64,000 bases of DNA from Ruminococcus flavefaciens AE3010 (GTDB taxonomy: Bacteria > Bacillota > Clostridia > Oscillospirales > Ruminococcaceae), in assembly GCF_000526795.1 (NCBI RefSeq), contig NZ_JAGT01000001.1, forward strand, positions 581,001-645,000. Direction: 5' to 3'. Made by a program: the position numbers and the translations under genes. This document shows, piece by piece, positions 1 to 64,000 of the stretch (positions are counted from its first letter, which is position 1; each line of letters starts with the position of its first letter). The notes below the pieces were generated by a model. It was given only the letters and a program-made list of their open reading frames with translations, did no database searches and was not told the origin of the DNA.

Positions 1-303
1 AATGTTCCACAGTTCAACGTAGGTGATACTGTAAAGGTTCACGTACAGATCAAGGAAGGCGACAAGAGCCGTATTCAGGTTTTCGAGGGAACTGTTATCG
101 CTAAGAAGCACGGCGGTATCAACGAAACATTTACTGTAAGACGTGTTGCTCACGGCTGCGGTATCGAAAGAGTATTCCCACTTCATTCTCCTGTTGTTGA
201 CAAGGTAGAGGTCGTAAGATACGGTAAAGTTCGCAGAGCTAAGCTCTACTATCTCAGAGACCGAGTTGGTAAGGCTGCTAAGGTTAAGGAACAGATCCGC
301 TAA
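1..303 (+). CDS. rplS: 50S ribosomal protein L19 (5' end missing)
   Basis: The reading frame is open from the first base and ends at TAA 301-303, giving 100 residues. The text is typical L19: an early [14 protein letters not shown] segment, then [13 protein letters not shown] and the C-terminal block [20 protein letters not shown]19 sits at the 30S-50S interface. Family members are about 115 residues, so only some 12-15 N-terminal residues lie outside the window. It is followed by two hairpins, the second with a T-run, so the ribosomal operon appears to end here before lepB. Confidence 0.97.
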
Positions 304-315
304 CAGGTTGCAGAC

Positions 316-346
316 TGAGTTCAGCCGAATCAATTCGGCTGACTCA
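316..346 (+). terminator. Stem-loop after rplS
   Basis: An 8-bp stem (322-329 with 334-341) is extended by a 5-bp stem (316-320 with 342-346) across a one-base bulge. The sequence after it is pyrimidine-rich but has no clean T-run, so it may be a processing or attenuating hairpin rather than the main terminator. Confidence 0.5.
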
Positions 347-360
347 TCTTCTTTCCTTGA

Positions 361-381
361 GGGACTTAAAGTCCCTTTTTT
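361..381 (+). terminator. Rho-independent terminator of rplS
   Basis: GGGACT / AGTCCC stem with a 3-base loop, followed directly by six T. It lies 43 bp before the lepB start. Confidence 0.8.
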
Positions 382-424
382 GCTACATTTTCATATTTTT
401 TAAAATAGTCCGGAGGCGGCAAAT

Positions 425-1186
425 ATGGCTGATAAAATAAAAGATTTATCTGAAAATACCGAAGAAGTAATATCCGAAGCTGCTGTTGAAGCTGAAGAAA
501 AAGCAGATGAAGTTTCCGAGGAAACAGCTGAAGCTGCTGAAAAAATCGAAAACGCTTCTGCTGATGAAGATGATATAGATAAGAAAGCTGAGGAAAAGGA
601 GAGCAAGATAGTTGATGATATTCTTGAGATCATCGAATCTACGCTTGTTACTGTATTCGTAATAGTTATGATATTTACATATCTGCTTCACCCTGTAAAT
701 GTTGTGGGAAGATCCATGAACAACACCCTTATGGATAATGACAGGATCTTTATGACAACTATTTACGGTGGTCCGCACTACGGAGATATTATCGTTATCA
801 ACAATGACGAAGCTTATCTTCTCAATGATGACGGAAGCATATATGAAAGAGATATAACAGGTTCATCACTCAAGGAGTGTATAATCAAGAGAGTAATAGC
901 TGAACCCGGACAGACTATCGATATTGACGCAGAAAACGGCAAGGTTATAGTTGACGGCAAGGTGCTTGACGAACCTTACATAAAAGAAACCGTTGATTCG
1001 GACGGAGGAATGTTTGATTTCCCGATCACCGTACCTGATGGATACTATTTCGTAATGGGTGATAACAGAAGAAATTCTTCTGACAGCCGCTGCGGTGATG
1101 TAGGTCTTATAAAGAAAGACCAGATATACGGCAAGGCACTTATCAGATATTCACCTATCAAGGACTTCAAGTTTCTTATTTTCTGA
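425..1186 (+). CDS. lepB: Signal peptidase I
   Basis: This is a type I (S26) leader peptidase that removes signal peptides outside the membrane. The 253 residues begin with about 65 acidic, Ala/Glu-rich residues, then one membrane helix (about 68-90). The catalytic serine is in GRSMNN (Ser97) and the general-base lysine in IIKRVIAEPGQ (Lys155); the C-terminal GDNRRNSSDSR box is intact. The start is set by GGAGG (412-416) 8 bases before ATG 425. The acidic N-terminal extension is longer than usual, since most Gram-positive SipS-type enzymes begin within about 15 residues of the helix. It lies between the L19 terminator and rbgA. Confidence 0.95.
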   Translation: MADKIKDLSENTEEVISEAAVEAEEKADEVSEETAEAAEKIENASADEDDIDKKAEEKESKIVDDILEIIESTLVTVFVIVMIFTYLLHPVNVVGRSMNNTLMDNDRIFMTTIYGGPHYGDIIVINNDEAYLLNDDGSIYERDITGSSLKECIIKRVIAEPGQTIDIDAENGKVIVDGKVLDEPYIKETVDSDGGMFDFPITVPDGYYFVMGDNRRNSSDSRCGDVGLIKKDQIYGKALIRYSPIKDFKFLIF

Positions 1187-1217
1187 TCGTTCACTAAAAA
1201 GCATTCAGGAGGCATTT

Positions 1218-2099
1218 ATGGATAACAGCGATATGAAACAGATCCAGTGGTTTCCTGGGCATATGGCAAAAACAAGACGTCTGATATCTTCAAATCTTTC
1301 TCTTGTTGACGCAGTTGTAGAAATATTGGACGCTCGTACTCCTTTGAGCAGCCGCAACCCTGAAATGGACAAGCTTACAAAAAGCAAGCCGAGAATGGTC
1401 CTGCTCAATAAATGTGATCTTGCCGATGAAAGCACAACACAGCGCTGGATAGATTATTTTAAAAATTGCGGCTGTGCAGCACTGGCTGTTGATTGTAAGT
1501 CAGGAAAAGGACTAAAGTCGATACTTCCTGCTATAAAAAACACAGTTTTAAAAGAGTTAATGGACAAGCGTGCCAAAAACGGCATGACAGGAGCAGCCGT
1601 CCGCCTTATGATAGTTGGTATCCCAAATGTTGGAAAGTCATCTCTTATAAATAAGTTAGCAGGCTCTAAGCGTGCTAAGGTCGAGGACAGACCGGGCGTT
1701 ACACGCACAAAGCAGTGGGTGAAGCTCGATAACAACACTGAGCTGCTGGATATGCCGGGTGTACTGTGGCCTAAGTTTGAAGATCAGAACGTCGCTGTAA
1801 GACTTGCATTTACAGGCGCTATCAGCGATGATATACTCGATATTGAAACTCTGGCAATGAAGCTTCTGGTATTTTTGGCAGAAAGCTATCCCAATTCTGT
1901 TAAAGAACGCTATAAAATAGAATTTTCCGACGATGATACGGGGCTTGAACTCCTTGAAAAGGTCGGAAAAAAACGCGGCATGATGATCTCAGGCGGCGAA
2001 ATAAATACAGAACGAGCTGCAATAACAGTGCTCGATGAATTCAGAAGCGGTAAGCTTGGAAAAATCACTCTTGAAGCACCGCCGCAAAAGGAGCAGTAA
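1218..2099 (+). CDS. rbgA: Ribosome biogenesis GTPase RbgA (YlqF)
   Basis: This is a circularly permuted GTPase needed for late 50S assembly. The G motifs occur in the permuted order: G4 NKCD near residue 63, then G1 GIPNVGKSS near 132-140, then G3 DMPGV. The N-terminus has the family's QWFPGHMAK. The length of 293 residues is normal. A strong AGGAGG sits before ATG 1218. The stop and the rnhB start share one base (TAATG), so rbgA, rnhB and yraN are translationally coupled, an arrangement common in Firmicutes. Confidence 0.95.
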
Positions 2100-2716
2100 T
2101 GGCACGAATAGTTCTTCACAAGGAGCTTTTTGACTACGATGCCGAGCTCCGAAAGGAATACCATGTTATCTGCGGAGTCGATGAGGCAGGCAGGGGACCG
2201 CTTGCAGGTGATGTTTATGCCGCTGCGGTTATTCTGAATAACGATGCCCTTATAGACTACCTCAATGACAGCAAGAAGATCTCTGAAAAGCGCAGAGAGC
2301 TTCTTTATGATGAAGTCATAGCAAAAGCCGATGCTTACTGCGTGGCAACAGCAAGCGTGCAGGAAATAGATGAACTGAATATTCTTCAGGCAACAATGCT
2401 GGCTATGAGAAGAGCTGTTGACGGACTTGGAGTTCACCCTGATTTAGCACTTATCGACGGAAACAGACTGCCACAGCTTGAATGCGAGAGCAGATTCGTC
2501 ATACACGGCGATGCGGTATCAGCTTCCATAGCGGCTGCATCTATTCTCGCAAAGGTCTCCCGAGACAGATATATGCGTGAGCTTGACGAAAAGTATCCCG
2601 AGTACTGCTTCTCCCAACACAAAGGCTACGGTACAAAGCTCCATTATGAAAAACTGGCGGAATACGGTGTATCAGATGTTCACCGCAAAACATTCCTGAA
2701 AAAGCTTTATGACTAA
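2099..2716 (+). CDS. rnhB: Ribonuclease HII
   Basis: The enzyme nicks RNA in RNA-DNA hybrids and removes single ribonucleotides from DNA. The catalytic [10 protein letters not shown] box is present (Asp28, Glu29), and the later [18 protein letters not shown] block carries the remaining acidic and helical core. The 205 residues are full length. The 3' end overlaps the yraN start by 8 bases. Confidence 0.96.
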
Positions 2717-3086
2717 AAATGAAATAGGAAAGCTTGGCGAAGAAAGCGTATGTGCTTATCTAACCGAGCGAGGATATAAAATAGCCGCCCGAAACTACAG
2801 GATAAAAGGCGGAGAAATAGATATAATTGCCGAAAACGGCGACTATATCGCATTTGTTGAAGTCAAAGCCAGAAAACCAGACAGCATGGTATCAGGCTTT
2901 GAAGCAGTCAACAACAGAAAACGCGGTCTTATAATAAAAACAGCCGCTGATTATTGCTGTAAGCACCCAAATATGCTGCAGCCGAGATTTGATGTCGCAC
3001 AAGTCATCGTTTCGGCCGGAAAGGTGCTCAGCATTGATTATATAATCAATGCCTATGATACAACAGGCTATAATTTCATATTTTGA
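2709..3086 (+). CDS. yraN: UPF0102 / YraN family nuclease-like protein
   Basis: This is a small protein (125 aa) with the PD-(D/E)XK-like core of UPF0102: [38 protein letters not shown], in which the spaced Asp, Glu and Lys would form the metal site. YraN homologues are widely found next to rnhB but their function is not settled; DNA repair or uptake roles have been suggested. The start is inside rnhB, implying coupled translation. Confidence 0.9.
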
Positions 3087-3098
3087 AAGGTGATAAAT

Positions 3099-4592
3099 AT
3101 GTTCTACAACAGCACAAGAAACAGCGACGTCAAGGTCAGCAGCGCTGAAGCCATTACACAGGGTATTTCAGCAGAGGGCGGACTTTTTGTTCCCGAGAGC
3201 ATACCTCAGCTCACTCTTGACGAAATAAAATCTATCGGCGAAATGAAGTATGCCGACAGAGCTGCTTATGTGTTTGCTAAGTATCTCACTGATTTTACAG
3301 ATGCCGAGATACATTACTGTACCGATAATGCGTACAGCACAAAGAACTTTGAAACAGAAAGCATTGCAGAGATGGCACATCTCTTCGATGGTACATATAT
3401 GCTGGAGCTCTGGCACGGTCCTACCTGTGCATTCAAGGATATGGCGCTCCAGATACTCCCATACTTCCTTACAACATCCGCAAAGAAGATAAAGCTTGAC
3501 AAGAAGATAGTTATTCTTGTTGCTACATCAGGCGATACAGGTAAGGCTGCTCTCGAAGGCTTCAAGGACGTTGAGGGTACTTCTATCCTTGTTTTCTATC
3601 CCGAGGACGGCGTTAGCCCCATGCAGAAGAGACAGATGAAAACTCAGGAGGGCTCAAATGTAGGCGTATGCGCTATCAAGGGCAACTTCGACGACTGCCA
3701 GAACGGCGTTAAGGATATCTTCACTAACGATGATGTAAAGAAAGCACTTGATGAAAAGGGCATGGTTTTCTCAAGCGCAAACTCCATCAACTGGGGACGT
3801 CTTGTTCCACAGGTAGTTTACTATATATCAGCTTATGCTGAGCTTGTCAAGGACGGCGAGATCACTCTCGGCGACAAGATAAACATTGTAGTTCCTACAG
3901 GCAACTTCGGTAATATCCTTGCCGCTTACTATGCAAAGCACATGGGAGTTCCCGTAAACAAGCTTATCTGCGCTTCAAACATCAACAACGTACTCACCGA
4001 CTTTATAAATACAGGCGTTTATGACAGAAACAGACAGTTCTACGCAACTGTTTCACCGTCAATGGATATTCTTATCTCAAGCAACCTTGAAAGACTTCTT
4101 TACCTCATGACAGACAGGAATGACGCTCTGATCCGCGAGTGGTTCGGCAAGCTTGCTTCTGAGGGCAAATATGAAGTAAATGCTGACGTAAAGGCAAAAC
4201 TTGCAGACGAATTTGCAGCAGGCTTCTGTGACGACGCACAGACAAAGGAAACTATCCACTCTATATATGAGAAATATTCATATACCTGCGACACACATAC
4301 AGCTGTTGCAGTCAATGTATATAACAACTATAAGGCATCTACAGGCGATACAACAAAGACTGTTATCGCTTCAACTGCAAGTCCTTACAAGTTCAGCGCT
4401 GCTGTTCTTGAAGCTCTTGAGGGCAAGGTATCAGACATTGATGAATACTCCAAGGTAGACAAGATAGCAGAGCTTTCGGATATTCCTGTACCTTCTGCTC
4501 TGGCTGACCTCAGAAACAAGCCCGAGCGCTTCAACGATATCATAGATAAAGCCGATCAGAAGGATTATGTGCTCAGAACTCTGAGCGAATAA
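3099..4592 (+). CDS. thrC: Threonine synthase
   Basis: This PLP enzyme converts O-phosphohomoserine to threonine. The family opening MFYNSTRN is followed by the PLP-lysine motif HGPTCAFKD (Lys113 from this start) and the phosphate-binding TSGDTGKAA loop; 497 residues is the long clostridial type. A GTG at 3090 would add three residues, but AAAGG(TG) at 3086-3092 is correctly spaced only for ATG 3099. The next gene begins one base after the stop, so the phosphoesterase is probably co-transcribed. Confidence 0.95.
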   Translation: MFYNSTRNSDVKVSSAEAITQGISAEGGLFVPESIPQLTLDEIKSIGEMKYADRAAYVFAKYLTDFTDAEIHYCTDNAYSTKNFETESIAEMAHLFDGTYMLELWHGPTCAFKDMALQILPYFLTTSAKKIKLDKKIVILVATSGDTGKAALEGFKDVEGTSILVFYPEDGVSPMQKRQMKTQEGSNVGVCAIKGNFDDCQNGVKDIFTNDDVKKALDEKGMVFSSANSINWGRLVPQVVYYISAYAELVKDGEITLGDKINIVVPTGNFGNILAAYYAKHMGVPVNKLICASNINNVLTDFINTGVYDRNRQFYATVSPSMDILISSNLERLLYLMTDRNDALIREWFGKLASEGKYEVNADVKAKLADEFAAGFCDDAQTKETIHSIYEKYSYTCDTHTAVAVNVYNNYKASTGDTTKTVIASTASPYKFSAAVLEALEGKVSDIDEYSKVDKIAELSDIPVPSALADLRNKPERFNDIIDKADQKDYVLRTLSE

Positions 4593-4593
4593 G

Positions 4594-5286
4594 ATGAGCT
4601 TATTTGTACTTGCTGATCTTCACCTGTGCAAGGGTGCTCCCGAAAAGACAATGAGTATCTTCAGCGGTTGGGAGAACTATCAGGAACGGATCGAAAAGAA
4701 CTGGCTCGACCTTATAAACGATGATGATACAGTGGTGCTTCCGGGAGATATTTCGTGGGGAATGTCTCTTGCCGAAGCATTGCCTGACTTTCAGTTCATC
4801 AACGAGCTTCCTGGAAAAAAGATAATAATCAAGGGCAACCACGATTATTGGTGGACTACCATGCGAAAAATGGAAGAGTTCCTTTCCTCCGAGAAGCTTG
4901 ATACAATAAAAATACTGCATAATAATCATTATGCATACGAAAAATACGGTATCTGCGGCACAAGAGGCTGGGTCAATATGCCCGGGGAATCTCAGGACGA
5001 AAAAGTCCTGAAAAGGGAAGTACAGAGGCTTGAAACCTCAATAAAGTCCGCAATTGCAGAAGAACTCGAACCTATTGTTTTTCTGCACTATCCGCCTATT
5101 TTTGCTACAAATTTTAATTATGACATACTTGAAGTCCTTTATCGCTACAAGATAAAAGATTGCTACTACGGTCACATTCACGGACGTTCCGCACATGATC
5201 TGTGTGTAAAAAATACTTATGATGATGTGAATTTTCATCTCATTGCAGGCGATTATTTACAATTTATCCCTGAGAAAATCTTATAA
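4594..5286 (+). CDS. Metallophosphoesterase
   Basis: This is a calcineurin-like phosphoesterase of 230 residues. Its two-metal site is spelled out in order by DLHLC, GDISWG, GNHDYWW, HYPP and YGHIHG. The substrate is unknown; homologues are often annotated as serine/threonine phosphatase but this subgroup is uncharacterised. It begins one base after thrC, and is likely translated by readthrough coupling because no separate Shine-Dalgarno is clear. Confidence 0.85.
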   Translation: MSLFVLADLHLCKGAPEKTMSIFSGWENYQERIEKNWLDLINDDDTVVLPGDISWGMSLAEALPDFQFINELPGKKIIIKGNHDYWWTTMRKMEEFLSSEKLDTIKILHNNHYAYEKYGICGTRGWVNMPGESQDEKVLKREVQRLETSIKSAIAEELEPIVFLHYPPIFATNFNYDILEVLYRYKIKDCYYGHIHGRSAHDLCVKNTYDDVNFHLIAGDYLQFIPEKIL

Positions 5287-5336
5287 ATTGTGCATTATAC
5301 AGAAGTGTTGGAAATTAGTAGAAAAAATTTTGGAAA

Positions 5337-5347
5337 TGTGGTATAAT
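5337..5347 (+). promoter_or_regulatory. Extended -10 promoter of tig
   Basis: TATAAT at 5342-5347 is preceded directly by TGG, an extended -10. The -35 region is weak. It lies 40 bp upstream of the trigger factor start, which also has GGAGG at 5373-5377. Confidence 0.6.
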
Positions 5348-5387
5348 ATACCAAGTATGTTATATAAATATTGGAGGACGTATCAAT

Positions 5388-6695
5388 ATGAGTTTAAAAT
5401 CATCAAACAAGACAGATGTGAATACTACAGAGTTAGTAATTTCAATTGACGCAGACGCTTTTGAGGCTGCTGTTGAAAAAGAATATCAGCGTCAGAAGAA
5501 GAATATCCAGATCAGAGGTTTCAGAAAGGGCAAGGTTTCCAGAAAGCTTGCTGAGAGAGAGTTCGGTGAGGGTGCTTTCTATGAGGGCGCTATCAATTCA
5601 CTCCTCGGTCCTGAAATAGATGCAGCTGTTAAGGAGACAGGTCTTGTTCTCGTTGACAGACCTAATGTTGAAGTTACTTCTATCGATAAGGCTCAGGGCG
5701 TTGAGCTCAAGGCTGTATGCGTTACAAAGCCTGAGATCGAGATAGCTGATTATAAGGGAATCAAGGCTCCTAAGGAAGTTAAGGAGATCACTGAGGAAGA
5801 TATTGATAAGCAGATCGACATCATCAGAAAGAAGAACGCTCGTATCGTTTCTGTTGAAGACAGAGCAGCTCAGCTCGACGATGAAGTTATCATTGATTTT
5901 GAGGGATTCTTCGGCGACGAGGCATTTGAAGGCGGCAAGGGCGAGGATCATCCTCTTCGTCTCGGCAGCGGTCAGTTTATCCCCGGATTTGAGGATCAGA
6001 TCGTTGGTCACAACATCGGCGATGAGTTCGATGTAAATGTCAAGTTCCCTGAGGATTATCAGATGACTGATTATGCAGGCAAGGACGCTACATTCAAGTG
6101 CAAGCTCAAGGCTATCAGCTATGAAGAGCTCCCTGAGATCAACGACGATCTCGTTAAGGACGCTACAGAGTTTGAAACAGTAGCAGAATATAAGGACGAC
6201 ATCAAGACAAAGCTTGAGGAAGCTGCTACACAGCAGGCTGAGTCAGGTTTTGAGAACGCTGTTATGGAAGCTCTTATCAGCAAGGTTGACGCTCCTATCC
6301 CGAATTGCATGTATGAGCAGAGAATCGATTCTCTTATGAGATCATTCGAGCAGCAGCTCCAGCAGCAGGGCATGGACATCAAGCTCTACTTCCAGTACAC
6401 CGGAATGGACATGGATTCATTCAGAGAGACATACAGAGACAGAGCTGTAAATGAGGTTAAGCTCAGACTTGCTCTTGAGAAGATCGCTGATCTCGAGAAT
6501 ATCCAGATTTCTGACGAAGAGCTCAACAACAGCCTCGGCGAGATCGCAGCAGCTAATAACATTGACGTTGAAACAGTTAAGAGATTTATCCCTGTTGAGG
6601 ATTATATCACTGATCTCAGAGTTCAGAAGGCTATCGAACTCGTTAAGGAAAATGCTGTAGTAGACAACACTGTTGCTGAAGAAAAGGCTGAATAA
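5388..6695 (+). CDS. tig: Trigger factor (ribosome-associated chaperone, PPIase)
   Basis: This 435-residue protein has the three trigger-factor parts: an N-terminal ribosome-binding domain with the signature GFRKGKVSRK (about residues 43-52; family consensus GFRxGKxP), a central FKBP-type PPIase domain (about 150-245, DDEVIIDFEGFFGDEAFEGG and the GSGQFIPGFEDQ block), and a helical C-terminal chaperone arm. It precedes clpP-clpX, a conserved neighbourhood, but a terminator separates them. Confidence 0.96.
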   Translation: MSLKSSNKTDVNTTELVISIDADAFEAAVEKEYQRQKKNIQIRGFRKGKVSRKLAEREFGEGAFYEGAINSLLGPEIDAAVKETGLVLVDRPNVEVTSIDKAQGVELKAVCVTKPEIEIADYKGIKAPKEVKEITEEDIDKQIDIIRKKNARIVSVEDRAAQLDDEVIIDFEGFFGDEAFEGGKGEDHPLRLGSGQFIPGFEDQIVGHNIGDEFDVNVKFPEDYQMTDYAGKDATFKCKLKAISYEELPEINDDLVKDATEFETVAEYKDDIKTKLEEAATQQAESGFENAVMEALISKVDAPIPNCMYEQRIDSLMRSFEQQLQQQGMDIKLYFQYTGMDMDSFRETYRDRAVNEVKLRLALEKIADLENIQISDEELNNSLGEIAAANNIDVETVKRFIPVEDYITDLRVQKAIELVKENAVVDNTVAEEKAE

Positions 6696-6729
6696 TAGCT
6701 TTTTCGACAATTAATCATAAAAATATCAT

Positions 6730-6763
6730 GTTGTCCCGCAGCTTATGTGGGACAACTGTTTTT
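6730..6763 (+). terminator. Terminator between tig and clpP
   Basis: GTTGTCCC (6730-6737) pairs with GGGACAAC (6749-6756), followed by TGTTTTT. It ends the tig transcript at least partly, 20 bp before clpP. Confidence 0.75.
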
Positions 6764-6782
6764 AAAGAAAGGGCGATAAACT

Positions 6783-7373
6783 ATGAGCGTACTTGTACCT
6801 TATGTCGTAGAACAGACAAGCAGAGGAGAAAGATCATACGATATATATTCCCGTCTGCTCAATGACAGAATAATCATGCTTTCCGATCAGGTCAATGACG
6901 CCACAGCAAGCGTCGTTGTTGCTCAGCTTCTTTATCTTGAAAGTCAGGATTCGGAAAAGGATATTTCACTCTATATAAACAGCCCGGGCGGTTCTGTAAC
7001 CGCAGGAATGGCTATATATGATACTATGAACTACATCAAGTGCGATGTTTCTACAATATGTATCGGTATGGCTGCTTCCATGGGAGCATTCCTGCTTTCT
7101 TCCGGTGCAAAGGGCAAGAGGATCGCTCTTCCCAACAGTGAGATAATGATCCACCAGCCTCTTATCGGCGGCGGTCTCGGCGGTCAGCAGACAGATATTA
7201 TGATCCACGCTAAGAATCTCGAGCGTACAAGAGACAGACTGGAAGAAATAATCGCAAATAATACAGGCAAGACTGTGGAAGAGATACACACAGCTTGTGA
7301 GAGAGACAATTATATGACAGCTCAGGAAGCTCTTGAATTCGGGCTTATCGATAAGGTTATCACAAAAAGGTAG
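6783..7373 (+). CDS. clpP: ATP-dependent Clp protease proteolytic subunit
   Basis: ClpP forms the double-heptamer proteolytic chamber used by ClpX and ClpC. The 196 residues contain the catalytic triad: Ser99 in MAASMGAF, His124 in MIHQPLIGG, and Asp175 in RDNYMT. AGAAAGGG precedes ATG 6783. clpX follows after 10 bases, so the two are one operon, and a ClpC-like partner lies downstream at 9024. Confidence 0.97.
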
Positions 7374-7383
7374 GGGTTTTTAA

Positions 7384-8670
7384 ATGGCTGAAACGTTTAA
7401 ATCGTGCAGCTTTTGCGGCAAAGGGGAAAACAGAGTTCGCAGTATGTTTTCGGCAGGTTCATCTAATATTTGTGATGAATGCGTAACTTACTGCTATGAA
7501 ATGCTCTATGGTTCTGGTGTAGCTAAAGCGCACAGAAAAGCATCAAAAACAGAAAATGATAATGATGTTTCTGCAATGAAACTCATGAAGCCTATGGAGA
7601 TAAAGGCTTTTCTTGATGAATATGTGATCGGACAGGATGATGCGAAAATATCGCTTTCTGTTGCAGTTTACAATCATTACAAGCGCATAATGAGTCAGGA
7701 AAACGACAAGGACCTTTCCGACAAGGACGGTGTTGAGCTCCAGAAGAGCAATGTACTTCTTCTCGGTCCTACAGGCGTCGGCAAGACCTTTCTTGCCCAG
7801 ACTCTTGCAAAGCTTCTTAATGTTCCTTTTGCTATTGCCGATGCAACTACTATAACCGAAGCGGGATATGTCGGTGATGACGTTGAAAACGTTCTTCTCA
7901 GATTGATCCAGGCAGCAGACTTTGATATCAAATCAGCAGAGCGCGGAATCATTTACATTGACGAGATAGATAAGATAGCCAGAAAGTCCGAAAACACGTC
8001 ACTTACACGTGATGTAAGCGGTGAGGGCGTTCAGCAGGCTCTTCTCAAGATCATTGAGGGAACTGTTTCAAATGTTCCTCCTCAGGGCGGCAGAAAGCAC
8101 CCTAATCAGGAGGTTATCCAGATAAACACAAAGAATATCCTGTTTATCTGCGGCGGAGCTTTTGACGGACTTGAAAAGCAGATACAGAAGCGTATAGGAA
8201 AAGCTCCTATCGGCTTCGGCGGAGATATCAATACTCACAATGTTGAGACTGAAAACATCTTCAAAAAAGTCGTTCCGAAGGACCTTGTAAAATTCGGTAT
8301 GGTTCCTGAGTTTGTAGGAAGACTGCCTGTTATATCTGTTCTTGAAGAGCTTGATGAGGCATCACTGGTAAGAATACTTACTGAGCCTAAGAACGCTCTT
8401 ATCAAGCAGTATAAGAAGCTTTTCAGATATGATGATATCGAGCTTGAGATAGACGATGAAGCTCTCATTGAGATCGCTAAGAAAGCTATTGCTCAGAAGA
8501 CAGGTGCAAGAGGACTTCGCTCCATACTTGAATCTATCCTTATGAAAACTATGTTTACCGTTCCGTCTGACGGAAGCATTGCTAAGGTAACTGTTACAGC
8601 TGATTGTGTTATCAATGAAACACAGCCTTTGCTTATCAACAGAAGAAACAAGCTTTTAAAAGCTGAATAA
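7384..8670 (+). CDS. clpX: ATP-dependent Clp protease ATP-binding subunit ClpX
   Basis: This is the AAA+ unfoldase that feeds tagged proteins to ClpP. The N-terminal four-Cys zinc domain (CSFCGKG near 8-14 and CDECV near 30-34) is intact. Walker A GPTGVGKT lies at 128-135, Walker B is in [12 protein letters not shown], and an IGF-type ClpP-binding loop is present (IGFGG). The length is 428 residues. A strong terminator follows. Confidence 0.97.
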
Positions 8671-8675
8671 ACGAA

Positions 8676-8702
8676 AGGGACTGCATGTGCAGTCCCTTTT
8701 TT
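8676..8702 (+). terminator. Terminator of clpX
   Basis: AGGGACTGCA (8676-8685) pairs with TGCAGTCCCT (8688-8697) and runs into six T. Confidence 0.9.
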
Positions 8703-8709
8703 GCTTGAT

Positions 8710-8856
8710 TTAACAGCCGCAGCCACAGCCGTTATTGCTGCCGCAGTCACCACAGCCGCAGCCATTATTGCCACAGCCCGAAAAGAGGATGATAACGAGA
8801 AGTACTAAGAGAATGATACACCAGCAGTTGTTTCCGCCAAAACATGAATTGCACAT
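8710..8856 (-). CDS. Small Cys/Gly-rich single-pass membrane peptide (48 aa)
   Basis: This is a short minus-strand gene. Read from ATG 8856 to TAA 8710, it encodes MCNSCFGGNNCWC, a hydrophobic helix of about 12 residues (IILLVLLVIILF), then a tail made almost only of Gly, Asn and Cys. There are 11 cysteines in 48 residues, four before and seven after the helix. AGGAG lies 9 bases before the ATG. No family is recognised with certainty; the layout recalls small YjcZ-type hydrophobic sporulation peptides, but the Cys pattern suggests metal binding, disulphides or an RiPP-like precursor. It sits tail-to-tail with clpX and divergent from the ClpC-like gene. Confidence 0.6.
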   Translation of the reverse strand: MCNSCFGGNNCWCIILLVLLVIILFSGCGNNGCGCGDCGSNNGCGCGC

Positions 8857-8977
8857 AATAAAAAGCTCCTTGAATAATGTATTTAAAGCGTTTTCTTCGC
8901 TTTATAGTACATAGTATGCCATAGCAAAAAAAGTGTTACAGTTTTTATTGCAGACGCTGTTTCGACAGTTATCGCGC

Positions 8978-8986
8978 TGATATAAT
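8978..8986 (+). promoter_or_regulatory. Extended -10 promoter of the clpC-like gene
   Basis: TGA-TATAAT at 8978-8986, 38 bp before the ATG. No good -35 lies at the usual distance, which fits an extended -10 promoter. Confidence 0.5.
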
Positions 8987-9023
8987 GGCATAATATATAT
9001 AGAACATTATAAAGGAGCAAGCC

Positions 9024-11360
9024 ATGATAAATAACGAAAAATTCACAAGAAAAGCCATACTCATAATCGAAGGCGCCATTGATCACGCCTCTGAGCTGGG
9101 ACATACCTATGTAGGCAGCGAGCATATCCTCCTATCTATTCTTGATGATGAAGGCTCGGAAGCGGCCAAAATGCTTTTTGCAAGTGGAATATGCTATTCA
9201 GACGCTGAAAAAGAGATAATCGATATGGTAGGGCGGGGAACGCCTTCTATTCTAAATCAGCGTTTTTTCACAACAGCTACCAAGCGTATCCTTGAAGTAG
9301 CATATTCAGCGGCAGCAGACGCAGGAGCACAGAAAGCCGCTCCCGAGCATATTCTTGCTGCTTTGATAAAGGAATCATCATGCAGTGCCTGCACGGTGCT
9401 AAAGCATATAAGCGCAGATATACCTTATTTATGCGACAGGCTCAGAAATATAACGAATGAGGAGATGAACATAAAGCTCTACGAATCATTGAAGCCAAAA
9501 CCCTCGCAGCTTCCTAATCTTTTCAGATTTGGAAGGAATATTACAGATATTACAGTCATTAACCAGAATGATCCGCTTATCGGACGAAAAAACGAAGTTG
9601 AACGTATCTTACAGATACTTTCACGCAGGACTAAAAACAATCCCTGTCTAATTGGAGAAGCAGGCGTAGGAAAGACCGCAATAGTTGAGGGCGTTGCGGC
9701 AATGTTTATAAGGAATCTCGTCCCTGATAATCTGAAAAACAAGTTTATTTTTTCACTTAATCTGACTTCGATGCTTTCGGGAGCAAAATATCGCGGAGAC
9801 TTTGAGGAACGTGTGAAATCATGTATTGAAGAAGCCGCAGAAGCTAAGAATATTATTCTATTTATAGACGAAATTCACACCATTGTAGGTGCAGGAGCCG
9901 CCGAAGGTGCCATAGATGCTGCAAATATTATGAAGCCTCAGCTGGCAAGGGGACAGCTTCAGCTCATAGGTGCTACCACATTTGACGAATACAGAAAGAC
10001 GATCGAAAAAGACGCCGCACTTGAACGCCGTTTTCAGGCAGTAAAGGTAAACGAACCGAATAATCACAGCTGTATAGAGATACTAAAAGGTCTCCGTAAA
10101 AAGTATGAATCCTTCCACGATATAAAGATAAGCGACGAAATAATTGATCTGTCGGTAGAGCTTTCAAAGCGCTATATTACAGACAGATTCTTGCCTGACA
10201 AAGCCATTGATATACTTGATGAAGCATGCGCATTGGCAAAAATAAAAAACAGCTGCAAAAAGCTCACAAAAGATACCGACTTTATTGATATGGACGGGGT
10301 CAGGCTTTCAAGGCTGAATGAAGTTGTTGAAGCTAATAAAAAACTCCATGTTACCGAAGATGATCTTAATACTGTAATTTCACTGAAAACAGGTATTCCC
10401 ACAAGCAAAATAACATCACAGGAATCACAGAAACTCGAAAAACTGAAAGATGTCCTTTCCGAACGAATCATAGGTCATGAACGCGCAGTGAAAAAGGTCA
10501 CAAACGCAATATATCGTGCAAAAGCGGGACTGCGTGACACTAACAGACCAATTGCTTCTCTCTTATTCGCGGGTCCTACGGGAGTGGGAAAAACCGAAAT
10601 GTCAAAAGCGATTGCCGAATGTCTTTTTGACAGTGAAAACAATCTCATTCGGGTTGACATGTCAGAGTATATGGAGAAACATTCAGTCTCAAAGATAATC
10701 GGAGCCCCTCCCGGCTATGCAGGATACGACAGCAGCGATAATAATCTGTGTGAAAAAATCAGACGTACTCCCTATTCACTTGTATTATTCGATGAAGTTG
10801 AAAAAGCCGAGAAAGATGTCCTGAATATTCTTCTTCAAATACTTGATTACGGCATGCTGACAGATTCACTTATGAGAAAGGTGAGTTTCAGAAACTGCAT
10901 AATTATTATGACCTCCAACATCGGTGCAGAAGAAATGATAGGCAAAAGCTCCCTTGGCTTTGCAGAAGACTGTCAGGAAAGACTTGAGGATAAGGCACTG
11001 GAAGCTGTAAAAAGGTATTTTTCAGCTGAATTGCTGAACAGACTTGACGAGATCGTTGTATTTGAAAGCTTTGAAAAAAACGACCTGTTGAAGCTGAGCA
11101 GACTTGCTCTTGATGATCTGCGAAAGCGCTCACATTCAATAGGGATAGAGATAGAGTTTACCGACAAAGTCATTGAATCCTTGGCAGCAGTAAAAGGAAC
11201 TTCCAGATACGGAGCACGTCAAATAAAGCGTAAAGCTGTCGAGCTTGTGGAAAATAAGCTTGCAAATATGATAATCAACTCCGAAATAGCAAAAGGGGAC
11301 AGCTTGAAGCTTGACATAGAAAACGAAAGGCTGCTTATTACAAAGAATGTTACAGTATAA
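9024..11360 (+). CDS. ClpC/ClpA-type AAA+ unfoldase with short middle region
   Basis: This 778-residue Hsp100 protein carries two Clp-N repeats (about 1-145), a first AAA+ module with Walker A GEAGVGKT and IILFIDEIHTIVGAGAAEG, and a second with GPTGVGKT and LVLFDEVEKAEKDV. A hydrophobic LGF in SSLGFAED is placed like the ClpP-binding loop. The stretch between the modules (after ILDEACALAK and before VTEDDLN) is only about 40 residues, while B. subtilis ClpC has about 70 with the coiled M-domain that binds MecA and McsB. It therefore looks adaptor-independent, or uses other adaptors. GGAGC precedes ATG 9024. Confidence 0.88.
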   Translation: MINNEKFTRKAILIIEGAIDHASELGHTYVGSEHILLSILDDEGSEAAKMLFASGICYSDAEKEIIDMVGRGTPSILNQRFFTTATKRILEVAYSAAADAGAQKAAPEHILAALIKESSCSACTVLKHISADIPYLCDRLRNITNEEMNIKLYESLKPKPSQLPNLFRFGRNITDITVINQNDPLIGRKNEVERILQILSRRTKNNPCLIGEAGVGKTAIVEGVAAMFIRNLVPDNLKNKFIFSLNLTSMLSGAKYRGDFEERVKSCIEEAAEAKNIILFIDEIHTIVGAGAAEGAIDAANIMKPQLARGQLQLIGATTFDEYRKTIEKDAALERRFQAVKVNEPNNHSCIEILKGLRKKYESFHDIKISDEIIDLSVELSKRYITDRFLPDKAIDILDEACALAKIKNSCKKLTKDTDFIDMDGVRLSRLNEVVEANKKLHVTEDDLNTVISLKTGIPTSKITSQESQKLEKLKDVLSERIIGHERAVKKVTNAIYRAKAGLRDTNRPIASLLFAGPTGVGKTEMSKAIAECLFDSENNLIRVDMSEYMEKHSVSKIIGAPPGYAGYDSSDNNLCEKIRRTPYSLVLFDEVEKAEKDVLNILLQILDYGMLTDSLMRKVSFRNCIIIMTSNIGAEEMIGKSSLGFAEDCQERLEDKALEAVKRYFSAELLNRLDEIVVFESFEKNDLLKLSRLALDDLRKRSHSIGIEIEFTDKVIESLAAVKGTSRYGARQIKRKAVELVENKLANMIINSEIAKGDSLKLDIENERLLITKNVTV

Positions 11361-11388
11361 AAGGGCAATACTCATGTATTGCCCTTTT
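11359..11388. terminator. Bidirectional terminator
   Basis: AAAAGGGCAATA / TATTGCCCTTTT, a 12-bp perfect stem with a 6-base loop. It serves the clpC-like gene from the left and the transporter gene from the right, whose stop codon lies in the loop. Confidence 0.9.
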
Positions 11389-12286
11389 TATTGAGAGATA
11401 TTTGTTTTTTTGAGCCGATATCAAGCTGTGAAAGTACAACAGCAGCGAATACAAGCGAACAGCCTGCAAATTCTTTTAAGTTCATGTGTTCGTTAAGTAT
11501 TATCCAGCCTGCTAATGCTGCGAATACAGATTCAAGGCTCATTATAAGCGTTGCAGCAGCAGGCTCAGTATATTTTTGACCTATTATCTGCAATGTATAA
11601 GCAACGCCACAGGACATTATTCCTGTATACAAAATAGTGTATTTAGCATCGAAAACGCTTTTTAAAGCCGGCTCTTCAAAGATAAACATACAGATCAGCA
11701 TAATTGTCCCCGCGGTAAAGAACTGTATACAAGACATCTTTACAGGATCTGCACCATTTGAATTGAAATGATCTATAAATATAATATGTACCGAATAAAA
11801 AAATGCACATATTAATACAAAGAGATCGCCCTTGGAAAGCACGAAGCCTTCTTCAATGCAAAGCAGGTAAAAGCCGAGAACTGCGATACAAACACATATC
11901 CATATCATTATATTCGGTCTACGTCCTGTTACTATACCGATTATCGGGACAATAACAACATAAAGCGCCGTTATAAAGCCCGCTTTACCCGCAGAAGTAA
12001 AGGCAATTCCGTACTGCTGAAATGAGCTTGCCGCAAAAAGCACAAGTCCGCAGCAGATACCTCCTAACAAACTTATTTTGCTGCTGTATGCTTTAGCACT
12101 TTTGTGTCCTTTTCTTCCGAATAAATATACTATAGGCATCAAAATAACACCGCCGAGAAGAGTTCGTACAGCGTTATACGTAAACGGCTCCACATAATCC
12201 ATGCCCTTGCTTTGAGCCACAAAAGCAGTACCCCATATCAAAGCTGCAAGCAGGAGCATAAAACTGCCGCGAAAAGTTTTCAGCAT
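11372..12286 (-). CDS. EamA/DMT-family transporter
   Basis: This 304-residue protein has about ten membrane helices and the duplicated EamA fold of the drug/metabolite transporter superfamily. It shows the typical opening LLLAALIWGTAFVAQ and the second-half ALAGWIILNEHMNLKEF near the C-terminus. The substrate cannot be read from sequence; the family exports amino acids, metabolites or drugs. The start overlaps the 3' end of the TtcA-like gene by 7 bases, so both are likely expressed together. Confidence 0.85.
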   Translation of the reverse strand: MLKTFRGSFMLLLAALIWGTAFVAQSKGMDYVEPFTYNAVRTLLGGVILMPIVYLFGRKGHKSAKAYSSKISLLGGICCGLVLFAASSFQQYGIAFTSAGKAGFITALYVVIVPIIGIVTGRRPNIMIWICVCIAVLGFYLLCIEEGFVLSKGDLFVLICAFFYSVHIIFIDHFNSNGADPVKMSCIQFFTAGTIMLICMFIFEEPALKSVFDAKYTILYTGIMSCGVAYTLQIIGQKYTEPAAATLIMSLESVFAALAGWIILNEHMNLKEFAGCSLVFAAVVLSQLDIGSKKQISLNKKGNT

Positions 12287-13143
12287 TGCTTTGGCTCCGT
12301 TTCGTTATTTTGGAAGTTGTTAGTGCCTTTAATGCTCAGCCCCTTATCAAAATCGTCGAGGAAATGATGTGTCTCGCTGCCGCGATGATATGATATAAGT
12401 GTCTGTAGATTCACATTTTCCACGCTACGAAATATATTCATATCAACAGCAGGATTTGTCAGCCTTAACTGATGCAAAAGTGATTTTATCTCTGCACGCT
12501 TTGAACTGCCCTCGCTTTTTGTGATGCGGCAGGCACACTGTATGAATTCAAGCTTATTGTATTCGCACCAGCGAATAATATCATTTTCGCGTACAAGATA
12601 CAGCGGCCGTATGAGCTGAACCCCCTCATAGTTTTCGCTGTGAAGCTTTGGCATCATGGTCTGCACCTGTGAACCATACAGCATACCCATGAGGATAGTT
12701 TCGATTACGTCATCAAAATGATGTCCCAGAGCAATCTTGTTGCAGCCAAGCTCCTGAGCAGTTTTATAAAGCCAGCCTCTGCGAAGCCTTGCACATAAAA
12801 AGCAGGGGTGCTTTTCAGCTTTTTCCGTTGATTCAAATATCCTCGTATTCTTTATATTGACAGGTATCCCGAGCAGATCAGCATTTTCTATGATCTTCTG
12901 CCTGTTTTCATCGGCATAACCGGGATCCATAACTATATATTCAACATCAAAATCAATATTCCCGTATTTCTGAAGTCTCTGCATACACTTTGCCATTAGC
13001 ATGGAGTCCTTGCCGCCTGAAATGCATACAGCTATCCTGTCATTATTTTCGATAAGTCTGTACTCCTCGATGCCCCTGCGGAATTTTGACCATATGCTTT
13101 TGCTGAATTCTCCTGTTATGGAGCTGTCTATGCTGCTGTTCAT
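12280..13143 (-). CDS. TtcA-like PP-loop tRNA thiolation protein
   Basis: This is an ATP-pyrophosphatase of the TtcA/TilS group. The PP-loop SGGKDSMLMAKC lies near residue 42, followed by a CxxC (CFLCARLRRG, family position of the Fe-S/sulfur-carrying cysteines), LGHHFDDVIETI, and a third cysteine region (CACRI). TtcA-type enzymes make 2-thiocytidine in tRNA; in Firmicutes many members are uncharacterised, so the exact base is uncertain. GAGGG lies before ATG 13143. Confidence 0.82.
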   Translation of the reverse strand: MNSSIDSSITGEFSKSIWSKFRRGIEEYRLIENNDRIAVCISGGKDSMLMAKCMQRLQKYGNIDFDVEYIVMDPGYADENRQKIIENADLLGIPVNIKNTRIFESTEKAEKHPCFLCARLRRGWLYKTAQELGCNKIALGHHFDDVIETILMGMLYGSQVQTMMPKLHSENYEGVQLIRPLYLVRENDIIRWCEYNKLEFIQCACRITKSEGSSKRAEIKSLLHQLRLTNPAVDMNIFRSVENVNLQTLISYHRGSETHHFLDDFDKGLSIKGTNNFQNNETEPKQC

Positions 13144-13227
13144 GATATCCCTCGCTTAATTTTATTCATATTATACTATAACGCTAATTTTTGATAAAGT
13201 CAAGTAAAAATACGCATATAATGCCTA

Positions 13228-13256
13228 TTGACTATATAAGTAAAATGATGTATAAT
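13228..13256 (+). promoter_or_regulatory. Promoter of serine acetyltransferase
   Basis: TTGACT (13228-13233), 17-bp spacer, TATAAT (13251-13256), 60 bp before the start. No cysteine-related leader structure is visible. Confidence 0.75.
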
Positions 13257-13315
13257 AATAAAAAGTATAAAATGAACAGAGTTGTACATATAATTAAGCG
13301 TATGAGGTGACGAGA

Positions 13316-14272
13316 ATGCATAAGCTCGAAGATAATATTAATTCGCTTACCCAAAAAATTCTTATGGATTATAACGGTAACAGGACTATTGATGAAGTAA
13401 AGACCTTTGATCACCCCGACAACGATGATATTGTTGGTATAATAGAATCACTGAGACGAATCGTTTTCCCCGGATATTTCCGCAATAAAAGCTATCGCGT
13501 CTACACTGTGCGCAATAATATCACCATGATACTTGAAGATGTAATTTTTAAGCTTATCCGTCAGATTTCCATTGTACTTCGCTATGATAAAAAATATGTT
13601 GATCTTGATGAAAATGAAATAAACGAGAATGCTGAAAGGATCACCTTTGAATTTCTTGACAGGCTTCCAAAAATAAGAAGCTATATCGAAACTGATGTTC
13701 AGGCTGCATATGACGGCGACCCTGCTGCATATAATAAAGATGAGATAATCTATTCTTATCCCGGTTTATATGCTATACTGGTCAACAGACTGGCTCATGA
13801 ACTGTTTCTGCTGGGTGTGCCGCTTATCCCACGTGTAATGACTGAGCATGCTCACAGCAAAACAGGTATAGACATACACCCCGGAGCTACCATAGGCAAA
13901 TATTTCTTTATCGACCACGGTACAGGAATAGTTATAGGTGAAACAACAGAAATAGGGGATAACGTAAAAGTATATCAGGGAGTTACTCTTGGTGCGCTTT
14001 CAACAAGAGGCGGACAGTCCCTTCGTAACAAAAAGCGTCATCCTACAATTGAGGATAACGTCACTATCTATTCGGGAGCTTCAATACTCGGCGGAGAAAC
14101 TGTTGTAGGCAAGAATGCTGTAATTGGCGGTAACGCATTTATCACTCGTTCCATACCTGCAGGCGCAAAGGTAAGCATAAAAAATCAGGAGCTCAGATAT
14201 AATTTTGACTCACAGATACCTGTACAGAAAGCAGAAGTGGATCCCGACGAGACATGGTTTTACATAATATGA
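13316..14272 (+). CDS. cysE: Serine O-acetyltransferase (EpsC type)
   Basis: This enzyme makes O-acetylserine, the acceptor in cysteine synthesis. The N-terminal half is helical; the C-terminal half is a left-handed beta-helix of hexapeptides with the family motifs GIDIHPGATIG, DHGTGIVIGETTEIGD and VYQGVTLGALS. The length of 318 residues is the longer EpsC type. A GTG at 13307 is possible, but GAGGTGA at 13304-13310 fits ATG 13316. It is monocistronic, followed by the tRNA promoter. Confidence 0.92.
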   Translation: MHKLEDNINSLTQKILMDYNGNRTIDEVKTFDHPDNDDIVGIIESLRRIVFPGYFRNKSYRVYTVRNNITMILEDVIFKLIRQISIVLRYDKKYVDLDENEINENAERITFEFLDRLPKIRSYIETDVQAAYDGDPAAYNKDEIIYSYPGLYAILVNRLAHELFLLGVPLIPRVMTEHAHSKTGIDIHPGATIGKYFFIDHGTGIVIGETTEIGDNVKVYQGVTLGALSTRGGQSLRNKKRHPTIEDNVTIYSGASILGGETVVGKNAVIGGNAFITRSIPAGAKVSIKNQELRYNFDSQIPVQKAEVDPDETWFYII

Positions 14273-14332
14273 GACGATATAAGGCGTAATACTAAGCACA
14301 AAAAATTTTTTTGAAAAAATTCCAAAAAAAGC

Positions 14333-14361
14333 TTGACAAACAAAAGTATTCGTGATATAAT
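14333..14361 (+). promoter_or_regulatory. Consensus promoter of the four-tRNA operon
   Basis: Perfect TTGACA (14333-14338), 17-bp spacer, TATAAT (14356-14361) with TG extension, 45 bp before tRNA-Val. Confidence 0.92.
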
Positions 14362-14406
14362 ATTAAAGTCGTCGGAACTGATTAACCGATGAACGGAAGA
14401 AAAAGT

Positions 14407-14482
14407 GGGGGTTTAGCTCAGCTGGGAGAGCATCTGCCTTACAAGCAGAGGGTCACAGGTTCGAGCCCTGTAGTCCCCACCA
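14407..14482 (+). tRNA. tRNA-Val (TAC)
   Basis: Complete cloverleaf: acceptor GGGGGTT pairs with AGTCCCC, anticodon TAC in the loop CTTACAA, T-loop TTCGAGC, encoded CCA. Confidence 0.97.
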
Positions 14483-14489
14483 ATTCTTT

Positions 14490-14566
14490 GGCCTCGTAGT
14501 TCAGTTGGTTAGAACGCCTGCCTGTCACGCAGGAGGTCGACAGTTCGAATCTGTTCGGGGTCGCCA
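14490..14566 (+). tRNA. tRNA-Asp (GTC)
   Basis: Acceptor GGCCTCG pairs with CGGGGTC, anticodon GTC, T-loop TTCGAAT, encoded CCA. Confidence 0.97.
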
Positions 14567-14570
14567 TTAT

Positions 14571-14646
14571 GCGGATTTAGCTCATCTGGTAGAGCGCCAC
14601 CTTGCCAAGGTGGAGGTAGCGAGTTCGAGCCTCGTAATCCGCTCCA
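14571..14646 (+). tRNA. tRNA-Gly (GCC)
   Basis: Acceptor GCGGATT, anticodon GCC in TTGCCAA, T-loop TTCGAGC, encoded CCA. Confidence 0.97.
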
Positions 14647-14651
14647 AAGAC

Positions 14652-14722
14652 GGCGCTATAGCCAAGTGGTAAGGCGTGGGTCTGCAACACCCTGATCCCC
14701 AGTTCAAATCTGGGTGGCGCCT
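14652..14722 (+). tRNA. tRNA-Cys (GCA)
   Basis: Acceptor GGCGCTA pairs with TGGCGCC, anticodon GCA. Unlike the other three, the CCA end is not encoded (CTC follows the discriminator), so a CCA-adding enzyme is needed. Confidence 0.95.
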
Positions 14723-14727
14723 CTCGA

Positions 14728-14759
14728 AGCATCTGCAACAGCAGGTGCTTTTTATTTTT
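14728..14759 (+). terminator. Terminator of the tRNA operon
   Basis: AGCATCTGC / GCAGGTGCT with an AACA loop, then TTTTTATTTTT. Confidence 0.88.
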
Positions 14760-14773
14760 GGGTCATATTCTCC

Positions 14774-14806
14774 GACTTCTTCTTAAACGAAGGAGTCTTT
14801 TTATTT
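14774..14806 (+). terminator. Second terminator after the tRNA operon
   Basis: GACTTCTTC pairs (one G-T) with GAAGGAGTC, followed by TTTTTATTTTT. It stands in tandem with the first. Confidence 0.75.
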
Positions 14807-14866
14807 TTATGACAAAAATGTTAATAGCATTTTATCACTTTATATAATGTTTGTTGAAAATGTTTA

Positions 14867-14895
14867 TTGAATTTCTTGTTGAATTATGGTATAAT
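14867..14895 (+). promoter_or_regulatory. Promoter of the Thr-rich surface protein
   Basis: TTGAAT (14867-14872), 17-bp spacer, TATAAT (14890-14895) with TGG extension. It shows that the upstream in-frame ATG at 14851 cannot be the real start. Confidence 0.82.
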
Positions 14896-14925
14896 TATAC
14901 AAAATATATAAAAGGGGATATGCTT

Positions 14926-16509
14926 ATGTTTAAAAATAATTTTAAGCGCTTTCTGAGTATTATCACGTCCGTGTGTATTATGGGAGCTGTCCCGATAATT
15001 ACTCACAGCATCGAGCCTGATGATCAAGGAATGCAGCAGGTCACCGATCAGAACAAGGAAACGCTTCTTGGCATTAGTGATACAAATGAGTATTTTCTTG
15101 GAGCAGCTTCACAGTTCTCGGTGTTCCTGCATGATGATTTTGCCGCACGTGGCTCCGACTGTGAGGGCAGACTTGCGGCAGGCGGAAACGCAAATATTGG
15201 TGATATTGCATCGTATTCCGTCGGTGCTAAGCTTGATAAAGGAACAAAAGCTGCTAAAGTCGTTATAGGCGGTGATACGCTCCGTAATTTCCAGCCTGAC
15301 GACAAAAACTTCGTTATGGGCAGCGAGGGGACAATAAGTCAGGAAATAACAGACCATATGAATGCAGGGCACTGCGAGGTGTATGTCGGTGAGCTCATTG
15401 ATTTCGATATAGAGTTTGAGCTTCTCAATCAGCGAAGCAAGTATCTTTCAGAGCTGACTCCAAATGCTCATCTCGGAATTGCCAAGGATTATGACAAAGG
15501 CTGGACTTTCACAGGAACAGATAAAAATCTGAATGTTATAAATCTCGATGAAGAACAAGCTAAGATCTTCAATTCGGGATATTTACAGATCGACGTTTAT
15601 ATCCCCGAGGGCTCTTATCTTGTAATAAATGTTCCGGGAGACGATGTAAAGCTTCCGCTGACTAATATGAAGCTCTATGGCGACGACGGAGAATTAATGC
15701 AGGACAAGGGCGAAAACATGCCTGTCCTTTACAACCTGAAGGACGCCACAAAGTTCAAATATCTTGGTTCTATACAAGGTTCGACGCTTGCTCCCAATGC
15801 AGACGGTACAGGAGATGAGGGTGGACACGTTGCAGGTGCAACAATAGCCAAATCCTTTGATGGAGGTATACAGTTCGGTTATTCTTCATTCAATCCCAAA
15901 ATGCTTGTTGAGGAAGAGGTAACAACAACTACTGCCACACCGACCACCACAACAACTACCACGACTACCACCACAACAACTACCACGACTACCACCACAA
16001 CAACTACCACGACTACCACCACAACAACTACCACGGCTACCACCACAACAACTACCACGGCTACCACCACAACAACTACCACAACTACCACAACTACCAC
16101 ATCTACCACAACTACCACATCTACCACAACTACCACATCTACCACAGCTACTACAACTACCACAGCTACTACAACTACCACAACTACCACATCTACCACA
16201 ACTACTACGACCACCACGACTACTACGACCACCACAACTACTACAACCACCACGACTACTACAACTACCACGACTACTACAACTACCACGACTACTACAA
16301 CTACCACGACTACAGCTACAACATCACTGGATGTTACAGACGCTTCCAAAACTACTACTACAACAGTAGCGACTACATCGAAAATAGCCACTGCTACTAA
16401 AAAGACAGATTCTCCCAAAACAGGCAGCAAGCCAATATATGCTGTATTGACAGCATTCGGAGTTTCGTCAGCTGCATTCTTGATTTCACTTAAAAAGAGA
16501 GAAAAATAA
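14926..16509 (+). CDS. Secreted choice-of-anchor-A domain protein with Thr-rich stalk
   Basis: The start at ATG 14926 is set by AGGGG at 14912-14917 and the promoter just upstream. A signal peptide ([20 protein letters not shown]) leads to a choice-of-anchor-A-like domain (about 45-320; [31 protein letters not shown]). Then come about 135 residues that are nearly all Thr with a few Ala and Ser. The end has SPKTG, a hydrophobic helix and KKREK, the layout of a sortase signal but with Ser in place of the first Leu of LPxTG. It is probably wall-anchored and the Thr tract a likely O-glycosylated stalk. The function is not known. It is monocistronic. Confidence 0.78.
15922..16320 (+). repeat. Tandem Thr-codon repeats
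   Basis: The low-complexity coding DNA is built from blocks of different period: a 24-bp unit (eight Thr codons, some ACC/ACG/GCT variants) at about 15958-16077, then an 18-bp unit with one Ser per six codons, then 12-24 bp ACT/ACC/ACG/ACA mixtures. All four Thr codons are used. Unit length and codon mixing point to repeated slippage or unequal exchange, and copy number probably varies between strains. Confidence 0.85.
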
Positions 16510-16516
16510 TTAGTTA

Positions 16517-16543
16517 AAAAGACACCTTCGGGTGTCTTTTATT
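16517..16543 (+). terminator. Terminator of the Thr-rich protein gene
   Basis: AAAAGACACC-TTCG-GGTGTCTTTT, a 10-bp stem with a stable TTCG tetraloop. Confidence 0.9.
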
Positions 16544-16595
16544 TATTGCCTGCATTTTCTAAATTTAAATATAGATTTTTTTTTGCAAAAACCTC

Positions 16596-16624
16596 TTGAA
16601 TATTATGTGAATTTCATATATAAT
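16596..16624 (+). promoter_or_regulatory. Promoter of the rnf operon
   Basis: TTGAAT (16596-16601), 17-bp spacer, TATAAT (16619-16624). The leader is about 88 nt before rnfC. No Rex-like operator is evident here. Confidence 0.8.
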
Positions 16625-16718
16625 ATTAATGTATGGGCTTTTTTGCCCTGAATCATAACGTCAGCTTATTTTGAAAAAAATATGGCTCATATTCAGCCAT
16701 TATATCAAGGAGAATTTT

Positions 16719-17996
16719 ATGAAAAAACTTAACGGTATTAAGCTGAAACACCGTAAAAATACGGAAAACAGCTCTACTGTAGATTTTCCTGTTCCTGAAA
16801 AAGTTACTATTCCCATGTCAATGACTATGGGAGCTCCATGTCAGCCGCTTGTAAAGGTCGGAGACACAGTTGCTGTCGGACAGAAAATAGGCGATACCGA
16901 TGCGGCATTCAGTGCTCCTGTTCATTCGGGAGTTTCCGGAAAAGTAACTGCAATAACCGATTATCGTAACGTAATGGGAACAGTCTGTAAGATGATAGAG
17001 ATCGAAACAGACGGACTTCAGACAGTTTCGGATGAAGTAAAGCCGCCTGTTGTTACCGACAAAGAAAGTTTTGTAAAGGCAGTTCGACAGAGCGGTGCCT
17101 GCGGACTTGGCGGTGCAGGTTTTCCCACGCATATAAAACTCAATCCCAAAGCCGATATCGATACTCTTATAATCAACGCAGCCGAATGTGAGCCGTACAT
17201 AACTGCGGATTATCGTGAAATGATGGAGAATCCACAGGACATCATCAACGGTATCAATCTGGTAAAGTCTAAGCTCGGAATCAAGACAGCAAAGCTTGCA
17301 ATTGAAGCCAATAAGCCAGAGGCGATAAAGAACTTCACAGCTATGGCTGAAAACGATGATACTATCGATATAATCACTCTTCCCTCTGCATATCCGCAGG
17401 GGGCCGAAAAGGTCATTATCTATAACTCGACGGGCAGGATTGTAAACGAGGGCTCGCTTCCTGCTGATGCAGGCGTTATAGTTATGAACGTTTCTACAGT
17501 TGCATTCCTTTACCGTTATATGCAGACAGGTATGCCTCTTGTAACGCGCCGCCTTACTATCGACGGAAACGCAGTTGGGGAGCCCAAGAATGTCCGCACA
17601 GTTATCGGAACTTCATTTCGAGAGCTCCTTGAATTCTGCAAAGCAGATATTGACTCTATCAAAAAGCTTATTGCAGGCGGTCCCATGATGGGTATGAGCG
17701 TGCCAGATATAGATATGCCTGTTGTTAAGACTTCCAATGCACTTCTTGCTTTCAATCATTATGATGAGCGTAAAACCTCAAGCTGTATCCGCTGCGGACG
17801 CTGCGTAAGAGTATGTCCTCTCGGACTTATGCCTGCCGATATAGACAGAGCTTATAAGATACGCAATGTTGAGGAGCTCAAGAAGCTCAAGGTAATGCTC
17901 TGTATGAACTGCGGAAGCTGTACATATGTATGTCCTGCAAACAGAAAGCTTGCAGAAACAAATCAGCTTGCAAAAGCACTTATCCCAAGAAAGTAA
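16719..17996 (+). CDS. rnfC: Rnf complex subunit C (NADH-binding)
   Basis: RnfC is the soluble NADH/FMN and Fe-S subunit of the ferredoxin:NAD oxidoreductase. The barrel-sandwich N-terminus is followed by the nucleotide/FMN region (GACGLGGAGFPTHIK, about 128-142) and two 4Fe-4S motifs, SCIRCGRCVRVCP and CMNCGSCTYVCP. The start is ATG 16719 with AAGGAG at 16708-16713; an upstream in-frame ATG has no ribosome site. The length is 425 residues. It is first gene of a complete CDGEAB operon in the clostridial order. Confidence 0.95.
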   Translation: MKKLNGIKLKHRKNTENSSTVDFPVPEKVTIPMSMTMGAPCQPLVKVGDTVAVGQKIGDTDAAFSAPVHSGVSGKVTAITDYRNVMGTVCKMIEIETDGLQTVSDEVKPPVVTDKESFVKAVRQSGACGLGGAGFPTHIKLNPKADIDTLIINAAECEPYITADYREMMENPQDIINGINLVKSKLGIKTAKLAIEANKPEAIKNFTAMAENDDTIDIITLPSAYPQGAEKVIIYNSTGRIVNEGSLPADAGVIVMNVSTVAFLYRYMQTGMPLVTRRLTIDGNAVGEPKNVRTVIGTSFRELLEFCKADIDSIKKLIAGGPMMGMSVPDIDMPVVKTSNALLAFNHYDERKTSSCIRCGRCVRVCPLGLMPADIDRAYKIRNVEELKKLKVMLCMNCGSCTYVCPANRKLAETNQLAKALIPRK

Positions 17997-18011
17997 GGAG
18001 GAGGAAGACCA

Positions 18012-18953
18012 ATGGATAAGCTTATTGTTTCTCCGTCCCCCCATGACGAGAACTACACTAAAACCACAAATATAATGCTGAACGTTATAATCGCTCTTCT
18101 TCCTGCATGGGGAGCGGCGATATATTTCTTCGGTATGCGTGTTATTCCGCTGACAGCGGTATGTATAGGCAGCTGTATATTCTTCGAGTATGTCTGCCGC
18201 CAGATGATGAAGCGCGATAATACTATCGGCGACCTTTCAGCAGTTGTAACAGGACTTATTCTCGCAATGAATCTGCCATCGACTCTGCCGTACTGGATGG
18301 CAGTTATCGGTTCTTTTGTTGCGATCGTCATTGTCAAGCAGCTTTTCGGCGGACTTGGGCAGAATTTTGCAAATCCTGCCATAACAGCACGAATCGTACT
18401 TATGATAAGTTTCCCCGCGGCAATGACCAGATGGGTAGAGCCATTCACTCATACAGACCTTGATGCTATATCAAGTGCAACTCCGCTTCCTCTTGCAGGC
18501 ACGGATAATGCAGCTTCATACCTTGACCTTTTCCTTGGTAAATGCGGCGGCTGTCTTGGTGAGACCTGCTCCGCGGCACTTCTTATCGGCGGACTTTACC
18601 TTGCTGCACGAAAGATAATCTCGCTTGCAGCTCCGCTTTCGTTTATAGGAAGCCTGTTCGTTTTAAGCTGGATAAGCGGCTCTGATCCCGTTTATCAGAT
18701 ACTTGCAGGCGGTGTGTTCCTCGGAGCATTCTTCATGGCTACAGACTATGCCACAACTCCTATTACTACTAAAGGCAAAATAGTATTCGGTCTCGGCTGC
18801 GGAATCATAACCTTTATTATAAGGCGTTTCGGTTCATATCCCGAGGGAGTTTCGTTCTCAATTCTGCTTATGAATGTTCTTACTCCTTATATAGAGCAGC
18901 TTACAAGAACAAAGGTACTTGGTGCAAAGGAGGCTGAGAAGAATGAAGGATAA
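18012..18953 (+). CDS. rnfD: Rnf complex subunit D
   Basis: This is a membrane subunit (313 aa, about 9 helices) carrying covalent FMN. The flavinylation site falls in DAISSATPLPL; the usual text is SGATPL, so Gly is replaced by Ser while the acceptor Thr is kept. It is thought to take part in ion translocation. AGGAGG lies 9 bases before ATG 18012. The 3' end overlaps rnfG by 11 bases. Confidence 0.94.
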   Translation: MDKLIVSPSPHDENYTKTTNIMLNVIIALLPAWGAAIYFFGMRVIPLTAVCIGSCIFFEYVCRQMMKRDNTIGDLSAVVTGLILAMNLPSTLPYWMAVIGSFVAIVIVKQLFGGLGQNFANPAITARIVLMISFPAAMTRWVEPFTHTDLDAISSATPLPLAGTDNAASYLDLFLGKCGGCLGETCSAALLIGGLYLAARKIISLAAPLSFIGSLFVLSWISGSDPVYQILAGGVFLGAFFMATDYATTPITTKGKIVFGLGCGIITFIIRRFGSYPEGVSFSILLMNVLTPYIEQLTRTKVLGAKEAEKNEG

Positions 18954-19470
18954 GGTAAAGCCTACCGTTGTACTTACAATAATATGTGTTGTAGCTTCGC
19001 TGCTTCTTGTGTATGCATATGAGCTCACAAAAGACCGTATAGCAGACCAGAAAGCTCAGAAATTCAGCAGCAGTGTTGAAGCTCTCTTCGGAAAGACCGA
19101 AAGCAGGGTAGTGCAGCTGAAATGCGGATATGATGAGATACAGACCATAGCTGTAACCCCGGATAAGAAAACCGTTATCCAGATATGTACTGACGGCTAC
19201 TCAAAGGACGGTATAAACATACTTGTAGGATTTGACCAGCAGGGAAGTATCTCGGGAATAGAGTTCGTTTCTCTTGGCGAAACTCCCGGTCTTGGTTCAA
19301 AGGTCCATGATGAGGCTGATTTCAGAAAGCAGTTTTACGGACTTACTCAGCCCTCAGACAGCTTTGACGCCATAAGCGGTGCAACTTTTTCTTCCAACGG
19401 TATGAAGCATGCAGTTGATACTGCACTTAAAGTATACAATGAGAACAAGGAGGCGATACTCGGTGGCTGA
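18943..19470 (+). CDS. rnfG: Rnf complex subunit G
   Basis: RnfG has one N-terminal membrane helix (about 6-25) and an extracytoplasmic FMN domain. The covalent FMN motif is SGATFSS in DAISGATFSSNG. AGGAGG at 18929-18934 fixes ATG 18943; 175 residues. Confidence 0.94.
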   Translation: MKDKVKPTVVLTIICVVASLLLVYAYELTKDRIADQKAQKFSSSVEALFGKTESRVVQLKCGYDEIQTIAVTPDKKTVIQICTDGYSKDGINILVGFDQQGSISGIEFVSLGETPGLGSKVHDEADFRKQFYGLTQPSDSFDAISGATFSSNGMKHAVDTALKVYNENKEAILGG

Positions 19471-20137
19471 TAAGAAAACTCCGCTTGTCAAGGAGCTTAC
19501 AAAGGGCATTATAAAGGAAAACCCGACGCTTGTAATGCTGCTGGGTATGTGTCCTACACTTGCCGTTACAACACAGGCTATGAACGGAATAGGTATGGGA
19601 CTTGCGACCACATTCGTTCTCCTTGGCTCTAACATCGTTATTTCCGCACTCAGAAAGGTCATCCCAGACAAGGTACGTATACCTGCTTTTATTGTAATAA
19701 TAGCAAGCTTTGTTACGCTCATAGGCTTCCTGCTTGAAGGCTTCGTGCCGAGCCTATATGACAGCCTTGGTATTTACCTCACGCTTATTACCGTAAACTG
19801 TATCATCTTCGGCAGAGCCGAGATGTTTGCCAGCAAAAACGGTATTATAGCATCTGCCTTTGACGCTATCGGCATGGGTGCAGGTTTTACACTTGCTCTG
19901 TTCCTCATGGGCTCTGTTCGTGAGATAATCGGCGCAGGAAAATGGATGGGACTTACCCTGCCCGTACTCAGCGAGAATCCTATGCTGTTCTTTATCATGC
20001 CAGCAGGCGGCTTCTTTACACTTGGTATGATAATTGCAGCTGTGAATAAACTCAAAAAGAAAAAGCCCCCTCAGGAGCTTGGCTGTGGCGGATGTCCAAA
20101 TGCTAAAAACTGTGGAAAGGAAGGTGACTGTCATTGA
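19463..20137 (+). CDS. rnfE: Rnf complex subunit E, with Cys-rich tail
   Basis: This is an integral membrane subunit (about 6 helices) of the RnfA/RnfE pair, which holds an Fe-S centre in the membrane; NPTLVMLLGMCPTLAV is the family helix with its cysteine. The start is GTG 19463 with AAGGAGG 9 bases upstream; it overlaps rnfG by 8 bases. After the last helix and a KKKKPP linker there is an added tail with four cysteines, GCGGCPNAKNCGKEGDCH (CxxC-x5-C-x5-C), not present in E. coli RsxE. It may bind zinc or another Fe-S centre. Confidence 0.92.
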   Translation: MADKKTPLVKELTKGIIKENPTLVMLLGMCPTLAVTTQAMNGIGMGLATTFVLLGSNIVISALRKVIPDKVRIPAFIVIIASFVTLIGFLLEGFVPSLYDSLGIYLTLITVNCIIFGRAEMFASKNGIIASAFDAIGMGAGFTLALFLMGSVREIIGAGKWMGLTLPVLSENPMLFFIMPAGGFFTLGMIIAAVNKLKKKKPPQELGCGGCPNAKNCGKEGDCH

Positions 20138-20712
20138 AAACTATACTTGCTATAATGCTCTCGGCAATGCTGACAGATAACTTCGTGCTTTCCAAATTCA
20201 TGGGAATCTGTCCATTCCTCGGCGTATCAAAAAAGCTTGACAGCGCAGCAGGAATGGGAATCGCAGTTACCTTCGTAATGATATGTGCAACTATAGTTAC
20301 ATATCCTATTCATCATGGTATTCTCGTACCCAATGGACTTGAATACTTCGATACAGTGGTATTTATCCTTGTTATAGCGCTTTTTGTACAGCTCGTCGAG
20401 AACTTCCTCAAAAAGTGCGTACCGGCACTGTACAGCTCACTGGGCGTATATCTTCCGCTCATAACAACAAACTGCGCTGTTCTCGGCGTTACAGTGCTTA
20501 ACATCGATAACAATTATACATTCTTCCAGTCAATAATAAACGCCCTTTTCGGCGGACTGGGCTTTATGATAGTACTTATCATTTTCTCGGGAGTTCGCAA
20601 AAAGCTTGAATACGCTGATATCCCTGAGACCTTCAAGGGAGTTCCTGCAACTCTGATAGCTGCATCTATAGTCTCAATAAGCTTTATGGGCTTTGCGGGA
20701 CTTATCAAGTGA
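20134..20712 (+). CDS. rnfA: Rnf complex subunit A
   Basis: This is an integral membrane subunit paralogous to RnfE (192 aa, about 6 helices). The family cysteines are seen in FMGICPFLGVSKK and LITTNCAVLG. It uses a TTG start overlapping the rnfE stop (TTGA), with AAGGAAGG just before, so translation is coupled. Confidence 0.94.
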   Translation: MKTILAIMLSAMLTDNFVLSKFMGICPFLGVSKKLDSAAGMGIAVTFVMICATIVTYPIHHGILVPNGLEYFDTVVFILVIALFVQLVENFLKKCVPALYSSLGVYLPLITTNCAVLGVTVLNIDNNYTFFQSIINALFGGLGFMIVLIIFSGVRKKLEYADIPETFKGVPATLIAASIVSISFMGFAGLIK

Positions 20713-20726
20713 AAGGGGGAGACGAT

Positions 20727-21518
20727 TTGACTTATCTTATCCCTGCTCTTATTCTCGGCGGCTGCGGCATACTTGCAGGAGTACTGCTTACAATAGCTGC
20801 AAAAGTTTTCTACGTGAAAATCGATGAAAGAATAGAAAAGATCAACGCTGCTCTGCCGCAGGCAAACTGCGGAGCCTGTGGTTTTGCGGGCTGTTCTGAT
20901 TATGCTTCGGCTATAGTTAATAAAGGCGCAGCAACAAACCTCTGCCGTCCGGGAGGAAGTGACGCCGCTAATCAGATAGCGTCCGTTCTCGGAACTGCAG
21001 CTGCTGAAGTTGTGCCCATGACAGCCGTTGTACACTGCAGCGGCGACTGTAATGCTACACAGAAGGCGTTCCTTTTCGACGGAGTACAGTCCTGCAAAGC
21101 TGTAAAGCGTTTTTACGGCGGAAGCGGAATGTGCAAGTATGGCTGCATCGGTCTTGGTGACTGTGTTGCGGTATGTGAGCACGATGCTGTCAAAATCATA
21201 AACGGTATTGCTAAGGTAACTCCTTCTCTTTGCGGAGCCTGCGGACAATGTGCAAAGGCATGCCCAAATGAGCTTATAGAGATAAAGCCTGTTTCAAAAC
21301 GTGTGGACGTTCTGTGCGCTTCATACGACAACGGAAAAGTCACTAAGCTTGTATGCAAGAACGGTTGTATAGGCTGTAGGATATGTGAGAAAAAGTGTCC
21401 TAACGAAGCTATCATCGTAAATAATTTCCATGCTTATATCGACCACAGCAACTGCACGAACTGCGGTCTCTGCATGGAGTCATGTCCTGTAAAGGTCATA
21501 CATCGATGCGATCCATAA
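20727..21518 (+). CDS. rnfB: Rnf complex subunit B (polyferredoxin)
   Basis: RnfB is the ferredoxin-accepting subunit. One N-terminal helix is followed by a four-Cys cluster (ANCGACGFAGC plus a later Cys), then a run of 4Fe-4S motifs: CKYGCIGLGDCVAVC, CGACGQCAKACP, CIGCRICEKKCP and CTNCGLCMESCP. The length is 263 residues. GGGGGA at 20715-20720 supports the TTG at 20727 over the in-frame GTG at 20709. It is the last gene of the operon. Confidence 0.93.
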   Translation: MTYLIPALILGGCGILAGVLLTIAAKVFYVKIDERIEKINAALPQANCGACGFAGCSDYASAIVNKGAATNLCRPGGSDAANQIASVLGTAAAEVVPMTAVVHCSGDCNATQKAFLFDGVQSCKAVKRFYGGSGMCKYGCIGLGDCVAVCEHDAVKIINGIAKVTPSLCGACGQCAKACPNELIEIKPVSKRVDVLCASYDNGKVTKLVCKNGCIGCRICEKKCPNEAIIVNNFHAYIDHSNCTNCGLCMESCPVKVIHRCDP

Positions 21519-21520
21519 AC

Positions 21521-21550
21521 AAAAGCCACAGCATAAAGCTGTGGCTTTTT
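21521..21550. terminator. Bidirectional terminator between rnfB and pyrB
   Basis: AAAAGCCACAGC / GCTGTGGCTTTT with a 5-base loop; T-runs on both sides. Confidence 0.92.
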
Positions 21551-21553
21551 TAG

Positions 21554-22636
21554 TTATATAAGCTTTCTCTCATCGCAGTATTCACATTCAAGGAGCGTTT
21601 CGTCACCGCTTGAACGGAAGCTCTTGGGGAGATATTCTTCGTGATTGGTTATGCATTTCGGATTTGAACAGCGAACTCCGCTGAAAACCTTGCCATTCAG
21701 TGTTTCGGAGGACTTCTTCTCCTTTAATATAGTCATTATAAGTGCCATACGCACATACATACCGTATTTAGCCTGCTTGAAGTACATTGCACGCTCATCG
21801 TCGTCCACCTCAACAGTGATCTCGTCAACTCGCGGCAGGGGGTGCATTACGATCATATCTTTCTTAGCCCCCATCATTTTCTTTCTGTCAAGAACATAGA
21901 CATCTTTCTGAGCAAGATATTCTTCCTCACTTGCGAAGCGCTCCTGCTGTATTCTTGTCATATAAAGCACATCAAGACTGCCGATAGCTTCTTCAAGAGT
22001 CTTTACTTCCTTGTACTTGCTTCCGTTTGCCTTGATAATATCCTTGATATAAGCAGGCATACCAAGCTCTTTAGTAGATATGAACACGAATTTATTGTCA
22101 GGGAACATGCTCAGTGCCTTGCAGAGAGAATGAACAGTTCTTCCGTTGAGAAGATCACCGCACATACCGATAGTAAGTCCCGAAAGAGTTTTCTTCTCGA
22201 TCTTCAGCGTGAGCAGATCAGTAAGAGTCTGAGTAGGGTGGAGGTGTCCGCCGTCACCTGCGTTGATAACGGAGCAGTCAGCCGTAAGTGAAGCTGCTTT
22301 GGCAGCTCCTGCGATAGGGTGACGTATGACCAGAACATCTGCATAATTGCTGACGATCTTTGTGGTATCCTTAATTGTCTCGCCCTTGGCAACAGAAGAA
22401 TTTGCGGGATTGTCAAAGCCGATTATCTGACCGCCAAGTCTTATCATAGCTGTCTGGAAGGACATCTGTGTACGTGTGGACGGCTCATAGAAAAGTGTAG
22501 CCATGATCTTTCCGTCGCACACATGGGCAAAATCAGCAGGAGCCTTGTATATCTCCTCACCAAGCTCTACCACCTTTTTCCACCATGAAACAGGATAATC
22601 GTTCAGATCTATAAGATGCTGATATTCCGAAAACAT
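21554..22636 (-). CDS. pyrB: Aspartate carbamoyltransferase fused to a PyrI-type zinc module
   Basis: This enzyme makes carbamoyl-aspartate in pyrimidine synthesis. The carbamoyl-phosphate motif YEPSTRTQMSF, HPTQTLTDLL and MHPLPRVDEI are all present. After the normal PyrB end (about residue 310) a 40-residue C-terminal part has the four-Cys pattern C323-x4-C328-x22-C351-x2-C354, matching the zinc domain of the regulatory chain PyrI (its CPNxxCI and LKCxYC segments). The nucleotide-binding half of PyrI is absent, so allostery of the E. coli kind is unlikely. GGAGG precedes ATG 22636. It lies downstream of the HD gene and asnB. Confidence 0.93.
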   Translation of the reverse strand: MFSEYQHLIDLNDYPVSWWKKVVELGEEIYKAPADFAHVCDGKIMATLFYEPSTRTQMSFQTAMIRLGGQIIGFDNPANSSVAKGETIKDTTKIVSNYADVLVIRHPIAGAAKAASLTADCSVINAGDGGHLHPTQTLTDLLTLKIEKKTLSGLTIGMCGDLLNGRTVHSLCKALSMFPDNKFVFISTKELGMPAYIKDIIKANGSKYKEVKTLEEAIGSLDVLYMTRIQQERFASEEEYLAQKDVYVLDRKKMMGAKKDMIVMHPLPRVDEITVEVDDDERAMYFKQAKYGMYVRMALIMTILKEKKSSETLNGKVFSGVRCSNPKCITNHEEYLPKSFRSSGDETLLECEYCDERKLI

Positions 22637-22657
22637 ATTTTATACCTCCGTTTATAA

Positions 22658-23326
22658 TTACAGTATTTTACTGTCGTTGATTATCATTTCAAACTGAACT
22701 CCGAGGAATTCCGAAGCTCTTCTGCAAAGGAGCATACGCTTCATAAATATCTCAAAATATTCAAGAACAGAGGATATCTCAGTATCTATCTGAAGCTCAA
22801 GAATAATTGACGACTTATCATCGTTGAATTTAACAGCCGACTGTACAACAGCGTAATTTACGCGGTCGTGGATATCAAATGTGAGCAGATCTGTATTGCG
22901 GACACGGCTTCTGCGCACATCGGTCTTGTCGCCGATTATCATAGCCGCAGAAATAGGATCAAGGGGCTGTCCTGTACCTTCGTCATGATTGCCTATAGCT
23001 GATATTATAGAGCATATCTCATCAGCAGGCATGCTCAGACTGTCAAGCAGTCTGAAAGCCATAACAGCACCGCTTTGCGCATGGTCAACTCGGTTTATAA
23101 CATTACCGATATCGTGCATTATTGAAGCCACCTTTGCCAGCTCCACAGTTCTTTCATCGTATCCCAGAGTTTCAAGTATCATGGACGAGGTATAAGCAAC
23201 TCTTTCAACATGAGGAAAGGAATGCTCGGTATAGCCGAGTGCTTCAAGAGCCTGATCGGCTCTGCGGATATACTCCATGATATCAGGATTCTGTTTAATG
23301 TACTTGTATGTAACTTTACTTGCCAT
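22658..23326 (-). CDS. HD-domain phosphohydrolase
   Basis: The 222 residues have the HD metal-site order: FPHVERV, SIMHDIGN, IGNHDEGTG, GDKTDVRRSRVR. This group hydrolyses nucleotides or nucleotide second messengers; the substrate of this member is unknown. It sits between asnB and pyrB with gaps of 15 and 21 bases, so it is likely in the same transcript. Confidence 0.8.
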   Translation of the reverse strand: MASKVTYKYIKQNPDIMEYIRRADQALEALGYTEHSFPHVERVAYTSSMILETLGYDERTVELAKVASIMHDIGNVINRVDHAQSGAVMAFRLLDSLSMPADEICSIISAIGNHDEGTGQPLDPISAAMIIGDKTDVRRSRVRNTDLLTFDIHDRVNYAVVQSAVKFNDDKSSIILELQIDTEISSVLEYFEIFMKRMLLCRRASEFLGVQFEMIINDSKIL

Positions 23327-23341
23327 AATATCTCCGTTTGA

Positions 23342-25213
23342 TCAATATTTTCCGTTATTTTCAAAATAGACCTTGTACCAGATAAGGAATATGAACACTG
23401 TCCATATCTTTCGGCTGTTATCAGCCTTTCCCTCTCTGTGGTCGTCAAGAAGCTTCAGCAGGGGAGCGATATTGAAGAACTCCTGTGCGCTCTCGCTTTC
23501 AAAATAGCTTTTAACAAGCTCATAGTACTTATCTTCCTTGAGCCATACTCTTATAGGAACAGGGAAGCCCAGTTTTTTCTTTGCAGCTGTTTTTGCTGTC
23601 TGCTCGGGAGTATCTTTTTTTGCGGCAAGACGCATAGCATACTTTGTGATATACTTTGTCTCGTCCGTGCCCTTATCGTGAGTTACGCGATACTTTGTAG
23701 GTATCTTCTCGGCTAAAGCCATGACCTCTTTATCAAGGAAAGGAACGCGAAGCTCCAGAGAGTTAGCCATACTCATTTTATCGGCTTTCAGGAGGATATC
23801 TCCTGCCATCCACATATGCAGATCGAGATACTGCATTTTTGTAACATCGTCCTTGCCCTTGACATTGGCATAAAAGGGCTTCGTAATAACTGTCGGCTCG
23901 GGAGCGTCTGTAGTGATCTTCAGAAGTTCCTTGCGCTCCTCGGGTCTGAACATATAAGCGTTACCGATAAAGCGCTCCTCAACGTCCTTGCCCTTGCGGA
24001 CGAAGAAATTAACTCCGCGCTTAGCGGGAAGCTTGGAAGCGATGCTACCTATACCGCGTTTTACAAACCGCGGCAGCTTGTCATAAACTGTACCGTTTGG
24101 ATCACTGTAAACATTATAGCCGCCGAATATCTCGTCAGCGCCCTCGCCTGAAAGAACTACTTTCAGCTTTTCAGATGCAATATTGCAGACAAAATACAGG
24201 GCGATAGCTGACGGGTCTGCAAGAGGTTCGTCCATATGATACTGTATCATTGAAAGGTTATCCCAGTACTCCTCAGGAGTGATAACCTTACTTGTATTCT
24301 CTTTGCCTATAGCCTTTGAGAAGTTCTTTGCCCAGCCAATCTCATTGTACTTTTCATCTGTGCCGAAGCCTACAGTAAATGTCTTGTCAACATCTGCAAT
24401 TGCTGCAACATAGCTTGAATCAACACCGCTGGAAAGGAATGAACCTACCTCAACATCAGCTATTTTATGTGCTTCTACCGAGTTGTGGAAGGTATCGGAT
24501 ATCTTATTTACCCATTCGTCGAGAGAAGGCTTTTCATCTGCATTAAAGTGAACGTCCCAGTAGCGTTTGGCTTCAAAGCGACCGTCCTTTAATTTGAAAT
24601 AGTGTGCAGGGGGAAGCTTGTAAACATTTTTAAAAAACGTCTCGTAAGTAGGGGAGAACTGGAAGGTGAGATAGTTCTCAAGTGCGGTTGTATTGAGCTC
24701 TTTTGTAAACTTTGGATGTTCAAGGAAGCTCTTTATTTCGGAACCAAACATGAATGTACCATTCATATTTGCGTAGTACATAGGTTTGATACCAAAGAAA
24801 TCGCGTGCGCCGAAAAGCTCCTTTTTGTTCTTATCCCATATTACAAAGGAAAACATGCCTCTCAGCTTATTGAGAAGCTTTTCGCCGAACTCCTCATATC
24901 CGTGTATAAGCACCTCGGTATCAGTATTGGTCCTGAATTTATGACCTGCTTTAACAAGTTCCTGACGTATATCCTTATAGTTATATATCTCGCCGTTAAA
25001 AACGATCACCAGCGAGGAATCTTCATTAAAAATAGGCTGGTCTCCCGAAGAGCTGACATCGATGATACTTAGTCTGCGATGCCCCAGAGCAATATCCTCA
25101 TCTATATATTTTCCCTCGGCATCAGGACCTCTGTGTCTTATGCGGTCCATCATTTTTTCAAGAACGTCGTTTGAGTTATAAATATTATTCGTAAAGCCTA
25201 CGATTCCGCACAT
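23342..25213 (-). CDS. asnB: Asparagine synthetase (glutamine-hydrolysing)
   Basis: The mature N-terminal Cys2 (MCGIVGF) is the glutaminase nucleophile; GEIYNYKDIRQEL and RTNTDTEVL lie in that domain. The synthetase half has the PP-loop SSGVDSSYVAA and LSGEGADEIFGGY. The length of 623 residues is standard. It shares aspartate with PyrB two genes downstream. AGGT(GG)-type ribosome site GGAGG precedes the ATG. Confidence 0.95.
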   Translation of the reverse strand: MCGIVGFTNNIYNSNDVLEKMMDRIRHRGPDAEGKYIDEDIALGHRRLSIIDVSSSGDQPIFNEDSSLVIVFNGEIYNYKDIRQELVKAGHKFRTNTDTEVLIHGYEEFGEKLLNKLRGMFSFVIWDKNKKELFGARDFFGIKPMYYANMNGTFMFGSEIKSFLEHPKFTKELNTTALENYLTFQFSPTYETFFKNVYKLPPAHYFKLKDGRFEAKRYWDVHFNADEKPSLDEWVNKISDTFHNSVEAHKIADVEVGSFLSSGVDSSYVAAIADVDKTFTVGFGTDEKYNEIGWAKNFSKAIGKENTSKVITPEEYWDNLSMIQYHMDEPLADPSAIALYFVCNIASEKLKVVLSGEGADEIFGGYNVYSDPNGTVYDKLPRFVKRGIGSIASKLPAKRGVNFFVRKGKDVEERFIGNAYMFRPEERKELLKITTDAPEPTVITKPFYANVKGKDDVTKMQYLDLHMWMAGDILLKADKMSMANSLELRVPFLDKEVMALAEKIPTKYRVTHDKGTDETKYITKYAMRLAAKKDTPEQTAKTAAKKKLGFPVPIRVWLKEDKYYELVKSYFESESAQEFFNIAPLLKLLDDHREGKADNSRKIWTVFIFLIWYKVYFENNGKY

Positions 25214-25257
25214 ATAAAAGTTACCTCCGATTTTCTATCTACAAAATCTCCCACAAT

Positions 25258-25286
25258 ATTATACTACATATTAAAGGATTTTGCAA
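25258..25286 (-). promoter_or_regulatory. Promoter of the asnB-HD-pyrB operon
   Basis: On the minus strand TTGCAA (25286-25281), 17-bp spacer, TATAAT (25263-25258). No T-box or PyrR-type leader was seen in the short leader. Confidence 0.78.
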
Positions 25287-25310
25287 CACCAAACCCACAA
25301 TTCGGAATTA

Positions 25311-26300
25311 TTATTTATCGTCGGGATCATCTGATTTGATTTTTGAAAGAGGATTGCTTTCAATAGCGTTTCTGACATTTTCGTCATTTAAATGCGTGTA
25401 TATCTCTGTAGTGGAAATGCTTGCGTGTCCGAGAAGCTCCTTTAGAGTAAGAACATCAGCATCTCCGTACTGATACATAAGAGTTGCAGCTGTATGTCTT
25501 AGCTTATGTGTTGTAATACCCTTGCCGTCAAGCTCAGCCTTTTTAATAGTATCCTCAACTATCTGCTGAACTCTGCGCTTGGAGATACGCCTGTTTTGAT
25601 TGCTTATAAATAAAGCAGGTTCATCAGCTGCTTTAGGATTATTTTTCCTGATCGCAAGATACTTCTGCAGCGCATCAACACATGCATCATTAAGGTAAAC
25701 CATTCGTTCCTTGCTGCGCTTACCGAGAACTTTAAGACGATTCTCATAGAAATCAATATCAGAGATATTGATACCAACAAGCTCGCTTAATCGCATGCCA
25801 CAGTTCAGAAAAAGAGTTATAATACAATAATCACGTTTAGAATCAGCTGTATCAGCTGTCTGCAGCAAACGCATACTTTCGTTAAGAGAAAGAAATTTCG
25901 GCAGGGAAGCCCTCGGAACAGGAACATCAAGGTCCTTTGTAGGATTTTCCTTTATAATATGAGCTACTTTTTCAAGATATTTGAAAAAATTTCTAAGTGA
26001 AGAAAGCTTTCTGTAACGAGCTCTGTCCTTATTATGACGTTCATCGGATGTATAAAAGATGAAATTATAAATATCACTGACCGAGATTTTCTGAAGCTCC
26101 TCAACAGTCATATCCCGAATATCAATATCCTCGATATCTTTGCCTGTATTATGGTTACATTCGTAGATATACCTTAAAAAAAGGCGTATATCTGTGTAGT
26201 ATTCCTCAATTGTACGCTGTGCCAGAAGCTGAACGATCTTTATATGCACAAGATATTCGTTTAAAAATTCAGGATTTGCGTTATTGTTTAAATTTTTCAT
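25311..26300 (-). CDS. XerC/XerD-like tyrosine recombinase
   Basis: This 329-residue protein has a SAM-like N-terminal DNA-binding domain (about 10-115) and a catalytic domain. It keeps the Arg box GMRLSELVGINISDID, the HxLRHT box (THKLRHTAATLMYQ), the LLGHASISTTEIYTH box and the nucleophile Tyr. No prophage genes are around it, and its partner is a NUDIX gene whose stop it overlaps by 4 bases, so it is more like a chromosomal Xer-type recombinase than a phage integrase. The target site is unknown. Confidence 0.87.
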   Translation of the reverse strand: MKNLNNNANPEFLNEYLVHIKIVQLLAQRTIEEYYTDIRLFLRYIYECNHNTGKDIEDIDIRDMTVEELQKISVSDIYNFIFYTSDERHNKDRARYRKLSSLRNFFKYLEKVAHIIKENPTKDLDVPVPRASLPKFLSLNESMRLLQTADTADSKRDYCIITLFLNCGMRLSELVGINISDIDFYENRLKVLGKRSKERMVYLNDACVDALQKYLAIRKNNPKAADEPALFISNQNRRISKRRVQQIVEDTIKKAELDGKGITTHKLRHTAATLMYQYGDADVLTLKELLGHASISTTEIYTHLNDENVRNAIESNPLSKIKSDDPDDK

Positions 26301-26812
26301 AAATAACCTTTCTCAACAAGATATCCAAGAACTCGCGCTTCACGTTCAAGCATTAAAAGATCGTAATCTCCGTGATCGTGAGTGCGATTTACAGATATAG
26401 CGAGCTCCGGCAATACATATTTCAGAGTAAAGCCTTCATCAAGCTCATATTCATCAAGGTACTGATTTGCAACAGATTTTTCAACATTGCACAGATAATA
26501 GAAGTTTTCCTGTTCAAAGATCAAATTCTCAGCAAATCTGCTTTTCTGGATACGCAGCACTGATCCAAGCTCCATAACCGAGCCGTCTATAACAGTTAAG
26601 CCAGTTTCTTCAAGAACCTCACGTTTAAGAGTTGTTATATGATCTTCATCGTTTTCAATTCCGCCGCCGGGAAACTTATAATAATCATATTTCTTGCTAT
26701 AAACTAATGCTATTTTTCCATCTTTAATTATTACTCCGCGAACTGACGGACGTCTGAAACGCGCAAAACTATCATCATAGTCTTTTTGATCCATAATGAA
26801 TAATCTTTCCAT
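26297..26812 (-). CDS. NUDIX hydrolase
   Basis: The 171-residue protein contains a full NUDIX box GGGIENDEDHITTLKREVLE followed by ETGL (GX5EX7REUXEEXGU), near residues 49-72. Such enzymes hydrolyse nucleoside diphosphates linked to another group; the substrate is unknown. GAGGGG lies 8 bases before ATG 26812. It is co-transcribed with the tyrosine recombinase and has a long perfect inverted repeat in its leader. Confidence 0.88.
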   Translation of the reverse strand: MERLFIMDQKDYDDSFARFRRPSVRGVIIKDGKIALVYSKKYDYYKFPGGGIENDEDHITTLKREVLEETGLTVIDGSVMELGSVLRIQKSRFAENLIFEQENFYYLCNVEKSVANQYLDEYELDEGFTLKYVLPELAISVNRTHDHGDYDLLMLEREARVLGYLVEKGYL

Positions 26813-26840
26813 AATATAGTCCCCTCGTTTTATCTCTTAT

Positions 26841-26876
26841 CAAAGTTTCACCAAACTTTGATTTGGTGAAACTTTG
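26841..26876. repeat. 15-bp perfect inverted repeat in the NUDIX-recombinase leader
   Basis: CAAAGTTTCACCAAA (26841-26855) and its exact complement (26862-26876) flank a 6-base centre CTTTGA. It lies between the predicted promoter (26897-26925) and the NUDIX start, so it forms a strong hairpin in the mRNA leader or a two-fold protein site. The minus-strand transcript has no U-run after it. Confidence 0.7.
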
Positions 26877-26896
26877 TCTCTTTTTTCGTTAGTCTT

Positions 26897-26925
26897 ATTA
26901 TATCATTTTTGTGATACAATTTCAA
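26897..26925 (-). promoter_or_regulatory. Promoter of NUDIX-recombinase operon
   Basis: On the minus strand TTGAAA (26925-26920), 17-bp spacer, TATAAT (26902-26897) with TGA extension. Confidence 0.78.
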
Positions 26926-26935
26926 GAAAACAGCT

Positions 26936-26964
26936 ATAAAAAAGCTCCCTGTTACGGGAGCTTT
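26936..26964 (-). terminator. Terminator of the aquaporin gene
   Basis: AAAGCTCCC / GGGAGCTTT, 9-bp stem, followed on the minus strand by a T-run. Confidence 0.85.
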
Positions 26965-26970
26965 CTGAAA

Positions 26971-27756
26971 TTACTTTTTCTTTTTCTTGCTGCTATTGTG
27001 ATTATTTGTCTTTGCAGGAGCGTTATTCTTAACAGGAGAAGCTTTTTCTACAGGTGCAGGAGCCACTTTAGCAGCTGGCTCAAGACATTTATAAACTACT
27101 GCAGCGATAACCGCACCAACAAATGGACCTACGATAAATACCCAAAGATCACTGATAGCATCTCCACCTGCTAAAAGTGCAGGACCGAGGCTTCTTGCAG
27201 GATTTACAGATGTACCTGTAAGACCTATTCCGAAAATATGAACAAGTGTAAGTGTAAGACCGATTATGAGTCCGCCGAATGAACCGTGCTTAGCATTCTT
27301 TGATGTAACTCCGAGAATAGTAAGTACAAATATAAATGTAAGGATTATCTCTACGATCACACCTGCGCCTGCATTACCATTTACACCTGCGAGACCATTA
27401 GCACCGTATCCTCCTGTCATATCTGTAACATCACCAAGATCAAAGATGAGTTTTAATGTACCTGCTCCCGCGATCGCGCCAAGGCACTGTGAAACGACAT
27501 AGCCTACAAAATCAGTAAATGTCATTCCTCCGCTCAAAAGAACTCCAAGCGATACTGCAGGATTGATATGACATCCAGAAATATTGCCTACACAATAAGC
27601 CATACCGACAATAACAAGTCCGAATGCGAGAGCAGTAAGTATATATCCCCCGCCGTTCTTTGCGTCACAGCCTACCAGCATTGCCGTACCGCAGCCAAGA
27701 AGAACAAGCACGAATGTACCTATTACTTCTGCTACATATTTTTTGATTGATTCCAT
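26971..27756 (-). CDS. Aquaporin / glycerol facilitator (MIP family)
   Basis: This is a six-helix channel with both half-helix motifs: GCHINPAVSLG and GTSVNPARSLGP. The two NPA boxes are intact. After the sixth helix there is a hydrophilic Ala/Pro/Lys/Asn tail ending in five Lys. The sequence does not decide between water and glycerol selectivity. GGAGG lies 8 bases before ATG 27756. Confidence 0.93.
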   Translation of the reverse strand: MESIKKYVAEVIGTFVLVLLGCGTAMLVGCDAKNGGGYILTALAFGLVIVGMAYCVGNISGCHINPAVSLGVLLSGGMTFTDFVGYVVSQCLGAIAGAGTLKLIFDLGDVTDMTGGYGANGLAGVNGNAGAGVIVEIILTFIFVLTILGVTSKNAKHGSFGGLIIGLTLTLVHIFGIGLTGTSVNPARSLGPALLAGGDAISDLWVFIVGPFVGAVIAAVVYKCLEPAAKVAPAPVEKASPVKNNAPAKTNNHNSSKKKKK

Positions 27757-27779
27757 ATAATTGCCTCCTTAACATATAA

Positions 27780-27803
27780 AATTATTTCGGATATACCGAT
27801 AAT
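27780..27803. repeat. Inverted repeat in the aquaporin leader
   Basis: Near-palindrome with TCGG / CCGA cores around ATATA and flanking ATTAT / TAAT arms, just downstream of the -10. It could be a regulator site or a leader stem. Confidence 0.4.
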
Positions 27804-27806
27804 TTA

Positions 27807-27836
27807 ATTATATCATCATTTATACATTTATGTCAA
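27807..27836 (-). promoter_or_regulatory. Promoter of the aquaporin gene
   Basis: On the minus strand TTGACA (27836-27831), 18-bp spacer, TATAAT (27812-27807). Confidence 0.82.
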
Positions 27837-27891
27837 TATTTTCTAATAAAAAATACAGATAATTATTTATGCTCAATATTATGCAAATTGT

Positions 27892-27927
27892 AAAACACCC
27901 CACCCGCTTTACGGGTGGGGGTGTTTT
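27892..27927 (-). terminator. Terminator of nrdD-nrdG
   Basis: A GC-rich stem of about 15 bp (AAAACACCCCACCCG with its complement, one bulged G) touches the nrdG stop and is followed by a T-containing tract on the minus strand. Confidence 0.85.
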
Positions 27928-28426
27928 ATGGTTCTTTTTCGATAACTTTTCCGTTTTTAAGGCTTTCCTGACAGTCGATATATCTCTGGTTGGAGCTTCC
28001 GCGGAATTTTATTTCCCAATCCTTTTGTTCAAGGATAAACGGTCCATCTATGAGATAATCGGTCACAGCAAGCAAGTCTCCCCAATGATTCTGATCGCGC
28101 TCTTCAAAAAGCTTTTCAAACGTATAGCCCGTATATGTTATTATATCAAGTCCCAGCTTTTTTATCTCTCTGCCTAAATCAGCCAGAGCTTCTGCCTGAC
28201 AAAAGGGCTCTCCCCCGCTGAATGTTACTCCGTCAAGCAATGGGTTCCCTTTTATCTTTTCAAGAAGCTTTTCTGTTGTAGTAACAGTTCCGCCCTCAAA
28301 ATCATGAGTCTGTGGATTATGGCAGCCCTTGCAGTTATGCGGGCAGCCCTGAACAAATACAGTAAATCTTATTCCAGGACCGTCAACTATTGAGTCGTTG
28401 ACGGTTCCTGCAATTCTGAGTTCCAT
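27926..28426 (-). CDS. nrdG: Anaerobic ribonucleotide reductase activating protein
   Basis: This is a radical SAM activase that installs the glycyl radical on NrdD. The CxxxCxxC motif is in VQGCPHNCKGCHNPQTHDF (near 30-38) and the SAM-binding TFSGGEPFCQ follows. The 166 residues are typical. It lies 9 bases downstream of nrdD on the same strand. Confidence 0.96.
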   Translation of the reverse strand: MELRIAGTVNDSIVDGPGIRFTVFVQGCPHNCKGCHNPQTHDFEGGTVTTTEKLLEKIKGNPLLDGVTFSGGEPFCQAEALADLGREIKKLGLDIITYTGYTFEKLFEERDQNHWGDLLAVTDYLIDGPFILEQKDWEIKFRGSSNQRYIDCQESLKNGKVIEKEP

Positions 28427-28435
28427 TATATCACC

Positions 28436-30754
28436 TTATACATTATGCTTAACTCGGTCATGCTCTTCTGCACGCTTTCCGTTGTTAAAACGATCCAGTG
28501 TACCAACAAGATAGCCTGTGATTCGTCGTATCCTGTCAAACGCAACATTGTCGGAATGCTCTTTTCGTCCGCAGCAGGGACAGGTCTCACCGATGATGCC
28601 TGTGTATCCGCAGCAAGGGTCACGATCAACAGGGTGGTTGATAGCGCCATAGCCTATTCCCGACTCCTTCATGCAGCGAACGATCTTTTCAAATGCGCTG
28701 AGGTTCTCAAGGGGATCGCCGTCGAGCTCGATATAGCTTATATGACCTGCGTTAGTAAGCTCGTGGTAAGGAGCCTCTATCTTTATCTTCTCAAATGCAC
28801 TGATAGGATAGTAAACAGGTACATGGAATGAGTTTGTATAATAGTCACGGTCTGTAACACCTTCGATTATACCGTACTTCTTGGCATCCATACGTACAAA
28901 ACGACCTGAAAGACCTTCCGCAGGAGTTGCAAGAAGTGAGAAGTTAAGACCTGTTCTCTTTGATTCCTCGTCAAGACGCTTTCTCATTGAAGAAATGATC
29001 TCGAGACCGAGCTCACGAGCCTCTTCGCTCTCACCGTGATGAGCTCCGATAAGAGCCTTTAAGGTTTCAGCAAGTCCGATAAAGCCAACAGATAGCGTAC
29101 CGTGTTTAAGTACTTCACCTACTGTATCATCAGGACCCAGCTTGTCGGAATCGATCCATATCCCCTGTCCCATAAGGAACGGATAGTTTCTTACTCTCTT
29201 CTGAGACTGAATATTGAAGCGGTGCATGAGCTGGTCGATAACGAGCTCCATTTTTTCCTCGAGCATTTCAAAGAACAGACCAACGTTATGGTCGGCCTTG
29301 ATAGCAAGACGAGGAAGATTTATAGATGTAAAGCTGAGGTTGCCTCTGCCTGTAACGATCTCTCTTGAAGGATCGTAGTTGTTTCCGATTACTCTTGTAC
29401 GGCAGCCCATGTATGCTATCTCAGTATCAGGATTGCCCTCCTTGTAATACTGGAGATTGTACGGTGCATCGATAAACGAGAAATTCGGGAAAAGTCGCTT
29501 TGCAGAAACTCTGCAGGCAAGCTTGAACAGATCATAGTTAGGATCATCAGGATTGTAGTTGATGCCCTCTTTGATCTTGAATATGTGTATCGGGAAGATA
29601 GGAGTCTCGCCGTTGCCGAGACCTGCTTCCTGAGCAAGAAGGACGTTCTTTATTACCATTCTTCCCTCAGGAGTTGTATCTGTACCGTAATTTATAGAGC
29701 TGAAAGGTGTCTGAGCGCCTGCACGGCTGTTCATGGTATTAAGGTTGTGGATAAGCGCCTCCATAGCCTGATAAGTAGCTCTGTCGGTCTCTTTTTCAGC
29801 GTTTCTTGTAGCGAAAGCCTGAATTTTCTCCGCAGTTTCCTTATCTGTATACTTCAGCAGAAGCTCCAGTTCCTTTTCCTTATAGCCGTTATCATTGGCA
29901 AGTGTTGGTTTAAGTCCGAAGTTTTCTGACATCTCTTTCTTTATTTCATCTATTGCTTCAAACTCGTTCTCAACTCCGCCTATAAGCGACAGAGCTCTTG
30001 CAACATTCTGTGTATATCTTGACGCATATGTTTTCTTTACGCCGTCAGCCATTGCATAATCAAAAGTAGGGATACTCTGTCCGCCATGCTGATCGTTCTG
30101 GTTGGACTGGATAGCGATACAGGCAAGAGCAGAATAGCTTGCAATATCGTTTGGCTCTCTGAGGAAGCCGTGTCCTGTGGAAAAGCCGTTAGTGAAAAGC
30201 TTTTTAAGATCGATCTGTGTACATGTGGTAGTCAGAGTATAGAAATCGAGGTCGTGTATATGGATATCGCCCTCGCGGTGAGCCTTTGCGTGTGCAGGCT
30301 CAAGGACATACATTTCATAGTATTCCTTTGCGGATACAGAACCGTATTTGAGCATGGTGCCCATAGCTGTATCGCCATCTATATTAGCGTTCTCACGCTT
30401 TATATCACTGTCTTTTGCAGGACTGAAAGTCAGCTCGTTAAGTACGCACATCAGATTGGTCTTCATCTCACGTGAGCGTGTACGCTCGTAACGATAGAGA
30501 ATATATGCCTTTGCTGTTTTAGCGTGACCTTTTTCGATAAGAACTTTCTCGACGAGGTCCTGGATCTCTTCAACAGTTGGAGTTTTTCCCGGGTATTGTT
30601 CCTCATACAGTCTGCACACCTCGACTGCAACGTCCATTGCAACGTTGAAATCTGTACCTCCGCGAGCTTGTGCAGCCTTAAAGATAGCGTTTGCGATCTT
30701 CTCTATATTAAAAGGAACTTTTCTTCCGTCTCTTTTAATAATATGGATTATCAT
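28436..30754 (-). CDS. nrdD: Anaerobic (class III) ribonucleoside-triphosphate reductase
   Basis: This is the oxygen-sensitive glycyl-radical enzyme making dNTPs. An N-terminal ATP-cone (about 1-95, IKRDGRKVPFNIEKIANAIF) serves allosteric control. The C-terminus has the CCGYTGIIGETCPCCGRKEH zinc site and the radical site RITGYLVG with Gly747. The full length is 772 residues. Regulation is visible: an NrdR-type box lies in the leader, 20 bp before the ATG, and fits an NrdR repressor that itself would carry an ATP-cone elsewhere. Confidence 0.97.
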   Translation of the reverse strand: MIIHIIKRDGRKVPFNIEKIANAIFKAAQARGGTDFNVAMDVAVEVCRLYEEQYPGKTPTVEEIQDLVEKVLIEKGHAKTAKAYILYRYERTRSREMKTNLMCVLNELTFSPAKDSDIKRENANIDGDTAMGTMLKYGSVSAKEYYEMYVLEPAHAKAHREGDIHIHDLDFYTLTTTCTQIDLKKLFTNGFSTGHGFLREPNDIASYSALACIAIQSNQNDQHGGQSIPTFDYAMADGVKKTYASRYTQNVARALSLIGGVENEFEAIDEIKKEMSENFGLKPTLANDNGYKEKELELLLKYTDKETAEKIQAFATRNAEKETDRATYQAMEALIHNLNTMNSRAGAQTPFSSINYGTDTTPEGRMVIKNVLLAQEAGLGNGETPIFPIHIFKIKEGINYNPDDPNYDLFKLACRVSAKRLFPNFSFIDAPYNLQYYKEGNPDTEIAYMGCRTRVIGNNYDPSREIVTGRGNLSFTSINLPRLAIKADHNVGLFFEMLEEKMELVIDQLMHRFNIQSQKRVRNYPFLMGQGIWIDSDKLGPDDTVGEVLKHGTLSVGFIGLAETLKALIGAHHGESEEARELGLEIISSMRKRLDEESKRTGLNFSLLATPAEGLSGRFVRMDAKKYGIIEGVTDRDYYTNSFHVPVYYPISAFEKIKIEAPYHELTNAGHISYIELDGDPLENLSAFEKIVRCMKESGIGYGAINHPVDRDPCCGYTGIIGETCPCCGRKEHSDNVAFDRIRRITGYLVGTLDRFNNGKRAEEHDRVKHNV

Positions 30755-30773
30755 TTCTTTATCATACCTCCAA

Positions 30774-30789
30774 ACACAATATATAGTGT
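30774..30789. promoter_or_regulatory. NrdR box of nrdDG
   Basis: ACACAATATATAGTGT matches the NrdR palindrome consensus (acaCwATATwG-type) at 15-16 positions. It lies just after the predicted promoter, in the 5' leader of nrdD. Confidence 0.8.
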
Positions 30790-30813
30790 CTCTCTTTTCA
30801 ATCGTTCTTTATA

Positions 30814-30842
30814 AGTATATAGCATTATTCAATGAATGTCAA
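30814..30842 (-). promoter_or_regulatory. Promoter of nrdDG
   Basis: On the minus strand TTGACA (30842-30837), 17-bp spacer, TATACT (30819-30814). A degraded NrdR-like half site overlaps the -10. Confidence 0.8.
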
Positions 30843-30966
30843 TGTAGGTTATAGACAATGTAACTGTTGAAAAGGCGGAAGTTTTTAGAATATTCGTGCA
30901 TAAATCATTTATAAAATAGGCTTTTAGCGATATTCCGAGCTTTGAAGCGGTCTACAGACAGTAAAA

Positions 30967-30996
30967 CGCCCAAACACTATATATAGTGTTTGGGCG
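30967..30996. promoter_or_regulatory. 30-bp perfect palindrome containing an NrdR-type core
   Basis: The centre ACACTATATATAGTGT (30974-30989) fits the NrdR consensus exactly and is extended by CGCCCAA / TTGGGCG arms to a 30-bp perfect palindrome. On the minus strand it is followed by TTTTAC, so it can also act as the terminator of the SGNH-like gene ending at 31002. Confidence 0.65.
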
Positions 30997-31001
30997 AAAA
31001 A

Positions 31002-31853
31002 TTATACAATATGACAAAGCACATATTCGGCAATGGTTTTATATGCTTTTTCGGTAAGAGCACCTGTATCAGTGCTTATAAATTCTTTTGAGATATTTCC
31101 GTCAACTCCCTTTAGAGCTGTATTGGTGTCTATGCAGTATACATTGTTTGTGTTTGCAATAGAGAGAAGCTTTGTATTGAATTCGTTTATAACTCCGTTA
31201 TCAATGGCGCCTCCCTCACTCGCGGGCGGAAGCTGCATAATGTATATATCTGCGTCTGTGAGATAGCCTCTTACGTTTTTTACTAACTCGGTATAGCTTG
31301 ATATCATGTCATCTACAGATGATGTTCCGATATCATCTCCAAGCATGATGTAAACAACTTCGGGCTTCTTGATTTGCAGTATCTCATATACGGTTTTAGT
31401 TCCGTATGAAGACTCTAACGTATAAGTGTTGCAGTTCGCCGCACCGAGCTCTCCGCTTCCGATAATATCCGTAAGTCCCGTATACTTTCCCATATCGATA
31501 AGAGTATTGTCTGTTACCAGACAGCAGGAATCAAGATATGAGCTGTCCCTTGGCTGAGACTGAGCTATCGGATTTGTAACGGAAGAGCCGTTCTGCTGAA
31601 CAGTCTGCGCCGAACCGTCTGAACCGCCTGAGCTTTCTCCGTCCGACTCTGCGGGAGGTTTTTCTTCAACAACAACATTTTCAAATTCATCACTGAAAAA
31701 ATTCTCATTGAAGTTTGCCGCAACCATATATAATATGAAACACGCGGCAAACGAGAGCAGAAAAATCGAAATAAGTCCCCAAAAGCTGAACCTGACCTTT
31801 GGTCTGCCGCGTTTCTTGTCAGATATTCTTGTTATGCTTTTCTTTTTAGCCAT
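31002..31853 (-). CDS. Membrane-anchored SGNH/GDSL-like protein, degenerate active site
   Basis: A basic N-terminus is followed by one membrane helix (about 23-46), a Ser/Gly/Gln-rich spacer and a C-terminal SGNH-like domain (about 105-283). Block III-like GDD and flanking secondary structure are recognisable, but the usual catalytic GDS is replaced by VTDNTLIDMG and the C-terminal DxxH is not seen (STDTGALTEKAY instead). It could be a non-catalytic relative or a distinct esterase. It is monocistronic and extracytoplasmic by prediction. Confidence 0.6.
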   Translation of the reverse strand: MAKKKSITRISDKKRGRPKVRFSFWGLISIFLLSFAACFILYMVAANFNENFFSDEFENVVVEEKPPAESDGESSGGSDGSAQTVQQNGSSVTNPIAQSQPRDSSYLDSCCLVTDNTLIDMGKYTGLTDIIGSGELGAANCNTYTLESSYGTKTVYEILQIKKPEVVYIMLGDDIGTSSVDDMISSYTELVKNVRGYLTDADIYIMQLPPASEGGAIDNGVINEFNTKLLSIANTNNVYCIDTNTALKGVDGNISKEFISTDTGALTEKAYKTIAEYVLCHIV

Positions 31854-31931
31854 ATATACTCCTGAAATAATTAAGCGCCGGCTTTTTCAAGGCACACTGC
31901 GCTATGATTTGCCGTTACGGCAGTTACATAT

Positions 31932-31960
31932 ATTATACCTCTTTTTATTATTCTTTGCAA
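31932..31960 (-). promoter_or_regulatory. Promoter of the SGNH-like gene
   Basis: On the minus strand TTGCAA (31960-31955), 17-bp spacer, TATAAT (31937-31932). A short GCCG/CGGC hairpin lies in the leader. Confidence 0.75.
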
Positions 31961-31998
31961 TACTTTTAGGAAGTTTTATTTTATTTTTGCTTATCGTC

Positions 31999-32027
31999 TT
32001 GAATTATTCACGAAAAAGGACTATAAT
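31999..32027 (+). promoter_or_regulatory. Promoter of zinc-ribbon gene and pyrE
   Basis: TTGAAT (31999-32004), 17-bp spacer, TATAAT (32022-32027). The leader to the first ATG is about 26 nt. Confidence 0.78.
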
Positions 32028-32059
32028 GGTATTATAATGTTTTAAGGAGGGATGATCTA

Positions 32060-32411
32060 ATGATCCATTGCGGCAAACCAATGATAAAGGGCTTTTTTTA
32101 AAATTGAAAAGCGCGGTATCCCAACAAGAGGAGCTTCTCTCGAGTATCCTGTCTCTACGTTCTACGAAGGAGACAACAAGTTATGTGAAGTCCCTGTGGA
32201 TACTACTCTCGGATATTACTGCTCGGAATGTGGTATGCTTATCGGAGTTTTCCCCGTTACTCACCCTACAGGCTTTGCGGGCAAGTATAATCAGGACATC
32301 GATGATAACATTGATATCCTACCTAAAAAGGTCTGTGTGGAATGCGGTGCAGAGATTGATCTTGATTACCCTCGCTGTCCATTTTGCGGTCATATCTATG
32401 AGGCAATATAG
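32060..32411 (+). pseudogene. Zinc-ribbon protein with a +1 frame break at a T7 run
   Basis: AAGGAGG (32044-32050) leads to ATG 32060. The frame reads MIHCGKPMIKGFF and then TAA at 32099-32101. Skipping one T of the seven-T run at 32093-32099 joins it to a frame open from 32100 to 32411, giving about 116 residues: KIEKRGIPTRG..., YYCSECGMLIG, and a C-terminal CVECGAEIDLDYPRCPFCGH. Four zinc-ribbon CxxC pairs are spread through both halves. Promoter and ribosome site are intact, so this may be a homopolymer sequencing error, a recent mutation, or a programmed +1 shift of the prfB kind (UUU U then UAA). A shorter product from GTG 32196 is possible but lacks a good ribosome site. Confidence 0.65.
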
Positions 32412-32452
32412 CAGCATAAAACGATAATTAATTTAATACGGAGGTATACATA

Positions 32453-33106
32453 ATGAATTACAAGGAAAGCTTTATAAAATTCATGGTGGACTGCGGTGTG
32501 CTTACATTCGGCGAGTTCACGCTGAAAAGCGGAAGAAAGGCTCCTTACTTCATCAACTGCGGAAACTATAAAACAGGCGCTCAGCTTGCAAAACTTGGTG
32601 AATACTATGCCGAGTGCATCAAAGCAAATGATATCCCTGTAGATACCCTTTTCGGACCTGCATATAAGGGTATCCCGCTGGCTGTATCTGCTGTTGTTGC
32701 TCTGAGCAATAAGTTCGGCCTCGACGTTTCCTACTGCTTCGACAGAAAAGAAGCAAAGGACCACGGCGAAGGCGGTATGTTCGTAGGAAAGGCTCTCGAA
32801 GATAACGAAAGAGTTGTCATCATCGACGATGTTATGACTTCTGGAAAGGCTCTCCGCGAGTCTATGCCAAAGCTTATGACTGCTGCTGATGTTAATGTAA
32901 CAGGTATGGTCATCACTGTTGACCGTATGGAAAAAGGCACAGGTGAGCTTTCTGCTGTTCAGGAAGTCAAGAGAGACTTCGGCGTTATCGTCTACCCTAT
33001 CGTTACTATGGAGGATATCATCGAGGCCATTAAGAACGATATCGTTCCGGGCAAGGAATACCTTGATAAGATGCTCGAATACAGAGAAAAGTACGGTGTA
33101 AAATAA
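32453..33106 (+). CDS. pyrE: Orotate phosphoribosyltransferase
   Basis: This enzyme makes orotidine monophosphate from orotate and PRPP. The PRPP signature VVIIDDVMTSGKAL is present, with TLFGPAYKGIPL and CFDRKEAKDHGEGG upstream of it. The length is 217 residues. GGAGG lies 9 bases before ATG 32453. It follows the zinc-ribbon gene by 41 bases without a terminator. Confidence 0.95.
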   Translation: MNYKESFIKFMVDCGVLTFGEFTLKSGRKAPYFINCGNYKTGAQLAKLGEYYAECIKANDIPVDTLFGPAYKGIPLAVSAVVALSNKFGLDVSYCFDRKEAKDHGEGGMFVGKALEDNERVVIIDDVMTSGKALRESMPKLMTAADVNVTGMVITVDRMEKGTGELSAVQEVKRDFGVIVYPIVTMEDIIEAIKNDIVPGKEYLDKMLEYREKYGVK

Positions 33107-33112
33107 TAAAAA

Positions 33113-33142
33113 AGAGCCTGTGACAAAATCTCAGGCTTTCTT
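33113..33142 (+). terminator. Terminator of pyrE
   Basis: AGCCTG / CAGGCT stem with an imperfect inner part, followed by TTCTTTTTC. The 33143-33256 stretch after it holds nothing recognisable apart from AT-rich sequence. Confidence 0.65.
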
Positions 33143-33256
33143 TTTCAGGAAGGCTCAGGGAGCATAAAAGGCATTTTCCATATCTTATTTATATTTTCTT
33201 TTTTCTATAAAAAGGAGTAAGAAAATAAGGATTATCCTCCCTATCGTCTCTGATAA

Positions 33257-33287
33257 AAAGAGCACTTCCGATATGGAAGTGCTCTTT
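33257..33287. terminator. Bidirectional terminator at the carrier gene 3' end
   Basis: AAAGAGCACTTCC / GGAAGTGCTCTTT, 13-bp perfect stem with a 5-base loop, ending two bases before the carrier's stop codon. Confidence 0.88.
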
Positions 33288-33289
33288 AT

Positions 33290-34501
33290 TTACTTGAATA
33301 AGATTATCAGGAACTGCGATACCAGTACAACTGAAATTAAAGCTACGGGGTATGTAGCAGCATATGCGGAAGCAACGTTTTCTGTACCTGCTGTACTGAT
33401 AAGAGTACCGAGGGCAGGGGTAGATGTCATACCGCCTGTGATAGATCCGAGGTTATTGAGAAGGCTCAGCTTCAGAACGTACTTAGCAAACAGATATCCG
33501 ATTATCATAGGTACGATAGTCATTATCATACCGTACACAAAGTATACTGCATCAAAATACTGTACGAACTTTGCTCCGCCCGATACTCCTGCGCCGATAA
33601 GGAAGAACATGAGTCCAAGCTCACGGAATACCTTGAGGGTAGAATCCTTAGGCATTATGGAGAACTTGCCGATGCGTCCGAAATGTCCGAATATAAGGGA
33701 TACAAGCAGACATCCGCCTGTTGTTGAAAGTGAGAAGTTCCCGAATTTGAATGAACCAATGATTATGCCGAAAAATGCAGCAAGTGCAAATGGCATTATG
33801 CCGAAGCTGTCCATCTCGATGAGCTTGAACATCTTCTTTTCCCTTGTTTCTTTTTTAGCTGTAGGTGCAAGCAGTTCCCTTTCCTTTGCCATATCAGCCT
33901 TTGTGAGCTTGGGGATGATCTGTACAAACAGAACAACGCCAATAACTCCGAAGATATATGCGATCGCATAGCCAACGGAAACGATACTCTGAAGATGATC
34001 ACTTCCGACAGCGTCCTTGGCAGCCGAGAATCCGGGAGTACTTGTAAGAGCACCTGAAAGTATACCTGTCAGCATTGCGGTAAACTCTTCGCTGTCAAGG
34101 TCAGTGAAGTTTCTGCCTACCATGATGCAGCCTGCGCAGGAAAGTCCTCCGCTCAGGATAATGATTATTGCAAGAATAACATAGGACTTGAAGTTTTTCT
34201 TGAAGTTGCCGAAGAAATTAGGGCCTGCAATAAAGCCGACTGCCGTAACGAACAGGATAAGTCCGAGATTATCAACTATTTTCAGAGCATTTCCAACGAA
34301 GTCGGTATTTATCTCAGCCGAAAGGTATTTATAAAAAATGCAGCCGTAGATAAGTGCGACGATGAAAACGCCTGCTGTACCCAGAGAAATGCCTTTTATA
34401 GTTATTCTTCCGAGGATATAGCCAAGTGCTGCAATAGTAATGACCGACAGCATAAGGAAGGAAACGCCGTGAATCGACAGAATTCCATTAAAAAAATCCA
34501 T
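33290..34501 (-). CDS. AspT/YidE-type carrier (AAEx family), probable C4-dicarboxylate or aspartate carrier
   Basis: This 403-residue membrane protein has two homologous five-helix halves, each with the family loop: GALTSTPGFSAAKDA (about 150) and GGMTSTPALGTL (about 367). A cytoplasmic loop of about 40 residues separates the halves, but the TrkA-C domains found in AspT and YidE are missing. Known members include aspartate:alanine antiporter AspT and the succinate exporter SucE of Corynebacterium. It follows frdA by 68 bases on the same strand, so succinate export or aspartate/fumarate exchange is a reasonable inference. Confidence 0.8.
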   Translation of the reverse strand: MDFFNGILSIHGVSFLMLSVITIAALGYILGRITIKGISLGTAGVFIVALIYGCIFYKYLSAEINTDFVGNALKIVDNLGLILFVTAVGFIAGPNFFGNFKKNFKSYVILAIIIILSGGLSCAGCIMVGRNFTDLDSEEFTAMLTGILSGALTSTPGFSAAKDAVGSDHLQSIVSVGYAIAYIFGVIGVVLFVQIIPKLTKADMAKERELLAPTAKKETREKKMFKLIEMDSFGIMPFALAAFFGIIIGSFKFGNFSLSTTGGCLLVSLIFGHFGRIGKFSIMPKDSTLKVFRELGLMFFLIGAGVSGGAKFVQYFDAVYFVYGMIMTIVPMIIGYLFAKYVLKLSLLNNLGSITGGMTSTPALGTLISTAGTENVASAYAATYPVALISVVLVSQFLIILFK

Positions 34502-34538
34502 TTATATCACTTAACTTTCTTTTATATTATACGTATTT

Positions 34539-34564
34539 ATGGGACGCTTTTTACAGCGTCCCAT
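34539..34564. terminator. Hairpin between frdA and the carrier gene
   Basis: ATGGGACGCT / AGCGTCCCAT, 10-bp perfect stem, 6-base loop. No T-run follows on the minus strand, so it may protect the frd transcript end or lower readthrough into the carrier gene. Confidence 0.5.
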
Positions 34565-34569
34565 TAAAA

Positions 34570-36171
34570 TTATTTTTTTCTTGCATATTTGGGGAGAAGC
34601 ATAGGTGATGCTACTTCGCTTGCAGCTCCTGCTGCTTCAAGCTCCTTGTTGAACTTCTCGATATGAGCAAGTGTGAGCTTTGCGGGAGCAGCTGTTTCCT
34701 TAGCCTTTGCAGCTGCGTAAATACCTGCGTTACGACCGAATACGATGACATCAAGGAGAGAATTGCCCATGAGTCTGTTTCTGCCGTGGATACCGCCTGC
34801 TACCTCGCCTGCCGCATAGAGGTTCTCTACACCTGTAGCGCAGTCGTCGGATATTTCAAGTCCGCCGTTCTGGTAGTGAAGAGTTGGGTATACAAGAATA
34901 GGCTCCTTGCGGATATCGATGCCATACTTGCCGAACATCCTCATCATTGCAGGGATACGCTTCTCGATAGTACCCTCGCCGTGGATAAGCTCTATCATGG
35001 GAGTATCCAGCCAAAGTGCCTTGCCGAGGTTTGTCTCCACGCCCTTGCCGCGCTCTGTACATTCGCGGATAATCGAAGCGGCTGTTACGTCACGGGTCTC
35101 AAGTGGGTGCATAAATACATCACCGTCGATATTAACAAGCTTTGCGCCCAGTGAACGGACCTTTTCTGTAACGAGTGCGCCGAATATCTGCTCGGGATAG
35201 CCTGTACCCGTTGGGTGATACTGCAATGTATCAGCATAGAGAAGCTTTGCACCAACACGGTAGCCGAGGATAAGTCCATCAGCTGTTGCGCCGTAGTGGT
35301 TTGAAGTCGGGAAGCCCTGATAGTGAAGACGTCCTGCGCCGCCAGTAGCGATAATAACAGTCTTAGCCTTGGCAACGAGAAGCTCCTTTGTTTCCATGTT
35401 CATAAGCACAGCACCTGATGCCCTGCCGTTTTCATCAAGGATTATCTCGATTGCAGCTGTAAAGTCGATAACAGGGATACCGCGGTTTATGACTTCATCA
35501 CGGAGAGTACGCATTATCTCAGCGCCTGAGTAGTCCTTTGCAGCGTGCATACGCTTGCGAGAAGTACCGCCGCCGTGAGTTGTTACCATTGTGCCGTCAG
35601 GCTCTTTATCGAATTCAACGCCAAGCTTGTTGAGCCACTGTATAGCCTCGGGAGCCTTTGTAACAAGCTTCTTTACAAGCTCGGGCTTTGCTGCAAAGTG
35701 ACCGCCGCCGAAAGCGTCGAGGAAGTGGATCGCAGGTGAATCGTTAGGCTTGTCGGCAGCCTGAATACCGCCCTCAGCCATCATTGTATTAGCATCACCT
35801 ATACGGAGCTTTGTAACGATCATTGCCTTTACGCCTGCTTCATCAGCTTCGATGGCAGCAGATGCTCCTGCACCGCCGCCGCCGATTATAAGCACGTCTG
35901 TCTCATAATCGGGAGCTGTAAGGTCTACGTCGTCAGCGCTGATACGGCTCTTGCCCTGTAAAAGCGCAGCAAGCTGTGTAGGAACTTTATCGCCCTTGTT
36001 TACGCCTGCGGAAAGAACAGTGAATTCGTCCTGCTTGTAGTCAGGGTGGAAATGAGCGAGGAGGTCGTCCTTCTCCTCAGCTGTCATACGTCTTGGTTCA
36101 AGAGCTGCATTTTCTGCTCTCTTAGCTGCAACTACCTTTGCAAGCTCGTTAAGTTTATCTATCTTGTACAT
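34570..36171 (-). CDS. frdA: Soluble fumarate reductase flavoprotein subunit
   Basis: This is a member of the Frd/Sdh/TfrA flavoprotein family (533 aa). FAD-binding GGGGAGASAA lies at 97-106; the substrate site has HPTG (His319-Gly322), ETRDV (Arg360, proton-transfer Arg) and LHYQNGG (His432); GRNRLMGNSLLDV completes the FAD pocket. The His that binds FAD covalently in membrane Frd/Sdh is Asn128 here (DANTMMAEGG), so FAD should be non-covalent. There is an unusual 90-residue N-terminal extension and a shortened C-terminus. No membrane anchor gene accompanies it. It is the last catalytic gene of the fumC-hdr-flx-frd operon. Confidence 0.9.
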   Translation of the reverse strand: MYKIDKLNELAKVVAAKRAENAALEPRRMTAEEKDDLLAHFHPDYKQDEFTVLSAGVNKGDKVPTQLAALLQGKSRISADDVDLTAPDYETDVLIIGGGGAGASAAIEADEAGVKAMIVTKLRIGDANTMMAEGGIQAADKPNDSPAIHFLDAFGGGHFAAKPELVKKLVTKAPEAIQWLNKLGVEFDKEPDGTMVTTHGGGTSRKRMHAAKDYSGAEIMRTLRDEVINRGIPVIDFTAAIEIILDENGRASGAVLMNMETKELLVAKAKTVIIATGGAGRLHYQGFPTSNHYGATADGLILGYRVGAKLLYADTLQYHPTGTGYPEQIFGALVTEKVRSLGAKLVNIDGDVFMHPLETRDVTAASIIRECTERGKGVETNLGKALWLDTPMIELIHGEGTIEKRIPAMMRMFGKYGIDIRKEPILVYPTLHYQNGGLEISDDCATGVENLYAAGEVAGGIHGRNRLMGNSLLDVIVFGRNAGIYAAAKAKETAAPAKLTLAHIEKFNKELEAAGAASEVASPMLLPKYARKK

Positions 36172-36183
36172 GCTCTCGCTCCC

Positions 36184-36867
36184 TTACTTCTCTATCTCGC
36201 GGTGGTTGTACATATCCTTGATCTCTTCGATATTGTTTACCGCCTTGGTCATGAGCTCTTCGATCTCCTTATCAAAGATACCCTCGTTTACTTCCTTAAC
36301 TCTGTCGGAGAGGTGTCCACACTCAGGCTCTATGTACTTGCCGTTGAGACGTCTTGCAAGCATAGCTACCTGTGGGTGGGAAATGCCTGCGGGACATCGT
36401 GAAGAACATACTCCGCACATTACGCAGTCAAAGCTCTCCTCTGCACACTTGTCGTACTCCCCTCTCTGAGCGTATGCGATATACTGCATAACGTTGAGCT
36501 CCTGAGTACAAGCCTTTGTACAGGCATTACAGCCGATACAGCTGTATATCTCGGGATAGAGCTGCATCATTATCTGCTGTGTGGGTTTTATTTCCTCGAT
36601 ATTGTAAACTCTCTTTTCAAGTGGGAAGAAGGGCAGAGTTGCAACGTACATTCCCTCCTGAACCTCTGTCTGACAGGCAAGACAGCCGTGAAGCTCTATC
36701 TCGCCCTTTATTCTGTATATGGTAGCACAAGCTCCGCAGAAACCGTTACGGCAGCCGCAGCCTCTTACAAGGTCATAGCCTGCATATTCCATAGCTGTCA
36801 TTATCGTAAGACCTGCAGGCACTTCATACTTCTTGCCGAACAGGTAAACATTCAACATATTATCCAT
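36184..36867 (-). CDS. frdB: Fumarate reductase iron-sulfur subunit (2Fe-2S plus two 4Fe-4S)
   Basis: The N-terminal plant-type ferredoxin domain has C37, C39, C44, C47 and C62, C65. The C-terminal helical ferredoxin domain has two complete CxxCxxCxxxC motifs (C110-C120 and C148-C158). In E. coli FrdB one of these holds a 3Fe-4S centre facing quinone; here both are four-Cys, as expected for a soluble partner with no quinone. The arrangement matches the N-terminal half of methanogen thiol:fumarate reductase TfrB. The gene is 12 bases upstream of frdA. GGAGA precedes ATG 36867. Confidence 0.88.
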   Translation of the reverse strand: MDNMLNVYLFGKKYEVPAGLTIMTAMEYAGYDLVRGCGCRNGFCGACATIYRIKGEIELHGCLACQTEVQEGMYVATLPFFPLEKRVYNIEEIKPTQQIMMQLYPEIYSCIGCNACTKACTQELNVMQYIAYAQRGEYDKCAEESFDCVMCGVCSSRCPAGISHPQVAMLARRLNGKYIEPECGHLSDRVKEVNEGIFDKEIEELMTKAVNNIEEIKDMYNHREIEK

Positions 36868-36882
36868 GCGAATTTCTCCTTA

Positions 36883-37710
36883 TTAATATTCGTCGGGCAG
36901 TTCCCCAAGCTGATCGAAACGGAAAACAGGACCGTCCTTGCAGACATACTTATTACCGATATTGCAGCGTCCGCACTTACCAACTCCGCACTTCATGCGA
37001 AGCTCCATGGTAGTATAGACCTGAGTTTCTGTGAAGCCCAGTTCTTTAAGTCCTGCAAGGGTAAATTTTATCATTATAGGCGGTCCGCAGACAAGAACTG
37101 TCTTGCTTGTGGAAGGATTAAGCTCCTTGACATAGTTGGGAACAAAGCCTACATGACCGTCCCAACCCTCCTGCGGATTGTCTATAGTAAGATTAACCTC
37201 GATATTAGGATCAGCCATCCACTCGTCGATTATCTCCTGATAGTCAACGAGGTCATCCTTTGAACGGGAACCGTATATTACCTGCACGTCGCCGTAATTG
37301 GAACGGTTATCGCGTACATAGTTGATAACGGAACGGAGAGGTGCAAGACCGATACCGCCTGCAATAAAGAGAAGATCCTTGCCCTTTAAGTCTGTTTCAA
37401 CAGGGAAAGCATTGCCGTATGGTCCGCGGATAGTTATCTGCTGACCTACGTCCATAGCGTGGAGCCATGTGGTGAGGCAGCCGCACTTCTTTATGCTGAA
37501 CTCCATAAATTCCTTGTTTGTGGGAGAAGAGGTTATAGAGAACATAGCCTCGCCAACGCCCGGAATGGAAAGCATTGCACACTGTCCCGGCATATGCTCG
37601 AAGACCTTTCCGCCCTCGGGAGAAACAACTCTGAATGTCTTTACATCGGGAGTATCCTGTCTTATATCGGTAACTACACCAATGTAAGGTATCAATGTAT
37701 CGTTATTCAT
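36883..37710 (-). CDS. flxA: FlxA-like NAD(P)H:FAD oxidoreductase subunit
   Basis: This is a ferredoxin-reductase-fold protein (275 aa) with an FAD domain (about 1-95), a pyridine-nucleotide motif GGIGLAPLRS and VLVCGPP, and a C-terminal 2Fe-2S site KCGVGKCGRC plus one later Cys, as in PyrK and anaerobic sulfite reductase B. In Desulfovibrio FlxABCD this subunit oxidises NADH. The start at ATG 37710 uses GGAGG and shares one base with the flxB stop (TGATG); a longer in-frame reading into flxB is not needed. The name is by homology and context. Confidence 0.85.
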   Translation of the reverse strand: MNNDTLIPYIGVVTDIRQDTPDVKTFRVVSPEGGKVFEHMPGQCAMLSIPGVGEAMFSITSSPTNKEFMEFSIKKCGCLTTWLHAMDVGQQITIRGPYGNAFPVETDLKGKDLLFIAGGIGLAPLRSVINYVRDNRSNYGDVQVIYGSRSKDDLVDYQEIIDEWMADPNIEVNLTIDNPQEGWDGHVGFVPNYVKELNPSTSKTVLVCGPPIMIKFTLAGLKELGFTETQVYTTMELRMKCGVGKCGRCNIGNKYVCKDGPVFRFDQLGELPDEY

Positions 37711-38729
37711 CACTTTACCTCCAATGCTTTCATTACCTTGACGATATTCATGGATATCGGACACTTTGAGAGACATCTTCCGCAGCCTACACAGCCGAAT
37801 TCGCCGTTATTGTTTGCTGGGAAATATACAAGCTTGTGCATGAATCTCTGGCGGAAACGCTCAAGCTGAGTAAGTCTCGGGTTGCCGTGTGCCATTTTTG
37901 TGAAATCGGAATACATACATGAATCCCAGCAGCGGAAACGCTTTATGCCATGACCTGTATTGAAGTCCTTTATATCGTAGCACTGACAGGTGGGACATAC
38001 GAATGTACATGTACCGCAGCCGAGACAGCTTTCGGAAAGTTCTCCCCACTTGTCAGAGCTGAAGTATTCGTTGAGCTTGTCACCGCCGAAATTGTCAGTA
38101 GTAAGATTTGCAAGAGGGAGCTTTTTCAGTATCTCTCTTGTTTTGGTGCGTGCAGCTTCAAGCTTTGAAGTGTCGCCCTCTTCAAGGAGTGATGAGATAC
38201 TGTCGATGAACTTCTGTCCCTTTTCGTTATGTGCCTCTATGAACAGGCTCTCGCCGTCGCTGTAGCAGGCCGCGTCACCCTCGGGAGCAGCTGCGTCTAT
38301 GCCGAATGTTCCGCAGAAACAAGTCTCGGCAGGACGTGTACAAGCCATGGTGACTACTGTACCGTGATCGCGTCGGTTCTTATAAAAGCTGTCCACAGGC
38401 TCTGCAAGGAACACCTTATCAAGTATGGTGAAGCTTCTTGCGTCACAGGCACGGACGCCGAATATTACGAAGTCCTCTGATTCCTCACGTACATCTACTA
38501 CCTCAATGCTCTTGCCTTCCATTTTGAAGTCAACAAGGTTCTCGGTCTGAGGGAAGAAGAAATCCTTTGCACTGCGAAGAGTATTGAGAGCGCTGCTGAG
38601 CTTCATGCCGCCTTCGTACTTCTTGTACTCGGCAACTCCGTCCTCGCGGTCTACAGGAATATAGAGAGTCTGTGAAGCTGAAATAGCTTCAAAAAGCTTA
38701 TCAAGCTTGTCAAGTGATATTTTCAGCAT
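37710..38729 (-). CDS. flxB: FlxB-like 4Fe-4S dicluster protein
   Basis: This 339-residue protein is related to anaerobic sulfite reductase subunit A. A long N-terminal region with its own cysteines (RACDARSF, CTRPAETCFCGTFG) is followed by two clusters, CLGCGTCTFVCPTCQC (about 237-252) and CVGCGRCLSKCPIS near the end. It probably relays electrons between FlxA flavin and the rest of the complex. Its ends overlap flxC and flxA by one base each, indicating fixed stoichiometry. Confidence 0.82.
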   Translation of the reverse strand: MLKISLDKLDKLFEAISASQTLYIPVDREDGVAEYKKYEGGMKLSSALNTLRSAKDFFFPQTENLVDFKMEGKSIEVVDVREESEDFVIFGVRACDARSFTILDKVFLAEPVDSFYKNRRDHGTVVTMACTRPAETCFCGTFGIDAAAPEGDAACYSDGESLFIEAHNEKGQKFIDSISSLLEEGDTSKLEAARTKTREILKKLPLANLTTDNFGGDKLNEYFSSDKWGELSESCLGCGTCTFVCPTCQCYDIKDFNTGHGIKRFRCWDSCMYSDFTKMAHGNPRLTQLERFRQRFMHKLVYFPANNNGEFGCVGCGRCLSKCPISMNIVKVMKALEVK

Positions 38730-39700
38730 TATTCAACTCCCCTTTCGTGTACTACAGAGGCTTCGCAGTCGTTCTGCTTGTAATCGTTAAGCGGAGCACG
38801 TGAGGTAGTATCCTCGCCTGCCTGATATTCGCCGTAAAGTGAATTGATGTCCTTTATGAACTTGCGGTTCAGCAAATGAAGCGGGATATTCTGTGGGCAT
38901 ACCCTTGAACACTCGCCGCAGTCTGTACATCTTCCCGCAACATGGAAAGCTCTGATTATATGGAACATATTCTCCTCAAAGCTGTCAGCGGGAGCTTTAT
39001 TCTCAACGCCCGAATCAGGATTATCGAATACGCACTTCTCACAAGTGCAGGCCGGACAGACGTTTCTGCACGCATTACAGCGGATACACTTGGAAAGCTG
39101 CTCACGCCAGAAGTCATAGCGCTCCTGAGCAGCCATATTCTCCAGCTTTTCAACCATATCGAAACGGTTGGAGTCGAGAACGTCGCCCTCCTCGCCCATG
39201 AGCTCGTCATAGACAACGTGCTTCTTGCTCTTGCAGGAAGCGCACTTATCAAGGACTGCTTCATAGAACGGCATTTTCTCCTCGCCGTAAACAGTATCTA
39301 TTTTCAGCGTATAGTTCTCGTTCTTCACACTGAGTATACCTGTTATGCCCTTAGCCTTTATTTTCTCGGCGTCAAGCTTTGGACCGCCCGGGATACCCAC
39401 TATATAAACGTTCTCACGAACAACTCTGTGTTCCTTTGTGAGCTGATTGAAGCTGTATGTATCGCAGGGCTTTAAGAATACGAGGATTTTGCCCTCTTTT
39501 TTGCTCTCCTTTACGAGGTACTTGGATACATTTGCAGCTGTAAAATCATCATATACGAACTCTTTATCGAGCTCTTCGGCTGTTTCAAATACAGCAGGGG
39601 TAATGTCATAAGCGAATTCTCCCCTCTTCCAGCCGATAACACGGCTTACAGTACCGTCAGCCAGAAGCTGCTTTGCTTTATTTATCATTGCTTCCTGCAT
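38729..39700 (-). CDS. flxC: FlxC-like 4Fe-4S protein
   Basis: The N-terminal half of this 323-residue protein resembles the FrhB/FdhB fold (FLKPCDTYSFNQLTKE, CASCKSKKHV); the C-terminal half has CIRCNACRNVCPACTC (about 209-224) and CTDCGECSRVCPQN (about 259-272). It parallels FlxC of the Hdr-Flx complex as an internal electron carrier. ATG 39700 has GGAGG upstream and overlaps flxD by 16 bases. Confidence 0.8.
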   Translation of the reverse strand: MQEAMINKAKQLLADGTVSRVIGWKRGEFAYDITPAVFETAEELDKEFVYDDFTAANVSKYLVKESKKEGKILVFLKPCDTYSFNQLTKEHRVVRENVYIVGIPGGPKLDAEKIKAKGITGILSVKNENYTLKIDTVYGEEKMPFYEAVLDKCASCKSKKHVVYDELMGEEGDVLDSNRFDMVEKLENMAAQERYDFWREQLSKCIRCNACRNVCPACTCEKCVFDNPDSGVENKAPADSFEENMFHIIRAFHVAGRCTDCGECSRVCPQNIPLHLLNRKFIKDINSLYGEYQAGEDTTSRAPLNDYKQNDCEASVVHERGVE

Positions 39701-40131
39701 CTCAGGTCCTCCAATCTGCGGTTTGGTCCGAGCTTTCTTACAGCCTCGGTGAACTCGTTCATGGTAGCAGCAAACTTAGCGCCCTCTGCTGCCGATACCC
39801 ACTCAACTCTTGTTCTGTCACGCTCAATTCCAAGGAAATCAAGCATACTGAACAGCAGTGTCATTCTTCTTCTTGTGAAGTAGTTGCCCGATGTATAGTG
39901 GCAGTCACCCGGGTGGCAGCCGCAGAGTATAACACCGTCAGCTCCGCGCTGGAAAGCTCTGAGTATGAACATGGGATTTACTCTGCATGAGCAGGGTACT
40001 CTGATTATCTTGACGTTTGCGGGATAATTCAGTCTGTTTGTACCTGAAAGATCGGCGCCTGCATATGAACACCAGTTACAGCAGAACGCAACGATCAGCG
40101 GCTGAAAATCTTTATTATCATTTACTTGCAT
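39685..40131 (-). CDS. flxD: MvhD/FlxD-type 2Fe-2S subunit
   Basis: This 148-residue protein has the MvhD pattern: FCCNWCSYAGADLSG, PCSCRVNP and LCGCHPGDCHY. MvhD joins HdrA to its electron donor module and carries a 2Fe-2S centre. Position between hdrA and flxC fits that role. The start overlaps hdrA by 10 bases, with GGAGGTGG upstream. Confidence 0.92.
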   Translation of the reverse strand: MQVNDNKDFQPLIVAFCCNWCSYAGADLSGTNRLNYPANVKIIRVPCSCRVNPMFILRAFQRGADGVILCGCHPGDCHYTSGNYFTRRRMTLLFSMLDFLGIERDRTRVEWVSAAEGAKFAATMNEFTEAVRKLGPNRRLEDLRCRKQ

Positions 40132-42113
40132 ATTGCGTCCACCTCCGACATGATCTGGCTGTTAGAGAATCCGCTGAGATCCATAGCTCCCGAAGGACAA
40201 GCGACTGTACAAGCGCCGCAGCCCTGACATACAGCAGGGTTAACACTTGCAACTCTGCGGACAGCGATGGTTCTGTCAGGCATTTTGAATTCCTTGTCGA
40301 TATATGTTATCGCGCCGTAAGGACATACCTTTTCGCATGACGAGCAGCCATTGCACATGAGCTCGTCCGAATGAGCAACACAGGGATTGCAGGTTATGCT
40401 GTTCTTTACAAGAAGTCCGATAGCCTTTGCAGCAGCAGCACTTGCCTGTGCAACTGTTTCGGGGATATCCTTTGGTCCCTGACATGCACCTGAAAGGAAT
40501 ATACCTGCTGTAGCGCTCTCTACAGGGCGAAGCTTAGGGTGAGCTTCGGTGAAGAAGTCATTTGTGTCCATCTGAGTTGTGAGCATTGTAGCCAGCGGAC
40601 GTGCTGTCTTGTCAGGCTCGATGGCAGCTGCAAGAACTACCATATCTGCGTCGATGTGGAGCTGTTCATTTGCCAGCAGGTCGGAAGCCTGTACGTCAAT
40701 CTTACCGTCGGAACGAGGTGTTACCTTGCCCACCATGCCCTTTATGTAGTGTACGTTGTACTGCTCGACAGCACGGCGGTAGAATTCGTCGAAGTTCTTG
40801 CCGGGAGTACGAACGTCTATGTAGAATACGTATACCTCAGTATCAGGGTACTTCTCGCGGATAAGCATAGCATGCTTTGCTGTATACATACAGCATATCT
40901 TTGAGCAGTAAGGCTTGCCCTTGCTGTCGTCACATCTTGAACCTACGCACTGTACGAAAACTATCTTGTGAGGGTGGGTCTTGTCGGAAGGACGAAGCAG
41001 TGTGCCGCCGTTAGGACCTGCGGCATTCATAAGTCTTTCAAGCTCCAGTGATGTAACAACGTCAGGACACTGATTGTATGCAAATTCGTCGTACTTGTCG
41101 AGATTGATAGGATTGAAGCCCGTAGCAACAACGATAGCGCCGTACTTCTGCTCAATGAATCTGTCCTCCTGCTTGTAGTCGATAGCACCTGCGGAGCATA
41201 CTGAGGAACAGATACCGCACTTGCCCTTTGAAAGCATCATACAGTGGTTCGGATCGATAGTTGCGACCTTAGGAACAGCCTGAGCAAAAGGAATGTATAT
41301 GGCTGTACGATTATCAAGTCCCATATTGAACTCGTTGGGGACTTTTTTCATGGGACATTTCTCGGTACAGAGACCGCAGCCCGTACATTTTGTTTCATCA
41401 ACGAAACGTGCCTTTTTCTTTATCTTTACTGTGAAATTACCCACAAAGCCCTTGACATCAGCAACTTCGCTGAATGAATGTATGGTTATATGCTCATTCT
41501 GAGAAGCTTCAACCATTTTAGGTGTAAGGATACACGCTGCGCAGTCAAGTGTGGGGAAGGTCTTGTCTATCTGAGCCATTTTACCGCCGATAGTAGGATT
41601 CTTCTCCACAATATCAACATCGAAGCCTGCTTCGGCAATATCAAGTGCAGTCTGGATACCTGCAATGCCGCCGCCAATTACAAGAGCTCTCTTGACTACG
41701 GGGCTCTCGCCTGCTGTCAGAGGTGAATTGAGATGTACCTTTGCAACTGCTGCCTTGCCAAGGATAATTGCTTTTTCAGTCGCAGAAGCTATATCCTTGT
41801 GTATCCATGAACATTGTTCACGAATATTTGCTATTTCAACAAGATATGGGTTCAGACCTGCGGAAGCAGCTGCTTTTCTGAATGTATTCTCGTGCATTCT
41901 CGGTGAACATGAGCAAACTACGACACCTGTAAGGTTATGCTCCTTTATAGCATTCTTTACAAGATTCTGTCCCGACTCGGAACACATATACTGATAGTCC
42001 TGAGAGATAACAACCCCAGGCTCATGCCCCAGCGCTTCGGCTACAGCTTTGACGTCTACCGTTGCAGCGATATTGGTACCGCAATGACAGACAAAAACGC
42101 CTATTCTCTTCAT
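40122..42113 (-). CDS. hdrA: Heterodisulfide reductase subunit A (bifurcating flavoprotein)
   Basis: HdrA is the flavin-containing core at which electrons split. From the N-terminus it has a Cys-containing domain (VCHCGTN), the FAD motif VIGGGIAGIQTALDIAEAG near 148, the typical IGGKMAQIDKTFPTLDC, an inserted ferredoxin CTGCGLCTEKCP, and two C-terminal clusters CNGCSSCEKVCP and CQGCGACTVACP. The length is 663 residues; no MvhD fusion. It is central to the proposed NADH/ferredoxin/fumarate complex. hdrC lies 14 bases upstream. Confidence 0.93.
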   Translation of the reverse strand: MKRIGVFVCHCGTNIAATVDVKAVAEALGHEPGVVISQDYQYMCSESGQNLVKNAIKEHNLTGVVVCSCSPRMHENTFRKAAASAGLNPYLVEIANIREQCSWIHKDIASATEKAIILGKAAVAKVHLNSPLTAGESPVVKRALVIGGGIAGIQTALDIAEAGFDVDIVEKNPTIGGKMAQIDKTFPTLDCAACILTPKMVEASQNEHITIHSFSEVADVKGFVGNFTVKIKKKARFVDETKCTGCGLCTEKCPMKKVPNEFNMGLDNRTAIYIPFAQAVPKVATIDPNHCMMLSKGKCGICSSVCSAGAIDYKQEDRFIEQKYGAIVVATGFNPINLDKYDEFAYNQCPDVVTSLELERLMNAAGPNGGTLLRPSDKTHPHKIVFVQCVGSRCDDSKGKPYCSKICCMYTAKHAMLIREKYPDTEVYVFYIDVRTPGKNFDEFYRRAVEQYNVHYIKGMVGKVTPRSDGKIDVQASDLLANEQLHIDADMVVLAAAIEPDKTARPLATMLTTQMDTNDFFTEAHPKLRPVESATAGIFLSGACQGPKDIPETVAQASAAAAKAIGLLVKNSITCNPCVAHSDELMCNGCSSCEKVCPYGAITYIDKEFKMPDRTIAVRRVASVNPAVCQGCGACTVACPSGAMDLSGFSNSQIMSEVDAICK

Positions 42114-42127
42114 GGTGCTGTCTCTCC

Positions 42128-42511
42128 TTACTTTATGTATTTTCTGAATGCTGTAACGATAGCCTGCTGTGGCAGATCGTCATCAAGCATTTCAGGTATC
42201 TGATTCGGGTTCATATGGTTGTTACCCTGCTTACGAACAGCGGCAAGACGTACAGCTTCAACCACCTTTGCAGGTTCAACATTTCGGGGACATCTGTCAA
42301 CGCAGGCAAAGCAGGTAAGACATTTGTATATGGACTTTGAATTCATCAAGGTCTCAATGTCGCCGCGCTCCACCATGTATACGAACTGATGCGGATGATA
42401 TTCCATTTCGTCATATGAGGGACAGGTTCCCGAACATTTACCGCAGCGCATGCATTTGAGAACATTTACTCCGCTTGAACGCAGGACCTGTTCTTTTAAA
42501 TTATTATCCAT
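42128..42511 (-). CDS. hdrC: Heterodisulfide reductase subunit C
   Basis: This small protein (127 aa) has two 4Fe-4S motifs, CMRCGKCSGTCPSY (about 20-31) and CLTCFACVDRCPRN (about 64-75), spaced as in HdrC. It passes electrons from HdrA to HdrB. The start overlaps the hdrB end by 8 bases. Confidence 0.92.
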   Translation of the reverse strand: MDNNLKEQVLRSSGVNVLKCMRCGKCSGTCPSYDEMEYHPHQFVYMVERGDIETLMNSKSIYKCLTCFACVDRCPRNVEPAKVVEAVRLAAVRKQGNNHMNPNQIPEMLDDDLPQQAIVTAFRKYIK

Positions 42512-43301
42512 TCTGATCCTCCTTCAAGCCAAGCGCTTCTGCGAGTACCTCTGTAAAATAGTACACAGGAAGCTCTGAATCCGAGTTCTTTTTCAGATTA
42601 TAAAGACACAGCGGACAGGCTGTAATGATCATATCAGCTCCCTGATCCTGAGCAGAGTTCATTACAGCGCCGCTTCTTTTAGCAGCCTGAGCCTTGTCCT
42701 CAAGAGTGATATAGCCCCCGCAGCATTCGTTCCTCTGGGCGTATATAACAGGTGTGCCGCCGATAGCTTTAATAAAATCCTCCATTATACTGGGATTTTC
42801 AGGATCATCCATAGCAAGAGCTTTCGACGGACGAAGAAGCAGGCAGCCGTAATATGCGGCGATCTTCTTCCCTTTAAGAGGATTAACAACCTTCTGAGCA
42901 AGGTCATCAAATCCAACAACGTCACGAAGCATTTCAAGGTAATGATACACTGTTGTTTCGCCGTTATACGGTTCATCAAGTTTAAGGTAATTATTGACCT
43001 TTGCCGCCATTTCCTCATCGTTTGATATATCGTAATTAGTCTGCTTTATTACATTATGACAGGCTGAACAGACAGTGATAAGCGGTCTGTTATTCTCTTT
43101 TGCAGAGTTGAGCGTCCTTACTGCTGAAAGCTTTGTAGCTATTTCGTCCTTAGCAGTCGTATACGCGCCGCCGCAGCACTGCCAGTCAGCGGGCTCTTCA
43201 AGTGCGATACCAAGAAATTCGGCACTTTTTCTTGCATAAGTATCAAGATCCTTAGCCTTCGTTCTCAGAGTGCACCCCGGATAATATGTAAATGTTTCCA
43301 T
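42504..43301 (-). CDS. hdrB: Heterodisulfide reductase subunit B
   Basis: HdrB contains two full CCG motifs: C10-x31-C42C43-x34-C78-x2-C81 and C153-x39-C193C194-x34-C229-x2-C232. In methanogen HdrB these hold the two non-cubane 4Fe-4S clusters that reduce a disulfide, so this copy looks catalytically complete. Here the physiological acceptor could be a disulfide or, as in the CCG half of TfrB, a link to fumarate reduction. The length is 265 residues. It lies 24 bases downstream of fumC. Confidence 0.92.
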   Translation of the reverse strand: METFTYYPGCTLRTKAKDLDTYARKSAEFLGIALEEPADWQCCGGAYTTAKDEIATKLSAVRTLNSAKENNRPLITVCSACHNVIKQTNYDISNDEEMAAKVNNYLKLDEPYNGETTVYHYLEMLRDVVGFDDLAQKVVNPLKGKKIAAYYGCLLLRPSKALAMDDPENPSIMEDFIKAIGGTPVIYAQRNECCGGYITLEDKAQAAKRSGAVMNSAQDQGADMIITACPLCLYNLKKNSDSELPVYYFTEVLAEALGLKEDQNG

Positions 43302-43325
43302 ATATGCGCTTCCTTTCTAAAATGA

Positions 43326-44702
43326 TCAGACCATCTCTTCGGGATGAAATACTTCATCAAATCGCTCGGCAGTAAGGAAACCGAGTTCAACGCATGCTTC
43401 TTTGAGGGAAATATTGTCCTTAAAAGCTTTTTTGGCTGTCTTTGCAGCATTTTCGTAGCCGATATAAGGATTTAAAGCAGTTACCAGCATGAGTGAATTA
43501 TGTAAATTATGATGCATCTTTTCCTTATTAGCCTTTATGCCGACAGCACAGTTCTTGTTGAATGATGTTATCGACTCAGCAAGAAGTCTTGCGGATTGCA
43601 GGAAATTATATGCACATACAGGCATGAACACATTGAGCTCAAAGTTGCCCTGAGAAGCTGCCATACCTACTGTAACATCATTTCCCATTACCTGTACTGC
43701 GACCATTGTTACCTGCTCGCACTGTGTAGGATTGACCTTGCCCGGCATTATTGACGAGCCCGGTTCGTTCTCGGGAATAAATATTTCTCCCAGTCCGTCA
43801 CGGGGGCCAGATGCAAGCCATCTTACATCGTTTGCTATCTTCATCATATCAGCAGCAAGAGCTTTAAGAGCGCCGTGCGCGAATACTATTTCGTCTTTTG
43901 AAGTAAGAGAGTGGAATTTATTAGGCGAAGATATGAATTTTTTGCCTGTGAGCTCGCTTATCTTTTCAGCAGCCTTTTCAGCAAACCCCTTTGGCGCATT
44001 AAGACCTGTTCCTACTGCTGTACCGCCCACTGCAAGCTCTTTGAGCTCGTCGCAGGCTGCAAGGAGCATTTTCTTATCCTTTTCAAGTGAAGCTCTCCAG
44101 CCGCTTATCTCCTGTGAGAACTTGATAGGAGTTGCGTCCTGTAAATGAGTACGGCCGCTTTTTACGATGCCCTCATTTTCTTTTTCAAGGCGCTTAAAAG
44201 TCTCCATAAGAGTATCAACAGCAGGTATCACCTTATCCTCTACTGCAAGTACAGCGGCAATATGCATTGCAGTCGGAAATGTATCGTTCGATGACTGGCT
44301 CATATTGATATCATCGTTTGGATGAAGCAGCTTTGAGCCTGCGATCTCGTTTCCTCTGTTTGCAACGACCTCGTTGGTGTTCATGTTGGACTGAGTGCCA
44401 CTTCCTGTCTGCCATACGACAAGTGGGAAATGTTCATTGAGAGAACCGCTTATGACCTCGTCGCAAGCCTGACTGATAGCCGAAAGCTTTTCAGCCGTCA
44501 TTTTTTCGGGCCTCAGCTCATGGTTTGCAAGAGCAGCAGCTTTTTTCAGTATACCCAGAGCATGAGTTATCTCTCTCGGCATCGTCTCAATGCCTACACC
44601 GATAAGAAAGTTTTCGTGGCTTCTCTCGGTCTGAGCTCCCCAGTACTTATCCGCAGGTACCTTTACTTCACCCATGGAATCATGTTCAACGCGATAATCC
44701 AT
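43326..44702 (-). CDS. fumC: Class II fumarase
   Basis: This enzyme interconverts malate and fumarate without an Fe-S cluster. The signature GSSIMPGKVNPTQCE is present, with SGRTHLQDATPI and SSNDTFPTAMHIA. The start at ATG 44702 gives MDYRVEHDSMGEVKVPADK, aligned with E. coli FumC; an upstream in-frame ATG (44750) has no ribosome site, while GGGAGTG lies before 44702. It is the first gene of the operon that ends with frdA, supplying the substrate of the reductase. Confidence 0.95.
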   Translation of the reverse strand: MDYRVEHDSMGEVKVPADKYWGAQTERSHENFLIGVGIETMPREITHALGILKKAAALANHELRPEKMTAEKLSAISQACDEVISGSLNEHFPLVVWQTGSGTQSNMNTNEVVANRGNEIAGSKLLHPNDDINMSQSSNDTFPTAMHIAAVLAVEDKVIPAVDTLMETFKRLEKENEGIVKSGRTHLQDATPIKFSQEISGWRASLEKDKKMLLAACDELKELAVGGTAVGTGLNAPKGFAEKAAEKISELTGKKFISSPNKFHSLTSKDEIVFAHGALKALAADMMKIANDVRWLASGPRDGLGEIFIPENEPGSSIMPGKVNPTQCEQVTMVAVQVMGNDVTVGMAASQGNFELNVFMPVCAYNFLQSARLLAESITSFNKNCAVGIKANKEKMHHNLHNSLMLVTALNPYIGYENAAKTAKKAFKDNISLKEACVELGFLTAERFDEVFHPEEMV

Positions 44703-44781
44703 TTTAATATCCACTCCCAGAAAATTTTCAGATCCCGTGCCGAATGACATCAGGATACAATTTAAACTATCACATATAATA

Positions 44782-44810
44782 AGTATACCAGTATATTATG
44801 AATAATTCAA
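44782..44810 (-). promoter_or_regulatory. Promoter of the fumC-hdr-flx-frd operon
   Basis: On the minus strand TTGAAT (44810-44805), 17-bp spacer, TATACT (44787-44782) with TGG extension, about 80 bp before fumC. Confidence 0.75.
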
Positions 44811-44840
44811 ATTCAAGTTAAGAATATCGCTATTCAGATA

Positions 44841-44858
44841 TTGATATATAATTAACAA
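44841..44858. promoter_or_regulatory. Candidate Rex operator upstream of fumC
   Basis: TTGATATATAATTAACAA matches 12 of 14 fixed positions of the clostridial Rex consensus TTGTTAA-N4-TTAACAA; the right half is perfect. It lies about 30 bp upstream of the -35. The rest of 44859-45182 is AT-rich and holds no gene or other recognisable element. Confidence 0.5.
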
Positions 44859-45182
44859 TGATGTATTTACAAATATTTTATATATTGTCCCTGCAATATA
44901 TTTATTTTTATATTACTGATCTGATAGGTATTGTGATTCAAGACCATTAAGTATATTATTTCAAGCAACACACTTACTTTCCGTAATAAAACAGGCAATT
45001 ATAACAATAAAACCAGTGGTCATTCCTTTAATAATTTACAGGATAGGATTTATGTTTCGGAAAAAACAAGCTATATTTTTTATGTAAAGCATATAATAGT
45101 CAATAGCATTTCAGAATATGATAATTCCATTTTATATATAAAGCAGCAAAAAGATTGATATTTATTTCACATTGTCATATAA

Positions 45183-45212
45183 AAAACGAAACAGCTTTCG
45201 CTGCTTCGTTTT
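45183..45212 (-). terminator. Terminator of acnA-icd-rex
   Basis: AAAACGAA-CAGC-GAAA-GCTG-TTCGTTTT on the minus strand with one mismatch, then TTTATAT. It lies just after the rex stop. Confidence 0.8.
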
Positions 45213-45215
45213 ACA

Positions 45216-45863
45216 TTATTTTTTTTCGTCTTTTTCAAGATTATTCAAGCCATAGGAAAGCGTGGTAAGGCTGTCTCCGAGATGAACATTCTCAACAGCG
45301 ATTCCCTTATGGGTAACTTTAAGGTCGTAGTGTGTAAAGTTCCAGAAAGCTTTTATCCCACACTCTATAAGTGTATTCGCAAGCTTTTCGGCTGCATTCA
45401 TAGGAACACAAAGAATAGCTGCTACAGGCTTATTTTCAGCGCAGAATGTGCTTAATTCATCTGTGCTCCTGACCTTCAGCTCTCCCACTTCCTTGCCGAC
45501 AATATCTGGATTTACATCAAATGCACCGATAAGATCAAAGCCTTTATTGCGGAAATCAATGTGTGAAGCTATAGCTTTACCGAGATTACCTGCACCAAGC
45601 AGTATCATAGGTGTCTGCTTGTCCAGTCCGAGTATCTTGCCGATTTCAAGGCGAAGATCGCTTACGTTATAGCCGTAGCCCTGCTGACCGAATTCACCGA
45701 AGCAGTTGAAGTCCTGTCTTATCTGCGAAGCGGTAAGTCCCATTTTCTCAGAAAGTTCACGGGACGATATACGAACATATCCGTTATGTTCAAGTTCGCC
45801 GAGAAAGCGGTAGTAACGAGGCAGTCTCCTGATTACTGAATTTGATATTGAGTTCTTTGACAT
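45216..45863 (-). CDS. rex: Redox-sensing transcriptional repressor Rex
   Basis: Rex binds DNA when NAD+ is high and leaves it when NADH rises. The winged-helix N-terminus (VIRRLPRYYRFLGEL, SSRELSEKMGLTASQIRQDF) is followed by a Rossmann domain with LLGAGNLGKAIA and a C-terminal swapped helix. The length is 215 residues. It is third gene of acnA-icd-rex, and a Rex-like site overlaps the promoter of that operon, so autoregulation is likely. Confidence 0.95.
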   Translation of the reverse strand: MSKNSISNSVIRRLPRYYRFLGELEHNGYVRISSRELSEKMGLTASQIRQDFNCFGEFGQQGYGYNVSDLRLEIGKILGLDKQTPMILLGAGNLGKAIASHIDFRNKGFDLIGAFDVNPDIVGKEVGELKVRSTDELSTFCAENKPVAAILCVPMNAAEKLANTLIECGIKAFWNFTHYDLKVTHKGIAVENVHLGDSLTTLSYGLNNLEKDEKK

Positions 45864-45884
45864 TACTGTATGCCTTCTCTCTTA

Positions 45885-47096
45885 TCACATTAATTTATCA
45901 AGTCTGATCTTTATTTCGTCAAGGAAGGTCTTTGAATCGACCTTTTTCTTATTGTCGAGCTTGGATATAAGATAAAGATCGCCCGTCATTATGCCGTCTT
46001 CAATAGTCTGGATAGTTGCCTTTTCAAGCTTGTCAGCAAATGCACAGAGCTCGGGAGTGTTATCAAGCTCGCCTCTCTTGCGGAGTGCACCGCTCCACGC
46101 GAATATTGTAGCTACAGAGTTAGTTGATGTCTCTTCACCCTTGAGGTACTTATAGTAGTGACGCTGAACAGTACCGTGTGCAGCTTCGTACTCATAGATA
46201 CCGTCAGGAGAAACGAGAACAGAAGTCATCATTGCAAGGCTGCCGTAAGCTGTAGATACCATGTCAGACATAACATCACCGTCATAGTTCTTGCAAGCCC
46301 AGATATAGCCGCCGTTTGAACGAATAACTCTTGCAACAGCGTCGTCGATAAGGGTATAGAAGTACTCTATGCCAGCTGCTTCATACTTCTCCTTATACTC
46401 ATTATCGTATATTTCCTGAAAAATATCCTTGAAGCGGTGATCGTACTTCTTGGAAATTGTATCCTTTGAAGCAAACCAAACGTCCTGTTTGAGGTCGAGA
46501 CCGTAATTGAGGCAAGCTCTTGCAAAGCCGGCGATAGAAGCGTCCAGGTTGTGAAGTCCCTGAATAATACCGTCACACTTGGTGAAATCATGGATAAGCT
46601 CGCGGGTCTCATTGCCGTTTTCGTCTGTTACGACCAGCTCAGCCTTGCTGCCCTTGCTTACACGCATTTCGGTGTTCTTGTAAACATCTCCGTAAGCGTG
46701 TCGAGCAATAGTGATAGGCTTTGTCCATGTGGGGATATAAGGCTCTATGCCCTTTACGATGATAGGAGTACGGAATACAGTACCGTCAAGAGCTGCACGG
46801 ATCGTGCCGTTAGGTGACTTCCACATCTGAGTGAGGTTGTACTCGGGCATTCTTGCAGCATTCGGTGTGATAGTTGCACACTTTACTGCTACACCGTACT
46901 TCTTTGTAGCCTCAGCTGAATCTATAGTTACCTGATCCTTAGTCTCTTCTCTGTGCTTCAGACCAAGGTCATAGTATTCGGTATTGAGCTCTACATATGG
47001 TTCAAGAAGAGTTTCCTTGATCCACTGCCAGAGGATTCTGGTCATCTCATCGCCGTCCATTTCGACAAGTGGAGTTTTCATGGTGATCTTTGACAT
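45885..47096 (-). CDS. icd: Isocitrate dehydrogenase (NADP, eukaryote-like type)
   Basis: The enzyme oxidises isocitrate to 2-oxoglutarate. The 403-residue protein is of the type II family (as in mitochondria), with [43 protein letters not shown] and [14 protein letters not shown]. Its place between acnA and rex indicates the oxidative, glutamate-making branch of the TCA cycle. It lies 21 bases downstream of acnA. Confidence 0.94.
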
Positions 47097-47117
47097 TGTT
47101 TTATACCTCCGTGGTAA

Positions 47118-49055
47118 TTACTTCATGGATTCTCTTGTAAAGTCGAGAAGTCCGCCTGCAAGCATGATGTCCTTTGTACGTCCCGAAAGCTCGCAGAGTA
47201 CAGGTATCTCCTTGCCGTTAGTCTTGTTTACAACAGTAAGCTCGGACTTTCCTGCCTCTACAGCCTTTCTGACGTCAGCAAGCACAAGCTCATCGCCCTG
47301 TGAAATGCTGTCGTAGTCAGCCTCATTTACAAATGTAAGAGGAAGAATGCCTGCATTGATAAGGTTAGCTCTGTGGATACGAGCAAATGACTTAACAAGA
47401 ACAGCCTTTACGCCAAGATAGAGCGGTGCAAGTGCAGCGTGCTCTCTTGATGAGCCCTGTCCGTAGTTGGAACCGCCGACGATTATGCTCTTACCGAGAG
47501 ACTTAGCTCTCTCAGGGAAGCTTTCATCGCATACAGCGAAGCAGTGCTGTGAGATCTTCGGGATATTTGAACGCAGAGGAAGGATCTTTGCACCTGCAGG
47601 CATGATGTGATCAGTTGTGATATTGTCACCGACTTTAAGTGATACGGGAGCGTCGATAGTCTCAAGAAGCGGAGCTGTCTCGGGATAAGGCTTGATGTTT
47701 GGTCCGCGGAGTATCTCTACGCTGTCCATTTCCTCAACAGAAGCGGGCGGAACGATCATATTGTCGTTGATAACGAATTCCTCGGGGAGCTTGAAATCAG
47801 GCATGTCGCCAAGCTCTCTCGGGTCTGTGAGATAACCTGTAAGTGCGGATACAGCAGCCATTTCGGGAGATACAAGATATATCTGTCCGTCCTTAGTACC
47901 TGAGCGTCCCTCAAAGTTTCTGTTGAAGGTTCTCAGAGAGATACCCTTTGAATTAGGAGACTGTCCCATACCGATACATGGTCCGCATGCACTTTCAAGG
48001 ATCCTTGCACCTGCATCAATGAGTATAGAAAGCGCGCCGTTCTGAGCAAGCATATTGAGGACCTGCTTTGAACCGGGAGCAATTGCCAGTGATACATCGG
48101 GATTAACAGTCTTGCCCTTGAGTATATGAGCTACCTTCAGCATATCAAGAAGTGATGAGTTTGTACATGAACCGATACATACCTGATCTATCTTGAGTCT
48201 GCCTATCTCCTCAACGCTCTTAACGTTATCGGGAGAATGAGGACATGCTGCAAGAGGAACAAGCTCGCTGAGATTGATCTGAAGCTCCTCGTCATATACT
48301 GCATCAGGATCAGCAGCAAGAGGTGTCCATACTTCCTCGCGCTTCTGAGCCTTGAGGAACTGCTTTGTGATCTCGTCTGACGGGAATATAGATGTTGTAG
48401 CGCCAAGCTCTGCGCCCATATTTGTGATAGTAGCTCTTTCGGGAACTGAAAGTGTCTTTACGCCCTCGCCGCAGTACTCGATGACCTTGCCTACGCCGCC
48501 TTTAACGGAAAGTCTTCTGAGAACTTCAAGGATAACGTCCTTTGCAGCTACCCATGGTCTGAGCTTGCCTGTGAGTTCAACCTTAACTACCTTTGGACAT
48601 GTGATATAGTATGCTCCGCCGCCCATAGCAACAGCAACATCAAGTCCGCCTGCACCGATAGCGATCATACCGATACCGCCGCCTGTAGGAGTATGGCTGT
48701 CAGAGCCGATAAGAGTCTTCCCCGGGATACCGAAACGCTCAAGGTGTACCTGGTGGCAGATACCGTTACCAGGACGCGAGAAGTAAATGCCGTGCTTCTT
48801 TGCAACGCTGCCGATGAATCTGTGGTCGTCAGCGTTCTCGAAACCGCTCTGAAGAGTATTGTGATCTATGTAAGCGACTGAACGTTCTGTCTTTACGCGA
48901 GGAACGCCGATAGCTTCAAATTCAAGATAAGCCATTGTACCTGTAGCGTCCTGAGTAAGAGTCTGATCGATACGGATACCGATCTCCTGACCTTTGACGT
49001 ACTCGCCGTCTACCAAGTGTGCTTTGAGGATCTTTTCAGTTAAAGTTAAACCCAT
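47118..49055 (-). CDS. acnA: Aconitate hydratase
   Basis: This 645-residue aconitase has the 4Fe-4S cysteines in CIGSCTNSS and ACGPCIGMGQSPNS, GSDSHTPTGGGIGMIAIGAGG in the N-terminal domain, and the swivel-domain NYGQGSSREHAALAP. It is the short single-chain type common in anaerobes, close to homoaconitase and isopropylmalate isomerase fusions, but icd as neighbour supports aconitase. It is first gene of the Rex-linked operon. Confidence 0.93.
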   Translation of the reverse strand: MGLTLTEKILKAHLVDGEYVKGQEIGIRIDQTLTQDATGTMAYLEFEAIGVPRVKTERSVAYIDHNTLQSGFENADDHRFIGSVAKKHGIYFSRPGNGICHQVHLERFGIPGKTLIGSDSHTPTGGGIGMIAIGAGGLDVAVAMGGGAYYITCPKVVKVELTGKLRPWVAAKDVILEVLRRLSVKGGVGKVIEYCGEGVKTLSVPERATITNMGAELGATTSIFPSDEITKQFLKAQKREEVWTPLAADPDAVYDEELQINLSELVPLAACPHSPDNVKSVEEIGRLKIDQVCIGSCTNSSLLDMLKVAHILKGKTVNPDVSLAIAPGSKQVLNMLAQNGALSILIDAGARILESACGPCIGMGQSPNSKGISLRTFNRNFEGRSGTKDGQIYLVSPEMAAVSALTGYLTDPRELGDMPDFKLPEEFVINDNMIVPPASVEEMDSVEILRGPNIKPYPETAPLLETIDAPVSLKVGDNITTDHIMPAGAKILPLRSNIPKISQHCFAVCDESFPERAKSLGKSIIVGGSNYGQGSSREHAALAPLYLGVKAVLVKSFARIHRANLINAGILPLTFVNEADYDSISQGDELVLADVRKAVEAGKSELTVVNKTNGKEIPVLCELSGRTKDIMLAGGLLDFTRESMK

Positions 49056-49093
49056 TGAAGATCATTCCTTTCAATACATAAAAATACATATTA

Positions 49094-49122
49094 ATTGTAC
49101 AACATTTAAAGCAGTTTGTCAA
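49094..49122 (-). promoter_or_regulatory. Promoter of acnA-icd-rex
   Basis: On the minus strand TTGACA (49122-49117), 17-bp spacer, TACAAT (49099-49094). Confidence 0.85.
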
Positions 49123-49133
49123 GAATTAAACAA
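49116..49133. promoter_or_regulatory. Candidate Rex operator at the acnA promoter
   Basis: On the minus strand TTGTTTAATTCTTGACAA, 12 of 14 fixed positions of TTGTTAA-N4-TTAACAA. It covers the -35 hexamer completely, which suits repression. Confidence 0.68.
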
Positions 49134-49152
49134 ACTTTTTTATGCAAAGAAA

Positions 49153-49176
49153 AAAGAGCTTCTTCCGAAGCTCTTT
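49153..49176. terminator. Terminator of the ABC exporter operon
   Basis: AAAGAGCTTC / GAAGCTCTTT, 10-bp stem with a 4-base loop; T-run on the minus strand after the stop at 49184. Confidence 0.88.
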
Positions 49177-49183
49177 CAAACTG

Positions 49184-50923
49184 CTATGAAGCGAACTGAC
49201 TGTTGTACAATTCAGCGTAAAATCCGCCTTTTTTCATAAGCTCGCTATGACTTCCCTGCTCTATGATATTACCATGCTTCATAACAAGAATAACATCAGA
49301 GCTCTTTATTGTAGAAAGCCTGTGAGCAATAACAAAGCTGGTCCTGCCCTCCATAAGCTTCCGGAACGCCTTTTGTATACGCTGCTCAGTGCGCAGGTCT
49401 ATGGAGCTTGTGGCTTCGTCAAGGATAAGCATGGGCGGATCCATAAGCATGATCCTTGCGATACATATGAGCTGCTTTTGTCCCTGCGAAAGTCCGCTGT
49501 CCTCGCTTATAAGCGTATCATAGCCCTTTGGCAGCCTTTTTATGAAGCCGTGAGCGTAAACCGCCTTTGCAGCCCCGATTATCTGCTCACGGGTGGCGTT
49601 TGGAGCTCCGTAGGCTATGTTTTCGGCAACAGTTCCCGTAAACACCCATGTTTCCTGCAAAACCATTCCGAAGCAGCTTCTGAGACTATCACGTGTAATG
49701 TCACTGATATTTTCGCCTGAAAATCTTATACTGCCGCTGTTTATGTCGTAAAAACGGAGCAGAAGATTAATTATCGTGGATTTTCCGCAGCCTGTAGGAC
49801 CTACAATAGCTATGCGCTGTCCGCTTTTTACATCAAGGCTGAAGTTCTCGATAAGCTTGGTCTCAGGTGAATACGAAAAGAAAACATCTGAAAATTCCAG
49901 ACTTCCGTCACATGACGTAAGCACTTCCTTGCCGGAATCATCGGGAACTTCTTCTTCGTCAAGCACATCAAAAACACGCTGTGCAGATGCAATAGCGTTC
50001 TGAAGCTCTGCAATAACGCCCGATATTTCATTGAATGGCTTAGTGTACTGATTGGCGTATGCAAGAAAGCCGGAAAGCTTACCTACGGACATATAGCCAA
50101 TAAACGAGGAATATCCTATAACGCCGAGAGCTCCAAGCATACCGACTGCTGCATAGATAAGACCGTTTACAAAGCGTGTCGTCGGGTTGGTCATTGAGCT
50201 GAAAAATGTAGCCTTAGCGCCTATTTTTCCGTAAGCTGCATTTATCTCATCAAAGCGTTCCTCTGCCCTTTTGTCATATACAAACGCCTTGATTATCTTC
50301 TGATTTCCAGCCATTTCCTCCGCAAGTCCTACCATATCGCCGCGCAGCTTTGACTGCTTTACATAAGAATCATGAGAAGCCTTTGTAATGCGCGATGCCG
50401 CTACAAAAGAAAGGGGCGTAAGAATCACAACGACAATGGCTATTTTGACATTTATGGTCATCATGAATATAAGAGTACCGATAATTGTGACAATACCGCT
50501 GAAAAACTGAGTGAATCCCTGCAATAAGCCATCGGAGATTATCTCAATATCATTGATAACGCGGCTTGTCAGCTCTCCCTTTGTATGTCCGTCAATGTAT
50601 TTAAGCGGAACTCGTTCAAGCTTATTGAATATATCGGCTCTCAGATCACGTATAGTAAGAAAAGCCAGTTTATTGGTACATAAGCTCATAAGCCACTGGA
50701 ACACAGTGGCGGCTATAACGATAACAGCTAAAGTTATGATTATCCTCAGCAGCTTTTCAAAGTCAACATTCCCCTTTCCGACGCAGCAGTCTACAGCTTC
50801 GCCGATAAATACGGGAACAGACAGCGAAAGAGCTACTCCAAAGCCTGCAAAAATAACAGTCAGGACAAAAAATCTGAGATAGGGACGTGCATACGAAAAG
50901 ACGCGCTTTAATGTTTTAAGCAT
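49184..50923 (-). CDS. ABC exporter half-transporter, subunit with canonical catalytic glutamate
   Basis: Six membrane helices (about 1-320) are fused to a nucleotide-binding domain: Walker A GPTGCGKSTI, signature written SQGQ (GLSQGQKQLICIAR) instead of SGGQ, Walker B LILDEATSSID with the catalytic Glu, and switch His in AHRLSTI. The length is 579 residues. Together with the next-listed gene it should form a heterodimeric exporter of the BmrCD/TM287-288 type. The substrate is unknown (drugs, peptides or lipids). GGGGGAG precedes ATG 50923; it overlaps the partner gene by 8 bases. Confidence 0.88.
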   Translation of the reverse strand: MLKTLKRVFSYARPYLRFFVLTVIFAGFGVALSLSVPVFIGEAVDCCVGKGNVDFEKLLRIIITLAVIVIAATVFQWLMSLCTNKLAFLTIRDLRADIFNKLERVPLKYIDGHTKGELTSRVINDIEIISDGLLQGFTQFFSGIVTIIGTLIFMMTINVKIAIVVVILTPLSFVAASRITKASHDSYVKQSKLRGDMVGLAEEMAGNQKIIKAFVYDKRAEERFDEINAAYGKIGAKATFFSSMTNPTTRFVNGLIYAAVGMLGALGVIGYSSFIGYMSVGKLSGFLAYANQYTKPFNEISGVIAELQNAIASAQRVFDVLDEEEVPDDSGKEVLTSCDGSLEFSDVFFSYSPETKLIENFSLDVKSGQRIAIVGPTGCGKSTIINLLLRFYDINSGSIRFSGENISDITRDSLRSCFGMVLQETWVFTGTVAENIAYGAPNATREQIIGAAKAVYAHGFIKRLPKGYDTLISEDSGLSQGQKQLICIARIMLMDPPMLILDEATSSIDLRTEQRIQKAFRKLMEGRTSFVIAHRLSTIKSSDVILVMKHGNIIEQGSHSELMKKGGFYAELYNSQFAS

Positions 50924-52649
50924 TTGTCTCCCCCTCTCTCTGAGTCATCTGTGAGTGATATATCTCGCTGTAGACCTGACAGCTTTCGATAAGCTGATCA
51001 TGTGTTCCGATACCTACAGCCTCGCCGTCATCCATAACGATTATCTTGTCAGCGTCCCTCAGAGAGGTTGTTCTCTGGGAGATCATAACAACGGTAGTAT
51101 ATGGCATATCGCTGCTGAGAGCTCTTCTGAGAGCAAGATCGGTCTTATAGTCAAGGGCACTTGTTGAATCATCGAGGATAAGAATATCGGGAGAGCCTAC
51201 AAGAGCTCGTGCAATTGCTATTCGCTGCTTCTGACCACCCGAGAGGTTCTTTCCGCCCTGAGAAATGACAGTGTCAAGACCGTCGGAAGTATCTTTGACA
51301 AATTCCCACGCCTGTGCCGTTTTTAATGCGGATATTATCTCTTCATCTGTGGCGTCATGCTTTCTCCAGCGCATATTTTCGCGAATAGTGCCCGAAAAAA
51401 GAACTGTTTTCTGAGGAACAGTTCCAATTCTTCCTCTGAGTTCGTCAGAGTTGAATTCTTCGACGTTAATACCTGATACGCTTACTTTGCCTTTAGTCGC
51501 ACGATAAAAACATGGTATAAGATTGGCAAGGGTCGATTTACCGCAGCCTGTACCGCCTATAACTCCAAGCATCTGTCCTTTTTTTATGGAAAAGCTTATG
51601 TTTCTGACAGAGTAATCACCAGCTCCCTCATACGAGAATGAAACATCGGTGAATTCTATCATTTTGTCAGTTTTATTGCTGAACTCCTCTATATCGCCGC
51701 TTTTTTCGGCAGGAAGAGCAAATACCTCGCTTATTCTGTTAGCAGATGCAAGTGCCTTTGTAAATATAACGATCAGATTGGCAAGAACTACAAGGGCAAG
51801 GAGTATCTGAGTCATGTAGTTAGTAAATGCAGTGAGCTCGCCCTGAGTAAGTCCGCCGATATTGATGCGTTTACCTCCGAACCATATTACTGCTACAATG
51901 CCAAGATTCATTACCATAAATGCTACAGGATTGAGTATGGCGGATATCTTTCCAACAGCTATGGAGCAGGCTGATATTTCGTCTACCGCTTCACTGAACT
52001 CATCTATTTCTTCCTGCTGACGTGAAAAAGCTCTTATAACTCGCGCTCCCTCAAGTCCCTCTCTTGTAAGGGTAGAAGCCTTGTCAAGGCATTTCTGCGT
52101 CTTTTTGTACATGGGGACAGTTTTTCGCATTATCAGGAAGATTATCACGGAAATAAGCGGTGCAACAACAAAGAATATAAACGAAAGCTTAGCGTCTATA
52201 GTTACTGCCATAACGGCTGCTCCGATAACAAGGAATGGAGCTCTTACAGCAAGACGGATAAACATATTGACTCCGTTCTGAACTGTGTTTGAGTCATTGG
52301 TAAGACGGTTAACAAGTGAGGAGGTGCCTATTTTGTCTATACTGCTGTAGGAAAGCTGATTGATGTGCTTATACAATGCCGAGCGCAGCTCAGTGCCAAA
52401 GCCGTATGCGCATTTCGCGGCAAGATACTGACAGGTAAGCGCAAAACACAGTCCGCATACTCCCAGCAATACGATCAGTCCGCTCATTCTGAAAATATAA
52501 GAGCTGTCATTCCTGCCGATACCGTTATCTATTATCTTTGCCATTACAACAGGCACTATCAGCTCAAATATCGCTTCAAGCAGCTTAAAAAAAGGTCCGA
52601 ATACAAGCTCTTTCTTGTAATTCTTCAGATATTTCAACAGATCCTTCAT
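50916..52649 (-). CDS. ABC exporter half-transporter, subunit with degenerate site
   Basis: This protein has six helices plus a nucleotide-binding domain: Walker A GGTGCGKSTL, a canonical signature LSGGQKQRIAIAR, but Walker B LILDDSTSALD, where Asp replaces the catalytic Glu, and Gln (ISQRTTS) replaces the switch His. This is the degenerate partner typical of heterodimeric exporters. About 577 residues from ATG 52649 (MKDLLKYLKNYKKE); a GTG at 52664 is an alternative, and neither has a strong ribosome site. Confidence 0.86.
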   Translation of the reverse strand: MKDLLKYLKNYKKELVFGPFFKLLEAIFELIVPVVMAKIIDNGIGRNDSSYIFRMSGLIVLLGVCGLCFALTCQYLAAKCAYGFGTELRSALYKHINQLSYSSIDKIGTSSLVNRLTNDSNTVQNGVNMFIRLAVRAPFLVIGAAVMAVTIDAKLSFIFFVVAPLISVIIFLIMRKTVPMYKKTQKCLDKASTLTREGLEGARVIRAFSRQQEEIDEFSEAVDEISACSIAVGKISAILNPVAFMVMNLGIVAVIWFGGKRINIGGLTQGELTAFTNYMTQILLALVVLANLIVIFTKALASANRISEVFALPAEKSGDIEEFSNKTDKMIEFTDVSFSYEGAGDYSVRNISFSIKKGQMLGVIGGTGCGKSTLANLIPCFYRATKGKVSVSGINVEEFNSDELRGRIGTVPQKTVLFSGTIRENMRWRKHDATDEEIISALKTAQAWEFVKDTSDGLDTVISQGGKNLSGGQKQRIAIARALVGSPDILILDDSTSALDYKTDLALRRALSSDMPYTTVVMISQRTTSLRDADKIIVMDDGEAVGIGTHDQLIESCQVYSEIYHSQMTQREGETNA

Positions 52650-52684
52650 TTGTAGTAAAAACACCCACTTTTTCTATACATGGC

Positions 52685-52720
52685 AACGACACTTCTGAAT
52701 GATCAAAAGTGTCGTTTTCT
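52685..52720. terminator. Hairpin between the UDPGP gene and the ABC operon
   Basis: AACGACACTT (52685-52694) pairs with AAGTGTCGTT (52707-52716). The T-run lies on the plus-strand side, where no gene ends; on the minus strand it may be a 3'-end or leader structure. Confidence 0.45.
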
Positions 52721-52723
52721 TTA

Positions 52724-53956
52724 TTATATATTTACACCGTTTGCTTTAAGAAGCTCTCTTGCAGAATCAACAGAATCTACGCCTGTAGCATTTTTAACAG
52801 GAGCAAATTCCTTTTCACGAACGACCTCATAAGCAAGACAGCTGTCCTGCATATGCACCATATCAAGAACAAGAGTCTCGAATTTATGTCCGTTAGGCTC
52901 TGACGGAATTATATATTCGCCGTTATCATTCATGTAAGGTATCTTCTTGTCCACTACATGAACAGGAAGCTTCTTATCGCATATCTCCTCAAGCTTTGCA
53001 ACATTGAAAAGATAATTGAGGATAACGCCGTATTTATAAGCAAGATCTCCGTTTTCATTGAGAAGTGTGCGCATTTCCTCTGTCATTTCGTAATACTCTA
53101 CTATAGACGGCATACCGTCTTCAAGACAAAGGACACCAACTTTTTCATCGGGGGCAGCCTTGCTTACTACCTTACTGCCTGACTGAAGTCCTGATTTTAT
53201 AACAGCTCCGATAAATCCGGGATCGACCATACGCTGAAGAACGTTATCAACAGCAAATACGTTGAGCCATTCAACGCCTTTTTCCTTTATCTCGTCAAGA
53301 AGTCCTGCTCTAACCAGTGACGAGAACCAGCCGCCGTTTCCGTTTGGCGAAATAGATATTCTCGATTCACTGTCCATAAGGACCTTTCCACTGAAATCAA
53401 CAGACGGAGCCATGTCCTGTATAAAGAAACGTATATACTGAGGGTCATATCCGAAATAGTTCTTCTCTTTGAAGAATTCAATGGTATCCTTATTATTCTT
53501 CTCACTTGTCATGATATATAGAGGTATCCATGTATCGGTAAGCTTTACAACGTCCATGAGATTGTTTATAAGGCACTGGAAAATATAGAGCTCTTCGTTT
53601 ACACCTATCTTAAACATGCCCTTTGGCTTATCAAAGCCAAGTCTTGTACCCTGTCCGCCAGCAAGAAGAACTGCTGCCGTCTTTCCTGCCTTTATGGCAT
53701 CAATGCCTGCATTGATGTACTCCTCACTGTTGGAAGCGATGTCATCGATCGTTACTGCACCGAGGGGCTCGATCTTTCCGCGTACCGAATTAGTGTTTTT
53801 TTCTGCATCAAGATTGTCAAGAACAGAAAAATCAATTATTTCAATCTGACCAAGAAGCTCATTTTTGCCGTCTTCGTCAAGTTCATCGTAGTGTTTCAGA
53901 ATGTGTTCCTGTCCGTATTTTGAGAGTATACGGAGCGCATCATCTCGATTTATCAT
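52724..53956 (-). CDS. UDPGP-family nucleotidyltransferase
   Basis: This is a type 1 UTP-sugar-1-phosphate uridylyltransferase of the eukaryote-like UDPGP family (410 aa). The nucleotide-binding loop LLAGGQGTRLGFDKPKGMF is near residue 98-116, followed by NGNGGWFSSL and a substrate region MVDPGFIG. The family covers UDP-GlcNAc and UDP-Glc pyrophosphorylases; the sequence alone does not decide which sugar is used. GGAGG precedes ATG 53956. It is monocistronic. Confidence 0.82.
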   Translation of the reverse strand: MINRDDALRILSKYGQEHILKHYDELDEDGKNELLGQIEIIDFSVLDNLDAEKNTNSVRGKIEPLGAVTIDDIASNSEEYINAGIDAIKAGKTAAVLLAGGQGTRLGFDKPKGMFKIGVNEELYIFQCLINNLMDVVKLTDTWIPLYIMTSEKNNKDTIEFFKEKNYFGYDPQYIRFFIQDMAPSVDFSGKVLMDSESRISISPNGNGGWFSSLVRAGLLDEIKEKGVEWLNVFAVDNVLQRMVDPGFIGAVIKSGLQSGSKVVSKAAPDEKVGVLCLEDGMPSIVEYYEMTEEMRTLLNENGDLAYKYGVILNYLFNVAKLEEICDKKLPVHVVDKKIPYMNDNGEYIIPSEPNGHKFETLVLDMVHMQDSCLAYEVVREKEFAPVKNATGVDSVDSARELLKANGVNI

Positions 53957-54001
53957 AAACTCCTCCTTGATAGCGACACCCTTGCCGCATATTTTTTATA
54001 T

Positions 54002-54030
54002 ATTATATCATAAAATTTTAAAATAGTCAA
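54002..54030 (-). promoter_or_regulatory. Promoter of the UDPGP gene
   Basis: On the minus strand TTGACT (54030-54025), 17-bp spacer, TATAAT (54007-54002) with TGA extension. Confidence 0.8.
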
Positions 54031-54068
54031 TGGCATAAATGTACAATATTTTATTATCACAGAATAAA

Positions 54069-54096
54069 AAGCAGCCGCCTGTTACAGCAGCTGCTT
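54069..54096 (-). terminator. Terminator of the sortase operon
   Basis: AAGCAGC / GCTGCTT stem with a structured loop, followed on the minus strand by TTTTATTCT. Confidence 0.72.
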
Positions 54097-54100
54097 GCTA

Positions 54101-54997
54101 TCAATCGATTTTAGTAGGCTTTACATCGGGATATTTCTTTTTTTCGTGGATAACTCCGTAAATTACCATAAGAGATATTCCCACAACTGCAAGCGCTATG
54201 CTTACAGCCGCAAAAGCCTCGGTGTACTTGTACATCACACTTGTGAAAGCTGTAAATACAGGCACCTGTTTGATAGTAAAAGAATCAAAATAATGAGTTA
54301 CGAGCAGATATAAACTCGGTACCATGCCCAGTATCCCGGCTACCATGGAAGAAACGCCGCACCAGTACATTGCAGTTATTTTCTTCTTGCGGTTGATTAG
54401 GATAAGAAGTATTATCATCAGAAGAACTGCCGCCATAGCAGCAATTGTAGCTGCTATACGGTGTGAATACACCTTTGCAAGCTTGGAAAGTATACCGTGC
54501 CGGTTCATGGAGGAAAACTTATAAACATCGCAGAATGAACCTATGGTTGCATAGGCGTTTTCTTTGGTATTGCGAAGCTTCAAGCCGTAATTATCATCTT
54601 TTTCGTAGTTATTTTCCTCTGCAAAGGAATCAAAGAAGCTGTCAATGTTTTCTTCAAGCTTGACGTTCTTTGGGTGAACTGCCGCCATTTCAGTTCCGTT
54701 TTCAAGAGCGGCAAAGGCAGAATCGATATATGCCTCCTCAAATGAGCGGATATACGCTTCATCAACGGCATCCATAAATACTTCCGCAGGTATGCCCGTA
54801 GTGTTATATTTATCCTTGTAATACTTGTTTATATCCGAATAAATGCTTGTTTCAAGAGAATTCTTCCGTGCAAGCTTTTTAAGCTTATCTGCCGATATAT
54901 TAATATCAACGAGCAGAAGCGCAGAGCCTGCGATGGTCAGAAAAACAAGTAAAACAGAAATTATAAGCGAAGGGAGGTATGTGCTTGTCTTTTTCAA
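54101..54997 (-). CDS. Membrane protein of the sortase operon, function unknown
   Basis: I do not recognise a family. The 298 residues have one N-terminal helix (about 8-32), an extracytoplasmic part of about 150 residues rich in charged and aromatic residues, then three helices near 180-275 and a charged tail. Its start overlaps the sortase stop by 4 bases (ATGA), so it is tightly coupled with the sortase and may be a partner or regulator of it at the membrane. Confidence 0.6.
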   Translation of the reverse strand: MKKTSTYLPSLIISVLLVFLTIAGSALLLVDINISADKLKKLARKNSLETSIYSDINKYYKDKYNTTGIPAEVFMDAVDEAYIRSFEEAYIDSAFAALENGTEMAAVHPKNVKLEENIDSFFDSFAEENNYEKDDNYGLKLRNTKENAYATIGSFCDVYKFSSMNRHGILSKLAKVYSHRIAATIAAMAAVLLMIILLILINRKKKITAMYWCGVSSMVAGILGMVPSLYLLVTHYFDSFTIKQVPVFTAFTSVMYKYTEAFAAVSIALAVVGISLMVIYGVIHEKKKYPDVKPTKID

Positions 54998-55686
54998 TTT
55001 GAACTCCCCTCTCCGACTTTTTTATAAAATTTCTTTTCTGTCGGCTCGCATATTACGCCGACTCTTTCATCAGCATTGCCCAGTATATCTTTTTTGCAGG
55101 TATACAGCGTAAGCTTTGAAACGGCTGACGGAGCTACATATTTACCGTCTTTTTTATTAAAAGTAATCTGCTCCTTGACCTTATAAGTGAATTCGCCGTA
55201 GTTAGTTTTCAGCGTTACTGTATCACCTATTTTCAGCTTGTCCAGCTCAGAGAAAAACGTATCTTCATGGGCGCTTATGACTGTATTTCCGTCCTCGCCG
55301 ACGATCTTTGAACCCGATGACTGACAAGCTCCGCGCTCAAAAAGCTCGGAATTGCTTCCCCAGTAAACAGGAATGGAAATATCAAAGGCAGAGGTAGTGA
55401 GAACCGCGTACATTTCACCGAATTTAGGTCGAATTATCTCTCCCTCGTCATAGGTCTCTCCGTCAAATTCGTCTATAATATCGTTATCCCTTACAACAAG
55501 TCCCGAGCCCGCTGCTTCAGGAGCTGATTTAAGATTGTCCATAAAAGCCAGATTAAGATATACCTTCAGCTTGTCAGAGGGCTTTATCATAGCTGCAATG
55601 AATATCCCTATGCAGAGCACAAGAACAATAAAAGGCGTAATAATATGGATGAACAGACTATTCTTTTTCTTTTTGCTTTTTTCCAT
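54994..55686 (-). CDS. Sortase
   Basis: This is a cysteine transpeptidase that joins surface proteins to the wall. After one N-terminal helix (about 11-33) the catalytic domain has His140 in ISAHEDTFF, Cys197 in LTLYTCKK and Arg208 in ADERVGV, the full His-Cys-Arg triad. GHRDTHF of the common classes is replaced by SAHEDTFF. The length is 230 residues. The first gene of the operon encodes a secreted protein with a C-terminal helix, a likely substrate. Confidence 0.88.
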   Translation of the reverse strand: MEKSKKKKNSLFIHIITPFIVLVLCIGIFIAAMIKPSDKLKVYLNLAFMDNLKSAPEAAGSGLVVRDNDIIDEFDGETYDEGEIIRPKFGEMYAVLTTSAFDISIPVYWGSNSELFERGACQSSGSKIVGEDGNTVISAHEDTFFSELDKLKIGDTVTLKTNYGEFTYKVKEQITFNKKDGKYVAPSAVSKLTLYTCKKDILGNADERVGVICEPTEKKFYKKVGEGSSN

Positions 55687-56474
55687 TATTCTTCTGCTCC
55701 ATCAGCTTTAAGTTTGCGCATAACAAGGAACAACGCGGAAATACCGATACCGACAAGTGCTGCTGCACAAGCCAGAATACCTCTTCTGTCATAGCCTGTA
55801 TCCTCTACTGAAGCTCCTGCTGTAGAAACGTTAAGAAGCTCACCGTCGTCGTTGCGCATTGCTATAGTAAGTGAACTGTCACTTATTTCGTCAACTGTAA
55901 TATTAAGCCCCATCTGCTCAGCTGCCTCAGAAAGCTTTCCTACTATCTGGAGCTTCTGCTCCGACGGGCTCTGCTTCATAAGGCTCCTGTATTCCTCGGG
56001 AGACAGATTGTCTATGATAGCCTGCTGCTGCTCGGGCGAAAAGCTTCTGACGTATGCCATTTTTTCATCATATGACATAGCAATAAAAGCTTCTGTGCTT
56101 ATTCTGGTGAATGTTGTACCGTCGCTTGCGGTTATCGTAATGCCGTCATCTACTGTTGCCGGCTGCTCAGGATCATTTGAAGCAGTTGTAGTAGCAGGTA
56201 CATCAGTGACCTGCGGACCTGCTGTGATTATCTGACTGCCTGCTTCATGAAGCTTTAGAATAACTTTATCAAGAAGCTCGGAAGGATAATCTTCGGGGTG
56301 TGAATAATACTCGTTATATCCTGCCTGAATATCTTCCTCCGAATATCCGTAGGACCTTGCTACAGCAGCAACATCATCAGCAGTTGTAGCATAAACATTT
56401 GCTGAAAAAGCTATAGAACAGCCTGCAACAGCAGCTGCCGAAGCAAAGGCTGTAATTATCTTTTTAAGGTACAT
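55686..56474 (-). CDS. Secreted surface protein of the sortase operon
   Basis: The start at ATG 56474 is fixed by GGAGG and gives a signal peptide (MYLKKIITAFASAAAVAG... VYA). The 262 residues contain short segments rich in YS/SPEE (RSYGYSEEDIQAGYNEYYSH, SPEEYRSLM), a Thr/Pro spacer, and a C-terminal helix with RKLKADGAEE. Before that helix there is EDTGYDRRG, which resembles a sorting signal only in the TG. No known domain is recognised. It is the likely client of the adjacent sortase. Confidence 0.65.
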   Translation of the reverse strand: MYLKKIITAFASAAAVAGCSIAFSANVYATTADDVAAVARSYGYSEEDIQAGYNEYYSHPEDYPSELLDKVILKLHEAGSQIITAGPQVTDVPATTTASNDPEQPATVDDGITITASDGTTFTRISTEAFIAMSYDEKMAYVRSFSPEQQQAIIDNLSPEEYRSLMKQSPSEQKLQIVGKLSEAAEQMGLNITVDEISDSSLTIAMRNDDGELLNVSTAGASVEDTGYDRRGILACAAALVGIGISALFLVMRKLKADGAEE

Positions 56475-56505
56475 ATCGATTCCTCCAATCACATATACAA
56501 ATATT

Positions 56506-56534
56506 ATTATACCTTTTAATAAGAATATTGTCAA
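56506..56534 (-). promoter_or_regulatory. Promoter of the sortase operon
   Basis: On the minus strand TTGACA (56534-56529), 17-bp spacer, TATAAT (56511-56506) with GG before the -10. Confidence 0.85.
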
Positions 56535-56563
56535 GAAACATGATAAAAGAAAGCTTTTCCTTT

Positions 56564-57664
56564 TTAAAGATCGCTGATAAGCTCCTTGCGCAGGCATACA
56601 ATATCGTATATATCAACTCTGTTATCCTTATTCATATCATATTTTTCAAGGGTAATTTCACCGTCCGTCAAATCACTCGCTCCGAGAATGAACTTCTGCA
56701 GTTTTACAAGATCAGCAACTTTGTATGTCTTTTCCTCAGCAGGCTTTTGGCTCAGATAATTATCAAGCTGCTCAGCCCAGTATTCTCCCATGAGCTTATA
56801 ACCTTTGTTATTTGGGTGAACACCGTCCAATAGCTGTGCTTTTACATCTGTGATAACAGATGCTGCATCAGCATTATAAAGATGTGGGATTTTAAGTGAA
56901 CCTTCATCTTTAAAATCTATATTTATTCCGTTTGAAAGATCAGAATTACTGATCACTTGCTCATTTTTCTTTTTCTGTACCTCAGCATTAAGATTTGCAT
57001 TATAAATATGAAGAGTTTTTAATATGTTCTCTTCTGCTTCGGCATCTGAATAATTAGTCTGCCAGTCAGCTGAGTGACGATAGCTGCTGAACCAGTTATA
57101 CACTTCCTGTCTGTTGGGATCAACATCGGGAATAGTTGTAACAAAAAGAGCTGATGTATCAGGCAAACTGCCAAGAATATAATCTATAAGCGCCCCAAGA
57201 TCATCAATCGTTTTATCCATATCATAGTTATCGATTATATTATTGGTTCCTATTTGAAGAATTACAATATCAGGCTTGCAGGTCTCTATACAGTTTGTGG
57301 ACTTGAGCGTTTCAAGGATACCGTTTCTGCCCTGATATTCCTTTATAGTATATCCGCTGTAGCCTGTATTATCATCATCATAGACAAAGCTTTCTCCTGT
57401 TTCACTGTCGATGAACTCCGCTTTCATATCATTGCCCTTAGAGCCGACCATATCGATATTATAGCCTTTCTTTGTAAGCTCGCTGTACAAATATTTACGA
57501 TAGGAGCCTGATACCCCATATCCATCAGTAATCGAATCACCTATCGCCATAATTTTTATCGGTTCTGATACGTTTTTTTCTTCGCAGGACGCCGACGAAG
57601 AAAACATCATGATCCCCGCTAAGCTTAAAGTCATAGTCGCAAAAAGTGAAATGAGCTTTTTCAT
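56564..57664 (-). CDS. Secreted SGNH esterase with dockerin-like C-terminus
   Basis: A signal peptide is followed by a GDSL/SGNH hydrolase domain: block I MAIGDSITDGYG (nucleophile Ser), block III LQIGTNN, block V DGVHPNNKGY with the catalytic Asp and His. This type includes rhamnogalacturonan and xylan acetylesterases. The last 60 residues resemble type I dockerin: one good Ca-binding repeat (YDMNKDNRVDIYDIVCLRKE) preceded by a repeat that has lost its DxNxD loop (VADLVKLQKFILGASD). Polysaccharide deacetylation near a cellulosome or cell surface is inferred. 366 residues. Confidence 0.85.
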   Translation of the reverse strand: MKKLISLFATMTLSLAGIMMFSSSASCEEKNVSEPIKIMAIGDSITDGYGVSGSYRKYLYSELTKKGYNIDMVGSKGNDMKAEFIDSETGESFVYDDDNTGYSGYTIKEYQGRNGILETLKSTNCIETCKPDIVILQIGTNNIIDNYDMDKTIDDLGALIDYILGSLPDTSALFVTTIPDVDPNRQEVYNWFSSYRHSADWQTNYSDAEAEENILKTLHIYNANLNAEVQKKKNEQVISNSDLSNGINIDFKDEGSLKIPHLYNADAASVITDVKAQLLDGVHPNNKGYKLMGEYWAEQLDNYLSQKPAEEKTYKVADLVKLQKFILGASDLTDGEITLEKYDMNKDNRVDIYDIVCLRKELISDL

Positions 57665-57691
57665 ATTCTTCTCCTTTAAAGCTTTTTTATG

Positions 57692-57720
57692 ATTATATCA
57701 TGGAAATATTAACTTTTCAA
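57692..57720 (-). promoter_or_regulatory. Promoter of the SGNH esterase gene
   Basis: On the minus strand TTGAAA (57720-57715), 17-bp spacer, TATAAT (57697-57692) with TGA extension. Confidence 0.8.
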
Positions 57721-57728
57721 GCAAAAAC

Positions 57729-57760
57729 AAAAAGCCCTACGAAAATCGTAAGGCTTTTTT
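57729..57760 (-). terminator. Terminator of tRNA-Arg
   Basis: AAAAAGCC-C-TACGA / TCGTA-A-GGCTTTTT, one mismatch; T-run on the minus strand after the tRNA. Confidence 0.82.
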
Positions 57761-57761
57761 G

Positions 57762-57838
57762 TGGCGTGCCTGGAGGGATTCGAACCCCCGACCTACTGGT
57801 TCGTAGCCAGTCACTCTATCCAGCTGAGCTACAAGCAC
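57762..57838 (-). tRNA. tRNA-Arg (ACG)
   Basis: Acceptor GTGCTTG pairs with CAGGCAC, anticodon ACG in CTACGAA, T-loop TTCGAAT, encoded CCA. Confidence 0.97.
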
Positions 57839-57857
57839 ATCGTTTGACGACTTAAAT

Positions 57858-57886
57858 ATTATATCATGATATGATAGAAATGTCAA
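57858..57886 (-). promoter_or_regulatory. Promoter of tRNA-Arg
   Basis: On the minus strand TTGACA (57886-57881), 17-bp spacer, TATAAT (57863-57858). Confidence 0.88.
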
Positions 57887-57973
57887 CCATATATTAAAAA
57901 AACGTCAAGTTGCACTAAATAGAGCATCAAACGTTGACATATAGACCGAATTTATAAAAAAGGAGAAAAAACC

Positions 57974-58002
57974 TTGACAACCAATCTAAAAATTGATATA
58001 AT
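57974..58002 (+). promoter_or_regulatory. Promoter of tRNA-Lys
   Basis: TTGACA (57974-57979), 17-bp spacer, TATAAT (57997-58002) with TGA extension. Confidence 0.9.
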
Positions 58003-58014
58003 TATTTTTGTTGT

Positions 58015-58090
58015 GAGACATTAGCTCAGTCGGTAGAGCATACGCCTTTTAAGCGTAGGGTCGAGGGTTCAAATCCCTCATGTCTCACCA
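58015..58090 (+). tRNA. tRNA-Lys (TTT)
   Basis: Acceptor GAGACAT pairs with ATGTCTC, anticodon TTT in CTTTTAA, T-loop TTCAAAT, encoded CCA. Confidence 0.97.
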
Positions 58091-58134
58091 TATTTAATGG
58101 TCTTAGTTGAACCCCTATGGGTAAGACCATATAG

Positions 58135-58168
58135 AAAAGCACCGCTATTTATAGGGGTGCTTTTCTTT
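58135..58168 (+). terminator. Terminator of tRNA-Lys
   Basis: AAAAGCACC-G-CTA / TAG-G-GGTGCTTTT with a 4-base loop. Another small hairpin (GGTCTTA / TAAGACC) lies just before it. Confidence 0.8.
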
Positions 58169-58256
58169 ATATGTAACAGAAATTTTATTAAAAAGAAATT
58201 GGCCTGGCATTTAGTGCTGGGTCATTTTTTTGTACCCTAACTGAAATTTTGCAAAA

Positions 58257-58283
58257 TGCACCATAATTGCACCGTAATGCACC
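58257..58283. repeat. Three phased TGCACC repeats
   Basis: TGCACC at 58257, 58268 and 58278, that is at 11- and 10-bp steps, just before the foreign methylase-like ORF. This is about one helical turn apart, as in iteron or recombinase arm sites. Confidence 0.4.
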
Positions 58284-58311
58284 GTTTATTATTTGAAAAA
58301 ACTTTCATAAT

Positions 58312-58932
58312 ATGTTAAAATATTTTCATAAAATGATTATGGTAGCTCGAAAGAATTTAGGCACAGAAGAAAAGCAAATAAAAACAAAATCTCGCGTGCG
58401 TGACCGTGGCGAAGTTTTTACTGCCGAGCGTGAAGTAAATAATATTCTTGCTCTCACTCAGGCCACATCTAATCGCTACTGGCGCTTTTTGGAACCAGCT
58501 TGCGGTAATGGTAATTTTCTTGAAGCAATTTTGCGCCAACGCTTAGATCACCTAAAACAGGACAAAGTTGAGTGGCATAAAAAGAATCGTGAATTTTCGG
58601 TTCTCAAAGTTTTATCGACGATTTACGGCGTAGATATTGCTGAAGACAACATCTCTGAATGCAAGAAACGCCTCCAGGGCGTCATTTTTGATTATCTGCC
58701 GAAGAAATCCTCGAAGGAGTTCTTACTAGCTATGAACGCAATCATGGATACCAACCTAATTGTTGGTGACATGTTAAACGGTAAGGACAAAGTATTTTTC
58801 ACTGAATATTCAACCCCCGCCAAAGGCCTGTTTAAGCGCCGCGTTTACGCGCTGACAGATATGGAGGCTGGAATCGATAAAGTAATCAAGGATTACCCAA
58901 CGGTGTCCTATAAGGAGCTATCTCATGAATGA
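58312..58932 (+). CDS. Adenine-specific DNA methylase-like protein (motif I only)
   Basis: The 206-residue ORF has the N6-adenine methylase beginning KSRVRDRGEVFT and SAM motif I FLEPACGNGNFLEAIL (about 59-74), then IYGVDIAEDN. No catalytic NPPY motif is present, so it is either an accessory half-enzyme or incomplete. Similar short HGEVFT proteins occur in mobile restriction clusters beside a larger methylase. The start is uncertain: no ribosome site is seen at ATG 58312, and ATG 58333 or 58339 are alternatives. Arginine codons are mainly CGC/CGT, whereas the surrounding genes use AGA, a sign of transfer. Confidence 0.65.
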   Translation: MLKYFHKMIMVARKNLGTEEKQIKTKSRVRDRGEVFTAEREVNNILALTQATSNRYWRFLEPACGNGNFLEAILRQRLDHLKQDKVEWHKKNREFSVLKVLSTIYGVDIAEDNISECKKRLQGVIFDYLPKKSSKEFLLAMNAIMDTNLIVGDMLNGKDKVFFTEYSTPAKGLFKRRVYALTDMEAGIDKVIKDYPTVSYKELSHE

Positions 58933-59308
58933 TGAGAAGCAGACATTTGTATGTAGCGAATGTGGCAAGCTTTTTGAGTGGGAAAGAAAGGGTAAGGGGC
59001 GCCTTCCGCATTATTGCTCGGCGAAATGCAAAAACAAGCGTGATAATCGCGCGACTGTAGCATATCTAAAACAACGCTACCGAGACGACTTAGTGTTTAG
59101 GGAACGCAGAAAGCGCTCGAATATTTTGAGCATGAAGAGGAAGCGCGATGAACGCAAAGCGCAGGCGATGGAGAAGCTCGTGAACGATCTTCTGGCTGCT
59201 ACGACGGTAGAACAGGTTCGAGAAATATTGAACGAGCGAGTTCGCCTAAAGAGCGAACTGTATATGCCGCAGGATTCTAGCGATAACGAGGAGGAGTATG
59301 GAGAATAA
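58925..59308 (+). CDS. Zinc-finger protein of the methylase island
   Basis: The 127-residue ORF overlaps the previous one by 8 bases. The N-terminus has a four-Cys finger (CSECGKLF ... HYCSAKCKNKRDN), followed by a highly basic helical region (KRKRDERKAQ) and an acidic C-terminal tail. It is probably a DNA-binding accessory of the restriction cluster the island came from; the exact role is unknown. It overlaps the next ORF by 11 bases, so the three were once a translational unit. Confidence 0.6.
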   Translation: MNDEKQTFVCSECGKLFEWERKGKGRLPHYCSAKCKNKRDNRATVAYLKQRYRDDLVFRERRKRSNILSMKRKRDERKAQAMEKLVNDLLAATTVEQVREILNERVRLKSELYMPQDSSDNEEEYGE

Positions 59309-59660
59309 ACCAGAGAAGGTCAATCTTTTTACGCGTTTAATTAAGGGTGGTCACGTTCCAGATATTCTGGACTGTATAGCAAATCTATCTAGTGATGAGG
59401 TTTTTACGCCGCCAGAGCTAGTAGATAAAATGTTGGATTTATTTCCGGAAGATATATGGAGTAATCCGGATTTAAAGTGGCTAGATCCGGCTTGTAAGAC
59501 TGGTATTTTCTTGCGCCAAATCGCAAAGCGCCTAATGGTTGGCTTGCGTGATAAATTTCCAGATGAAGCCGAGCGCCGCAAACACATCTTTCATAACATG
59601 CTTTATGGCATTGCGTTACGCAGATCAGAATTACGTCCCGCAGATAATGATAACCTTTAG
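59298..59660 (+). pseudogene. N-terminal fragment of a type II-like DNA methylase
   Basis: The text DEVFTPPELVDKMLDLFPED, WLDPACKTGIFLRQIAKRLM and HIFHNMLYGIAL is the N-terminus of a large adenine methylase (about 1000 aa in relatives). It breaks off right after YGIAL, where full-length relatives continue towards the catalytic motif; the last 15 residues (RRSELRPADNDNL) do not fit. This marks a deletion or recombination joint near 59615-59625, and the enzyme cannot be active. Confidence 0.7.
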
Positions 59661-59721
59661 TATTTGGAGATATTCCGAGGTTAAGAAGAGTTTTAACGAT
59701 AATTGCTACAACGTTATTCAT
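59404..59721 (-). pseudogene. Truncated Spo0A C-terminal-domain-like gene
   Basis: A minus-strand ORF begins at ATG 59721 with AAGGAG upstream and a TGA-TATAAT -10. Its first 30-35 residues (VVAIIVKTLLNLGISPNTKG, then YHYLRDVIL) resemble the opening of the Spo0A_C DNA-binding domain, as in small stand-alone proteins of Ruminococcaceae. From about residue 36 on, the frame merely runs antisense to the methylase fragment. So the gene was cut at the same joint as the methylase, near 59615-59625. Confidence 0.55.
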
Positions 59722-59837
59722 TTATACATGCACTCCTTTTTGCAATGATAAATCAATTATATCACAAACAAAATAAAAATGTAAGTCATTATCGCGTCGT
59801 ATTTTGACGTGTTTTGTCGAATATTGTCGATAAATCA

Positions 59838-59865
59838 AAAAAGAGCAGCTAAGCTGCCCTTTTTT
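59838..59865 (-). terminator. Terminator of the acyl-CoA synthetase gene
   Basis: AGGGCAGC / GCTGCTCT on the minus strand (one G-U), TTA loop, then TTTTTT, directly after the stop. Confidence 0.8.
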
Positions 59866-59866
59866 A

Positions 59867-61501
59867 TCAGTTTTTGATCTGTTTTGCAACAAGACTTTCA
59901 CCACAATAAATCGATCTGAGCTTTGGTTTTTCGATCTTTCCTGTGGGATTTCTCGGAACGTCAGCAAAGATGATCTTATGAGGTCTTTTATATCTCGGAA
60001 GCTTCTGACAGAATGAAGTGATATCTTCTTCCGTACAGGTGTGATCTTCCTTTATGGAAATAATAGCCGCAGCTATCTCACCAAGTCTCTTATCGGGAAG
60101 TCCGATTACCGCTACGTCCTTTACAGCAGGGTGACTTCTGAGGAAGTCCTCTATCTGTACAGGATAAAGATTCTCACCGCCGCTGATTATAACATCTTTC
60201 TTACGGTCAACGAGGTAAATAAATCCGTCTTCGTCCTCCTGAGCCATATCACCTGTATAGAGCCAGCCGTCCTTTATAGTCTCGGCTGTAGCCTTTTCAT
60301 CACGGTAATAGCACTTCATAACTCCGGGACCCTTGACAAGAAGCTCACCGACCTGTCCGCGTTCAACAGTGTTTCCGTTTTCATCGGCAATCTTAACTTT
60401 CCAGCCGTAGCCAGCCTTTCCGATAGCGCCTACCTTGTGGATATTTTCAACACCCAAATGAACGCAGCCTGGCCCTATGGACTCGCTGAGTCCGTAATTT
60501 GTATCGTACTGGTGCTTGGGGAACACCTTTTTCCAGCGTGCGATTAGTGAGGGCGGAACAGGCTGAGCACCTATGTGCATAAGTCTCCACTGGTCAAGAT
60601 CGTAATCTGAGAGGTCGATATCTCCCCTGTCGATAGCATCAAGTATATCCTGAGCCCACGGTACAAGAAGCCATACTATAGTACAGCCCTCCTCGGAAAC
60701 AGTCTCGATTATGGACTTTGGCTTTACGCCCTTGAGAAGAACAGCCTTGCTTCCCGAGTAAAGACTGCCGAACCAGTGCATCTTTGCGCCTGTATGGTAC
60801 AGCGGAGGGATACAAAGGAAAATATCGTCCCTTGTCTGACCGTGGTGATTCTGCTCTACTTTAGCAGAATGCATAAGGCTTGTATGATCATGAAGAATTG
60901 CCTTAGGGAAGCCTGTAGTGCCCGACGAGAAATAGATCGCAGCATTATCTTCGTCATTAACAGCTACCTTTGGGGAAGAGCTTGTGCAGTTGGCAACAAG
61001 GCTGTCATAGTGCTCGGCAAAAGACGGACATCCCTCGCCTACATAAAAAAGGAGACGATTCTTACTGATCTCATCGGCTATCTCCTCGATACGTCCGATA
61101 AACTCAGGTCCGAAAACAAGGATATCCACCTCGGCAAGATCAAGACAATACTTTATTTCATCAGCTGTATATCTGAAATTAAGCGGTACAGCAAGAGCGC
61201 CTGCTTTGAGAATACCGAAGTATATGGGAAGCCATTCAAGGCAGTTCATAAGAAGTATTCCTACTTTATCTCCCTTTTTTACGCCTCTTTCCAATAACAT
61301 GTTTGCGAAACGGTTCGCTTTCTCGTCAAAGACTCTCCATGTTATCTCACGTCTGTAGTGACACTCGGGATTTGGCTCGATAAGCTCATATTCTTTCCAT
61401 GTAATACGTCTTACTTCTGTTATCTCGGGATTGACCTCAACGAGAGCAACATCGTTCCCGTATAATTTTGCATTTCGTTCAAGTAATTCTGTAATTGGCA
61501 T
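59867..61501 (-). CDS. Acyl-CoA synthetase (AMP-forming)
   Basis: This ANL-superfamily ligase activates a carboxylic acid through an acyl-adenylate. Motifs: YFSSGTTGFPKAI (P-loop), GWLYTGDM, DRKKDVIISGGENLYP, and the C-terminal catalytic Lys in NPTGKIEKPKL. The start at ATG 61501 is set by AAGGA; upstream in-frame codons lack a ribosome site. 544 residues. Near residue 30-55 a short segment is doubled in pattern (RRITWKEYE ... RREITWRVFDE), about 20 residues longer than relatives. The substrate is unknown; medium- or long-chain fatty acid is usual for this group. Confidence 0.85.
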   Translation of the reverse strand: MPITELLERNAKLYGNDVALVEVNPEITEVRRITWKEYELIEPNPECHYRREITWRVFDEKANRFANMLLERGVKKGDKVGILLMNCLEWLPIYFGILKAGALAVPLNFRYTADEIKYCLDLAEVDILVFGPEFIGRIEEIADEISKNRLLFYVGEGCPSFAEHYDSLVANCTSSSPKVAVNDEDNAAIYFSSGTTGFPKAILHDHTSLMHSAKVEQNHHGQTRDDIFLCIPPLYHTGAKMHWFGSLYSGSKAVLLKGVKPKSIIETVSEEGCTIVWLLVPWAQDILDAIDRGDIDLSDYDLDQWRLMHIGAQPVPPSLIARWKKVFPKHQYDTNYGLSESIGPGCVHLGVENIHKVGAIGKAGYGWKVKIADENGNTVERGQVGELLVKGPGVMKCYYRDEKATAETIKDGWLYTGDMAQEDEDGFIYLVDRKKDVIISGGENLYPVQIEDFLRSHPAVKDVAVIGLPDKRLGEIAAAIISIKEDHTCTEEDITSFCQKLPRYKRPHKIIFADVPRNPTGKIEKPKLRSIYCGESLVAKQIKN

Positions 61502-61671
61502 TATTATATTCCTTTCTGACTTAACAGCTTTGACGCTTTTATGTTTAAAAGGCAAAAAGCTGCAAAGTGATAAACTATTTTTATTTTATCACAAAAAAGT
61601 CAAAAAGTAAAGACCTGCTATGTGTTTTTTTAGACAAATCGAAGCAGCGTTTTTCAGCAAGTTGCATAAAT

Positions 61672-61702
61672 CAAGGCGCATTAATATTCTTAATGCGCCT
61701 TG
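61672..61702 (-). terminator. Terminator of the zinc-ribbon coiled-coil gene
   Basis: CAAGGCGCATTAA / TTAATGCGCCTTG, 13-bp perfect stem, 5-base loop, ATTT after it on the minus strand. Confidence 0.82.
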
Positions 61703-61706
61703 TTGA

Positions 61707-62132
61707 TTATTCCACTGTTATATTTGGAGCTTCCTCTGCTTCTTCAGCAGGTGCCTCATGTATCACCTTTGCTCCGCACTTATCGCAGTAAACCTGCTCT
61801 CTGCGTATCTGAGAGCCGCAGTTCTCACAGAAAACCTTGTCCTCAAGCGACATAAGCTCTGCTTTGAGTTCATCAAGCTTTAAAGTCTTTTCCTTGATAT
61901 CGCTTATAGTAGCCATGTATTCTGTGTCAGGGTCACTGCATATCTTTTCGTACATGACCTTGCCAAGCTCTATGTAATCCGTATTGATATCTGACTCAAC
62001 ACGTGCCATTTCTCTCCTGATCTTCGTCTTTTCCGCAAATCTCTTTGAGCTGGTTGAAACTGTTTTTGCCCCGCGCTCAACAGACTCACCGACTTTTTCT
62101 GCAAAATCCTTTACTGAATCCACAAATCCCAT
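61707..62132 (-). CDS. Coiled-coil protein with C-terminal zinc ribbon
   Basis: The 141 residues have an amphipathic N-terminus (FVDSVKDFAEKVGESVERG), a predicted coiled coil (about 35-95) and a zinc ribbon CENCGSQIRREQVYCDKCG near 100-118, then an acidic tail. Similar small proteins are frequent in Clostridia and uncharacterised. It is probably cytoplasmic, since no signal peptide or membrane helix is visible. GGAGG precedes ATG 62132; the pyrimidine phosphorylase gene stops are 37 bases upstream, so a shared transcript is possible. Confidence 0.75.
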   Translation of the reverse strand: MGFVDSVKDFAEKVGESVERGAKTVSTSSKRFAEKTKIRREMARVESDINTDYIELGKVMYEKICSDPDTEYMATISDIKEKTLKLDELKAELMSLEDKVFCENCGSQIRREQVYCDKCGAKVIHEAPAEEAEEAPNITVE

Positions 62133-62169
62133 ATTTTAGACCTCCTGTAATGTGTTTATATGATTTTTA

Positions 62170-63444
62170 TCATGTATAACTCGGTTTTTCGGTTATTTTA
62201 AATTTTACTGCATTCAAAGCTCTTACCGCTGCATCGGAGAAATCGCTGCAAACTGTAGAGTACAGAGTCATTATTATATCATCGGCGGCAAGCTGATCTC
62301 CAACGCTGCAATTCATGACTATACCTGCGCTCATGTCGATCTTATCGGTCTTGTTCAGTCTTCCGGCACCAAGCAGAAGTGAAGTCATTCCCAGCTCCTC
62401 ACAGTTGAAGCCCAGTATCTTCATGCCCTTTGTAGCTCTGATCTCATATTTAAGAAGAGGCTGAGGAAGCAGTGAAGTATCATCACATATCTTTTCATTT
62501 CCGCCCTGCAGCCTGATAGTCTCGCGCAGAACATCGAGAGCCTTGCCCGACGAAACAGCGTTCTCAGCCATTCTTATGCATTCCTCGTTTGTTCCTTTGC
62601 CTGCAAGCTCCAGAAGATCAGCTGAAAGCTCGATGCAAACATCATAAAGAGTGCCTTTTATCTTTCCCTGAAGAAGCTCTATGGCTTCCTTGACCTCAAG
62701 AGCATTTCCTATATTCTTTCCGAGAGGAACATTCATATCTGTAACAACAGCCTTGCACTTCTTGCCTGCTGATCTACCTGCTTTTTCCATGAGTACAGCA
62801 AGCTTTTCGGCGTCTTCTTTGGTCTTCATAAAAGCACCTGTACCGTATTTTACGTCAAGTACAAGACAATCCGCATTCATGGCAAGCTTTTTGCTCATTA
62901 TACTTGCACATATCAGCGGTATACTGTCCACTGTACCTGTTGCGTTTCTAAGGGCATACATTTTTTTATCTGCCGGACAAAGCGCTCCTGTCTGAGAGAT
63001 AATTGAAAAACCCGTCTTTTTAAGGATAGCTTCAAACTCTCCGAGAGGCAGATCGGTCCTGTAGCCCTCAATGCTTTCGAGCTTGTCGATAGTTCCTCCT
63101 GTATGTCCCAAGCCGCGTCCTGACATTTTTGCCATGCATACGCCGCAGGCTGCAACTATAGGTCCTATGATAAGAGATGTTTTATCGCCAACTCCTCCTG
63201 TACTGTGCTTGTCCACAGTGAAAGGGATATTCAGCCTGAGAACATCTCCGCTGTCACGCATCGCCGCAGTAAGTGCAAAAGTCTCTTTTTCGGTAAGTCC
63301 GTTAAGACATACTGCCATAAGCCATGCAGACATCTGATAATCGGGTATCTCGCCGTCAGTATAATTTTTTACGAGCCACGCGATCTCTTCTTCATTCAGT
63401 TCCTGTGATTTTTTGGTTTTGTTGATAATATCGATGATGTTCAT
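62170..63444 (-). CDS. pdp: Pyrimidine-nucleoside phosphorylase
   Basis: This enzyme splits uridine and thymidine with phosphate for salvage. The family signature SGRGLGHTGGTIDKLES (about 113-129) is present, as are DKHSTGGVGDKTSL and DVKYGTGAFMK. 424 residues from ATG 63444, set by GGAGG 6 bases upstream; an upstream in-frame ATG at 63483 has no ribosome site. Relatives are about 430 residues. Thymidine phosphorylase (deoA) cannot be told apart by sequence alone. Confidence 0.93.
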   Translation of the reverse strand: MNIIDIINKTKKSQELNEEEIAWLVKNYTDGEIPDYQMSAWLMAVCLNGLTEKETFALTAAMRDSGDVLRLNIPFTVDKHSTGGVGDKTSLIIGPIVAACGVCMAKMSGRGLGHTGGTIDKLESIEGYRTDLPLGEFEAILKKTGFSIISQTGALCPADKKMYALRNATGTVDSIPLICASIMSKKLAMNADCLVLDVKYGTGAFMKTKEDAEKLAVLMEKAGRSAGKKCKAVVTDMNVPLGKNIGNALEVKEAIELLQGKIKGTLYDVCIELSADLLELAGKGTNEECIRMAENAVSSGKALDVLRETIRLQGGNEKICDDTSLLPQPLLKYEIRATKGMKILGFNCEELGMTSLLLGAGRLNKTDKIDMSAGIVMNCSVGDQLAADDIIMTLYSTVCSDFSDAAVRALNAVKFKITEKPSYT

Positions 63445-63464
63445 AATCCACCTCCTATACATAT

Positions 63465-63493
63465 ATTTTACCATAACACTCATAATAATACAA
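63465..63493 (-). promoter_or_regulatory. Promoter of pdp
   Basis: On the minus strand TTGTAT (63493-63488), 17-bp spacer, TAAAAT (63470-63465) with TGG extension. Confidence 0.6.
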
Positions 63494-63520
63494 TAGTTTT
63501 TGTGAAATAAGCCCTTGAAT

Positions 63521-63775
63521 TTACAAAAAATTCATTATTACAATAAAAGCTACAAAAGGTGCTCCAAGTATGAGGCTGCCAAGAATATTAAAAAGATTCA
63601 GAGGGATATCCGTTCCGAATAATGGTCCATATTTATTGACGATAAACAGCGCAGCTCCGCCTGTAAATGCTCCTATGAAAAAGGAAAGCATCTTTTTCTG
63701 ACGTCTGATGTAATATATTATCATTACAGCAGCAATGGCTCCGCAAAAAATTTTGAACAGCATTTCAGTATCCAT
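63521..63775 (-). CDS. BofA-like small membrane protein
   Basis: The 84-residue protein has two or three hydrophobic segments and the pattern of the pro-sigma-K processing inhibitor BofA family: GGAALFIVNKYGPLFG, IPLNLFNILGSLILGAPFVA. In spore formers BofA holds the SpoIVFB protease inactive; in organisms of this group the family occurs also without full sporulation, so the role is open. ATG 63775 has GAGGT 7 bases upstream, and the preceding gene stops 11 bases earlier. Confidence 0.72.
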   Translation of the reverse strand: MDTEMLFKIFCGAIAAVMIIYYIRRQKKMLSFFIGAFTGGAALFIVNKYGPLFGTDIPLNLFNILGSLILGAPFVAFIVIMNFL

Positions 63776-63786
63776 AATTTTACCTC

Positions 63787-64000
63787 TCAAATAAGTATAT
63801 ATCCAAGCGCGATGATAAGCTTTATGTCTGCACCCTCCTTGATAAGCAGGTAGAGTATCACAGCTACAAGAAGCTTGTCACTGTCTATGCCGCCATCAAG
63901 AAATTCATCGATCAAATTGCTGAATAAGGCACTTTTCTCACTTTTACTCTCCGACTGCTCTTTCACAGGAGGCGGGGCATCACATTCTCTGATATCAGGA
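63787..64000 (-). CDS. Unknown protein, C-terminal part only
   Basis: A minus-strand frame is open from the window edge to TGA 63787-63789. The visible 70 residues have a charged Pro/Glu/Ser linker (APPPVKEQSESKSEK) and then a hydrophobic C-terminus (SDKLLVAVILYLLIKEGADI, KLIIALGYILI). No family recognised. Its stop is 11 bases before the BofA-like gene, so the two form an operon. Confidence 0.6.
   Translation of the reverse strand, partial: PDIRECDAPPPVKEQSESKSEKSALFSNLIDEFLDGGIDSDKLLVAVILYLLIKEGADIKLIIALGYILI

Follow-up and report, generated by a model that had tools for sequence, protein, structure and literature searches.

What supplies the electrons to a fumarate reductase that is encoded together with a fumarase and a full set of Flx and Hdr subunits, and could such a system save energy without quinones? 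The question arises from a locus in a 64,000-nucleotide stretch of Ruminococcus flavefaciens AE3010 DNA (the window), which an earlier note, made from the sequence alone, had read as encoding a flavin-bifurcating fumarate reductase. Bacteria of the R. flavefaciens type are important succinate formers in the rumen, where succinate feeds propionate. Our analysis suggests that the operon probably enables this Ruminococcus to form succinate and conserve energy in a quinone-independent way.

Results

Operon layout and probable regulation

Ten minus-strand genes run from 44702 down to 34570 in the order fumC-hdrB-hdrC-hdrA-flxD-flxC-flxB-flxA-frdB-frdA, and each has the expected domains by profile matches (Table 1), which bears out the gene order first proposed. 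Intergenic spacing ranges from -67 to +24 bases, in line with the claimed overlaps or gaps under 30 bp, and the -67 overlap disappears if flxA starts at 37710, a start preceded by GGAGG. All ten genes of the proposed operon are there, but the unit is longer: an eleventh gene, for an Asp-Al_Ex protein, begins 68 bases past frdA and is its last member, and the strong hairpin and T-run after that gene are the unit's end. The fumC reading frame is open to 44750, with 44702 the more likely start.

Table 1. Features of the operon and its flanks, with positions in the window
Feature	Position	Strand	Evidence or remark
rex, redox-sensing repressor	45216..45863	-	288.6 bits, cut-off 233
Rex-like operator TTGTTAATTATATATCAA	44841..44858	-	2 mismatches to TTGTTAANNNNTTAACAA
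Promoter-like site TTGAAT-17-TATACT	44782..44810	-	9/12 consensus matches
fumC, class II fumarase	43326..44702	-	TIGR00979 712 bits, cut-off 664.75
hdrB	42504..43301	-	two CCG stretches, ten cysteines
hdrC	42128..42511	-	two [4Fe-4S] motifs; dicluster Fer4
hdrA	40122..42113	-	HdrA-type flavoprotein: FAD and ferredoxin domains
flxD	39685..40131	-	FlpD/MvhD family
flxC	38729..39700	-	Fer4 protein
flxB	37710..38729	-	sulfhydrogenase-beta/AsrA-like Fer4 protein
flxA	36883..37710	-	FAD/NAD reductase with 2Fe-2S; ORF open to 37776
frdB	36184..36867	-	2Fe-2S and double [4Fe-4S] domain, HdrC-like fold
frdA	34570..36171	-	fumarate reductase flavoprotein; FAD_binding_2
Asp-Al_Ex (AspT/YidE/YbjL-type) transporter	33290..34501	-	last gene of unit
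Intrinsic terminator-like hairpin	33257..33287	-	14 pairs, then T-run

The "consensus promoter" ahead of fumC exists as a site, but its match is partial, and it is weak evidence by itself because 34 such sites occur between 33000 and 46000, against 20.1 (sd 4.3) in shuffles. A Rex-like site, judged by the operator motif of PMC9600882, is found upstream of fumC in most Ruminococcus loci. Rex is likely the regulator of the operon, which it would derepress at high NADH.

Subunits

All seven subunit types of FlxABCD-HdrABC are encoded together in the operon, and the motifs previously assigned to them were recovered. The HdrA protein is complete: it has an FAD domain, ferredoxin-type domains at its C-terminal end, and an alignment with the solved HdrA over residues 3-660; domain matches agree with FlxA as an NAD/FAD reductase with 2Fe-2S and with the MvhD pattern (FlpD) in FlxD. 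Both CCG motifs of HdrB are present, their ten cysteines invariant among the 29 sequences compared, and with both cluster motifs retained HdrB may still act on a disulfide. No second CCG protein was found in the genome, and HdrB scores below cut-off with both the HdrB model (135 bits) and the MFR SdhE model (148.2 bits, cut-off 500).

FrdB has the 2Fe-2S and two four-Cys clusters attributed to it, its 12 cysteines in three motifs being invariant among 34 sequences and both clusters of its second half being of the four-cysteine type. This half is nearest to HdrC in fold and to RnfC, ahead of HdrC, in sequence; that it is a typical SdhB part was ruled out on these grounds. FrdA belongs with the fumarate reductase flavoprotein superfamily, with the FAD fold and five retained catalytic residues of the His/Glu/Arg set, whose roles we take to be the familiar ones. 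Its N-terminus is extended by about 85 residues, its C-terminus is short, and an invariant Asn takes the place of the covalent-FAD histidine. When E. coli FrdA loses its covalent FAD, succinate oxidation is reportedly abolished and fumarate reduction is not.

With the TfrA model FrdA scores 344.6 bits (cut-off 718), and with the TfrB model (cut-off 385) FrdB and HdrB score 36.8 and 39.7 bits, FrdB matching its front and HdrB its end. The "split Tfr" of the earlier note is therefore a fair analogy, but all scores lie far below cut-off. An identity of the SdhABE type (8-methylmenaquinol:fumarate reductase) was rejected, FrdA reaching 220.1 of 1100 bits with the SdhA model and the SdhE score likewise falling short.

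Host genome and distribution

As claimed, the operon holds no membrane anchor gene. For Sdh_cyt (PF01127), the anchor family covered by the search, the host genome gave no match, whereas 7 of 14 control genomes did. UbiA, the quinone marker used, has no match in this 98.89% complete genome, and the host is therefore probably quinone-free. No DsrC was found in the genome. Rnf, which had also been placed in the window, is represented there by subunits C, D, E and B at 16671-21518 (+ strand).

The nine hdr-flx-frd genes lie together in all 20 class-level stretches, which represent 15 families and include one permuted case. They also do so, in two other orders, in 4 of the 20 phylum stretches, so that every Flx and Hdr subunit is retained in 24 stretches with three gene orders. 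Four further phylum stretches have part of the Hdr set next to frdBA, but the remaining 12 have no Hdr gene nearby (about 9-12 kb upstream and 1-4 kb downstream). FrdBA thus does not depend on Hdr-Flx everywhere. Annotated examples without Hdr have as neighbours class I fumarase and malic enzyme, pyruvate carboxylase, or cytochrome b561-type or NapC-type genes. UbiA is above cut-off in five of the 24 genomes with the full gene set (two of them among the 20 of the class) and in all four with a partial Hdr set. Within the window's genus the FrdB marker is carried by 107 of 125 genomes, and many other families have it as well.

Discussion

We consider a docked, soluble NADH:ferredoxin,fumarate bifurcating complex the best reading of the operon and a reasonably probable one, in which docking, electron order, bifurcation and direction are what we infer. 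NADH would deliver hydride to FlxA, and electrons would pass through FlxB, FlxC and FlxD to the FAD of HdrA, where they would be split: one branch would reach ferredoxin by way of the ferredoxin-type clusters of HdrA, the other FrdA by way of HdrC, HdrB and FrdB. Fumarase would supply the fumarate that FrdA turns into succinate, the Asp-Al_Ex protein is possibly the succinate exporter, and Rnf could pump ions while passing electrons from ferredoxin to NAD+. This path, in essence that of the earlier note, fits the linkage that withstands re-ordering, the catalytic residues, the lack of UbiA and Sdh_cyt matches and HdrB as the sole CCG protein. Counted against it were the 12 phylum stretches with Hdr-less frdBA, the UbiA matches in full-set and partial-Hdr genomes, the possible disulfide substrate of HdrB, the preference of FrdB for RnfC by sequence alone, and the Pseudoclostridium thermosuccinogenes expression data described below.

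More tentatively, we suggest that FrdB could be an HdrC-like adaptor docking FrdA on HdrB, whose clusters would act as a thiol-free wire; the complex would then be its own class of flavin-bifurcating enzyme, with fumarate as high-potential acceptor, and would support Rnf-linked fumarate respiration in UbiA-less, probably quinone-free anaerobes, FrdBA being a swappable output module fed by other donors in other lineages. If ferredoxin is indeed reduced alongside fumarate, each succinate would bring an ion-gradient bonus via Rnf with no quinones, and the energy and hydrogen accounting for R. flavefaciens-type fermenters would change. The enzyme would, moreover, provide a case of fumarate accepting electrons directly in a bifurcation, a role that is only proposed in the literature found.

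Flx-Hdr might instead merely wire NADH to FrdAB without bifurcation, in effect like the soluble NADH-dependent fumarate reductase of Hydrogenobacter thermophilus reportedly described by Miura in 2008. The computed -68.1 kJ/mol from NADH to fumarate alone is ample without coupling; a plain wire has no need, however, of a full-length HdrA with FAD and C-terminal ferredoxin-type domains, nor does it sit well with every Flx and Hdr subunit being kept through three gene orders, and we regard it as unlikely. Quite unlikely, too, is a route through thiols, with Flx-Hdr reducing a disulfide, either a small molecule or a protein, and FrdAB plus HdrB using the thiol as methanogen Tfr does, in no docked complex: the invariant HdrB cysteines in two CCG-type clusters and the matches to opposite TfrB ends would suit it, but the genome has neither DsrC nor another CCG protein, no disulfide substrate is known here, and the TfrA and TfrB scores are low.

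That the Hdr-less stretches, with their other neighbours, reflect an FrdBA fed by ferredoxin, flavodoxin or a hydrogenase, Hdr-Flx being a neighbour with a separate job, appears very unlikely given the nine genes together in every one of the 20 class-level stretches; moreover, some alternative contexts hold other possible donors, as a swappable FrdBA predicts. Hdr-type bifurcation is reversible in principle, and the operon could run backwards, oxidising succinate with electron confurcation. This is barely credible, since the invariant Asn replaces the covalent-FAD histidine and E. coli FrdA without covalent FAD reportedly keeps fumarate reduction only, and since an operon that includes a fumarase and a transporter is what one would expect of a fermentation branch running reductively.

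The earlier note knew of no described complex of this composition, a claim that does not stand. An operon built from these blocks, there named the "succinate operon", was described for P. thermosuccinogenes in PMC7282089 (2020), whose available passages take the coupling to ferredoxin to have been proposed before and cite a 2019 preprint (doi 10.20944/preprints201912.0288.v1). By the description in its figure legend, that operon, CDQ83_RS03315-RS03365, has the block layout seen here: a fumarate hydratase, seven locus tags for Flx-Hdr, two for fumarate reductase and a possible succinate transporter. The same coupling is proposed there for a different organism, and the internal Flx-Hdr order is not given in those passages. 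They report an operon rise not significant for all subunits, Rnf down about 2-fold (significant for 2 of 6 subunits) and an Na2S effect opposite to that of H2, which the authors call "confusing". The Ruminococcus operon is a further member of this published, still hypothetical scheme, and its composition is not new. Added here are the linkage survey, the FrdA residues, the FrdB fold, the absence of UbiA and Sdh_cyt matches and of a second CCG protein, and the Rex-like site; a Rex site and subunit fold analysis are absent from the available part of PMC7282089.

For tubeworm symbionts, a possible complex passing Flx-Hdr electrons directly to thiol:fumarate reductase was suggested in PMC6315080 (2019). 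There, too, the genes of a putative fumarate reductase of the soluble kind are intermingled with those for Flx-Hdr, but tfrAB-flxABCD-hdrABC lies within an rTCA cluster with korABCD, and tfrAB is an exception to that cluster's common expression pattern (PMC6315080, PMC11636981; expression, PMC11636981). Our literature search found no biochemical proof of FrdAB-Flx-Hdr coupling.

The FlxABCD-HdrABC (Hdr-flox) system of Desulfovibrio was reportedly described by Ramos in 2015. It shares all seven subunit types with the Ruminococcus operon, but the high-potential acceptor proposed for it (PMC4215793) is a disulfide carrier such as DsrC, whereas the Ruminococcus operon has frdAB built in and no DsrC was found in its genome. 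Methanogen TfrAB resembles the operon in its FrdA-type flavoprotein and in the two ends of TfrB; in Ruminococcus these parts are in separate genes and tied to HdrA-Flx. Quinol:fumarate reductase (complex II) shares the FrdA fold and catalytic residues, but differs in its membrane anchor and in the second half of FrdB, where both Ruminococcus clusters are four-cysteine; the missing UbiA match also sets the Ruminococcus system apart from it.

Operon Structure and Close Relatives

The operon is real and conserved. Gene calls confirmed the positions and order of the ten minus-strand genes described in the earlier note, domain searches recovered every domain claimed for them, and the spacing is as tight as stated, neighbouring genes overlapping or lying at most 24 bases apart. 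The fumC start it chose, 44702, is the most likely one, with the ORF open as far as 44750. An Asp-Al_Ex transporter, the eleventh gene, starts 68 bases past frdA, and a 14-pair hairpin and T-run lie downstream of it. The host genome comprises 3.7 Mb in three contigs.

FrdB was the probe for all conservation surveys. A genome contig search gave 233 stretches with relatives, the best 80 of which were analysed; the window FrdB has its closest counterparts in records of Ruminococcus flavefaciens and Ruminococcus sp., and identity in the best nine loci is 97-99%. Among these best 80 of 233, 70 matched all ten genes in the order fumC-hdrB-hdrC-hdrA-flxD-flxC-flxB-flxA-frdB-frdA, three of them with one gene less than 90% covered (frdA 0.11 in locus L055, flxA 0.61 in L025, fumC 0.89 in L075), and 62 of the 80 also matched icd, rex and the transporter. 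The remaining ten hold only the 3' part of the operon and start inside it, the first match lying no more than 94 bases from the locus start. FrdB was found in 107 of 125 genomes of the window's genus, and in 64 of the 68 with completeness of 90% or more and contamination no higher than 5%. Two contigs (L057, L070) are titled Alistipes in the public record, yet both hold the Ruminococcus operon, and therefore their titles or bins are probably wrong.

Linkage Across Class and Phylum

FrdB matches occurred in 54 of 391 class genomes and 39 of 398 phylum genomes, the window's own included in each, and wide stretches were taken from 20 of the 53 and 20 of the 38 others, respectively. The expectation that frdAB would lie next to hdrA/flx elsewhere held in all 20 class stretches and, as full sets, in four of the 20 phylum stretches, but 12 phylum stretches had no Hdr match within about 9-12 kb upstream and 1-4 kb downstream of frdBA. 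The class stretches span 15 families; 19 read hdrBCA-flxDCBA-frdBA, and the twentieth (genome G269), completed using a second stretch, reads frdBA-hdrBCA-flxDCBA. Eight of the 20 have fumC directly upstream. Counted among the 19 are L126, where a contig end cuts frdA, and L134 (G173:C34), whose hdrA match is split in two pieces, perhaps by a frameshift or assembly error.

Three of the phylum full sets are permuted to frdBA-hdrBCA-flxDCBA (G395, G441, G445) and one reads hdrCBA-flxDCBA-frdBA (G640). Two further genomes (G635, G681) carry hdrC-hdrB-frdBA, and another two (G663, G511) carry hdrC, hdrB, hdrA, a large HdrA-like ORF, flxD, a weak flxC match and then frdBA. Of the HdrA-like giant ORFs in L177 and L179, the longer (1489 aa) has a GltD/NfnB-like front part (Fer4_20, Pyr_redox_2) and is perhaps a fusion of HdrA with another entry point for NAD(P)H.

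Neighbours were annotated in selected examples only. Beside frdBA lie a class I fumarase, malic enzyme, family III CoA-transferase and GltD/NfnB-like flavoprotein in L172, pyruvate carboxylase in L176, and succinyl-CoA-ligase-type genes with an FMN_bind/Fer4 protein in L170. Cytochrome b561-type proteins (L185, L186) and a NapC-type cytochrome (L187) suggest a membrane donor instead of Hdr-Flx for frdBA in those three. Given these varied phylum neighbours and the steady class linkage, FrdBA seems to be a portable module for fumarate reduction, and in the class sample Hdr-Flx is the partner that is always present.

Features located in this analysis
Feature	Location	Remark
Rnf cluster (C, D, E, B)	16671-21518	strand opposite to operon
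Rex-like site TTGTTAATTATATATCAA	44841-44858	two bases off the reference motif
Aconitase gene	47118-49055	direction same as operon
Second Rex-like site	49116-49133	2 mismatches; upstream of aconitase gene
HdrA-like giant ORF, 1489 aa	L177:6622-11091	between hdrA and flxD/frdBA
HdrA-like giant ORF, 1070 aa	L179:6532-9744	between hdrA and flxD/frdBA
[FeFe]-hydrogenase-domain ORF and flavoprotein (L113)	G000:C1:2516669-2521114	ORF just ahead of flavoprotein

Rex-like Sites

The rex gene lies directly upstream of the operon and shares its orientation, as do the aconitase and isocitrate dehydrogenase genes that come before rex. The reference for the Rex-like sites was the clostridial motif quoted in PMC9600882. 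In the 400 bases before fumC, 48 of 66 testable loci had a site within two mismatches of the motif, 11 had one with three and seven had none, against 1% (at most two) and 11% (three) in a single-base shuffle control. TTGT[TG]AA-N4-ATATCAA was present in 50 of the 66. Over all 80 loci (1.47 Mb), 57 sites came within two mismatches of the motif.

Prior Work and Energetics

The earlier note knew of no described complex of this exact composition, but the composition is not new: the operon of P. thermosuccinogenes has the same gene blocks, according to PMC7282089. That paper reports an increase of about 4-fold at 1% CO2 and presents the coupling to ferredoxin as a previously proposed assumption, for which it cites a 2019 preprint. 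PMC6315080 and PMC11636981 suggest that Flx-Hdr delivers electrons directly to TfrAB in tubeworm symbionts, and PMC4215793 (2014) gives fitness evidence for Desulfovibrio Hdr/flox, which by its account had yet to be examined biochemically. Titles and abstract openings in the open-licence literature yielded nothing on this operon (R. flavefaciens fumarate reductase with Rnf; electron bifurcation), and 'bifurcating fumarate reductase' had no match there. The core idea is already published as a hypothesis; this analysis adds support from linkage that survives gene re-ordering, from a fold in FrdB that resembles HdrC, from the lack of a UbiA match and from the Rex-like site.

Taking +33 mV for fumarate and -320 mV for NADH, the coupled NADH:ferredoxin,fumarate reaction was calculated to yield -48.8 kJ/mol at a ferredoxin potential of -420 mV and -33.4 when ferredoxin is at -500 mV; crotonyl-CoA would be less favourable. 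This shows that the reaction is feasible, and speaks to feasibility only.

Genome Setting

The Rnf cluster that the earlier note placed in the window was identified. In the window's genome there was no match to UbiA or Sdh_cyt, DsrC and PEPCK_ATP were not found, and HdrB is the only CCG protein. The genome has two [FeFe]-hydrogenase-domain genes and ten FAD_binding_2 matches. Three of the ten score above 100 bits, namely FrdA, a protein of NadB type and a flavoprotein similar to vinyl phenol reductase or steroid dehydrogenase. In L113, an [FeFe]-hydrogenase-domain ORF immediately precedes a 551-aa flavoprotein that resembles vinyl phenol reductase or ketosteroid dehydrogenase.
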